The notes beneath the pieces were generated by a model. The model was given only the letters and a program-made list of their open reading frames with translations. It had not been told where the DNA came from and did no database searches. This document shows positions 1 through 39,673 of a stretch of DNA of 39,673 nt, piece by piece. Location of the stretch: assembly GCA_019358855.1 (NCBI GenBank), contig JAHHII010000022.1, forward strand, positions 1 to 39,673. The letters are read 5' to 3'. Every line of letters begins with the position of its first letter. The first letter of the stretch is position 1. Both the position numbers and the translations under genes were made by a program. The stretch is from Timaviella obliquedivisa GSE-PSE-MK23-08B. Lineage in GTDB: Bacteria; Cyanobacteriota; Cyanobacteriia; Elainellales; Elainellaceae.

Positions 1-111
1 TCGGTGGAAGAATTGAGAGAGCTACTGGATCGCCTCCTGAATCAAGGAGAACTAAAGATTAAGTGGCAACGAAAAGTGAAGAACAAAGGAAATGGGCTAC
101 TTGCAAGTTAA
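1..111 (+). CDS. 3' end of an unidentified ORF (cut by window edge)
   Basis: Frame 1 is open from the first base to a TAA at 109-111 and encodes about 36 residues. The segment is rich in Leu, Glu and Lys (for example ELRELLDRLL), consistent with a helical C-terminus. I do not recognise the family. It ends just before the broken start of the PAS-GGDEF-EAL gene, so it may belong to a gene that was joined to this locus by a rearrangement. It may also be a chance open frame, because it is short and has no start in the window. Confidence 0.25.
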   Translation, partial: SVEELRELLDRLLNQGELKIKWQRKVKNKGNGLLAS

Positions 112-308
112 ATGTTGAGTAGCTTATTAGCGATCGCAAGCAGGTTGAAGCCTCATTAGAACAAAGTGAACAGCGATTTCGGCATCTGTTTGAGTCTACT
201 CCTAACATTGCGGTTCAAGGATATAACCGTCACCGCCAGGTCATCTACTGGAACAATGCCAGCGAACAACTTTATGGCTACAGTAAATCAGAAGCAATAG
301 GTCGACAG

Positions 309-2249
309 TTGGAGGACTTGATTATTCCTCCAGAGATGGGGCAAGAGGTGATTGCAGGGATTCAGAATTGGCTGGCAGAGGGACAAGTTATTCCAACAGA
401 TGAATTGAGCTTGATGCGAAAAGACGGCTCTAGAGTTGCGGTTTACTCTAGTCACATTCTTTTAATTAATCCTGAAGGTGAGCAAGAAATATATTGTGTA
501 GATATCGACCTGCGCGATCGCAAGCAAGCAGAAGAAGCGCTGCGAGAGAGTGAAGCCCGCTATCGGTTGTTAGCCGAAAATACGAATGATCTGGTTTGCT
601 TGCACGAATTAAATGGTCAATACCTTTACGTCAGCCCATCCTGTGAAGCGCTTCTAGGCTATCGGTGTGATGAAATGTTGGCACAAGATCCTTGTGTTTT
701 TCTCCATCCCGACGATCGCAATCCAATTTATCAGCAAGGAGATCTAACCCTGATCTCTGCTGACAACACCCCGATTACCTATCGAATGCGTCAAAAGTCT
801 GGCAACTACATCTGGTTTGAAACCCTCACTAAGCCTATTGTTGATGCTGCTGGGCAAGTTATTAAGCTTCAAACTACCTCCCGTGATGTGACTGAGCGTA
901 TCCAGGTTAGGAATCAGTTAAGATACGATGCTCTCCACGACGCGCTAACCGGGTTGCCTAATCGCAATCTCTTGATGAAGCGTTTGGAATTAGCGATTAA
1001 TCGAGCCAAACGCCTGGAAAATTATCACTTTGCGGTTTTATTTCTCGATCTCGATCGCTTCAAAGTCATCAACGATAGTCTGGGACATTTAGCTGGAGAC
1101 CAACTACTTATTGCTATTGTTCAAAAACTGCAAGCCCCGCTCCGTGGGGCAGATCTTGTGGCGCGTTTAGGAGGCGATGAATTTGTGCTTTTGCTAGAAG
1201 AAATAAAAGATATTCAGGAAGCTGCTCGGGTTACAGAACAAATTTTTGCAGCGCTACAGGCACCCCTGACGGTTGGAGGACGGGAAGTATATGTGAGCGC
1301 TAGCATTGGAGTTGTGCTGGGCACAAGAGACTATCTGCAAGCCTCTGATCTGTTACGAGATGCTGATATTGCCATGTACCGAGCAAAGTCTAGGGGAAAG
1401 GCGCGGTATGAAGTTTTTGACGCAGAGATGCACACGCAAGCTTTGAGTCGGTTGCATTTAGAAAACGATCTGCGTCGGGCGATCGAATGTCACGAATTTC
1501 TGCTTCACTATCAACCCATTGTTGCCTTAGCAACAGGACACCTGGTCGGATTTGAAGCTTTAGTGCGCTGGCAACACCCCACTCAGGGTATAAAGTCACC
1601 GATGGAGTTTATCCCGATAGCGGAGGAAACAGGACTCATTACGCTTCTAGACTATTGGGTACTGCAAACCGCCTGTCAGCAATTGGCAGACTGGCAAACT
1701 GCTTTCCCTAGCGTTTCTCATCTGAAGGTAAGCGTTAATCTTTCAGCCCAAGATTTACAATGCCCTGATTTGCTAGGGGAAGTCGATCGCGTGTTGGCTC
1801 ACACCCGCCTCAATGGTCATTGCCTGACTTTAGAAATTACCGAAAGCATGTTGATTGAAGATATTGATTCTACGATTGCTCTGCTCAGTCAGTTGAAAGA
1901 ACGGGGCATTCAAATCAGCATTGACGATTTTGGTACTGGATATTCATCGTTAAACTATCTACATCGTTTACCTGTAGACAACCTTAAAGTCGATCGCTCA
2001 TTTGTAAACCAAATTCAGTCAGAGAAACAAAATTATCAGATTGTTGAAACGATTGCGAGGCTGAGTGATCAGTTAGAACTGGATGCGATCGCTGAAGGAA
2101 TTGAAACCCTCTACCAATTGGAGTGTTTGCAACATCTTGGCTACAAGTTTGGTCAAGGGTATTTGTTTTCAAAACCCCTAAGCTGTGAAACCACAGAAGC
2201 ACTTCTGGTGAGTCAAAATCCGACGTACATTACCTCAGAGGATGTCTGA
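309..2249 (+). CDS. PAS-PAS-GGDEF-EAL cyclic-di-GMP enzyme, N-terminus apparently lost
   Basis: This is a bifunctional-type signalling protein that makes and/or degrades cyclic di-GMP. From the TTG at 309, a partial PAS domain is followed by a second PAS domain (about residues 75-200), a GGDEF domain (GGDEF at residues 288-292) and an EAL domain (FEALVRW, DDFGTGYSS and KVDRSF all present). An RxxD inhibitory-site motif (RGAD) lies five residues before GGDEF, so product inhibition is expected. All signature residues are intact, so either activity is possible. The reading frame and PAS homology continue upstream to 123 (SDRKQVEASLEQSEQRF and the rest of the first PAS), but that stretch has no ATG, GTG or TTG and is closed by TAG at 120-122. 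The first possible start therefore falls inside a domain, and the gene looks 5'-truncated. The last codons (E-D-V-stop) come from the inserted MITE. Confidence 0.85.
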   Translation: MEDLIIPPEMGQEVIAGIQNWLAEGQVIPTDELSLMRKDGSRVAVYSSHILLINPEGEQEIYCVDIDLRDRKQAEEALRESEARYRLLAENTNDLVCLHELNGQYLYVSPSCEALLGYRCDEMLAQDPCVFLHPDDRNPIYQQGDLTLISADNTPITYRMRQKSGNYIWFETLTKPIVDAAGQVIKLQTTSRDVTERIQVRNQLRYDALHDALTGLPNRNLLMKRLELAINRAKRLENYHFAVLFLDLDRFKVINDSLGHLAGDQLLIAIVQKLQAPLRGADLVARLGGDEFVLLLEEIKDIQEAARVTEQIFAALQAPLTVGGREVYVSASIGVVLGTRDYLQASDLLRDADIAMYRAKSRGKARYEVFDAEMHTQALSRLHLENDLRRAIECHEFLLHYQPIVALATGHLVGFEALVRWQHPTQGIKSPMEFIPIAEETGLITLLDYWVLQTACQQLADWQTAFPSVSHLKVSVNLSAQDLQCPDLLGEVDRVLAHTRLNGHCLTLEITESMLIEDIDSTIALLSQLKERGIQISIDDFGTGYSSLNYLHRLPVDNLKVDRSFVNQIQSEKQNYQIVETIARLSDQLELDAIAEGIETLYQLECLQHLGYKFGQGYLFSKPLSCETTEALLVSQNPTYITSEDV

Positions 2250-2387
2250 GAAGTCTAGATTGCTATCCGATCCGCCCCCTAAATCCCCCATTCTGAGGGA
2301 CTTTGAAGAAGCATTGGTTCGGAAGTCCCCCAGAATGGGGGGTTGGGGGGCGAGTGTAAGAATCTTTGATACTTCTCAGACATCCTC
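2238..2387. mobile_element. MITE copy 1 (150 bp, 17-bp perfect terminal inverted repeats, TCA duplication)
   Basis: The element begins GAGGATGTCTGAGAAGT and ends with the exact reverse complement. It is flanked on both sides by TCA (2235-2237 and 2388-2390), a 3-base target duplication. Between the ends lie two facing arms rich in C and G (around 2275-2300 and 2323-2350) that can pair, so the whole element can fold as a long hairpin. It has no coding capacity. It is about nine-tenths identical by eye to the copy at 5718-5871. It sits between the convergent PAS-GGDEF-EAL and GAF genes, provides the stop codon of the former, and could act as a transcription barrier there. Confidence 0.9.
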
Positions 2388-2401
2388 TCAGATCTATAGC
2401 C

Positions 2402-2926
2402 TCAAATCAGAACATTGGTTAAATATTCGTGTTGGAAATTTTCAACAACCGCCTTCGTCTGTTCGATTAGCGTTGCATCGAGCGATCGCTCCTTAGACAT
2501 GAAAAAAACAACCACTGCTAATACTTGAGAATTGACCATAACTGGCATTCCAAACCCAGCCTTAACGCTCAGTGCTTTTGCTATTTGATGCCGTAAGAAA
2601 TATGCTTCTGACTGTGCTGAAACATTCTCTAACCATTCAGGTTGTTGCGATCGCCAGACGCGCCCCGGTAACCCTTCGCCAGGACGCAACACAAACGATT
2701 TACTACAAACTTGAAACTGCATCCAGGGAATGGCGTGCCTCATATCTAAATCAGTACTCACGCACCAAGCAGGACTCAGTTCTAAAACTGGGCAAGCCGC
2801 ATCAGTAATCCAAGATTCACCATATTCCCATTCTGTTCTGTCGCACACAGAGATTAGCAGTGATGTTAGTAAAGTGATTAAATCCATCTTTTTTACTTGT
2901 CTATTGATTCGCCCATTCACTTCCAT
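2402..2926 (-). CDS. Small single-domain GAF protein, operon partner of nrtP
   Basis: A 174-residue protein. Most of it matches a cyanobacterial GAF sensor domain: the block FVLRPGEGLPGRVWRSQQPE, then FLRHQIAKALSVKAGFG, then VLAVVVFFMSKE. No kinase, receiver or DNA-binding domain is attached. It starts 4 bases after the stop of nrtP on the same strand, so the two are almost certainly co-transcribed. GAF domains bind small ligands or chromophores or mediate dimerisation. There is no CxxH-type bilin-attachment site that I can identify. The context suggests a role linked to nitrate uptake or nitrogen sensing, but that is inference from position only. A second ATG 13 codons in could also serve as start. 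The 3' end is 15 bases from MITE copy 1. Confidence 0.8.
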   Translation of the reverse strand: MEVNGRINRQVKKMDLITLLTSLLISVCDRTEWEYGESWITDAACPVLELSPAWCVSTDLDMRHAIPWMQFQVCSKSFVLRPGEGLPGRVWRSQQPEWLENVSAQSEAYFLRHQIAKALSVKAGFGMPVMVNSQVLAVVVFFMSKERSLDATLIEQTKAVVENFQHEYLTNVLI

Positions 2927-2930
2927 TAAA

Positions 2931-4415
2931 TTAGTGTCCAGAAAAAGCCGGATCTTCTTTTATTTCCTCTGTCGAAAACTGGACAGGTTCTTCTAGAAGG
3001 AAGGCACAAAGGAAGAAGACTACAAGTGCAGAACACCCCAGGAACTGAAAGAAAATTTGATTACCTGCGGTGGTTGGAGGCAGCAAGCTATAGGCCGTGG
3101 CATAAATGACTGAGCCAACGCTGCCATAAGCACCGATATTACCAGTAATTTGTCCCGTGATGCTGCGTTTTAGCAAGGGCGCAATACCAAACGTTGCTCC
3201 TGCCGCACCAAAGACGAAGAACGCGCAAAACATTGTTACAGCGATCGAAATCGTCATGAGCCAGCCATTGCTAATCTGGCTCATGATCAAATAGCCAATG
3301 CCAACGCCGCCGATCAAAGCAGTCAGTGTCCATTTACGACTGCCAATTTTATCAGAAATAAAACCACCGGCTGGACGGGAAACTAGATTCATTAGCGGAT
3401 AGCTAGCTGCGATCGGACCTGCAATGTTGTGTCCAATGTTAAAAGTATGCTCGAAAAACTCCGGTAGCATAGAGACTACTGCCAGTTCAGAACCAAAGCT
3501 AACTGCGTAGGCCAAATTCAACACCATTACCTGACCCATTTTGTATCGTTCGTTGGGAGGATACGTCTTCTTGCCAGATACTACATCCCGGTTCACATCC
3601 CAAGTTTTGTAAGACTGCAACAAGAAAAACCCTATTAAGGCAACCCAGATAATGTACAGGGTTGATGAACTCAGGAACTTAACTAGAGACAATCGCCAAG
3701 TAATCAGTCCCATGGTACAAAACAGCGGAAAACTAGAGGCAATCAACGCCCAGAAGCTTTTAGCACTAGTAACTTCCATGCCACCATCTTTGGCCGGCTG
3801 CTGATAGACTGTGCCTGGTGGCGTATCCTGCACATTGAAGTAGAAGTACACGCCATATACGGCTGAAATGATCCCTGTTAATGCTATAGCCAAACGCCAG
3901 TTGGTCTGACCTACTGCTAGGAAGGCAGCTCCAGTTGCCAGCAAAGGGAGCAGAGCCTCGGCAGCAAAGGAGCCAAAGTTACCCCAGCCGCCATAAATAC
4001 CTTGAGCTAACCCAATTTGCTTAGATGGAAACCACTCTGCCACAAGCCGAATACCTACTACAAATCCTGCGCCTACAATGCTCAATGCTAGGCGACTCAG
4101 AACAAGTTGGTTAAAGTTTTGAGCAAAGGCAAATGCTAAAGTAGGAACGGCAGCATACACCAGTAGCGCTGAGTAGGTCAAGCGTGGACCAAAGCGATCG
4201 AGAACCATGCCGATAATGATTCGAGCTGGAATTGTTAGCGCCAAATTACACAAGCTAATGGTGCGAGACTGTTCCACAGACAAGCCCATTGTCTCACGTA
4301 TCGTCGTTACAAACGGAGCATAGTTGAACCAGACGACGAACGTCAAGAAGAATGCAAACCAGGCATAATTGAGAATCCGATAAGGATCTCTAAACGACAA
4401 GAGTCCGCGAAGCAT
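2931..4415 (-). CDS. nrtP: NrtP-type nitrate/nitrite permease (major facilitator superfamily)
   Basis: A polytopic inner-membrane transporter of the nitrate/nitrite porter family, which imports nitrate for assimilation. The family signatures are visible: GGWGNFGSFAAE in the first half and AAGATFGIAP followed by GQITGNIGAYGSVG in the second, plus the MFS loop motif RPAGGFISDKIGSRKW. The length (494 residues from this start) and roughly twelve hydrophobic segments fit. I chose the ATG at 4415 because AGAGGA lies 9 bases upstream (4425-4430); a longer frame reaches an ATG at 4460 but that start has no ribosome-binding site. A perfect NtcA box lies 120 bases upstream, which agrees with nitrogen control of this gene in other cyanobacteria. 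The small GAF gene follows 4 bases downstream. Confidence 0.92.
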   Translation of the reverse strand: MLRGLLSFRDPYRILNYAWFAFFLTFVVWFNYAPFVTTIRETMGLSVEQSRTISLCNLALTIPARIIIGMVLDRFGPRLTYSALLVYAAVPTLAFAFAQNFNQLVLSRLALSIVGAGFVVGIRLVAEWFPSKQIGLAQGIYGGWGNFGSFAAEALLPLLATGAAFLAVGQTNWRLAIALTGIISAVYGVYFYFNVQDTPPGTVYQQPAKDGGMEVTSAKSFWALIASSFPLFCTMGLITWRLSLVKFLSSSTLYIIWVALIGFFLLQSYKTWDVNRDVVSGKKTYPPNERYKMGQVMVLNLAYAVSFGSELAVVSMLPEFFEHTFNIGHNIAGPIAASYPLMNLVSRPAGGFISDKIGSRKWTLTALIGGVGIGYLIMSQISNGWLMTISIAVTMFCAFFVFGAAGATFGIAPLLKRSITGQITGNIGAYGSVGSVIYATAYSLLPPTTAGNQIFFQFLGCSALVVFFLCAFLLEEPVQFSTEEIKEDPAFSGH

Positions 4416-4534
4416 ACTGTATTTTCCTCTAGAATTTAGCTGAAGTGCAGCTGGGGACATGACTGCATTTGCTACTTCGCTACAGGCAGCAAAATAAAGA
4501 AAGGTAAACAGATACGCAACAGTGCTTATTAACA

Positions 4535-4548
4535 GTAATTCATGTTAC
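4535..4548 (-). promoter_or_regulatory. NtcA-binding site upstream of nrtP
   Basis: The sequence GTA-N8-TAC is an exact match to the consensus for NtcA, the global nitrogen regulator of cyanobacteria, which activates nitrate-uptake genes under nitrogen limitation. It is 120 bases from the nrtP start. A -10 element is less clear: reading toward nrtP, TATCTG lies 20 bases past the box and TACCTT (TAN3T form) 28 bases past it, whereas 22-23 is usual. The ten bases CAGTAATTCA that make up its left part recur at 4572-4581, giving a second, weaker half-site 39 bases away. Confidence 0.7.
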
Positions 4549-5272
4549 GAACTGCTGACTAATCACTGTTGCAGTAATTCACCTTGTTTATCAGTCCTGT
4601 TTTTAACCATGGATTCCATCCTTCTTTAGTGAAAAAAGCGTTTAAAACTGTCCTTTGCACCTAGTAAAGCAATTCCCCAATAGGCATCTGCCTGACATGA
4701 AAAGCTTAGTCAGAGTTAAGATTTCCTCACGCATTTAATCCAAATTTCAAGGGTGATGGAGTCCTGAAAGTTTCTATCAAGAGAGCCGAACCCAAACTAT
4801 CGATCCTGCCCCGGTTCAAAGTTACTCTTAGGGTTTTCTTGGTTTTGTTCGTTTTGTTACAAATTTAGAGGTCTTATCGATAAACTGCATTGAAACTATG
4901 CAGTTTATCGATAAGACCCGGTACGCTTTTAGCTCAGCTTTATCTATTTCAGCAGCCTATCCTACCGCAGAGAAATTTGCTCATCTTCCAAAATCTGGCG
5001 ATCGACAGGTTTCATCCACTAATGTTCTACAGGTTTGAAGGCTTGGTAAACTGAGAGATTACATTACGAATCCAGACACCTCAGATGAGAGTAAGGGCTA
5101 ATCTTCAGGTCAGTTCAAGAGCAGTCTCAAAGGCTTCCTCATAGCCTTCTGTTGCTTTAAAAAGCTGGAGCGTTAGTTGCTCACCGCCCTCTTAATAGAT
5201 GCCATCTTGGTTATTCTTTTGGTTGCGTTGCCTCTTAACAGTTTCTCAGGAAGCTGTTGCTTCAAAGACTAA
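4549..5272. other. Long intergenic region upstream of nrtP, with traces of a decayed ORF
   Basis: No intact gene is seen in these 724 bases. They contain the perfect inverted repeat at 4870-4918. On the minus strand, 5105-5191 is an open frame encoding about 28 residues (EGGEQLTLQLFKATEGYEEA then FETALELT) ending in TGA at 5105. The same frame continues upstream through a TAA at 5192-5194 into QKNNQDGIY. This looks like the end of a small gene interrupted by a stop, but I do not recognise the family. It lies behind the Mo-nitro_C gene on the same strand. Confidence 0.4.
4870..4918. repeat. Perfect 21-bp inverted repeat with 7-base loop
   Basis: Arms 4870-4890 and 4898-4918 are exact reverse complements separated by TGAAACT. 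Each arm also contains the self-complementary core TTATCGATAA, so the site has nested symmetry. No T-tract follows on either strand, so it is not a standard intrinsic terminator. It could be a protein-binding site, a remnant of a mobile element end, or an RNA hairpin in a leader. Confidence 0.85.
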
Positions 5273-5572
5273 TCAGCAGTAGGCAGTAATATCTTCGCCC
5301 CATTCTTCTGCAAGATAACAGAGTGCTCGGAAGCGCAATCCAACCAATTGATCGTAGATAGGATTGAGCTTGCATAAGGGAGGAATGTGAACGATCGCCC
5401 GTCCAAAGCAGGTGATATTGCGCTCAAATGGACATTGAGCCGGAATCAGTTTTGCAATGCAATGGGCAATGCGGCGATCGTGAATTTCGAGATGATCTAA
5501 CCAATGCTGAAGCAGTTGTAAAAAGTTTGAGCAAGAATCAGAATCTTGATAGGATGTAGAGGATGCATTCAT
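5273..5572 (-). CDS. Mo-dependent nitrogenase C-terminal family protein (Mo-nitro_C)
   Basis: A 99-residue soluble protein of the cyanobacterial family named after a C-terminal domain found with Mo-nitrogenase. The core IPAQCPFERNITCFGR, HIPPLCKLNPIYDQLVGLR and CYLAEEWGEDITAYC is typical of the family in length and spacing of its cysteines. Its function is not established, and members occur in cyanobacteria that do not fix nitrogen, so it should not be read as evidence of nitrogen fixation. AAAAGG 10 bases upstream supports the ATG at 5572. MITE copy 2 is inserted about 145 bases upstream, in or near its promoter. Confidence 0.85.
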   Translation of the reverse strand: MNASSTSYQDSDSCSNFLQLLQHWLDHLEIHDRRIAHCIAKLIPAQCPFERNITCFGRAIVHIPPLCKLNPIYDQLVGLRFRALCYLAEEWGEDITAYC

Positions 5573-5717
5573 AATATTTTTACCTTTTCTGAATCAACTG
5601 TAGTTAACAAGTAGCTAACAGTGGTGTACCGATATTGAGTAAGATAAACAGTTTCAATAGGAATGTCTGTCGGAAAAAGTCAGTCATTCTAAAAGCTTTA
5701 TCTGAAAAGGAAAGTAA

Positions 5718-5871
5718 GAGGATGTCTGAGAAGTCTAGATTGTTATCCGATCCGCCCCCTAAATCCCCCAGAATGGGGGACTTTGAAGGAGGAGTGGTGC
5801 GGAAGTCCCTGCCCCAGAATGGGGGGTTGGGGGGCGAGTGTAAGAATCCTTGATACTTCTCAGACATCCTC
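5718..5871. mobile_element. MITE copy 2 (154 bp, same 17-bp ends, TAA duplication)
   Basis: The ends are identical to copy 1 (GAGGATGTCTGAGAAGT and its reverse complement). It is flanked by TAA at 5715-5717 and 5872-5874. Compared with copy 1 it has a four-base insertion and a dozen or so substitutions, concentrated around the tip of the internal hairpin; the outer parts are nearly unchanged. It has the same orientation as copy 1. The C/G-rich internal arms resemble a palindromic extragenic repeat common in cyanobacteria (CCCCCTAAATCCCCC type). Confidence 0.9.
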
Positions 5872-5874
5872 TAA

Positions 5875-6304
5875 GAGTAGTTGTCATTCAATGACCTATG
5901 ATTTTGACTCTTCCGATATTCTGATCTGACTTTTAGTCAGAATTCGTCAGATATAAAAGTTCCTATGTCAGCCCTATCTGTAAAGTCTACAATCAGAGCT
6001 TCATCTAGCCTTTTTCCTAGAGGTTGATTGAAGTATGCACATCCAAGCAAGTAGCACTAGCGGTTAGAGCGCATTTCTATAAATACGCCCTTAGAGAGAT
6101 GCCTCAAATAAAACTACTAAGAATTTCAGGATTTGAGTAAGAGGAGGATAAGAAGAGCATGAGAAAACACTTATAAAGATTGAATCATGGCTCAGTAAGA
6201 ACTAGATTGTGTTGAGAGGGTAGAAACAAATCCACTACTTAAATTACAGACATGATCAAATTGCAAATCTGTCCTCAGTTTCGATTTGAAAGAAAGGAGT
6301 TCCA
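5875..6304. other. Intergenic region between MITE copy 2 and the leader-like peptide gene
   Basis: No supported gene. A strong purine-rich Shine-Dalgarno-like stretch (AGAGGAGGA near 6140) precedes an ATG at 6160 that opens only five codons (M-R-K-H-L-stop), which may be the stub of a lost gene. GAAAGGAG at 6291-6300 is the ribosome-binding site for the ORF at 6305. Confidence 0.3.
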
Positions 6305-6454
6305 ATGATTAAGACTTTAGTTGATGAGTTGCATCTTACGGGTGCGCTTTTATTTTCTGATTCTGAAAGCTCTTCAAAGGACTTATCTGAAGAGGACGGA
6401 GCCGTTATTGCAGACGGTAAGCGATCGCGAAGCGATCGTCCTAAATGTACATGA
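6305..6454 (+). CDS. Small acidic leader-like peptide, possible double-glycine export substrate (degenerate)
   Basis: A 49-residue ORF with a strong ribosome-binding site (AAAGGAG, 5-6 bases before the ATG). The N-terminal part contains GALLFSDSESSSKDLSEEDG followed by AVIADGKR. The acidic run ending in a small hydrophobic stretch and A-D-G resembles a double-glycine leader (…VIAGG) of peptides exported by ABC transporters with an HlyD partner. Here the first glycine of the pair would be Asp. The short basic tail is encoded by two nearly adjacent HIP1-like palindromes. The HlyD remnant 60 bases downstream supports the export idea. I do not recognise a named family, and it may be non-functional. 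Confidence 0.4.
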   Translation: MIKTLVDELHLTGALLFSDSESSSKDLSEEDGAVIADGKRSRSDRPKCT

Positions 6455-6516
6455 TGTCCTAAGCAAGTTCGCCGCTGTATGGGTCGCAGCCTCAGCAACA
6501 GCCCCATCTAAGATAG

Positions 6517-6999
6517 TATGTGATTCGGGCAACCAGTTCTGGTATCGTGCTGCGATCGAGTCTGCGGAACGTTGAGCAAGTAGTCCGCACTGGCGATAGC
6601 TTGGTTGAAATTGCACCCAGCAACAATGCATTAGTTATCAAAGCAAAAGTGGCAACTCAGTCCGTAGACAAGGTCAAAACGGGACAACTTCCTCAACTGC
6701 GAATTAGTGCCTGTCCTTACTCTGACTACGGCACGCTGCAAGGTATTGTCATGGCAGTGTCTCCTGATGCGATCGCTCCAACTATCACTGATTCTTCAAC
6801 TGCAACAATGCAATTTCTGCATAGCAGCAATGCTAATTACTATGAGGTAACAATACAACCGAATCAGCTTTCATTAGAGCAGGGTAATCGTCAGTGTCAG
6901 CTTCGGACAGGCATGAAAGCTGAGGCGAACACCATTTCTAAACAAGAAACATTTCTCCAGTTTGGTTCAAGAAAAACACGATTACTGATAAATTTGTAA
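6517..6999 (+). pseudogene. C-terminal remnant of an HlyD-family membrane fusion protein
   Basis: About 160 codons match the C-terminal part of an HlyD/type-I secretion periplasmic adaptor: IRATSSGIVLRSSLRNV followed by QVVRTGDSLVEIAP, then VKTGQLPQLRISACPYSDYG and GIVMAVSPDAI. A full-length adaptor is normally 400-500 residues with an N-terminal membrane anchor and coiled coil, all missing here. The frame is closed by TAG at 6514-6516 just before the conserved region; the GTG at 6520 is the first possible start but lies inside the domain. A product could not anchor in the membrane. No ABC transporter remains beside it. Confidence 0.75.
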
Positions 7000-7502
7000 C
7001 CGTTGAATTTGTACCGAGAGTGATTACGATGGGATAAAAAATCCTCTGAGATTTGAAACACCATTAATGAAAGTTGAATGGGAAAAGAATGAACTTGTTA
7101 CTCTTAATCGGATAAATGTTAATTCATTCTGCTGCCCAATTATTCAGGGTGCCTTTATCTTTCCTTAGACAGATATTTAAACTCACTTTATTTGTTAGAA
7201 GACGTTGTAAAAGAGGGCATGGAGCAGTAAATTTATAATCTCTTTACATAAACTATATGAGAAATCATATCTAATAAAGAAGTAGTAAAAATACTGTTGC
7301 TTAGCATCTCTTTACCTGAAACTAATTCATCCTAAGTACAGAGGTTTTAGCTAGTAACTCTGATGAAACCCCTATGATGCAATTAGTATATTGCGTAACT
7401 CTTTCTTTTTTTAGTGTGTGTAATTTAGTAGAACCACTGCAGAGGCGATTTCTTAGTAAAGGGTCGGTAGTGCCAAGATATTTTCAATAGCAAGGTAACT
7501 AG
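7000..7502 (+). other. AT-rich leader region of the polysaccharide cluster
   Basis: No gene seen in 503 bases. This must hold the promoter for the plus-strand cluster that starts at 7503. An exact TATAAT occurs at 7234-7239, but no convincing -35 hexamer sits at the right distance, so I do not call a promoter. An AAGGTAA sequence 7-10 bases before 7503 is the likely ribosome-binding site. Confidence 0.3.
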
Positions 7503-8543
7503 ATGGTGGAAATTTTGTCATCTGACGCGTTTTTGTCTACTAATCTCAGCCTTTCAATTGTTGTTCCTGTTCACAATGGGGGAGAAAGCTTCCGCCGCTG
7601 TTTGGCGAGTTTGAAGAGCTTTGCCACTGCCGCGATTGAAACCATTATCGTAGTTGATGGTGGTACAGATGACTCATGGCAGCTTGCTGAAGCGTCTGGA
7701 GCGAAAGTCATTCTGCTTGACAGTACAGGGGGACCTGCAAGAGCGCGAAATCTTGGCGCGAAAGCAGCACAGGGGGATATTCTCTTCTTCCTAGACGCGG
7801 ATGTGACGCTTGCACATGACACGTTGGCGGAGGCATTAAAAACTTTTCAGAATCAGCCGATGATTGCTGCCCTGATTGGTTCCTATGATGACGCACCGGG
7901 TGCAGCCAACTTTTTATCGCAGTACAAAAACCTCTTTCATCACTACACCCACCAGACGGGCTGCGAGGAAGCTTCAACTTTCTGGGGAGCCTGTGGTGCA
8001 GTTCGACGCGAGGTATTTTTGGCGATCGGTGGTTTTGATGAGTCCTATCGCTATCCGTCGATTGAAGATATTGAACTGGGCTATCGTCTCAGACGCGCTG
8101 GGCACCGAATCTGTCTTTGTAAACAGGTGCAGGTCAAGCATCTCAAACATTGGGGGCCAGTTAATTTGTTGCGGGCAGAAATCTTCTATCGAGCGCTGCC
8201 CTGGTCTGAATTGCTATGGCGCGATCGACAGTTTGTCAATGATCTAAATTTGCAAACGTCAAGCCGTCTCAGCGTCGTACTCACCTACAGTCTGTTGCTG
8301 GCTTCGATTAGTGCGCTATGGTGGTCAAAACTTCTGATCGTAGTTGGACTTGCGAGCATTGCGCTCCTCCTGATTAATTGGCCCGTCTATCGATTCTTTC
8401 TACAAAAGCGGGGACTGGGGTTTGCTCTCAAGGTGATTCCCTGGCATTGGTTTTACTACTTTTACAGTGGGTTTGCTTTTGCAGTCGCAACGCTCCGCTA
8501 TCACTTGTTCCCCCGCGCAAAAAATAGGTTTTCCCAAGCTTAA
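7503..8543 (+). CDS. Family-2 glycosyltransferase with C-terminal membrane segments
   Basis: First gene of the polysaccharide cluster. The N-terminal GT-A domain starts LSIVVPVHNGGESFRRCL, has the nucleotide-sugar/metal-binding DAD near residue 98, and FWGACGAVRREVF and YPSIEDIELGYRL in the acceptor region. Two hydrophobic segments follow at about residues 255-305, and a third aromatic stretch lies near the end, so the enzyme is probably anchored to the inner membrane and transfers a sugar to a lipid-linked or growing glycan. Donor and acceptor cannot be inferred. Its neighbours are a flavoprotein, further glycosyltransferases and an ABC exporter. Confidence 0.85.
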   Translation: MVEILSSDAFLSTNLSLSIVVPVHNGGESFRRCLASLKSFATAAIETIIVVDGGTDDSWQLAEASGAKVILLDSTGGPARARNLGAKAAQGDILFFLDADVTLAHDTLAEALKTFQNQPMIAALIGSYDDAPGAANFLSQYKNLFHHYTHQTGCEEASTFWGACGAVRREVFLAIGGFDESYRYPSIEDIELGYRLRRAGHRICLCKQVQVKHLKHWGPVNLLRAEIFYRALPWSELLWRDRQFVNDLNLQTSSRLSVVLTYSLLLASISALWWSKLLIVVGLASIALLLINWPVYRFFLQKRGLGFALKVIPWHWFYYFYSGFAFAVATLRYHLFPRAKNRFSQA

Positions 8544-8647
8544 ACCAATTGATGCTGTGAGGTTTGGGCTTGCAGCAATGAGTTTACTTGTTAGAAATAG
8601 CGATCGCTTTAGGTCGTTTTTGTCCAATCATCATTGAGATCTAAAGT

Positions 8648-10153
8648 ATGCATGTATCCCAAGAGAGAACGAAACTTTCGCCTGTTGTCATTATTGGGGC
8701 AGGGCCTGGCGGACTGACAGCAGGGTATGAATTACTCAAGCAGGGCATTCAGTCCGTTACGATCGAACAAGCTGACAAAGTAGGGGGCATATCTCGCACC
8801 GAAACCTACAAAGGCTATCGATTTGATATTGGCGGTCATCGTTTCTTTAGCAAAATTGAGCAGGTACAAAAGTTCTGGAAAGAGATTTTAGCTAGCGAAT
8901 TTATTCAGGTTCCGCGTCTTTCCCGGATTTACTACCAAGGCAAGTTTTACAATTATCCGCTTTCGCTGGTCAACACACTTTTCAATTTGGGAATTGTCCC
9001 TAGCTTTTTCATTTTGATGAGCTATTTAAAGGCGAAAGTCAAAGCAAAACTTCAGCTTACGCCTGAGCCAGAAACCTTTGAAGAATGGGTAATCGATCGC
9101 TTTGGTGAACGCCTCTACCAAATTTTCTTTAAAACCTACACTGAGAAGGTTTGGGGCATTCCTTGCAACAAAATTCGGGCAGACTGGGCTGCCCAGCGGA
9201 TTCAGAACATGTCGCTAAAGCGAGCAGTGGTCAACGCACTATTTGGTAGCCAAAACGCCAAAAGCCTGATCAAAAAATTTGACTACCCGATTTTGGGGCC
9301 GGGAATGATGTGGGAACGCTGCCAGGAGATTCTTGAGAACAAAGGTAATTTGGTACACCTCAACACGCAGGTGACGCGCATTCAGCGAGAAGGCACGCTA
9401 ATTAAAGGCATCACTGCAAAACAGGGCGATCGAACCTTTGAGATTACGGGCGATCAGTTCATTTCTACGATGCCTGTGACAACCCTGGTTCACCGTCTTA
9501 ATCCGCTGCCGCCCCCTCACATTCTTGAAGCAGCGCGGGGCTTAAAATATCGGGATTTTTTGATTGTTTCGCTAATTGTCAACCAGTCTGAACTATTTCC
9601 TGACAACTGGATTTATATTCACAGTCCCGAATTCAGAGTCGGTCGGATTCAGAATTTTAAGAACTGGAGTCCGGCAATGGTTCCCGATCAAAGCAAGACC
9701 TGTTTAGGGATGGAGTATTTCTGTAGTGAAGGGGATGCACTGTGGGAAATGTCTGAAGCAGAGCTAATCGCTCTGGCCACGAAAGAAGCGATCGAGCTTA
9801 ATTTGGGAGTGCAGCCTGGAGATGTTGAAGATGGCACTGTGATTCGCCAGCCTAAAGCGTATCCTGTTTATGACGGCGAGTATCGGCGGCACCTGAAAGT
9901 CATTCAAGACTACTTGGAGCCCTTTGAAAATCTACAAACTGTAGGACGGAACGGTTTGCACCGCTACAACAATCAGGATCACTCTATGTTGACTGCAATG
10001 CTGGCAGTTAAAAATATTTTGGGCGAACAGCACGATCTGTGGGACATCAACACTGAGCGCTCTTACCACGAGGAATTTACTAAAGAAGAATGGAAATCTT
10101 CAAAGCCGCAAGAGCAAATAGATCTTGCAGTTTCAAAAGCACAAGGAGTGTAA
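8648..10153 (+). CDS. FAD-dependent oxidoreductase, UDP-galactopyranose-mutase/protoporphyrinogen-oxidase-like
   Basis: A 501-residue flavoprotein. The dinucleotide-binding motif GAGPGG is at residues 17-22, followed by EQADKVGGISRT and DIGGHRFFS, the pattern of the amine-oxidase/UDP-galactopyranose mutase superfamily. The C-terminal NGLHRYNNQDHSM is the second FAD-contact region. Members are frequent in glycan clusters and are often annotated as UDP-galactopyranose mutase-like, though true mutase activity is not implied because this family is longer and divergent. It probably modifies a nucleotide sugar or a glycan intermediate. Its stop is one base before the ATG of the next glycosyltransferase gene, so the two are co-transcribed. 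Confidence 0.82.
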   Translation: MHVSQERTKLSPVVIIGAGPGGLTAGYELLKQGIQSVTIEQADKVGGISRTETYKGYRFDIGGHRFFSKIEQVQKFWKEILASEFIQVPRLSRIYYQGKFYNYPLSLVNTLFNLGIVPSFFILMSYLKAKVKAKLQLTPEPETFEEWVIDRFGERLYQIFFKTYTEKVWGIPCNKIRADWAAQRIQNMSLKRAVVNALFGSQNAKSLIKKFDYPILGPGMMWERCQEILENKGNLVHLNTQVTRIQREGTLIKGITAKQGDRTFEITGDQFISTMPVTTLVHRLNPLPPPHILEAARGLKYRDFLIVSLIVNQSELFPDNWIYIHSPEFRVGRIQNFKNWSPAMVPDQSKTCLGMEYFCSEGDALWEMSEAELIALATKEAIELNLGVQPGDVEDGTVIRQPKAYPVYDGEYRRHLKVIQDYLEPFENLQTVGRNGLHRYNNQDHSMLTAMLAVKNILGEQHDLWDINTERSYHEEFTKEEWKSSKPQEQIDLAVSKAQGV

Positions 10154-10154
10154 C

Positions 10155-11072
10155 ATGAGCGATCGCCATCCCTTTGTCTCCGTTGTTATTCCAGTTCTCA
10201 ACGATGCCAAGCGCTTACAAGTTTGCCTACAAGCGCTTGCGCAACAGACTTATCCACAAACTTGCTTTGAGATCATTGTTGTTGATAACGGATCTGAGCC
10301 AAGCGAGGCGATCGCTCCAATTGTTGCCGCTTTTGCAGGTATCACAGTTGCCACCGAAGAATTTCCCAGTTCTTTTGCAGCCCGAAATCGTGGCATTACC
10401 TTAGCCAAAGGAGAAGTGATTGCCTTTACCGATGCAGACTGCATTCCTGCTGTTGATTGGCTGGAACAGGGCGTTGGGACGCTACTGCAAACGGCAAATT
10501 GTGGACTCGTTGCAGGCTGCGTCGAAGTGTTTTTCAAAAATCCCGATCGCGCCACTCCAGTTGAATTGTATGAGCGTATTACTGCTTTTCCTCAACAGAA
10601 GTTAATTGAGAAATATCACTATGGAGCAACTGCCAATGTATTCACCTTTAAACAGGTAATCGATCGCGTCGGTGACTTTAACGCTGACCTCAAATCAAGT
10701 GGTGATATTGAATGGGGACAACGAGTTGCTGCTTTTGGATACACGCAGGTTTATGCTAAGTCTGCGTGTATTGCTCATCCAGCGCGCGACTCGTTTACTC
10801 AGCTTTTTAAACGCACGGTTCGATTGACCGGAGGTATTTATGATCTGTACTGCCGCAATCGATCGCTCTTTGCGCAAAACTGGATCTACTTCAAGACGCT
10901 GATTGAAAATTTAGTTCCTCCTATTAATTTTGTTTTAATGGTGTCTCGCCATGTAGAACTGAGAAGTGTTTGGCAGAAAATCCAAGTCGCGCTAGTGATG
11001 TTTTTTGTCCGTTATGTCAGCGCGGGTGAGTTGATTCGCTTAAAGCTAGGAGGAGTATCGACTAGAGATTGA
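10155..11072 (+). CDS. Family-2 glycosyltransferase (tandem paralogue A)
   Basis: A 305-residue GT-A enzyme. It opens with PFVSVVIPVLNDAKRL, followed by AARNRGITLAKGEVIAFTDA with a DAD motif, and FKQVIDRVGDF. I start it at 10155 because AAGGAG lies 6-7 bases upstream; an in-frame ATG at 10125 lies inside the previous gene. It ends RLKLGGVSTRD, nearly the same as the next gene (RLKLGGVSSRG), and the two match closely along their length, so they arose by tandem duplication. It presumably adds a sugar to the exported glycan; specificity is unknown. Confidence 0.87.
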   Translation: MSDRHPFVSVVIPVLNDAKRLQVCLQALAQQTYPQTCFEIIVVDNGSEPSEAIAPIVAAFAGITVATEEFPSSFAARNRGITLAKGEVIAFTDADCIPAVDWLEQGVGTLLQTANCGLVAGCVEVFFKNPDRATPVELYERITAFPQQKLIEKYHYGATANVFTFKQVIDRVGDFNADLKSSGDIEWGQRVAAFGYTQVYAKSACIAHPARDSFTQLFKRTVRLTGGIYDLYCRNRSLFAQNWIYFKTLIENLVPPINFVLMVSRHVELRSVWQKIQVALVMFFVRYVSAGELIRLKLGGVSTRD

Positions 11073-11117
11073 CCGCTTAAGATTCACGCTTCTGGCGCGA
11101 TCGCCACCCACAAACTT

Positions 11118-12032
11118 ATGACTTCAACGCCTTTTGTTTCTGTTATTATTCCGGTCTTCAACGATATTGATCGACTTCAGCGCTGTCTGGCGGCACTGGA
11201 GCAGCAGACCTATTCAAAGTTGTGGTATGAAGTGATTGTGATTGACAACGGTTCAACAGAGGGAAACGTTGCAGAAGTGGCTACTGCTTTTGAACAGGTG
11301 ATTACGACCTTTGAGTCTCAAACTGGTTCTTATGCCGCTCGCAATCGAGGATTGGCATTAGCGAAAGGAGAAGTGATTGCCTTTACTGATGCAGACTGTA
11401 TTCCTGCAACCAACTGGCTTGAAAATGGTGTTACCGTTCTGCTAAATACATCAAACTGTGGTTTAGTCGCAGGTAAGATTGATATCTTTTTTAAGAATCC
11501 GGCAAAACTGACGCTTGTAGAGCGCTACGAAAATATCATGGCGTTTCAGCAACGAGAACATTTAGAGCAGTATCAATATGGCTCAACGGCGAACGTCTTT
11601 ACGTTTCGGCAGGTGATCGATCGCGTCGGGCAGTTTGATGCCACACTTAAATCGAACGGTGATTTTGAGTGGGGACGACGCGTTGCGGCTCACGGCTATC
11701 AGCAAGTTTATGCTGAGAATGCCTGTGTCGCACATCCGGCGAGACATTCTTTTGCTGAACTATACAAGCGATCGATTCGTTTAGCAGGCGGCATTTATGA
11801 TGCACAAATTCAGCGCTGCGGGACGGCACTGCAACGCAACAAACTTTTTGTCAGAAGCGTTTTAGAAGACTTTTTATCTCCGGTTTTAGAGATTCCCAAT
11901 GTTCTTTCAAACTCAAATCTTAGAACGTTGGAGCAAAAAGCCGAAATATATTTCATATCGTTATGGGTGAAATACATTCGTGGATTTGAGAAAATTCGGC
12001 TCAAGCTCGGCGGCGTTTCATCACGAGGATAA
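11118..12032 (+). CDS. Family-2 glycosyltransferase (tandem paralogue B)
   Basis: A 304-residue GT-A enzyme closely related to the gene before it: the same KGEVIAFTDADCIPA core, ATANVFTF/STANVFTF and HPARxSF blocks, and the same C-terminus. Divergence is greatest in the first third, between the P-loop-like IPVFND block and AARNRG, which forms part of the donor pocket in GT-A folds, so the two copies may use different sugars. The gap to the previous gene is 45 bases. No strong ribosome-binding site precedes the ATG. Confidence 0.87.
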   Translation: MTSTPFVSVIIPVFNDIDRLQRCLAALEQQTYSKLWYEVIVIDNGSTEGNVAEVATAFEQVITTFESQTGSYAARNRGLALAKGEVIAFTDADCIPATNWLENGVTVLLNTSNCGLVAGKIDIFFKNPAKLTLVERYENIMAFQQREHLEQYQYGSTANVFTFRQVIDRVGQFDATLKSNGDFEWGRRVAAHGYQQVYAENACVAHPARHSFAELYKRSIRLAGGIYDAQIQRCGTALQRNKLFVRSVLEDFLSPVLEIPNVLSNSNLRTLEQKAEIYFISLWVKYIRGFEKIRLKLGGVSSRG

Positions 12033-12045
12033 AGGGAAGGCAATT

Positions 12046-13320
12046 ATGAAAATCGCGTTTATTGTGGGTCACTTTCCGATGCTATCAGAAACATTTATTC
12101 TGAATCAAATTTCAGGTTTAATCGATCGCGGTCATGAAGTCGATATTTACTCTGAATTCTCCGGAGATACTTCTAAAGTTCACCCCGTTGTTGAGAAATA
12201 CGGTCTAATCGATCGCACTTACTATCTCACTCCGGTTTCTAAGAATTTACTGACACGGGCGATCACCGGACTGCAACTAATTTTGCAATATAGCAGCTAT
12301 CCGCAGTTGCTGTTGCGATCGCTGAATATTTTTAGATACCGATTTCTAGCTGCCTCTTTATGGCTATTGCATACAGTTCCTGCTTTGGCTGGGAAAGAGC
12401 CTTATGATGTTGTTCATGCTCAGTTTGGGACGCAAGGATTTCGCGGAATGCTGCTCCAAAATTTGTGCGCACCTTGGACAAAATTAATTGTGACATTTCG
12501 AGGTCATGACATTAGCAGCTATGTTGATGAGTACGGCACACAGGTTTACGATCGCCTGTTCAAAACCGGAGATTTCTTCTTAGCAAACTGCGAGTTTTTT
12601 CGGCAGCGTGTAATTCAGCTTGGCTGTGATCAACGCAAGATTATCGTTCACGGTTCGGGCATCGATTGCAATCAGTTTGCTTTTATGCCGCGATCGATCG
12701 GGGCAGATGGCAAAATTCGCATCGCTACAACCGGACGATTAGTTGAGAAAAAAGGAATTGAATATTGCATTCGGGCGATCGGAAAACTGGCTCAAACCTA
12801 TCCCAATCTGGAGTATCATATCGTCGGTGATGGACTGCTCAGACAATCATTTGAACAACTAATTCAGGAGTTGGGAATTGCCCACCTTGTCACGCTGCAT
12901 GGTCAGAAAAATCAGCGCGAACTGATCGAAATTCTCGATTGCTGCCACATTTTCGTTGCGCCCAGCGTCACTGCTGCTGATGGCAATCAGGACGCGCCTG
13001 TGAATGTTCTTAAAGAAGCAATGGCAATGGGCTTGCCCGTCGTCAGTACGCTACACGGCGGTATCCCTGAACTGGTGGAAGACGGTATTTCTGGATTTCT
13101 CGTACCAGAGCGTGATGCCGACGCTCTTGCAGAGAAATTAGGTTTGCTAATCGACCAGCCCGATCGCTGGATTTCCATGGGTAAAGCTGGACGCGCCTAC
13201 GTTGAGGCACACTACGATATGAACCAACTCAATACTAAGCTGGAGGAACTCTATCAACGTCTGCTATGGGTAAAAATGCAACAGCAACCCGCGATCGCTC
13301 AGTCAATCTCGACCTCATGA
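12046..13320 (+). CDS. Family-4 glycosyltransferase (GT-B fold)
   Basis: A 424-residue enzyme of the GT4 family, related to WcaL-type transferases. It starts MKIAFIVGHFPMLSETFILN. The C-terminal Rossmann domain has TTGRLVEKKGIEYCIRAIG, VGDGLLRQ and the E-x7-E donor-binding region EAMAMGLPVVSTLHGGIPEL. I start it at 12046 because GGGAAGG is 6 bases upstream; a longer frame begins inside the previous gene. It is the only GT-B enzyme in the cluster. GT4 enzymes retain the anomeric configuration of the donor, so it probably makes an alpha linkage. Confidence 0.88.
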   Translation: MKIAFIVGHFPMLSETFILNQISGLIDRGHEVDIYSEFSGDTSKVHPVVEKYGLIDRTYYLTPVSKNLLTRAITGLQLILQYSSYPQLLLRSLNIFRYRFLAASLWLLHTVPALAGKEPYDVVHAQFGTQGFRGMLLQNLCAPWTKLIVTFRGHDISSYVDEYGTQVYDRLFKTGDFFLANCEFFRQRVIQLGCDQRKIIVHGSGIDCNQFAFMPRSIGADGKIRIATTGRLVEKKGIEYCIRAIGKLAQTYPNLEYHIVGDGLLRQSFEQLIQELGIAHLVTLHGQKNQRELIEILDCCHIFVAPSVTAADGNQDAPVNVLKEAMAMGLPVVSTLHGGIPELVEDGISGFLVPERDADALAEKLGLLIDQPDRWISMGKAGRAYVEAHYDMNQLNTKLEELYQRLLWVKMQQQPAIAQSISTS

Positions 13321-13340
13321 AATTATCAAAGGAGTGATGT

Positions 13341-14435
13341 ATGGTTACCGCTAACTCGTTGCCTAAACAGGAACCGCAGGTCACGATCGTTGTCGTACCG
13401 CGTGAACGCTTTAGTTGCACTCGTGATTCGCTAGAGAGCATTTACGAATACACTACGCTTCCTTTTCAGTTAGTCTATGTCGATGGTAATTCTCCCCAGA
13501 AAGTCCATCACTACCTCAAAGAGAAAGCCGACGAGCGCGACTTCCAACTGATTCGCACTGATAACTACCTATCGCCCAATCAAGCCCGTAATTTGGGATT
13601 GAGCTACGTTCAAACCCGGTATGTGGTTTTTGTTGATAACGACGTGATTGTTTCTCCAGGCTGGCTTGAAGCGCTGGTGAACTGTGCAGACGAAACGCAA
13701 GCGGCGATCGTGGGGCCGCTGATGTGTCAGCACGAACCCATTCATGAAATCATTCACTTTGCCGGAGGCGAGTCGCATATCTGGGTCGATAAGACGGGCA
13801 GAAGACGGCTGCGCGAAAAAATGTATCGGCAGGGCAAGCGCGTTGATGAGGTTCGTCATGAACTTCAGCGCACTCCGACGGAACTGGCAGAGTTTCACTG
13901 CGTCTTAGTGCGAACCGAGATTTTTCAGCGATCGGGCGGACTCGACGAAGCCATGTTCAACACTAAAGAGCATCTTGACTTTTGCTTAACGGTAACTCAG
14001 CTTGGCGGCAAGATCTACTTCGAGCCTGCCAGTATCGTTACTTATGTACCCGGTCCACCGATCGAATGGTCAGATTTGCCCTTTTATATGCTGCGCTGGA
14101 GTGACGCTTGGACGCTAGCGAGCCTGCATCGCCTCAGAGATAAGTGGAACTTGTCTGAAGATGGGTACTTCCAAAATCGCTATAAGAAAGTGGGCTGTCG
14201 GCGGATGATGACGATCATTGCGCCTGTCGTCCATCGCGTCACCTTTGGACGCTACAGCAAGTTTCTGGAATCGCTTCTGGTGCAAGGCGATCGCACCTTA
14301 AATCGCTACCTCACCACTCGCCATGCCAAAAGCAACCCATACTTAAATTCAGCAGCCTTAAATTCAGCAGCCTTAAATTCAGCAGCCTTAAATTCAGCAA
14401 CGCCACAAATTCACTTGAGCAGTAAATCCTCATGA
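13341..14435 (+). CDS. Family-2 glycosyltransferase with repetitive C-terminus
   Basis: A 364-residue GT-A-like enzyme: QVTIVVVPRERFSCTRDSLE, SPNQARNLGL, and VVFVDNDVIVSPGWLEAL with DND in place of the usual DxD. GGLDEAMFNTKEHLDFCLTV supplies the downstream acidic residues. AAAGGAG lies 6-7 bases before the ATG. The C-terminus carries four copies of the pentapeptide LNSAA encoded by an exact 15-base tandem repeat (see 14343-14402), which looks like a disordered, length-variable tail. Its last four bases overlap the start of the ABC permease gene (ATGA), so the two are translationally coupled. Confidence 0.85.
   Translation: MVTANSLPKQEPQVTIVVVPRERFSCTRDSLESIYEYTTLPFQLVYVDGNSPQKVHHYLKEKADERDFQLIRTDNYLSPNQARNLGLSYVQTRYVVFVDNDVIVSPGWLEALVNCADETQAAIVGPLMCQHEPIHEIIHFAGGESHIWVDKTGRRRLREKMYRQGKRVDEVRHELQRTPTELAEFHCVLVRTEIFQRSGGLDEAMFNTKEHLDFCLTVTQLGGKIYFEPASIVTYVPGPPIEWSDLPFYMLRWSDAWTLASLHRLRDKWNLSEDGYFQNRYKKVGCRRMMTIIAPVVHRVTFGRYSKFLESLLVQGDRTLNRYLTTRHAKSNPYLNSAALNSAALNSAALNSATPQIHLSSKSS
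14343..14402 (+). repeat. Four tandem copies of a 15-bp coding repeat
   Basis: The unit TTAAATTCAGCAGCC is repeated at 14343, 14358, 14373 and 14388; the first three copies are identical and the fourth differs only in its last codon (ACG for GCC). It encodes LNSAA each time and stays in frame for any copy number. Sequence identity between copies points to recent slippage. Confidence 0.95.
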
Positions 14436-15286
14436 GAAGTCAATTTCCTAAAGTTGTTTATACCCCTGAAGGGACGTTGCGGCATCCACGACAGCTATTT
14501 AGGCAAATGTGGCACGATCTACTAGCCTCCCGCGAATTGGCATGGCGACTAATGGTGCGAGATATTAGCGCTCAGTATCGTCAGTCAGTGTTGGGTTTTT
14601 TCTGGGCATTTATTCCACCCATTGTGATGGCGATCGGCTTTACACTCGCTAGCGAAGCGAACATTTTTCAACCAGGGGCGATCGAATTGCCCTACCCCGT
14701 GTATGTGATGTTTAGCACGGCAATTTGGCAAACGTTTGTGGAAGCAGTCAGTGGTCCAGTGCAAGCAGTAGTAACGGCAAAGCCAATGATTGCTAAAGTT
14801 AACTTTCCCCGTGAGGCAATTATTTTAGCAAAAATAGGTGAAGTGCTGTGTAATTTTGTCGTCAAGCTAATATTGATCGTGGCATTATTCTTAATTTATA
14901 AAGTTTCGGTTGCCTGGACGATTATTTTAGCTCCTGTAGCTCTAATTCATCTGATTATGTTAGGTACATTAATAGGCACCTTACTATCGCCGTTAGGAGT
15001 ACTGTACCAAGATGTTTCCAGAGCTTTAGCCATGATTACGGGTTTTTGGCTATTTCTAACGCCAGTTGTCTACTCTGTTCCAGAACAAGGAATGTTAGGT
15101 TGGCTAGTCAGGCTCAATCCTGTCACTCCATTGTTGGTTACAATTCGGGAGCTTTCTACAACAGGTATTCTTTCAGAAGTTACAGGTTTCTGGATCGTCA
15201 GCGGCTTGACGTTCATCGGGCTATTTCTAGCCTGGATTGCTTTTCGCCTTGCTATGCCCTATGTCATTGAAAGAGTTAGTTCATGA
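14432..15286 (+). CDS. wzm: ABC-2 type polysaccharide export permease (Wzm/KpsM-like)
   Basis: A 284-residue inner-membrane permease with about six membrane segments. The N-terminal block LMVRDISAQYRQSVLGFFWA is the conserved amphipathic entry region of the family, and GFWLFLTPVVYSVPEQ and RLNPVTPLLVTIRE are also typical. It forms the channel through which a lipid-linked glycan leaves the cytoplasm, powered by the ATPase encoded next (15283, overlapping by 4 bases). Overlaps on both sides show tight coupling with the preceding glycosyltransferase and the ATPase. Confidence 0.9.
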   Translation: MRSQFPKVVYTPEGTLRHPRQLFRQMWHDLLASRELAWRLMVRDISAQYRQSVLGFFWAFIPPIVMAIGFTLASEANIFQPGAIELPYPVYVMFSTAIWQTFVEAVSGPVQAVVTAKPMIAKVNFPREAIILAKIGEVLCNFVVKLILIVALFLIYKVSVAWTIILAPVALIHLIMLGTLIGTLLSPLGVLYQDVSRALAMITGFWLFLTPVVYSVPEQGMLGWLVRLNPVTPLLVTIRELSTTGILSEVTGFWIVSGLTFIGLFLAWIAFRLAMPYVIERVSS

Positions 15287-16569
15287 TTAATACTAAAACC
15301 GAGGAGAGATCTACGTTTGCAACAGATAGCGGTAGTGTTATTGCAGTTGAACAGGTTTCCAAAAAGTTTTGTCGAGAACTTCGGCGATCGCTTGGTTATG
15401 GCGTTCAAGACATTGCTGCCGAATTAACGGGTAGATCTCGTAAAAGCGACACTTTGCGGCGAGGAGAGTTTTGGGCACTGAAAGACGTTAGCTTTAACCT
15501 TCGACCTGGTGAAGCATTAGGTTTGGTTGGTTCAAACGGTGCGGGCAAAAGTACGTTGCTACGAATGCTTAGCGGCTTGATTAAACCCGATACTGGGCGG
15601 ATTGCAGTTAACGGCAGGCTGGCACCTTTGATTGCGCTGGGCGCGGGGTTTAATCCAATCCTGACTGGGCGAGAAAACATCTATGCAAATATGTCGATTT
15701 TGGGACTGTCAACCCGCGAAATTCGACGACGCTTCGATGATGTCATCAATTTTGCCGAGATTGAAGACGCGATCGACTCGCCTGTACAAACCTACAGTTC
15801 AGGGATGGCAGCCCGCTTGGGATTTGCTTGCGCCATTTATGTTGAACCAGATATTTTGCTGATTGATGAAGTGCTGGCAGTTGGAGATGCTAATTTCAAA
15901 GCAAAGTGCTATCGGCGTTTGCACAAGCTCCGTCAAAACGGAGTTGCGTTTATTTTGGTCAATCACAATACTCAAGCAATTCTCAACACCTGTGATTCTG
16001 CACTTTATTTAGCTAAAGGACGGCTTATTCATGCGGGTGCAGTGGATGAAATTGTGACGCAGTATGAAAAGGATTTATTTCTTAGTGGAGTTGAACATTA
16101 TTCAAATCGTCTGGTTTTACCTTTAAAGCCAGAATCGGAAAGCTCAGGTTTAGATATTCAATCTCTTTACTTCAAAAACCCTCAAGATGAAATTTCAAGT
16201 CTTCTTGTCGTAGGCGAACCCATCAGTTTTTGTGTCAGTTGTCTGGCTCGAAAACCTCTAACCAATGTATCGCTTCACTTTAAAGTTTCCAAGGTAGGAG
16301 GTGATGACAGTGTAGGTACAGTACTATTTTTGAGCGGTGACAATGACAATACTTTCTTCAACCTTTCGAGGGGTTCACATGAGATACAGATGCAAATGCC
16401 GTACTTAGGATTGGAACCTGGATCGTATACAGCATTAGTTAAAATCAAACAAGATTCTGTTTATACTTTTGATGTGGTCGAGTCATTTCGCTTTACGGTT
16501 TTGTCAAATGGGAAAATGCAGTCCTGCAAGTTTTATCAGCCTCGATCGTGGAGTAGTGTCGCCCTTTAA
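15283..16569 (+). CDS. wzt: ABC transporter ATPase with C-terminal glycan-recognition domain (Wzt-like)
   Basis: A 428-residue protein. The ABC domain (about residues 20-255) has Walker A GSNGAGKST at about 83, the signature YSSGMAARLGFA, Walker B ILLIDEVLAVGD and the switch histidine in VNHNTQ. The C-terminal part (about 290-425) is a beta-rich extension of the Wzt_C kind, which in O-antigen exporters binds the modified non-reducing end of the glycan and so couples export to chain completion. Its presence suggests that the exported polymer carries a capping or recognisable end group. It pairs with the permease at 14432. Confidence 0.9.
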   Translation: MINTKTEERSTFATDSGSVIAVEQVSKKFCRELRRSLGYGVQDIAAELTGRSRKSDTLRRGEFWALKDVSFNLRPGEALGLVGSNGAGKSTLLRMLSGLIKPDTGRIAVNGRLAPLIALGAGFNPILTGRENIYANMSILGLSTREIRRRFDDVINFAEIEDAIDSPVQTYSSGMAARLGFACAIYVEPDILLIDEVLAVGDANFKAKCYRRLHKLRQNGVAFILVNHNTQAILNTCDSALYLAKGRLIHAGAVDEIVTQYEKDLFLSGVEHYSNRLVLPLKPESESSGLDIQSLYFKNPQDEISSLLVVGEPISFCVSCLARKPLTNVSLHFKVSKVGGDDSVGTVLFLSGDNDNTFFNLSRGSHEIQMQMPYLGLEPGSYTALVKIKQDSVYTFDVVESFRFTVLSNGKMQSCKFYQPRSWSSVAL

Positions 16570-16609
16570 CAACCTCCTGCTGCCACCCTTAAAGTAACAT
16601 CAATCTGAT

Positions 16610-17494
16610 ATGAGCAGTCCTTTACTTAGCATTATTATTCCGACTCACAATCGCCCTCAACTAGTACAGCGAGCGGTGCAAAGTGCATTGGAGCAAACTG
16701 CTAAAGAAATTGAAGTTATTGTCGTAGATGATGCTTCAACCGAGCCTGTAATCTTGCCTTCACAGTCTAATCTCAAACTGATTCGCCTTCAGCCAGGGCG
16801 GGGCGGGGCAGGTGCTCGTAATGTTGGTACTGAAGCCGCTCAAGGGCGCTGGGTGACGTATTTAGATGATGACGATCGCTTACTACCACATATGGCAAGT
16901 GTCTCACTACAAGCACTGCTAACAACAACATTTTCACCGCCGATCGCAATCATTTCTGGAATTGAAGTAATCAATACTCAGGGCAAGGTTTTACGAGTCC
17001 GAACACCGCCGTCTGTTCGTCTCAAAGGATGCCATTTTGCGCTGGAAGATTTAGAGCCGCAATATTCTTACAATACAAAGCAAACAATGGTTGTAGAACG
17101 AGCCATCATTCAAAAAATTGGTGGATGGGATGAAACATTTCGATCGCGAGTTCACTCAGAGCTATTTCTGCGTCTCAATTCTGCCTGTTCAATTTTGGGT
17201 CTACCGATCGTCACTTATCAACTGTATTCCCATGATGCTGACAGAGTTTCTCGCAACGGAATTTTGCGCCAAGAGAGTTTTCGGCGATTGATTACTAAAC
17301 ATCAAACAGCGTTTCGTGCCCATCCCAAACGATTTGCAAGTTTCATTCTGGAACATGCTCACTCATCTTATCGAATGGGGCAGAAGCAAGCCGCAATTTC
17401 TAGCTTGCTGTGGGCACTGCGTATTCATCCTCAACAAACGCTAGCTCAATCATTTTCAATCTTGCGCCACTCAGCTTACTCCATGTTCTTATGA
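16610..17494 (+). CDS. Family-2 glycosyltransferase
   Basis: A 294-residue GT-A enzyme: LLSIIIPTHNRPQLVQRAVQ, VIVVDDAST, GAGARNVGTEAAQGRWVTYL and the metal-binding DDDD run. The downstream GGWDETFRSRVHSELFLRL block replaces the more usual GxFDE…ED pattern. It lacks membrane segments and should be cytoplasmic or peripheral. It lies 40 bases after the ABC ATPase and only 3 bases before the next glycosyltransferase. Specificity cannot be read from the sequence. Confidence 0.86.
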   Translation: MSSPLLSIIIPTHNRPQLVQRAVQSALEQTAKEIEVIVVDDASTEPVILPSQSNLKLIRLQPGRGGAGARNVGTEAAQGRWVTYLDDDDRLLPHMASVSLQALLTTTFSPPIAIISGIEVINTQGKVLRVRTPPSVRLKGCHFALEDLEPQYSYNTKQTMVVERAIIQKIGGWDETFRSRVHSELFLRLNSACSILGLPIVTYQLYSHDADRVSRNGILRQESFRRLITKHQTAFRAHPKRFASFILEHAHSSYRMGQKQAAISSLLWALRIHPQQTLAQSFSILRHSAYSMFL

Positions 17495-17497
17495 CTT

Positions 17498-18415
17498 ATG
17501 AATCCACAATCCCCAGTTTTTTCGATCGTCATTCCAACCTATAATCGCCCAGAGCGGTTAACAACGTGTCTGCAATCAATCGCGCAGCTTAATTATCCCT
17601 GCGATCGCTTTGAAGTGATTGTTGTTGATGACGGCAGCGAAGCACCGCTATCCTCGACCGTTTCTGAGTTCGAGCCGCAAATTCAGATCACATTAATTCG
17701 ACAGACCAACGCGGGACCTGCATCAGCCCGAAATACAGGAGCAAATCATGCAGCAGGTCGTTTTCTAGTGTTTACGGATGATGATTGTTGTGTAGCGCCA
17801 AACTATTTGGAAGCACTCGAACAGTACTTTACATCTGCTCCCGATCGCCTGGTGGGGGGGCAAACGCTCAATGCGCTCCCTGACAACCTATTTTCAACAG
17901 CGAGTCAGACCCTTATTAACTATCTGTATTGCTACTACAATGCCAAATCAGACGGCGCTTTCTTCTTTGCCTCTAACAATTTTGCAATGCCCACAGAGCA
18001 GTTTCGCTCGCTCGGCGGCTTCAGCACTGCTTTTTCGCTGGCAGCCGGGGAAGACCGGGAATTTTGCGATCGCTGGTTGCACCACGGCTATCAGATGAGC
18101 TATGCACCAGAAGTTAAAATTTACCATGCTCATAAGTTAACATTACGTTCTTTTTGGCGGCAACACTTTAACTATGGGCGGGGTGCTTTTTGCTTCCATC
18201 AAGTTCGGGCAGATCGACTACAAACAGGTATTAAAGTAGAGCCGTTTTCGTTTTATTCAAAACTTTTCAGTTATCCATTTGCTGTTGCACTTCCTGATCA
18301 GGCAGTAAGCTTAGTCATGCTTTTATTTGTCTCACAGGTTGCAAATGTAGCAGGCTTCTTTTGGGAGCGATCGCGCCATTTAGACAAACAGATCCAAGTA
18401 GACGTAATTTCCTAA
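17498..18415 (+). CDS. Family-2 glycosyltransferase
   Basis: A 305-residue GT-A enzyme: VFSIVIPTYNRPERLTTCLQ, VIVVDDGSE, GPASARNTGANHAAGRFLVF then TDDD, and GGFSTAFSLAAGEDREFCDR, where the ED pair is the likely catalytic base region. Hydrophobic residues near 255-285 (AVSLVMLLFVSQVANVAGFF) suggest membrane association at the C-terminus. It follows the previous gene after 3 bases. Confidence 0.87.
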   Translation: MNPQSPVFSIVIPTYNRPERLTTCLQSIAQLNYPCDRFEVIVVDDGSEAPLSSTVSEFEPQIQITLIRQTNAGPASARNTGANHAAGRFLVFTDDDCCVAPNYLEALEQYFTSAPDRLVGGQTLNALPDNLFSTASQTLINYLYCYYNAKSDGAFFFASNNFAMPTEQFRSLGGFSTAFSLAAGEDREFCDRWLHHGYQMSYAPEVKIYHAHKLTLRSFWRQHFNYGRGAFCFHQVRADRLQTGIKVEPFSFYSKLFSYPFAVALPDQAVSLVMLLFVSQVANVAGFFWERSRHLDKQIQVDVIS

Positions 18416-18459
18416 AGTGAAACTGCTTAGCTCCTGAGTCATATACTAATCCTATCCCA

Positions 18460-20163
18460 ATGCTGTACTTCATTATCGTCTGGATTATTCTTCTTCAGCT
18501 TTGTTACGTCATTGGAATTGGAATACTGAATGATCTAAAAGCTACTCAATTTCAACGGCAAGGCGATCGCTTTATTGCTGCTGTTTGGCTAGGCATAACG
18601 GTTTTAGCGTCTGTACTTCTGGCAACTGCGCTCCTTGTTCCATTATCGAGTGAAGTTGGCGGTTTAGTGGCATTCAGTCTTGTTGGCATAGCACTGCGCT
18701 CCGCCGCCGCTCGAAGAGAACTAATAGCATTGAAGTCACAAGTTTCGCCTTCTGCTTTATGGGCAACACTTGCCCTAGCAATTGGCTTGGCAAATCTGAC
18801 ATCCCGCGAAGTCACTTGGCTTGATACAGGTCTTTATCACTACAGTATTATTCAATGGCTGCGGCAGTTTGGAGTAGTTCCTGGCATTGCTTTGTTATTC
18901 AGTAACTTGGGATTTACCTCTTCGTGGTTTGCCTTAACTGCAACTTTTAGCTCTATAGAAGTTGCTGCTCAGGTCAGCGCAGTCATCAATGGATTTGCCT
19001 TATTTATCTCAGTCTTAAGTGCAGCAATTTGTCTGCATCATTTTTTTAAGCAACAAGCTGTGATTAGCGACTGGTTCTTGGCTTTATTTCTAAGTTTTAT
19101 TTTCATGATGATTTTAAGATTAGAGCTTTTACAAAATCTTCTAATCTCTCCATCTCCTGACTTCCCTATTTTATTATTGGTAGGAATTATCACCTGGTCG
19201 CTGCTGATCAGCATTCCCTCTCTCTCTTTTTTTAACTCTTCCTCAACAGTGCCAATTATTCTATCGGCAGGAGCCGTAGCGATCAAGCTCACTGCACTTC
19301 CACTGTTATGGGTTACCTTTTTGCTGCTGTTGGTCAGCAAACCTACCTTTCGTCAAATTGGATATATAGGAACCATCGTTACTCTGCTAATTTTACCTGC
19401 TCTACTTTCTGGAGTTATCACTTCTGGCTGCCCTCTTTACCCTTCATCACTTCTTTGCCTAGATCTGCCCTGGTCAGTTGCTTCTACGAATGTACAAAAA
19501 GTGGTAGAAGGAACCCATCAATGGAGTAATTGGTATGGAGATTCTCCAACAGGAAGCAATTTATGGATCTGGCTGCTTTGGCAATGGTTTGAGGACGATA
19601 AGTTAAATAAAGTGACGGCATTCTTGATTGCTAGCTCTAGCCTTGCTGCCCTTAATATCCTAGGCTACTCTATTAAGCAGCCTCATCATCATCGTCTCAT
19701 TCCTGTACTAGCGATCGGGTTTTCGGGCATCGGTTTTATCATGCTCACTTCTCCACTTTTCAGGTTCAGTATCTCTTACACCCTGGTCATTCCAGTTCTC
19801 TATTTAAGTATCAATGGGCATCGGTTTTTGCAACAGAAAATACTGGCTGCCGATCGCCTGGTTGCCTTCAAACCCCTGTCACGTAAGTTTCAACAAATGA
19901 TTCAGGTAATTCCCTGGTTGCTTGTTAGCTGGCTGATAAGCTCAAGTTTGAAATACGATACTTTTTATTTACTGGTACCACCTCCTTTACAAGAATCTCT
20001 AACAACTAAACAGCAAATTAATGATATTAATTACTTCTCTCCTCGGGAGGACGAATTCTGCTGGTCAACTCCTCTACCGTGCGCCTTCAAAGTAGCGCCA
20101 GATATTAAACTGCGAGACCCTGCACGAGGCATTAGTGGGGGGTTTATTCGGCAGACACATTAA
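18460..20163 (+). CDS. Polytopic membrane protein, LIC_10190-like, possible GT-C-type enzyme
   Basis: A 567-residue protein with roughly a dozen hydrophobic segments and few soluble loops. Two blocks match a family of uncharacterised bacterial membrane proteins (LIC_10190 type): WLDTGLYHYSIIQWLRQFG then VVPGIALLFSNLGFTSSWF, and SGCPLYPSSLLCLDLPWSV. An Asp before a Tyr-His pair in the first outside loop is reminiscent of GT-C glycosyltransferases, which use lipid-phosphate sugars on the periplasmic side, but that assignment is inference. As last gene of the cluster it may modify or transfer the glycan after export. Confidence 0.7.
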   Translation: MLYFIIVWIILLQLCYVIGIGILNDLKATQFQRQGDRFIAAVWLGITVLASVLLATALLVPLSSEVGGLVAFSLVGIALRSAAARRELIALKSQVSPSALWATLALAIGLANLTSREVTWLDTGLYHYSIIQWLRQFGVVPGIALLFSNLGFTSSWFALTATFSSIEVAAQVSAVINGFALFISVLSAAICLHHFFKQQAVISDWFLALFLSFIFMMILRLELLQNLLISPSPDFPILLLVGIITWSLLISIPSLSFFNSSSTVPIILSAGAVAIKLTALPLLWVTFLLLLVSKPTFRQIGYIGTIVTLLILPALLSGVITSGCPLYPSSLLCLDLPWSVASTNVQKVVEGTHQWSNWYGDSPTGSNLWIWLLWQWFEDDKLNKVTAFLIASSSLAALNILGYSIKQPHHHRLIPVLAIGFSGIGFIMLTSPLFRFSISYTLVIPVLYLSINGHRFLQQKILAADRLVAFKPLSRKFQQMIQVIPWLLVSWLISSSLKYDTFYLLVPPPLQESLTTKQQINDINYFSPREDEFCWSTPLPCAFKVAPDIKLRDPARGISGGFIRQTH

Positions 20164-20200
20164 AGCCCCTCGATAGTCGCATTTTAGCAGAACCGAAGAC

Positions 20201-20338
20201 ATGGTTTTGGTGACGATCACCGGAGCTTTAGATAAAGATGAGGGCGATCGAGGGGTTGAGAGCAATTGCCTACCAATCAAGCATTTTGGAGATGAAGTTA
20301 AAGGAATTGCTCAAGAGGGTAAGATTAAGCGACGTTGA
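20201..20338 (+). CDS. Small ORF of unknown origin, probably a gene remnant
   Basis: A 45-codon ORF (MVLVTITGALDKDEGDRGVE … GDEVKGIAQEGKIKRR). The frame is already open from 20177 and is closed upstream by TAG at 20174. The mixed charged composition looks like coding sequence, but no ribosome-binding site precedes the ATG and I recognise no family. It lies between the polysaccharide cluster and the monooxygenase pseudogene, so it is probably part of the same decayed stretch. Confidence 0.25.
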   Translation: MVLVTITGALDKDEGDRGVESNCLPIKHFGDEVKGIAQEGKIKRR

Positions 20339-20345
20339 TCGTTAA

Positions 20346-20650
20346 ACTGAACGCTATTACTTGAACCCAGATGGCAGCATTGCTCAACCGATGCCGATGC
20401 GTCAAATGCTTACCTCTTAGAATTTATTGTACAGTTCCATGCGGCGACATTTTCCCGCTAAGCATTATCATGTTGGCAAACAATTGAACAGTATTCAGCA
20501 GACGAGTGAACAGGTAACAGCAACCTTTACTGATGGCATTCAAATTACGGCAGATTTACTCATTGGCGCAGATGGACCGAACTCAACGGTACGACATCAG
20601 TTTCTACCCGATGCCTACTATCAATAGACTGGATATGTCGCCAGAATAAT
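20346..20650 (+). pseudogene. FAD-dependent monooxygenase fragment with internal stops
   Basis: One frame reads RYYLNPDGSIAQPMPMRQML, a TAG at 20418-20420, NLLYSSMRRHFPAKHYHVGK, then TFTDGIQITADLLIGADGPN and STVRHQFLPDAYY, a TAG at 20625-20627, and TGYVA. This matches the middle of a UbiH/aromatic-hydroxylase-type flavoprotein, where the first stop replaces a Trp (S-W-N-L-L-Y) and the second falls just before the G-Y-V-A-W block. The DG/GADG FAD motif is present, but the N-terminal Rossmann motif and the C-terminal half are absent. It is clearly non-functional. Confidence 0.8.
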
Positions 20651-20810
20651 AAATCTTTTTTTTGCATAGAGGCTTTATCCATTCTTCTGTCATAGGGTTA
20701 GCACTTATCGGCTATGGCTCGATCGCCCTATCTCCTTTCTTTTTCAGAGACGACGAATTAAACGGCATCATTTGCACCGTTTCTTCAGCAGGCTTAGTTA
20801 ACTTCAAAAG

Positions 20811-23800
20811 TTAGTGACGTAGACACAGACTAGCGATCGCTTTTACCAGCTTCTCTGCTTCCACAGGTTTTGTGAGATGGACTTGAAATCCGACCTGAAG
20901 TGCTTTTTGTTGGTCAACTTCTGCTGCATAAGCAGTCAGGGCGATCGCTGGAATCGTGCCGCCTTGGTTAGGTGAGCGCGATCGAATCTGCTGGATTAGC
21001 ATATAGCCGTCCATATCAGCCATGCCCACATCACTCACAATGACATTGGGAATGAATTGATCTAGCGCTTGTAATGCTTCTAAACCAGAGGTAACGGCTG
21101 TTACATTTGCGCCGCTTTGTTCCAGCAAAAATACCTGCAACTCGCGTGCATCTTGCTCATCATCTATTAGCAAAATCTGAATGCTTTCTAAAAGTACTTC
21201 TTCACTTGCCGGGATGGCAATGGGCTCAGATGAGATCGAGGTTGTCTGCTGTAAGATAGGCAACTGCACAATAAAGGTCGCGCCTTGATTCTCCCCCTGG
21301 CTCTCTGCCCAAACCGTGCCTCCGTGCATTTCTACAATTTGGCGCACGATCGCCAACCCCAATCCTAAGCCGCCAAATTTGCGCGTTGTCGAGCCGTCTT
21401 CTTGCCGAAAATACTCAAATACTTGGGCCAGAAAATTAGGAGTAATGCCCTTGCCCGTATCGATCACCCGTATTTGTGCTAAGCGATCGAGTTGTCGCAG
21501 TTCAACGATTACTTGTCCGCCGTTAGGTGTGAATTTAACTGCATTAGTGAGTAAATTCCACACTACTTGCTGTAAACGGGCGGCATCACCAGAAATCAGC
21601 GCGGTTGCTGGGTCTAAATCAATCTTTAGCGCAATACCCTTCGCTTCTACTGCCAAACGCACGGTTTCAAGGGCAGCAGAAATCACAGACGTTAAACTGA
21701 CGGGAGCTGCTGTTAAAGATAGTTTCCCCTGCATAATCCGAGAGATGTCGAGCAAGTCTTCAATCAGCTGCGACTGCAATTTGGCATTACGCTCGATCGT
21801 TTTCAGGGCTTCAGCTTGACGAGAGGGATTAAATGTACGGCTTTGCAGTAGACGTGTCCAGCCCAAAATTGGGTTGAGGGGCGATCGCAGTTCATGGGAC
21901 AGTACCGCTAAGAATTCGTCCTTAATTCGATTAGCCCGTTCGGCTTCTTCACGGGCGGATTTCTCTTGTTGTAAAAGGCGTTTGCGATCAGTGATGTCTC
22001 GCGTCACGCCCGCGACTGCTTCTACTGTGCCGTTTGCATTTAAAAGCGGCACGAAGATATACTCATAGTCATGAGTCCCAAACGCGCTTGTGTAGGGGGT
22101 TTCATCCCTAACGGGTTGGCGTGTCTCAATGACTTGCTGAATCTGATTTTGCAGCTGGGTTGCTAAGTCGGTTGGGTATTCTATGTCAAAAAAGTTTTTG
22201 TCTATCACCTCAGCCGACGTTTTTTGTAAAAGGTTGAGCAACTGCTGATTACTATAGGTAAATCGTCCTGATCGATCGAAGGTGTAAATGAAATCGGGTA
22301 CGGAAGCGGCGATCGCGTCAAACCTTTGCAGTTGTCGTTCGAGTTCGGCGGAGGTTTGACGCAGGGCTGTTTCAGATTGAATTTGGTCAGTAACATTTCT
22401 GAAATAGGCTGTGACTCCATTAGCGGCTGGATAGGTATGGACTTCGTACCAGCGATCGTGATCGGGATAAAACGCAGTTAATGATCCATCCACGCGCTCA
22501 GATGCGGCGCGCCGATAAAGCGGCTCAAACTCGCTACCATTGAGACCTGGATATTCTTCCCACAGGTTCTTTCCAATTAAGTCACTGGGGGAGCGATCGA
22601 GCATTGCTTCAGCGGCTCGATTCACGTAGGTGAATAGCCAGTTTTCATCCAGCGCGAAGAATGCATCTGTAATACTGTCTAGAATATTCTGGCTCTGCTC
22701 TTCGCTCTTTTGCAAGGCAGTCTCGGCTTGTTTTCGATCGGTAATATCCCGAGAAATCGCCACCAGTTGCACAACCCGCCCGGCTGCATCTTGCACAGGC
22801 GTAACGATACTATCCCACCATTTCGGGGTGCCCTTAGCAGTAGGAAGATAGCCTTGAAATTGCCCTGTACCCCCCATTGTGGCGGCAGCGATCGCAGCTT
22901 TTGCATTTTCATAATCCTCGCCTTGCCATTTATCAACCCAGACCGTATTCAAGATCGAAGCTGGATCGTCGATTTCTAGCAGACACAGCCCACCTGCACT
23001 AATGTAGAAGATTCTGCTATCCAACGTTAAAACTTTGATGCAGTCTCTACTGCTCTCCAAAATGCTCTCCTTCAGTTCTTCACTTTCTCGCAATGCCTCT
23101 TCAGATTGTTTGCGATCGGTAATATCAACAGCAGCTCCGTAAATGACCTCTTCTTCTGAGTAAGGCTGGGCATTCCAGAGAAACCAGCGGTAGGAGCCAT
23201 CTTTGTGCCGATAACGGTTTTCAAAGGCAAAGGTTTCGTTGCCAGAGAAGAAATGATTGACTTCCGAGATAGATGGATTAAGGTCATCTGGGTGAACACA
23301 ATCAGTCCAGGGACGCGAGATCATTTCGTCCAACGACCAACCTAGCACTCGTTCAAAAGTCGGGCTGACCCATTGAAAATAGCCGTGGCTGTTTGTAATG
23401 ACTTGTAGATCCGAGCCAACGGCGAGAAAGCGATCGCGCTCCTGTTCAGCTTTTTTGCGATCGGTGATGTTGGTGAATAAAATGGCAAACTGATTACTTC
23501 GCGGTTCACCAATGCAAAAAGCGTTGACATCAAACCAACGGTTCATCGCGATCGACTGTTGCTCAAACCGCACAGATTCTCGCGTCTGCACCACTCTCTC
23601 ATACGTTTTAACCCAATCTGCTTCGAGATTAGGAACCAGTTCTCGTGCTGTTTTGCCTAGTGCTTGCTCCAGTCCTGTCATTGCTTCAAACATTGAATTG
23701 ACTTCGAGGAACCGATAATCAATTGAAGTACCGTTCTGGTCAAACAGGAGTTCGCAGATGCAAAAGCCTTCGTCGATCGACTCGAACAAAGTCCGGTATT

Positions 23801-24218
23801 TTGCTTCCGATTTGCGTAAGGCAAGACTGGAGCGATCGCGCCGTTCTTGTGCTTCTCGTAATGCCTGTTGGACACAGGGGGCTAGCCGTTCTAACCGTTG
23901 CTTCAGAACGTAATCTGTAGCTCCGCATTTCAGAGCTTCGATCGCCAGTTCTTCGCCTAAGCTGGCAGAGATAAAAATAAATGGAGTTTCAGGGCGCAAG
24001 TCACAGGCAACTTCTAGTGCAGCAAGACCCCCAAAACCAGGCATCGCATAAGCCGCCAAAATCAAGTCTAATGTCTCAGTTTCTAACGCTGTCACAAAGT
24101 CAGCACGAGTATCTACCCGCAGCAAATTGTACTCAATACCGCTGTCCATCAATGCGACTTGGATCAGTTCAGTATCCAGCAATTTATCTTCGAGCAGGAG
24201 AAACCGAAACATTGTCAT
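20811..24218 (-). CDS. Large hybrid histidine kinase: receiver, five PAS, HisKA, HATPase, receiver
   Basis: A 1135-residue cytoplasmic hybrid sensor. Order: N-terminal receiver (1-125), five PAS/PAC units (about 135-755, with DITDRK linkers), HisKA with H-box SHELRSPLNPILGW (about 785), HATPase with N-box NLLTNAVKFTPNGG, DTGKGI and GGLGLGLAIV, and a C-terminal receiver (about 1015-1130) with intact Asp in VSDVGMADMDGY. The N-terminal receiver is odd: the phosphorylatable Asp expected in LILADY is Ala56 (codon GCT, 24051-24053), so it probably cannot be phosphorylated. I start at ATG 24218, with AGAGG 7 bases upstream, rather than the GTG at 24221. No transmembrane segment. It sits alone on its strand. 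Confidence 0.9.
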   Translation of the reverse strand: MTMFRFLLLEDKLLDTELIQVALMDSGIEYNLLRVDTRADFVTALETETLDLILAAYAMPGFGGLAALEVACDLRPETPFIFISASLGEELAIEALKCGATDYVLKQRLERLAPCVQQALREAQERRDRSSLALRKSEAKYRTLFESIDEGFCICELLFDQNGTSIDYRFLEVNSMFEAMTGLEQALGKTARELVPNLEADWVKTYERVVQTRESVRFEQQSIAMNRWFDVNAFCIGEPRSNQFAILFTNITDRKKAEQERDRFLAVGSDLQVITNSHGYFQWVSPTFERVLGWSLDEMISRPWTDCVHPDDLNPSISEVNHFFSGNETFAFENRYRHKDGSYRWFLWNAQPYSEEEVIYGAAVDITDRKQSEEALRESEELKESILESSRDCIKVLTLDSRIFYISAGGLCLLEIDDPASILNTVWVDKWQGEDYENAKAAIAAATMGGTGQFQGYLPTAKGTPKWWDSIVTPVQDAAGRVVQLVAISRDITDRKQAETALQKSEEQSQNILDSITDAFFALDENWLFTYVNRAAEAMLDRSPSDLIGKNLWEEYPGLNGSEFEPLYRRAASERVDGSLTAFYPDHDRWYEVHTYPAANGVTAYFRNVTDQIQSETALRQTSAELERQLQRFDAIAASVPDFIYTFDRSGRFTYSNQQLLNLLQKTSAEVIDKNFFDIEYPTDLATQLQNQIQQVIETRQPVRDETPYTSAFGTHDYEYIFVPLLNANGTVEAVAGVTRDITDRKRLLQQEKSAREEAERANRIKDEFLAVLSHELRSPLNPILGWTRLLQSRTFNPSRQAEALKTIERNAKLQSQLIEDLLDISRIMQGKLSLTAAPVSLTSVISAALETVRLAVEAKGIALKIDLDPATALISGDAARLQQVVWNLLTNAVKFTPNGGQVIVELRQLDRLAQIRVIDTGKGITPNFLAQVFEYFRQEDGSTTRKFGGLGLGLAIVRQIVEMHGGTVWAESQGENQGATFIVQLPILQQTTSISSEPIAIPASEEVLLESIQILLIDDEQDARELQVFLLEQSGANVTAVTSGLEALQALDQFIPNVIVSDVGMADMDGYMLIQQIRSRSPNQGGTIPAIALTAYAAEVDQQKALQVGFQVHLTKPVEAEKLVKAIASLCLRH

Positions 24219-24365
24219 CACTGTGCCTCTTGCTAAAGTCTAGCTCTATTAGCAAACCATACTGTCTTGCTTCTGATGACTTATTTCGTCATATTTACTC
24301 CTTTCGATTAAATAATTAATCGCTTGGATTAACTCGGTCGGTTCGAGCAGGTTGCTCACATGTCG

Positions 24366-24597
24366 TTAAAATCCAGCAGTGCTCGCCTGTTGCTGATCAA
24401 ACTCTTTAACACAAGCAGTCATGGCGATCGCGGAAACTTGCTTCCCATCCTGGATCTCAAATTTTTCGCAAAAATCACAAAATTTCTGAAATATACGTTC
24501 CTCGATTTGTTGTCCGGCATGTTAAATGATCCAAATGAACCGTAAGGTTGATGGCGTGATCGGTCAATTTCTTGGCGGGTATAGTCAAGTGAATCAT
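24366..24597 (-). pseudogene. Small gene split by a frameshift, family unknown
   Basis: On the minus strand an ATG at 24597 opens MIHLTIPAKKLTDHAINLTV then HLDHL. After a one-base frame change near 24521-24525 a second open frame continues AGQQIEERIFQKFCDFCEKF, EIQDGKQVSAIAMTACVKEF and DQQQASTAGF to TAA at 24366-24368. The two halves together would make a protein of about 75 residues with coding-like composition. The second half has no start codon of its own at its 5' end. It could also be two chance frames, but the second half looks too protein-like for that. Confidence 0.35.
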
Positions 24598-24647
24598 TAA
24601 ATGGAGCGATTACCGTTGAAATGCACTAAAACTTGTATTTGATTCAC

Positions 24648-25769
24648 ATGGTAGATAATTCTCTAAGCAGCGCACGTCCGCTAGGCGTTTTGGATAACAA
24701 ACCCGTTGCGCGGCGGGATCTTGTTGGTCCGAGCGATCGCACCGATTTTTTTAAGTTCAGCCTCAAACGCAGCAGTAATGTCAACTTCCAACTGTCTAAC
24801 CTGCAAGCAAATGCCGACTTGCTGTTGCTGAATCGCGCTGGTAAGGCGATCGCGCGATCGCGAAAGGGCGGCAAACAGGCAGAGCAAATCACTCGGCAGC
24901 TTCAGTCGGGCACCTACTACGTGCAGGTGTTGGGTCGCGGCAGCAAGAGCACCCGATACAAACTGTCAGGTTCTGCAACTGCTGGCGACGGCGGTGATGG
25001 CGGCGGTGGCGGCGGTGGCAGCAACGGCAACGGCACCCGCAGCAACCCATTTGATTTGGGGACTTTGAATGGTGGCTCTGTCGCGCGATCGCGCGACACG
25101 GCAGGCACTTCGGATGCAGAAAATAAATTCTACAAATTCCGGCTGGGGCAGATCAGCGACCTCAGTATTGCGCTCAGCCAAGTATCTGGCGGCGGCACGA
25201 TGCGCCTCTACAACGACACCAATCGCAACGGGGTACTTGATTTCAACGAATCAACCATTGACAGTGGTGACGGTTCTGTATCCTCAAATCGCCCCATTTC
25301 TGCGGTGTTCCCCTCCACAGAGACCTACTTCTTGCAAGTAGTGCGAGACTTTTCTTCCAGCACGATGCAGTACGACATCACGTTCAACACGACACAGTTT
25401 CCGGGCAACATTCCTACCGATCCGGGTAGCGAACCCACGACTGCATTCAACCTGGGCAGCTTGAGCAAAGGTGGACGCCTAGAAGCGAAAGACTACGTGG
25501 GGAGAGTGGACGAGAATGACCTCTATCGATTCACGCTAAACGAAACGGGGCAGGTCACGTTTGGCAAGGCGGATGTTGCGGGCGACATCAACACAAATGT
25601 CACCATCTATCAGGACAAAAACAACAACAACATCCTGGATTCTAACGAGTCGCTTGGTTCGCTCATCGGGGCAAACGGATCTGTCAACCTGCAAGCTGGA
25701 GCATACTACGTGTTGGCTAATCAGTCCAACGTGAATAACACCGCCTATTCGCTGAGCATTAGCGCGTAG
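24648..25769 (+). CDS. Protein with three PPC (pre-peptidase C-terminal) domains and EF-hand-like loops
   Basis: A 373-residue beta-rich protein with three repeats of the PPC type: DLVGPSDRTDFFKFSL … SGTYYVQVLG, AENKFYKFRLG … TYFLQVVRDF, and DYVGRVDENDLYRFTL … AGAYYVLANQ. A Gly/Asp-rich linker (about residues 112-130) separates the first repeat from the others. Repeats two and three carry DTNRNGVLDFNES and DKNNNNILDSNES, which match the DxNxNGxLDxxE calcium-binding loop. No peptidase domain and no signal peptide are visible. PPC domains usually help secreted proteins fold or bind surfaces, so this may be an extracellular Ca-binding protein exported by another route. I prefer the ATG at 24648 to the TTG at 24633. 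Confidence 0.78.
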   Translation: MVDNSLSSARPLGVLDNKPVARRDLVGPSDRTDFFKFSLKRSSNVNFQLSNLQANADLLLLNRAGKAIARSRKGGKQAEQITRQLQSGTYYVQVLGRGSKSTRYKLSGSATAGDGGDGGGGGGGSNGNGTRSNPFDLGTLNGGSVARSRDTAGTSDAENKFYKFRLGQISDLSIALSQVSGGGTMRLYNDTNRNGVLDFNESTIDSGDGSVSSNRPISAVFPSTETYFLQVVRDFSSSTMQYDITFNTTQFPGNIPTDPGSEPTTAFNLGSLSKGGRLEAKDYVGRVDENDLYRFTLNETGQVTFGKADVAGDINTNVTIYQDKNNNNILDSNESLGSLIGANGSVNLQAGAYYVLANQSNVNNTAYSLSISA

Positions 25770-25810
25770 GTTTCACGGACTGTAAACGCAGCGTTCTCCA
25801 CTACGGCATA

Positions 25811-25863
25811 AACCACATTCAGACCTGTAGTTTTTCTGTGGGGATACAGGTCTGAGTGTGGTT
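25811..25863. repeat. 19-bp inverted repeat between the PPC and GUN4-type genes
   Basis: Arms 25811-25829 and 25845-25863 pair over 19 positions with a single G:T wobble, around a 15-base loop. It starts 42 bases after the PPC stop and ends 79 bases before the next start. Only a short T-run (GGTTTC) follows, so it is at best a non-canonical terminator; a binding site or mRNA-stabilising hairpin is also possible. Confidence 0.7.
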
Positions 25864-25942
25864 TCTGTCCGCTTAACCCTCAAGTTGAGGCTGGTATACC
25901 TTTACTCTGTCAAGTTATGCGCTAGTTTAGAGGTGCTTGCTC

Positions 25943-27028
25943 ATGTTTAAGATGCTAACCCTGAATCCGCTAAGCTGTGTCTTGACGGTAGCCCTAGTAA
26001 CAACTATGACGCCACCCGTGGATGCCCAGACCAGATCTTACCGTGTTAGATGTCAAACGATGGTTTCTCTGGTCCAGGGAGTGAGTTTGACCTACCGACT
26101 GGCGGGTAGTCTGCCGGAGAACACTGCGGCGGAAATTCCTCAAAACCCGGTTGGAGCAACCTTGACCCTAACCGTGCAGTGGCAAGATCAAAATGGCCGC
26201 GTTCAAACCTTACTCAATGCTTCTGCTTTGAGTGATTATGAGCAGTTGGCTCCTGACGCTGACTATTCTCAACTGCCCTTTGAAGAAACGTTTCGCGGCC
26301 AGCCCAACAACGCCGATCGCCTATATGGGACACCAGCTTCGGTGCATGGACTCTACGTCAGTCTGCGTCCCACCAGCGGACAGCCCCAGCAGATGCAAAC
26401 TGTCCACTACTTGCGCCCTGATGAGTACGTGCGCTCAACGGTGGGCACTTGCCAGACTGAGAATGCTGATCTTGACATGTCTGTTGACGAGCAGTTGACA
26501 CTCTTACAAGAACGACTCCAGGCTGAAGACTGGGCCGCTGCCGATAGAGAAACCCGGCGGTTGCTTGCCCCGGAGTCAACCTCGCTGCCGCCGTTTGAGC
26601 CAGTGTTGGTGCAGCCAGATCTGATTCGTGCCATTGACCAGATGTGGCTAACGGCCAGCAGCGGACAATTTGGACTCAGTGTTCAGTTGCGTCTTTGGCA
26701 GCAAGCACTGGCCGCGCACCCTAACAATAGTGAAGCAGCTGTCAATGCCTTTCGCGATCGCGTAGGCTGGAAACTCGCTGCTCCTCGCTCTGAAGTTGAC
26801 TTCATCAGCAGTGACTGGTTGAATGAGTCGGAACTGACCTACTCCTTGCAAGCTCCGGAGGGACATCTGCCCTGGGGCGGGGTGTCGGATGAGGTGGTGC
26901 AATCGGTTGCTGTTCCACCGCCAGGAGTACATTGTGGCAGTTGTACTGTCGATGCCATGCAGCTGCGCAACGAACGCTTCTATCGCTACATTCCTCAACT
27001 GATGGAACGAGTGGAGTTGTCCTTGTAG
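25943..27028 (+). CDS. GUN4-domain protein with an N-terminal signal peptide
   Basis: A 361-residue protein. Residues 1-29 form a Sec-type signal peptide (basic start, hydrophobic LSCVLTVALVTTM, likely cleavage after PPVDA). A middle region of about 140 residues is unassigned. From about residue 180, LLQERLQAEDWAAADRETRR, IRAIDQMWLTASSGQFGLSV, FRDRVGWK and SLQAPEGHLPWGG match the GUN4 domain, whose known members bind protoporphyrin IX and Mg-protoporphyrin and stimulate Mg-chelatase in the cytoplasm or chloroplast stroma. A CGSC motif lies near the C-terminus. AGAGG about 9 bases upstream supports ATG 25943. Export would separate it from Mg-chelatase, so its role must differ. Confidence 0.8.
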   Translation: MFKMLTLNPLSCVLTVALVTTMTPPVDAQTRSYRVRCQTMVSLVQGVSLTYRLAGSLPENTAAEIPQNPVGATLTLTVQWQDQNGRVQTLLNASALSDYEQLAPDADYSQLPFEETFRGQPNNADRLYGTPASVHGLYVSLRPTSGQPQQMQTVHYLRPDEYVRSTVGTCQTENADLDMSVDEQLTLLQERLQAEDWAAADRETRRLLAPESTSLPPFEPVLVQPDLIRAIDQMWLTASSGQFGLSVQLRLWQQALAAHPNNSEAAVNAFRDRVGWKLAAPRSEVDFISSDWLNESELTYSLQAPEGHLPWGGVSDEVVQSVAVPPPGVHCGSCTVDAMQLRNERFYRYIPQLMERVELSL

Positions 27029-27242
27029 GAGTTTCAGTCTTAGCGACCATTTTTTTCCCACTGCTATACAAAGGCGAAGTAGAAATTGACACTGAATAGA
27101 CTAGAGGTCGTTTCACAAATCAACTCCTGATTACTTCAGGATTGTTGTAGTTAAGCCGTAATAGCGATCGCTGCATTCCGATTAGTTGCTCGATTGAACT
27201 GTTGAATCAGTTGATCAACACAACTAAGTATTAAGAGTTTTT

Positions 27243-28571
27243 TTATCTCGTGGCAACGCGATCGCTAGGCTGTTGCATGAGACTGCTTCTAAGCGGGATC
27301 TGGATAATAAACTCTGTTCCTTGACCAGACGTAGAAATACAGATTAGCTTGCCCTTATGTTTCTCGGTAACGATTTGGTAGCTAATAGACATTCCCATCC
27401 CTGTTCCTTTTCCAGAGGGTTTTGTGGTGAAAAATGGATCGAAAATGCGGTGTTGAATCTCTTTAGAAATGCCGGAACCATTATCGGCGATCGCAATTTG
27501 TACCCACTGGGAATTAATCGCAGCGGTGCGAATCGTAATTCGACTGGGATTGCTCTGGTTTTCTTGATACGTTCGTTTTGCACTCAGTTCTTCAAGAGCG
27601 TCAATCGCATTTGCCAGAATATTCATAAACACCTGGTTCAGTGATCCGACATAGCATTCTACAGGTGGCAACTGACCGTAATCTCGAATCACCTGAATTT
27701 CTGGATGTTCAGGTTTGCTTTTGAGGCGATGTTGCAAAATTAGTAGCGTACTATTGATACCTTCATGAATATCCACAGCTTTGCATTCTGCCTCATCTAA
27801 ACGGGAAAAGTTGCGGAGCGATCGCACAATTTCGCAGATGCGCTGAGTGCCCATTTTCATCGATGCGAGGGTTTTGGGCAGATCTTGCTGAATAAACTCT
27901 AAATCGAGGTCTGCGACGGCATTTTGGAGTTCGGGTGCGGAATTGGCACTATGTTGTTGATATAACTGCACAAAGGACAATAAATCTTCGACATATTCCT
28001 GCACATAAGTGAGATTGCCATGAATAAAATTAACGGGATTGTTAATTTCGTGGGCAACACCAGCAACCAGTTGCCCCAACATTGTCATCTTTTCTGATTG
28101 CACTAACTGCACTTGAGACTGCTGCACTTGTTGCAGGGCATCTTTTAGTTCGTTGGTGCGTTCTTCTACCTGGTGTTCTAAGGTTTGATGCAGGTGGCGC
28201 AACTTTAATTGAGTGGTCACACGGGCAAGCAACTCTAGTTCTTGAAAGGGTTTGGTGACGTAGTCTACCGCGCCCAGTTTGAAGCCTCTGACCTTATCTG
28301 TTGTGTCAGATAGAGCCGTCATAAAAATCACCGGAATGTCGCAGGTAATAGAATCTGCTTTAAGGCGGCGACAGGTCTCAAATCCGTCAATCCCAGGCAT
28401 CATCACATCCAATAAAATTAAGTCTGGTTGGCTCATGGTTGCCTGTTTGATGGCGCGTTCTCCGTCAGTAGCGATCGCCACCTCAAATCCAGCGTCACCC
28501 AACGCTTCTGCCACTACCTCCAAATTGGCTGGAGTGTCATCGACTACTAAAATCAACTGAGTGTTATTCAT
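27243..28571 (-). CDS. Receiver-histidine kinase (REC-coiled coil-HisKA-HATPase)
   Basis: A 442-residue soluble protein. The N-terminal receiver has LILVVDDTPANLEVVAEALG, the phospho-acceptor Asp in LILLDVMMPGIDGFE, and the conserved Thr and Lys (FMTAL, VTKPFQ). A coiled coil (LEHQVEERTNELKDALQQVQ) leads into the kinase core: H-box QLVAGVAHEINNPVNFIHGN, N-box NILANAIDALEEL, ADNGSGI and GTGMGMSISYQIV. This architecture is very common in cyanobacteria as a downstream partner of hybrid kinases. Its start is 2 bases from the stop of the MASE1 kinase gene on the same strand, so phosphate probably passes from that kinase to this receiver. Confidence 0.9.
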   Translation of the reverse strand: MNNTQLILVVDDTPANLEVVAEALGDAGFEVAIATDGERAIKQATMSQPDLILLDVMMPGIDGFETCRRLKADSITCDIPVIFMTALSDTTDKVRGFKLGAVDYVTKPFQELELLARVTTQLKLRHLHQTLEHQVEERTNELKDALQQVQQSQVQLVQSEKMTMLGQLVAGVAHEINNPVNFIHGNLTYVQEYVEDLLSFVQLYQQHSANSAPELQNAVADLDLEFIQQDLPKTLASMKMGTQRICEIVRSLRNFSRLDEAECKAVDIHEGINSTLLILQHRLKSKPEHPEIQVIRDYGQLPPVECYVGSLNQVFMNILANAIDALEELSAKRTYQENQSNPSRITIRTAAINSQWVQIAIADNGSGISKEIQHRIFDPFFTTKPSGKGTGMGMSISYQIVTEKHKGKLICISTSGQGTEFIIQIPLRSSLMQQPSDRVATR

Positions 28572-28573
28572 AA

Positions 28574-31084
28574 TCAGCCTCTTCCAGCGCAGGTAACTTC
28601 ATCGAGCAATTGCTGAATAAATGCTTCCAATTTAGCAACCTGAAATCCATTGCTTAGATCAAGCAGTTGCTGTGTCAGAGGCGCATACTGTGGATTTTGG
28701 TGCTCCAAGGCTTTTGCAACCTCGCTCAGTTTTTTCAATCGTCCATGTTGGGCTAACTGAAGCAACTGGGTCAGGTCTGCCAACGGTGGACTAACAAGTG
28801 GCGTGAATGAATTAATGCTGCTGTTTGCTTTAGATATTAACGATTGCACCTGTTCATTCTCTGAAACTGTAGGTTGATAAATCCAGGTCAATTGCAAGTA
28901 TTTGTGGAGCATCTGAAACAAGTCATCTGCCTGCACAGGCTTTGTCAAAAAATCATTTCCTCCAGCGTCCAAGCTCTGCTGCTGATCCATATTGGAAACC
29001 GAGGCAGAAGAGACAATAACCGGAAGCGTTTGAAGAATCTCAGACTGCCGAATCTGTTGGAGAAACTCGTACCCATCCATGATCGGCATCATGATATCAG
29101 TGATGATTAAATTTGGCTTGATTTGAATCGCCTTCGTCAATCCATCCTGACCATCCTCTGCTTCGACTACGGTGAAGCCGAGAGGTTCTAACAAGCTGAC
29201 GATTACCGATCGGTTTTCCCACTTGTCGTCTGCTATGAGAATAGATTTACGTTCACCCTGATAACCTATCAGATACTCTCCGGTAGCGTTAGTCGGGGTC
29301 TGTTGCCATTCTGTGGCGATCGGCAATTCTATGTCACAGAAAAAGGTGCTACCCACGCCGATCTGACTTTGTACCTGAATTTGACTGCCCATGAGTTGAG
29401 CAATAGTCTGACTGATTGCTAGACCTAAACCAGTGCCTTCGGAATTTCGTTTTGAATCGCTGACCTGTTCAAACGGCTGAAAGATTTTTTCTAACGCCTC
29501 TGGACTCATGCCAATCCCGGTATCGCTGACCTGACACCGAAGCGTGACTGTTGATGACTCAGTAGAGTGATCCAGATCATTTAGGGGAATTTGATCAAGC
29601 CGTTCGACCCTAAAGGTCACCGTACCCTGATCGGTAAACTTGACGGCATTTCCCAACAGATTAATCAACACCTGCCGCAAGCGTTTCTCATCGACCTCAA
29701 TGCCCTCTGGTAAGTTGGCATCTGGTAGATACACAAAGTCAATGCCTTTTTGCTCTGCTCGGATACCTACGATCTCGGCAATTCCTTGTAATAGAGCAGG
29801 TAGATGAACTGTATGAGGGTCTAACTCCAGCCGACCGGCTTCAATTTTAGAGATGTCCAAAATGTCATTAATCAGGGTTAACAAGTGGGAACCGCACTGA
29901 TAAATAATGTCAACACCCTTACGTTCTTTTTTGCCCAAACTTTGAGAGCGACTCAGGATCTGGGCATATCCCAAGATGCCGTTGAGTGGAGTTCGTAACT
30001 CGTGGCTCATGTTTGCCAAAAATTCACTCTTGGCATGACTGGCAACCTCAGCCGCTTCTTTAGATTGATTCAACGCTGCTGTACGTTCCTCAACTTTGAA
30101 CTCTAGCTCCTCATTGACTTGCTCTATCCGTGCTTTTACCTGTTCTCGCTCAATGATGACGGCTGACAAAATTAGTGTGGTAACGGTGACAGTTCCAATA
30201 AACGCTTGCAATAGCAGCAGAGTTTCGTTGAGAGTGCTGCGATTGAATGAACTTGTGCCTCGGATGGCACCGACGATCGCCAAGGTCGAAACCAAAGCGA
30301 TCGCCATAGCTGTGAATCGTGGTTTAGCCCGAAATGCCGACCACACTAGCAGTGGAATCAGTAGATACTCAACCGGATAGCCAAAGCCAAAAGCTACCAT
30401 TCCCACGCCCAGCAGTGAGAAAGCCCAGCCCACAACTTCTAGGATAGACTGAAGCGATCGCCGTGACGAGTGTTGCATTGCTGAGATTGTTGGTTTGACG
30501 GCTTTCCCTCTGTGCTTACTCAGCCAATGCTCAATCCAAAACAGCAGCAGCGGTGCAACTACCAGAACTCCAATGGCATCTCCTAACCAGAAAGTTACCC
30601 AGCTAATGAGGTAGTTTTTTCCATCAATAAATCCGCACAGATATAGGGTAGTCGAACCTACAGTTGGGCTCACCATACAACTCAGAAGTTCAATTCCAGT
30701 AAATTTAGTAACGTTCGGTGCATTAGTAAAAATATGGTGGGAACCTATGAAGCGTTTAATGAGAAATGCACCGACTACTGCCTGTAAAACTGAACCTGTG
30801 GCAAGACCGAGACCAGACACGATCGACATGGGCAAAATGCCTGTATTTGCCCAAAGCGCCCACGTTGCAGCAACTAATGCTCCTAACCAAATGCCCCACC
30901 AAACTCGATAGCCCATGAGCAAAATTGCTGCAAGTGCAATGCCTGATGGTGGATAGACGGGCGTAATAAATCCGGGCGGAATCGCCAGATATTGCCCAAG
31001 TTTTGCTGTGCCATAGTAGATGAGGGCGATCGAAAGGATAAGCAGAATTTTCTTGAAGCTATTGGGGAAGACTTTTGAATTCAT
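28574..31084 (-). CDS. MASE1 membrane hybrid histidine kinase
   Basis: An 836-residue protein. The first 310 residues form a MASE1 integral-membrane sensor (about eight segments, with [20 protein letters not shown] and [20 protein letters not shown] as signatures). A coiled coil ([20 protein letters not shown]) leads to HisKA ([19 protein letters not shown]), HATPase ([25 protein letters not shown]) and a receiver with Asp in [16 protein letters not shown]. The last 100 residues are helical, and I do not assign them to the Hpt family because no clear phospho-histidine motif is visible. The ligand of MASE1 is unknown. It is the first gene of a two-gene operon with 27243-28571. Confidence 0.9.
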
Positions 31085-31132
31085 TACAGTGAGCTAGACC
31101 TAAAGGACTAGAGGTTGAGACGCTTGATTTAA

Positions 31133-31270
31133 TAGACTTGTTGGGAAACAGTGACAAAAATCGCTGAAACCTTTACGTAAATTGAGTTTCAAGAATTTTG
31201 TCGAAAATCGCCGAAAGGATTATCACAAAAGGTTTTCAAGGATTTTTAAGTTTATTACCCAACAACTCTA
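31133..31270. mobile_element. MITE-like element with long imperfect inverted ends, TA-flanked
   Basis: The left end reads TAGACTTGTTGGGAAA and the right end, read inward on the other strand, TAGAGTTGTTGGGTAA. The similarity continues imperfectly inward for about 45 bases on each side (both have AAAAATC then TGAAA and ACCTTT). Taking TA as duplicated target, the element is 134 bases with GASTTGTTGGG ends. TA targets are characteristic of IS630/Tc1-type transposition, which is inference here. No coding capacity. It lies about 50 bases upstream of the MASE1 kinase start, probably within its promoter region. Confidence 0.6.
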
Positions 31271-32009
31271 ATATCCTAGAAGTGCCCAGATTTACGGTCG
31301 AGTTGACCATAAATGACGATGAAGATTGTCAAGCTTTCTGGCAAAGGCAGTAATGCCTTTGTATAGCGATGGAGATATTTTGGTCGCTAAGTGCAGTTAG
31401 CTCTGCCAAAACTCCTTAAAGTAACTGGCTACATGCTAGGTATAGCGTACTGGATGCAATAATCCTTGTGTCTCAGATAATGCTGGAGCAAACGAGTATC
31501 AGTCCCCCATTGACCAGCTTGTCATCATAGAAAACAGGTTAGGGGGCAAGCTGAAATACAGCGTAAAATGGTGCCACGGCTCTTGGAAACGATTGTTGTA
31601 CAGATACTCTAAACATTGAAATTCACATTGAAATTCCTGCTGTACATTTATCTGGCGGGGAGTGCAGGGACAAACCTTTGGCACCCAAAGCTTTCAAGGC
31701 ATTGTGGGTTGGAGAGGCAACAGTTCCACCTTTTCCACAGCCGAGCCCAGGGGTCACTTACCGTTTCGCCCCGCGACTAGTTCACATGAGGGAATTATGG
31801 AAGCCTCAGGGGGCACCTGGATTCAGACGACTTCTAGTCGCCTAGACACTTGCGCAAAGGAGTAGGCGCCAAACTACATAAGCTGCACCCACTCCTCCAT
31901 TTATGGCTTCACCTGTGGCGCTAGCAAACATTCACCAACCTACACGTTGGGTATGACGATGTAGAGCTAGTCATTCGGCACATTGTCTACAGCGAGGCAG
32001 AACACTAAG
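31271..32009. other. Gene-free debris region
   Basis: 739 bases with no gene I can support. Open frames on both strands are short, overlap one another and lack ribosome-binding sites. On the plus strand 31930-32008 there is a coding-like frame (QTFTNLHVGYDDVELVIRHI) preceded by a stop codon, which may be a remnant of an unknown gene. Near-duplicate CATTGAAATTC runs occur at about 31615-31635. Confidence 0.4.
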
Positions 32010-33098
32010 TTAGTAGCGCAGAATCAGAGCAACTCGCTGATGGTTTTGTAGGGTTTCATCATCGACAAATACCACTTTTCCTCCTTTGCCCATCACCGCT
32101 TCGATCAGTTCATCCACAGCATCATCCATCACATCGATCGCAGTCAAATCGTCAGCGGACACTAACTTCATACCGCTTGAGTCTACTCGAGCAGGATAGC
32201 GAAACCCTTCCTCCACCAGCAGCAAATCTCCACGCCCCTCCTGTGCCATCCGCCATGCTTCCTCCATTCCCGATGCACAGAGTTGAGCCCCGATCGCATT
32301 GTCAAGGCGCTCCAGAGCAGTTTTTCGCTGTTCGGTCAAAGCGTCTTGAATGATGGGATAGACCAGCTTGCCTAAGTCATGGGGCGAGGTCTTGTCATGA
32401 TTGCCGCTGAGAGTTGCAATGACCGCATCTTTGTGCGCTGAAACCTCGTTAAACAGGCTGAAGTAGCGATCGATGCCCACGAGTACCAGCGGCAATGGAT
32501 CGGCAGCCATCAGCGTTGTCAAAACAGCATCAGCTTTATGCAAATACTGATGGTGCAGGTCATCGCCGCGATTTGCGGAGGTATTCATTTCTTGGCTATC
32601 GGGGAGCTTGATGCTGTCGCCAGATTCTGCATTCATTAAGGGAGACTCGTTTGTCCCCACTTCCTCCAAGCTATCGAGTACTCCAGCAAACAGGTTTGTA
32701 GAGTTCTCACTCATTGCCAGAACCCAATAGCGAGGCGTTCGGTTCAAGGCAAAGACCAGATCTCGCGTCGCGAAGGTTTCGTCTACCACCACTCGGTCTT
32801 CAAAGGCAAAGGCTTGATAATAGACCCGATAGAGTTCTTGGTTAGCAAATATAGCTAGTCCATCTAAGGTATGAGAATAATCGATCGATTCAACAGCTTG
32901 GTCGAGTTGAGCCAACACAGGAGTTAGCTCACGTTCAGAGAAATCAAGCTGAAGTCGTTCCTTCGCTTCATTCGTCAGATTTTTTACCCGAATTGGATCT
33001 TGCTGATTTTCAGGAGCGCTACGGTGCGTTGTCAGCAAAATGGATACAGACGGATAGCTATGTATGGATTGCAAAAACTTGACATCATCTTGATTCAT
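32010..33098 (-). CDS. baeRF-family eRF1-like protein (possible ribosome-associated stress factor)
   Basis: A 362-residue soluble protein. The architecture and motifs (SVSILLTTHR near the N-terminus, LDGLAIFAN, VLALNRTPRYWVLAMS-like segment, PLVLVGIDRYFSLFNEVSAH, then GRGDLLLVEEGFRYPA and GGKVVFVDDETL) match the bacterial/archaeal release-factor-like (baeRF) proteins, which resemble domains 2 and 3 of eRF1/Pelota. A related member, Balon, binds the ribosomal A site in hibernating ribosomes; whether this subfamily does the same is not known to me. It has no GGQ motif that I can see, so peptide release is unlikely. Start chosen at ATG 33098; GTG at 33101 is adjacent. Confidence 0.72.
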   Translation of the reverse strand: MNQDDVKFLQSIHSYPSVSILLTTHRSAPENQQDPIRVKNLTNEAKERLQLDFSERELTPVLAQLDQAVESIDYSHTLDGLAIFANQELYRVYYQAFAFEDRVVVDETFATRDLVFALNRTPRYWVLAMSENSTNLFAGVLDSLEEVGTNESPLMNAESGDSIKLPDSQEMNTSANRGDDLHHQYLHKADAVLTTLMAADPLPLVLVGIDRYFSLFNEVSAHKDAVIATLSGNHDKTSPHDLGKLVYPIIQDALTEQRKTALERLDNAIGAQLCASGMEEAWRMAQEGRGDLLLVEEGFRYPARVDSSGMKLVSADDLTAIDVMDDAVDELIEAVMGKGGKVVFVDDETLQNHQRVALILRY

Positions 33099-33313
33099 CA
33101 CATTTTCTCTTTCAGGGTTTTTGCTCAGGGGGCTTTGGCAGGCATTAGTTGGAGCCTATCGTAGGATAGGTCAGCTAAGCATCTATCAAACTGTTGATAT
33201 ATTCATCATTAATCACGCTGATATCCAGTGATCAGGGATACGACATGAGGTTTTCCAAAGATGGTGTGTACAATGTGCGCAATACACTCGCTGAATTTTG
33301 CTCAGAGCCTTCT

Positions 33314-33442
33314 ATGTCTGAAAGTGAGACGGTTACTATTCGTCTTTTTACTGAGATTAAAGGGAAACTTGAAGCTCTCGCTGCCAGTACAAACCGGAGT
33401 AAGTCTTGGTTAGCGGCACAGGCGATCGCCTCGTATGTTTAA
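33314..33442 (+). pseudogene. Ribbon-helix-helix antitoxin cut short by an in-frame stop
   Basis: From ATG 33314 the ORF reads ETVTIRLFTEIKGKLEALAA then STNRSKSWLAAQAIASYV, a CopG/ParD-type ribbon-helix-helix DNA-binding domain. The TAA at 33440-33442 comes where the family continues (…SYVE-Q-E-SWQIQQI). Indeed the bases after the stop still encode EQSWQIQ in the same frame before homology fades. The DNA-binding half is complete, but the C-terminal part that would hold a toxin is lost. No toxin gene follows. The frame is open upstream to 33194 but there is no sign that this part belongs to the protein. Confidence 0.7.
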
Positions 33443-33519
33443 GAACAGTCTTGGCAGATTCAACATACGAGGGTAGTGTTCTAGACCTGTGGAAGTCATG
33501 CAATCATTGAGAAGCAGTA

Positions 33520-33795
33520 TTGTCAGGAAGATCAAACAAGGCAGTTGAAAAAGTTGTCTGCCCTAGTTGTGAAAATGAAGACGTAGTCAAACATGGACAG
33601 TCTCACGAGGGCAAGCAACGCTATCGATGTCGCAATCTAGCTTGCTCTCGCTGTACCTTCATTCGTCACTATGCTTATCGGGGATACCTCCCTGAAGTCA
33701 AGCAACAGATCGCAGATCTGGTTGTTAATGGCAGTGGCATTCACGATACTGCTCGTGTGCTAAAGATTAGCCCGACGACTGTAATGCTGCGGTAA
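33520..33795 (+). pseudogene. IS1-family InsA-like fragment
   Basis: A 91-codon frame with the IS1 InsA zinc-binding pattern (CPSCENEDVVKHGQSHEGKQ then RYRCRNLACSRC) and the helix-turn-helix GSGIHDTARVLKISPTTVM. Homology stops after T-T-V-M and a TAA follows two codons later. The InsB catalytic part with its DDE residues is absent from the following 300 bases, and I find no matching inverted ends. The ORF would have to start at TTG 33520. It is a dead remnant of an IS1-type element. Confidence 0.75.
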
Positions 33796-34100
33796 ACGAG
33801 CAAGGCATTAACGCAATGCATTGGGTATTCATCCTTGATTTCGTTCCAGTATCCGATCACACATTCACCTCTCCACAAAATTCTGCGATCACCTCAGCTT
33901 TTGTTGCATCCAGTGGAAAGCTTTTGGAATAGGTGGAATACATCAGCATAAGATCGCACTTAAGACGCGATCGCCACTCTTAAACGTGGTCTAGTTCGCC
34001 TAGAATAGGGCATGGAAGTTTCCTGTTTTTATCAAAATGCCGGAGAACGCTCTTATATAAAACTTCTAGAAGTAATTCGCGGCACGTTTGCTTAACTCGT
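33796..34100. other. Intergenic region after the IS1 fragment
   Basis: 305 bases without a supported gene. A 28-codon frame on the minus strand (MYSTYSKSFPLDATKAEVIA…) is too short and has no ribosome-binding site. I see no terminator or repeat. Confidence 0.4.
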
Positions 34101-34496
34101 CTAGCTAAGTAGATAAAAGGCATAGCTAAGCATCAGTCCAAGTGATGCAGAGATGATCACTGTGAACGTGATTACCATACCGATTACTCGATATCGAAAG
34201 GTTTCTTTGACTTGGCTAACCCCGATCGCATGGGTGATGCGTCCGATCACGAGGGCGCTACATAGAATGTGAATGCAGAGGTTTGCCCGTGTCTGGGTTT
34301 CTAGAAAATAGATCAATAAGAGTGAAAGCGGGACATATTCTGCGAAGTTTGCATGAACGCGAACGGCTCTTGCCAGCATGGGCTGGTCTCCGTCCCCGAT
34401 CGCAACCCCTAGTTGCCTTCTCAGTAAAAGTGTGCGGATACTCAGTGCGACGAACACAAGACCGAGAATGGCTGCATAAATTGAAGTTGTCAGCAT
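34101..34496 (-). CDS. MAPEG-family membrane protein
   Basis: A 131-residue protein with four hydrophobic segments. The block RAVRVHANFAEYVPLSLLLI then YFLE is the hallmark of the MAPEG superfamily (relatives of microsomal glutathione transferase), with the conserved Arg, Asn-Phe and Glu. Bacterial members of this YecN-like branch are integral membrane proteins of largely unknown substrate. It lies 160 bases downstream of the PadR gene on the same strand and may or may not be co-transcribed. Confidence 0.87.
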   Translation of the reverse strand: MLTTSIYAAILGLVFVALSIRTLLLRRQLGVAIGDGDQPMLARAVRVHANFAEYVPLSLLLIYFLETQTRANLCIHILCSALVIGRITHAIGVSQVKETFRYRVIGMVITFTVIISASLGLMLSYAFYLLS

Positions 34497-34656
34497 AAAT
34501 TTATTAAGGAAGGGGTAGGGTGTTTTAGCTCGTATCGTCTGTGATTTACAACTGTAAGAAACAGCACTGAGGCTTAAATTACAGTTCTGCCTGAAACATC
34601 GGAAGGGTTCATCTACTCATCTTGTGAAATTGCCAACGAGACGATTGCTTCCTCTC

Positions 34657-35217
34657 CTACTTAACTGCCTGACGTTTCACAGCCTGTTCGATCGCCTGAA
34701 TCGCTTCATCACACCAAGCTATCCACTCTTCTTGATATCGAATGCCGCGACGAATGACTAAGTGCATGTAGAGATCCTTCAGGTCTAGCGAGTCGAGATG
34801 CTGAGAGAAATGCTCATCTAATGTCTTGACGTGTTGCGCCATTTCAAAATGCAGTTGCCGCCGCCGTTCAATTTCGCGAATCACGCTCTGAGAAGGAATG
34901 AGATGACCCGCCAACCCCATTACGCCTAAATCCTCGCGAATGGCGGCGGGTTCACAGGGTTTTGTTAGCCAATCAATCAGTTCTTGCTGTCCTTGATCGG
35001 TGGTGGAATAGATTTTCTTATCAAGCCGTCCTTGTTGGGGAATCGCTTTGTAGGTAACGCTGCCCTGCTGCTCTAACTTTGTCAGTTCGGCATAAATCTG
35101 CTGCTGACTTGCCTTCCAAAAGCAACTGCCAAATCCTTCAGCAAACTCTTTCGCAACGTCATAACCGCTTAGAGGCTGACGAGATAGAAATGCCAGGATG
35201 GTGTGCTTGAGTGCCAT
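34657..35217 (-). CDS. PadR-family transcriptional regulator
   Basis: A 186-residue winged-helix regulator. The N-terminal domain has LKHTILAFLSRQPLSGYDVA then KEFAEGFGSCFWKASQQQIY, the PadR pattern. The C-terminal helical part (about 95-180) is the dimerisation domain. It is transcribed away from devB, with an 89-base shared intergenic region carrying repeated TTGARTA half-sites. PadR proteins are usually repressors that also control efflux systems and respond to small ligands, so control of devBCA and of itself is the natural inference. Confidence 0.88.
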   Translation of the reverse strand: MALKHTILAFLSRQPLSGYDVAKEFAEGFGSCFWKASQQQIYAELTKLEQQGSVTYKAIPQQGRLDKKIYSTTDQGQQELIDWLTKPCEPAAIREDLGVMGLAGHLIPSQSVIREIERRRQLHFEMAQHVKTLDEHFSQHLDSLDLKDLYMHLVIRRGIRYQEEWIAWCDEAIQAIEQAVKRQAVK

Positions 35218-35249
35218 AACTAAAAACTCTACTTGACGGATTCAATAGG

Positions 35250-35292
35250 TTGAGTATACCTTGATTATTGTACTCAAGTTTTTGAATACAAT
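35250..35292. promoter_or_regulatory. Candidate PadR operator between padR and devBCA
   Basis: Three half-sites: TTGAGTATACC (35250-35260), ATTGTACTCAA (35267-35277, opposite orientation) and TTGAATACAAT (35282-35292). Halves 2 and 3 form an 11-base inverted repeat with one mismatch and a 4-base centre; halves 1 and 2 form TTGAGTA-N14-TACTCAA. TACAAT in the third half-site could be the -10 of the devB promoter, though it is only 14 bases from the start codon. This arrangement suits a dimeric repressor of both divergent genes. Confidence 0.6.
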
Positions 35293-35306
35293 AAATGGAG
35301 TAGTGC

Positions 35307-36509
35307 ATGAATCACATGAATTGGGGAGCTAAAGGGCGATCGCCTCACTTAGGAATGATGCTTGGGATCGGTTGCTTCTTGCTGGGTGGCGGGATTGCTT
35401 ATCGAGTGTGGTGGAATCGAGTGTGGTGGAGCCATCCGATTCAGCCGCCGATCGCTGTAGCTGCTGCGCCTACGATTGAAACGGTATCTGCTCTAGGGCG
35501 ATTGGAGCCAGAGGGTGAGGTAATTCAAGTGTTTGCGCCCACTTCCTTGGAGGGTGCGCGAGTTGAAGCTCTTAAAGTGAGCCATGGTCAACAGATTCGC
35601 AAAGGAGAGGTCATTGCCGTTCTAGATACTTATGAGCGTCGGCAGGCAGCTTTACGCGAGGCGCAAGAGCAGTTGAAGGTCGCCCAATCTCGGTTAAAGC
35701 AGGTGGAAGCAGGTGCAAAGTCAGGAGAAATTCGGGCACAGGCGCGAGTGGTTGATCGCCAACAGGTTGAACTACAAACTGAAACCACTGCCCAGGAAGC
35801 CACGATCGCCCGTTTGCAAGCAGAACTTCGCAATGCAGAACTCGAAGATCGGCGCTATCAAACGCTTTATACCGAAGGAGCCGTCTCTGCTTCCTTGCGC
35901 GATGGGAAGCAATTGACCGCCGATACAGTGCGGCAACAGCTAAACGAGGCGCAGGCCAATTTAAGCCGGATTCAGTTGTCTCGGCAAAAGCAGATCGCTG
36001 AAGCGCAAGCCACGCTCGATCAGATTGCAGAGGTTCGTCCGGTTGATGTAAATGTGATGCGATCGCAGGTGTCTCAAGCACAGGCAAGTGTGGTGAGAGT
36101 AAAGGCGGAGCTAGATCTGGCAACAGTGAGATCACCTCAAGATGGACAAGTTCTCAAAATCCATACTCGCCCCGGAGAGCTAGTTGGGACTCAAGGCATC
36201 ATTAGCTTGGGGCAAACTCAGAGAATGGTGGCGGTCGCAGAAGTGTATGAGTTAGATGTCAGTCGTATTCGCGAAGGACAGTCTGCAACTGTGATTAGCA
36301 AGAACAATGCTTTTTCAAATGTGCTGAGTGGCAAGGTTGTAGAAGTCGGATTGGAGATCAACAAACAGGATGTCCTGAACACTGATCCAGCCGCAAAGTT
36401 TGATGCGCGGGTTGTGGAAGTAAAAGTGCGGTTAGATGAATCGTCTAGCCGTCGGGTTGCAGGTTTAACAAATTTGAGCATTCAAGTATCGATCGATGTT
36501 AAATCTTGA
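35307..36509 (+). CDS. devB: DevB-like membrane fusion protein of an ABC exporter
   Basis: A 400-residue periplasmic adaptor of the DevB family. One N-terminal membrane segment (about residues 12-33), a lipoyl-like half motif around VIQVFAPTSLEGARVEALKV, a long coiled coil (about 110-265) and a second half with LDLATVRSPQDGQVLKIHTR then PGELV. DevBCA exporters, known from heterocyst glycolipid export in Anabaena, work with a TolC outer-membrane channel. GGAG 6 bases before ATG supports the start. First gene of devBCA, 9 bases before devC. The cargo here is unknown; such operons are common in non-heterocystous species. Confidence 0.88.
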   Translation: MNHMNWGAKGRSPHLGMMLGIGCFLLGGGIAYRVWWNRVWWSHPIQPPIAVAAAPTIETVSALGRLEPEGEVIQVFAPTSLEGARVEALKVSHGQQIRKGEVIAVLDTYERRQAALREAQEQLKVAQSRLKQVEAGAKSGEIRAQARVVDRQQVELQTETTAQEATIARLQAELRNAELEDRRYQTLYTEGAVSASLRDGKQLTADTVRQQLNEAQANLSRIQLSRQKQIAEAQATLDQIAEVRPVDVNVMRSQVSQAQASVVRVKAELDLATVRSPQDGQVLKIHTRPGELVGTQGIISLGQTQRMVAVAEVYELDVSRIREGQSATVISKNNAFSNVLSGKVVEVGLEINKQDVLNTDPAAKFDARVVEVKVRLDESSSRRVAGLTNLSIQVSIDVKS

Positions 36510-36518
36510 GGAAATTAA

Positions 36519-37691
36519 ATGTCAGAACAGAGCAGGAAAAAGAAACCATTATTTCTTTCTTGGCTACAGCTACGGAAAGAACGATCGCGTCTGCTAGTGG
36601 CGATCGCAGGTATTAGCTTTGCCGATGTCCTGATGTTTTTGCAAATGGGCTTTCGTGGCGCATTGTTTAGTAGTGCCGTGGAGTTTCACAATAGCCTGAA
36701 CGGTGAAATTGTCATGCTGAGTGGGCGATCGCGATCGCTAATTTCCCTCGATCGCTTTACAGAGCGACGATTGTATCAAGCATCTGGTGTGGATGGAGTG
36801 CAATCAGTTAGCCCAATTTATTTGAATTCCGTGCAATGGCGCAATCCTGAAAATAAAGAAATTTGGGATATCTATGCGATCGGCATTAATCCAGAACATC
36901 GAGTAATGAATGTCCCTGGTGTAGAAGCCAATCGTGAAAAACTGCGCGAACCAGATACAGTCCTATTTAATTCAGGTTCTCGTCAAGAATTTGGAGCGAT
37001 CGCGCCAAAGTTTGAAGCAGGTGAATCGATTGCGACTGAAATTAACGAACGTCAAGTTCAAGTTCAAGGCTTATTCCAACTTAGCCCGACCTTTGGCATT
37101 AATGCCTACCTCGTCACTAGCGATGTCAACTTTTTACGTATAGCTAATTTTCGCCAAGGTGGATTAGTGGATGTGGGAGTCATCAAGCTTAAACCCAATG
37201 CCAATGTCCAAGCTGTTTTAGCAGAGTTGCGATCGCGTCTGCCCAGTGATGTCAAAATCATGACCAGAGACGACTATGCGCGAGCCGAAGTTGCTTTTTG
37301 GAATGCCAGCACACCCGTAGGCTATACCTTCGATCTAGGGGTGGTCATTGCTTTCATTGTCGGTGCTGTAATTGTCTATCAGATTCTGTACAGCGATGTC
37401 ACCGATCATTTACCTGAATATGCCACACTCAAGGCGATGGGATTTCGCGATCGCTATTTGTTCATCGTCGTGTTCCAAGAATCCCTAATTTTGGCGGCAC
37501 TTGGATTTATCCCCGGTACTCTAATCGCTTTAGGCATTTATCGCATTACCAACATTGCAACAATGCTGCCGATGGCAATGGATTTAGGACGGATTGTGTT
37601 TGTTTTCGTCCTCACTGCCATCATGAGTTCGTCCTCTGCGGCGATCGCCGCGCGTAAATTACAAACTGCTGACCCTGCCGACATTTTCTAG
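36519..37691 (+). CDS. devC: DevC-like ABC exporter permease
   Basis: A 390-residue permease of the MacB/FtsX-fold DevC family. One membrane segment near the N-terminus (LLVAIAGISFADVLMFLQMG), a large periplasmic domain (about 45-265), then three membrane segments after GYTFDLGVVIAFIVGAVIVY with the conserved YATLKAMGFRDRYLF coupling region. GAGGA lies 7 bases before the ATG. It is flanked by devB and devA on the same strand with gaps of 9 bases each. Confidence 0.9.
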   Translation: MSEQSRKKKPLFLSWLQLRKERSRLLVAIAGISFADVLMFLQMGFRGALFSSAVEFHNSLNGEIVMLSGRSRSLISLDRFTERRLYQASGVDGVQSVSPIYLNSVQWRNPENKEIWDIYAIGINPEHRVMNVPGVEANREKLREPDTVLFNSGSRQEFGAIAPKFEAGESIATEINERQVQVQGLFQLSPTFGINAYLVTSDVNFLRIANFRQGGLVDVGVIKLKPNANVQAVLAELRSRLPSDVKIMTRDDYARAEVAFWNASTPVGYTFDLGVVIAFIVGAVIVYQILYSDVTDHLPEYATLKAMGFRDRYLFIVVFQESLILAALGFIPGTLIALGIYRITNIATMLPMAMDLGRIVFVFVLTAIMSSSSAAIAARKLQTADPADIF

Positions 37692-37700
37692 GAATTAAGC

Positions 37701-38435
37701 ATGTTTAAATCGCCAGAAAGGCCCATCATTGAGACTTCTGACCCCGCTATCTCAATGATCCATTTGAATCATTATTACGGTCAAGGCTCATTGCGGAAAC
37801 AGGTTTTGTTTGACATTAATTTGCAAATCGATCGGGGCGAAATCATTATTATGACTGGACCATCAGGTTCTGGTAAGACAACATTGTTAACGTTAATAGG
37901 CAGTTTACGCTCTATTCAAGACGGAAGTTTAAGCATTTTAGGATACGACTTATTCAATGCCAGCAAAGAACAGATGACCCTTGCTCGCCGCAATATTGGT
38001 TATATTTTTCAAGCGCATAATCTACTAAACTTCCTAACGGTATATCAGAATGTAGAAATGGCATTAGAGATTCATGAGGTGACAGCAACAGAGGCAGATA
38101 ATCGCATTCGGAATGTATTAATCGCAGTGGGATTGGAAGATCGCATGGACTACTATCCAGGAAATCTCTCAGGCGGACAAAAACAAAGAGTGGCGATCGC
38201 TCGTGCGCTAGTCAGTCAGCCTAAAATTATTTTGGCAGATGAACCCACAGCAGCATTGGATAAGAAATCGGGGCGAGATGTAGTAGAAATTATGGAGAAA
38301 CTTGCTAAAGATCAGGGTTGTACGATCTTGCTAGTGACCCATGACAATCGTATTCTCGATCTTGCCGATCGCATTATTTACATGGAAGATGGATATCTGG
38401 TGAACCGTTCTGATGTCGATGCGATCGTTCAATAG
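37701..38435 (+). CDS. devA: DevA-like ABC exporter ATPase
   Basis: A 244-residue ATPase with Walker A GPSGSGKTT, Q-loop FQAHNLL, signature LSGGQKQRVAIARALVSQ, Walker B IILADEPTAALD and switch His in LVTHD. This is the MacB/LolD/DevA subfamily, which drives a mechanotransmission export cycle with the DevC permease and DevB adaptor. AGGAA 6-7 bases before the ATG. It is the last gene of the operon. Confidence 0.92.
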   Translation: MFKSPERPIIETSDPAISMIHLNHYYGQGSLRKQVLFDINLQIDRGEIIIMTGPSGSGKTTLLTLIGSLRSIQDGSLSILGYDLFNASKEQMTLARRNIGYIFQAHNLLNFLTVYQNVEMALEIHEVTATEADNRIRNVLIAVGLEDRMDYYPGNLSGGQKQRVAIARALVSQPKIILADEPTAALDKKSGRDVVEIMEKLAKDQGCTILLVTHDNRILDLADRIIYMEDGYLVNRSDVDAIVQ

Positions 38436-38610
38436 GTTTTTCAGTTCTTAGGTGATGACTATGCGCTAGTAGCCCACCAATTCAAATGAAACGAACGGTC
38501 GACGAGTCGCTGATGCTAAATTTGAGGTTGCTTGCCGCTGATTTGAGCCATTATACGGTTCATCAAGGTACTATGCAGGAATGTCTGAGAGTTTATTGAG
38601 TAGCAATTGA

Positions 38611-38643
38611 TTGGACTACAACATAGTACTAACTAGAATAGTT
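38611..38643 (+). promoter_or_regulatory. Promoter with overlapping palindrome upstream of the marR fragment
   Basis: TTGGAC (38611-38616), a 17-base spacer and TAGAAT (38634-38639) form a good sigma-70-type promoter, with the start codon at 38671. The palindrome AACTA-GAA-TAGTT (38631-38643) covers the -10 element, the usual place for a MarR autorepression operator. Confidence 0.55.
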
Positions 38644-38670
38644 CTCTATTGGTATCCCGGTATCTATGAT

Positions 38671-38898
38671 ATGCCCAAAAAATCAACAATTCAAGCAGCA
38701 AAAGAGCCTTTTTTGCCAGCAATGCGGGAACTAGTTAGGGCATATCAAGCTTTTTCCGCTTACTCTGAGGCACACGTTCGACAGTTTGATTTAACGCCCG
38801 CGCAGTTTGATGTGATTGCCACCTTGGGCAATACTAATGGCATGAGTATGGGCGAAATTGGGGAGAAAACTTTGATTACCAAAGGCACTTTAGGGTAG
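38671..38898 (+). pseudogene. MarR-family regulator, 3' end lost
   Basis: 75 codons encode the first half of a MarR-type winged-helix protein: PAMRELVRAYQAFSAYSEAH, FDLTPAQFDVIATLGNTNG and MSMGEIGEKTLITKGTL, which includes the recognition helix up to T-K-G-T-L. The family continues with T-G-V-V-D-R-L-E and a wing plus dimerisation helices, all missing; one Gly codon and TAG follow. I take ATG 38671 as start since homology begins there; the frame is open to 38611. It runs into the beta-lactamase-like gene tail to tail. Confidence 0.75.
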
Positions 38899-39249
38899 TC
38901 CAGAAGTATGAGTTGCTAATTGGCGCAGAGTAATAGATTGAATTGGAGTAGTCCACTGGCTAACGATCGCGGCTGGCAGATAGAGGTGGATTGGATCATT
39001 CAAAGCAACTATGCCGTCATTCACCAATGTAGCGAGAACCGTTCCAGTCAAAACCTTAGTGACAGAACCAATTTCATAAATTTTCTGTGCATTAGGAAGT
39101 GCATGATTGGCGTCACTACTCTTGCCAAATCCCTTGACGTAAGAATGCTCTTGCTGAATGACTCCAATCGTTAACGCAACGTTTTCTGTCTTGTCAACAT
39201 AATCATTCGTAATTTGGCTAATCTTAGATTCTAAATTTTGGATATTCAT
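38890..39249 (-). pseudogene. Serine beta-lactamase-like hydrolase, C-terminal two thirds lost
   Basis: 119 codons match the N-terminal part of a class-C beta-lactamase/esterase-type serine hydrolase: the catalytic SxxK (S62-V-T-K65 in IYEIGSVTKVLTG), LNDPIHLYLP and LRQLATHTSGLP. Homology and frame both stop right after HTSGLP with TAA at 38890-38892. The Tyr of the YxN motif and the C-terminal KTG-like box are absent, so it cannot be active. Its 3' end overlaps that of the marR fragment by 9 bases, which marks a deletion or insertion junction. Confidence 0.8.
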
Positions 39250-39547
39250 GACTGCTGCGTTCGGTTGATTGATGTTAAGCGATCGCTATTGAGTAGCTTG
39301 ATGAAGTAATGTGTACAGTGATAAATAATAAAATGCTATAAGCTAAAGTATTAATTTTTCTATACCTGCCGATTGCATATTGAGCATTTTTTATGTTATT
39401 TTATTTTTTTGATACAATTTCTAGGACTTTTCACAACTAACGAATGGATTAGACCTGTTCAGAGATTGGAAAAATAGAGATAACCAAAGTGATATGAAGA
39501 TGACAACGATCGCGCCCAGTGAAAGATATTTCGGAGATTGATTGTGA
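39250..39547. other. AT-rich region before the IS5-family element
   Basis: No supported gene in 298 bases. A frame from ATG 39493 (MKMTTIAPSERYFGD) ends in TGA seven bases before the IS end, so it is not simply interrupted by the IS. The stretch 39340-39420 is extremely AT-rich. Confidence 0.35.
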
Positions 39548-39673
39548 GAGGATGTTTGAAAAGTCAGCTAGTCGGTAAAAAAGCTCTCTCAGTGTAAGCT
39601 GCGAATAGAAAGCACGCAGCACCGAGAAAGCAATATGAGTAAAGCATATCCCAGCAATCTGACTACTGGACAG
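39548..39673 (+). mobile_element. Left end of an IS5-family insertion sequence (cut by window edge)
   Basis: The end GAGGATGTTTGAAAAGT matches the MITE terminal repeat at 15 of 17 positions. TGA precedes it (39545-39547), again fitting a TNA-type target. The transposase gene begins at 39635. The right end, and so the target duplication, lie outside the window. Confidence 0.75.
39635..39673 (+). CDS. IS5-family transposase, first 13 codons
   Basis: The visible residues MSKAYPSNLTTGQ match the start of the IS5-family (IS1031-like) transposases common in cyanobacteria, which continue with a Q-W-E-L-L block. The rest is beyond the window. GAGAAAG lies about 5 bases before the ATG. It may mobilise the two MITEs in this window. 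Confidence 0.7.
   Translation, partial: MSKAYPSNLTTGQ

Follow-up and report, generated by a model that had tools for sequence, protein, structure and literature searches.

Most work on GUN4 concerns its role as an intracellular cofactor in chlorophyll synthesis. Among the closest described systems is the Mg-chelatase cofactor GUN4 of Synechocystis (sll0558; PDB 1y6i, 4xkb, 4xkc and 7e2t), which has its fold and its Pfam family (PF05419) in common with the protein analyzed here. According to the available portion of PMC8967248, porphyrin binding in a W192A strain is described as altered, and changes at the plant equivalents of F196 and R214 lower the porphyrin affinity. In the available portion of PMC10156173, LxNxLR is given as the bilin motif, the CrGUN4 variant N219G is reported to lose bilin and to keep porphyrin, and cyanobacterial GUN4 paralogues without the Asn of this motif are described; the paralogues of the Synechocystis sll1380 type treated there lack the bilin motif, as does our protein. 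GUN4 is also known as a movable module fused to kinases, caspases, trypsin and TIR domains (PMC7159879, PMC8195603 and PMC8283722, in the parts available), a property common to these fused paralogues and to the clade described below, the partner names at the sampled loci being given by eye. The accessible text of PMC7517822 features both GUN4-like domains and predicted signal peptides among retroelement variable proteins, in separate places and without joining the two. The terms "signal peptide", "periplasm" and "secreted" are absent from PMC10156173, and in the accessible portions of the open-licence PMC literature we found no description of an exported GUN4 clade with a CGSC motif.

The locus analyzed here lies in a 39,673-nucleotide stretch of the Timaviella obliquedivisa genome, hereafter the window, for which an earlier note made from the sequence had proposed an ORF encoding a GUN4 protein with a signal peptide, an N-terminal domain without family assignment and a CGSC motif after GUN4. 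Both the ORF and the CGSC motif were confirmed (Table 1). Unlike the Mg-chelatase cofactor, the window protein has a predicted signal peptide, replacements at W192 and F196, no LxNxLR motif and a CGSC tail, and its genome has a separate canonical GUN4. We assign a probability of about 0.6 to the reading that it is an exported, disulfide-latched GUN4-fold module and not a Mg-chelatase cofactor.

Table 1. Features of the GUN4-CGSC gene and its product, in window coordinates.
Feature	Position	Strand	Basis
CDS, predicted exported GUN4-CGSC protein, 361 aa	25943..27028	+	ATG 25943, stop ends 27028
Shine-Dalgarno-like GAGGTG, ahead of ATG 25943	25930..25935	+	sequence; orthologue comparison
Residues 1-28, predicted to be a Sec-type signal peptide cut at VDA^Q	25943..26026	+	rule-based scan; L048-L050
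Residues 30-176, all-beta N-terminal domain, a small barrel by prediction	26030..26470	+	AlphaFold2
GUN4 domain (PF05419), residues 183-311	26489..26875	+	Pfam; VIA-align; Foldseek
W311-x-G313; counted directly from GHLP, placed at Leu209-x-Asn211 in the bilin-binding LxNxLR of Synechocystis GUN4	26873..26881	+	alignment
C-terminal tail defining the clade, GG...CGSCTVDAM...RFYRYIP	26876..27025	+	tail profile; tree
CGSC motif, residues 331-334	26933..26944	+	sequence; AlphaFold2; comparison of members

When the whole protein was searched against 36 genomes of the order, three other genomes proved to have full-length relatives (82-88% identity, one with an in-frame stop), and more had partial matches. 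The N-terminus of the window protein, MFKMLTLNPLSCVLTVALVTTMTPPVDA^Q, combines a basic residue with a hydrophobic core and ends at an A-x-A-like cut site, and these properties were recognized by our rule-based scan. The hydrophobic segment and the VDA^Q end are also present in the three orthologues compared (L048, L049 and L050), so that both the scan and conservation support the signal peptide. The start codon was considered as well, since the same ORF could, if its start is mis-called, encode an ordinary GUN4 paralogue of the cytosol: Met22 is in frame and follows the hydrophobic stretch. This residue is Thr in all three orthologues, which keep the hydrophobic segment and the VDA^Q end, and a downstream start, named in the earlier note as evidence against export, is therefore unlikely. 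The Shine-Dalgarno-like site ahead of ATG 25943 likewise stands against a mis-called start, as do the 33 of 38 members whose export-type start lies close to the beginning of the frame, and we regard such a mis-call as very improbable. In the orthologues GAGG, GAGG or AAGG precedes the matching start in all three cases. An in-frame TTG lies six bases 5' of the ATG of the window gene. Codon changes in the signal-peptide region of the orthologues were too few for the codon test to decide on selection.

The PF05419 match of the window protein has 68.8 bits (E 7.1e-19) at a curated cut-off of 29.2 and thus is not due to chance; among the five GUN4 matches of its own genome it ranks last, the canonical copy scoring 210 bits. 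From 45 aligned rows, AlphaFold2 modeled the mature protein at a mean pLDDT of 81.9 and a pTM of 0.66. For the predicted C-terminal part, the best Foldseek match was 7e2r (E 2.5e-5), and VIA-align retrieved eight GUN4 entries at Z from 13.6 to 14.7 (1z3x 14.7, 4xkb 14.5, 7e2t 14.4), 132 residues being aligned to 1z3x with an rmsd of 2.5 and the first row other than GUN4 having Z 7.8. As judged from these matches and the model, the domain is a real, divergent GUN4 domain that retains the GUN4 fold. Of the "well-conserved GUN4 core" described previously, the assignment to GUN4 thus stood, given the bit score and the fold, and "well-conserved" did not, given the rank of the match in its genome. 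The phage library PHROGs yielded no match for the protein. PADLOC aligned its model of PD-T4-6, a phage-defence protein, with the GUN4 part (residues 182-311), and for the other two members tried it reported PD-T4-6 plus ankyrin- and repeat-type models; hence, the GUN4 domain alone can draw that label.

The N-terminal domain remained without a family, with no Pfam match over the cut-off (best E 0.03) and no NCBIfam match. Modeled alone, it is all-beta (AlphaFold2 pLDDT 79.2, pTM 0.79). Foldseek found no matches for this model at E ≤0.001 and the best VIA-align hit had Z 6.8, which points to no specific structural relative among the matches listed. Its Cys37 and Cys170 are invariant in 11 of 11 aligned rows and may close the predicted barrel. 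The domain is rare, being found in three of 386 sampled genomes, and in two loci (L010 and L015) it stands alone behind a start that by eye resembles a signal peptide.

To compare the porphyrin-contact residues with those of Synechocystis GUN4, as the earlier note had proposed, we numbered the pocket through the GUN4 of the same genome and chain 1y6i, the comparison covering the published positions alignable here and not the full contact set. Both alignments place Glu295 at W192 and Leu298 at F196. Among the 33 aligned tail-bearing rows, W192 is replaced in all, by E or D in 32, and F196 has given way to L, I or M in all; F196 is mostly lost in tail-less paralogues too (F in three of 25 rows). 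The bilin motif is absent as such, the window protein reading GHLPWGGVSD and the canonical copy GHLPLSNQLR. Counting directly after GHLP, all 33 rows have W in place of L209 and G in place of N211; a second alignment, which has a gap after GHLP, pairs N211 with the residue preceding that G, and none of the 33 rows has Asn at the aligned place. The W-x-G pattern occurs in 41 of the 42 regions (43 given) where the script found the motif, the remaining one, L074, having S-x-G. The partner of R214 depends on the placement of the gap, being D by the direct count, S, or an R after CGSC, a position where just 11 of the 33 members have R. Thus, two of the published porphyrin-affecting residues, W192 and F196, are lost in the window protein and the third varies with the gap, and the porphyrin-binding role suggested in the earlier note is not supported, since at the positions aligned the note's own check on loss of contact residues goes against it: W192 has become E, F196 has become L and LxNxLR is absent. 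No result speaks to the stress-sensing role that it also suggested.

These residues bear on the possibility that the protein is an exported tetrapyrrole carrier or scavenger, which, located in the periplasm or lumen, would limit photo-damage by still binding porphyrin, haem or products of chlorophyll breakdown. The GUN4 fold is kept. Provided that the direct count holds, all 33 rows carry at the N211 position the Gly of CrGUN4 N219G, which in the accessible text of PMC10156173 keeps porphyrin, so that porphyrin binding would still be possible. Against this, W192 and F196 are replaced in every aligned tail-bearing row, the former almost always by an acidic residue, and the effects of W192A and of the plant F196-equivalent change described in the available part of PMC8967248 are altered binding and lower porphyrin affinity, respectively. 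A carrier or scavenger role appears unlikely on this balance. Under the preferred reading the old GUN4 pocket would still be used, and a tetrapyrrole is a putative ligand that we propose only tentatively, considering it less probable than not.

The tail following the GUN4 domain has the pattern W-x-G...CGSCxxD and, taken alone, matches no Pfam family. Of 42 other members, 41 retain CGSC with its middle GS and L058 is without both Cys, and all 42 CGSC-bearing members, the window protein included, have Asp three residues past the motif; the fragment L079 reads CGTC. In the AlphaFold2 model the last helix begins at the second Cys of CGSC. The predicted mature window protein has four cysteines, at positions 37, 170, 331 and 334. 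The GUN4-plus-tail regions (n = 42) have exactly two cysteines, those of CGSC, in 34 cases, none in one, three in one, four in three and five in three. An extra pair of cysteines, the first close to the third conserved helix and the second close to the C-terminus, is present or absent as a unit: by the script, five regions have both, and 35 have neither. The extra pair is also seen by eye in L047, where the script pattern missed one Cys, and L046, a protein that ends early, has only the first Cys of the pair.

The two CGSC cysteines probably form a disulfide, a conclusion drawn from sequence comparison; as a counterpoint, tail-less GUN4 proteins, most of them without a signal peptide, carry cysteines too. 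Alternatively, the motif could make the protein a thiol-disulfide enzyme or redox switch, its CGSC swapping disulfides with partners that bind to the ankyrin, WD40 or barrel domain. In thioredoxins CxxC sits at the start of a helix, and this position is shared by the window protein, where the strict retention of CGSC and of the following Asp, and the joint absence of both Cys in L058, would also fit such an activity. The predicted fold, however, matches GUN4 among the structures listed and seems to differ from that of thioredoxin-like CxxC proteins, neither the window protein nor its tail matches a thioredoxin or other redox family in Pfam, and no redox family was found among ten neighbor proteins run through Pfam, a small sample. 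We therefore consider catalysis or switching by CGSC improbable.

Other interpretations of the motif were rejected. CGSC resembles the motif of papain-like proteases, and neither the protein nor the tail has a Peptidase_C1 (C1) match in Pfam. As a c-type cytochrome signature it would be followed by H, and the residue after CGSC is T in 31, S in six, M in three, A in one and F in one of 42 cases, never H. A search of solved structures with the tail profile retrieved insulin B chains, from E 0.023, and a few unrelated proteins among the best 60 of 83 matches, which we attribute to chance.

Nine tail-less paralogues (L098, L112, L119, L124, L137, L138, L140, L141 and L004, the last from the same genome as the window) share a C-terminus of the type ~WFW..PW...G.G..RGG. 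Most of them have C..D after it, resembling CGSCxVD, and by the rule used none of the nine has a signal peptide. Derivation of CGSC from the RGGCxVD tail of such paralogues is favored by the alignment, but the group is not sister to the clade in the tree.

We analyzed the distribution of the tail beyond the order. In a sample of 386 genomes from the phylum, covering 143 genera, a tail-only profile matched at least 14 genomes and at least 13 genera, both counts being lower bounds, with 17 candidates scored per genome in most genomes shown. A scan of genome contigs with one peptide pattern found at least 34 loci, all in records titled cyanobacteria, two of them (L080 and L081) without the tail. 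After removal of duplicates there were 46 tail-bearing places: 42 with a readable CGSC region, all distinct; the window; two with an in-frame stop (L008 and L013); and the fragment L079. Sorting by hand, with Pfam applied to examples, distinguished the following architectures: barrel-GUN4-tail in nine; GUN4-tail-WD40 in 12, plus L035 with a remnant; ankyrin-GUN4-tail in eight, of which two also have WD40; an N-terminal domain without family assignment followed by GUN4-tail in eight; and GUN4-tail without a further partner in six, including L044 with a second GUN4 after the tail and L046 with an in-frame stop. L013 and L079 were too short to be sorted.

In a tree built without the tail columns, the 33 tail-bearing rows are separated from the 26 others with support 99/97 and in 100% of 200 bootstrap trees. 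The tree includes 25 of the 60 tail-less places fetched and omits L004, L133, the second GUN4 of L044, L046 and nine members similar to others. Within the clade, the type with the unassigned domain forms one group (99/96), the barrel type is weakly one group (91/5) and the others are mixed; the partner labels need seven changes on the tree. The common tail, the clade and the swaps of partner domains are thus observed directly. Another possibility is a plain structural or adhesive module in which the GUN4 fold serves as a scaffold for protein contacts in the envelope, with neither a ligand nor a redox role. Several of the partners are contact modules (ankyrin, WD40), the pocket residues have changed and the spread is sporadic; but the strict conservation of CGSCxxD and W-x-G over long distances suggests more than packing. 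We regard a purely structural role as rather unlikely, yet as the likeliest of the rivals.

Export-type N-termini were sought across the clade by our own simple scan, not SignalP, which requires a basic start, a hydrophobic core and a cut site or lipobox. Thirty eight other members have a readable frame start, four more being cut off at the locus end; 33 of the 38 have a signal-peptide-like start within 80 residues of the frame start and 36 have one anywhere before GUN4. The window protein is also positive. L035 and L057 are negative, and L068, L071 and L072 are positive only if translation begins over 100 residues inside the open frame. The members are related and some are nearly identical, so these counts are not independent. 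The export-type start persists through the changes of partner domain.

Tail-less GUN4 proteins served as controls. None of the 18 in the first set was positive within 80 residues and five were positive anywhere, all of them more than 200 residues in and kinase-like. The second set comprised 60 tail-less places hand-picked down a ranking, 58 of them with a readable start; four of the 58 were positive within 80 residues and seven anywhere before GUN4, and CGSC occurred in none of the 60. The pooled controls thus gave four and 12 of 76, respectively, some of the firings being in membrane segments, and in both properties the sampled tail-less paralogues differ from the window clade. By eye, the four early positives consist of a kinase-like start (L086), membrane segments (L135 and L139) and one convincing signal peptide (L134). 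The comparison therefore supports the export and the unassigned N-terminal domain claimed for one protein and extends these claims to a clade. The sequences and their comparison suggest export to the periplasm, the thylakoid lumen or the outside; for signal-peptide hydrophobicity in relation to the compartment, a trend, with no threshold, is described in the available portion of PMC12341915.

The control L134 (G012:C331), which lacks CGSC, groups with L129 (G005:C60), a protein with hydrophobic segments, at support 100/99. This second, separate GUN4 lineage suggests that GUN4 may have been exported more than once.

The preferred reading of an exported, disulfide-latched module can be put as follows. 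A paralogous GUN4 domain would have been rebuilt for an oxidising compartment, with a Sec signal peptide carrying the protein across the membrane and the N-terminal barrel being one of several exchangeable partners. The published tetrapyrrole-affecting residues would have changed in the process, LxNxLR being replaced by W-x-G together with CGSC at the start of the last helix; a disulfide between the two CGSC cysteines would latch the old ligand pocket at its lip, and in the cell envelope or lumen the domain would bind a ligand or a partner. By the residues tested, the protein is predicted not to act as a Mg-chelatase cofactor, and the predicted export signal argues against the cytosolic ChlH-binding role of GUN4. 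A more elaborate version would be a redox-gated exported tetrapyrrole sensor, in which the CGSC disulfide opens or closes the old pocket in the envelope or lumen, oxidising conditions set the holding of porphyrin and the partner domain relays the state; we consider it quite doubtful. If the clade is indeed exported, the GUN4 fold would have moved to another compartment for another job, and the clade offers a natural test of GUN4 binding without ChlH, with CGSC and W-x-G as residues for mutation.

No gene common to all barrel-type loci was found by clustering of neighbors. In the window, a PPC-domain gene lies just upstream (24633-25769, +); a relative is found upstream in L048 and another beside the stand-alone N-terminal domain in L010. 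A beta-lactamase-like gene lies upstream in L051 and has relatives in L041 and L042, and response-regulator-type genes occur at several loci, which we read as a common family. In the WD40 type, a predicted lipoprotein (lipobox by eye) is encoded upstream in L061, L064, L067, L068, L069 and L070, a hydrophobic membrane-type protein beside L061, L064, L068 and L071; some members have predicted lipoproteins downstream as well. The WD40-type genes (L061, L064 and L067-L071) follow closely behind these lipoprotein or membrane genes, a setting that favors the preferred reading, and three neighbors run through Pfam gave no family.

The surroundings of the window gene have further features. Three histidine kinase genes with receiver domains lie around it (20811-24221, 27243-28571, 28574-31084, -). 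Several glycosyltransferase genes and an ABC transporter with a Wzt C-terminal domain occupy 7503-17494 (+), probably a surface polysaccharide cluster, and are followed by a 567-aa ORF (18460-20163, +) with no Pfam match at E 0.001. On the opposite strand, 32010-33101 (-) encodes a protein that matches the AOC03_06830-family ribosome hibernation factor (388 bits at a cut-off of 330).
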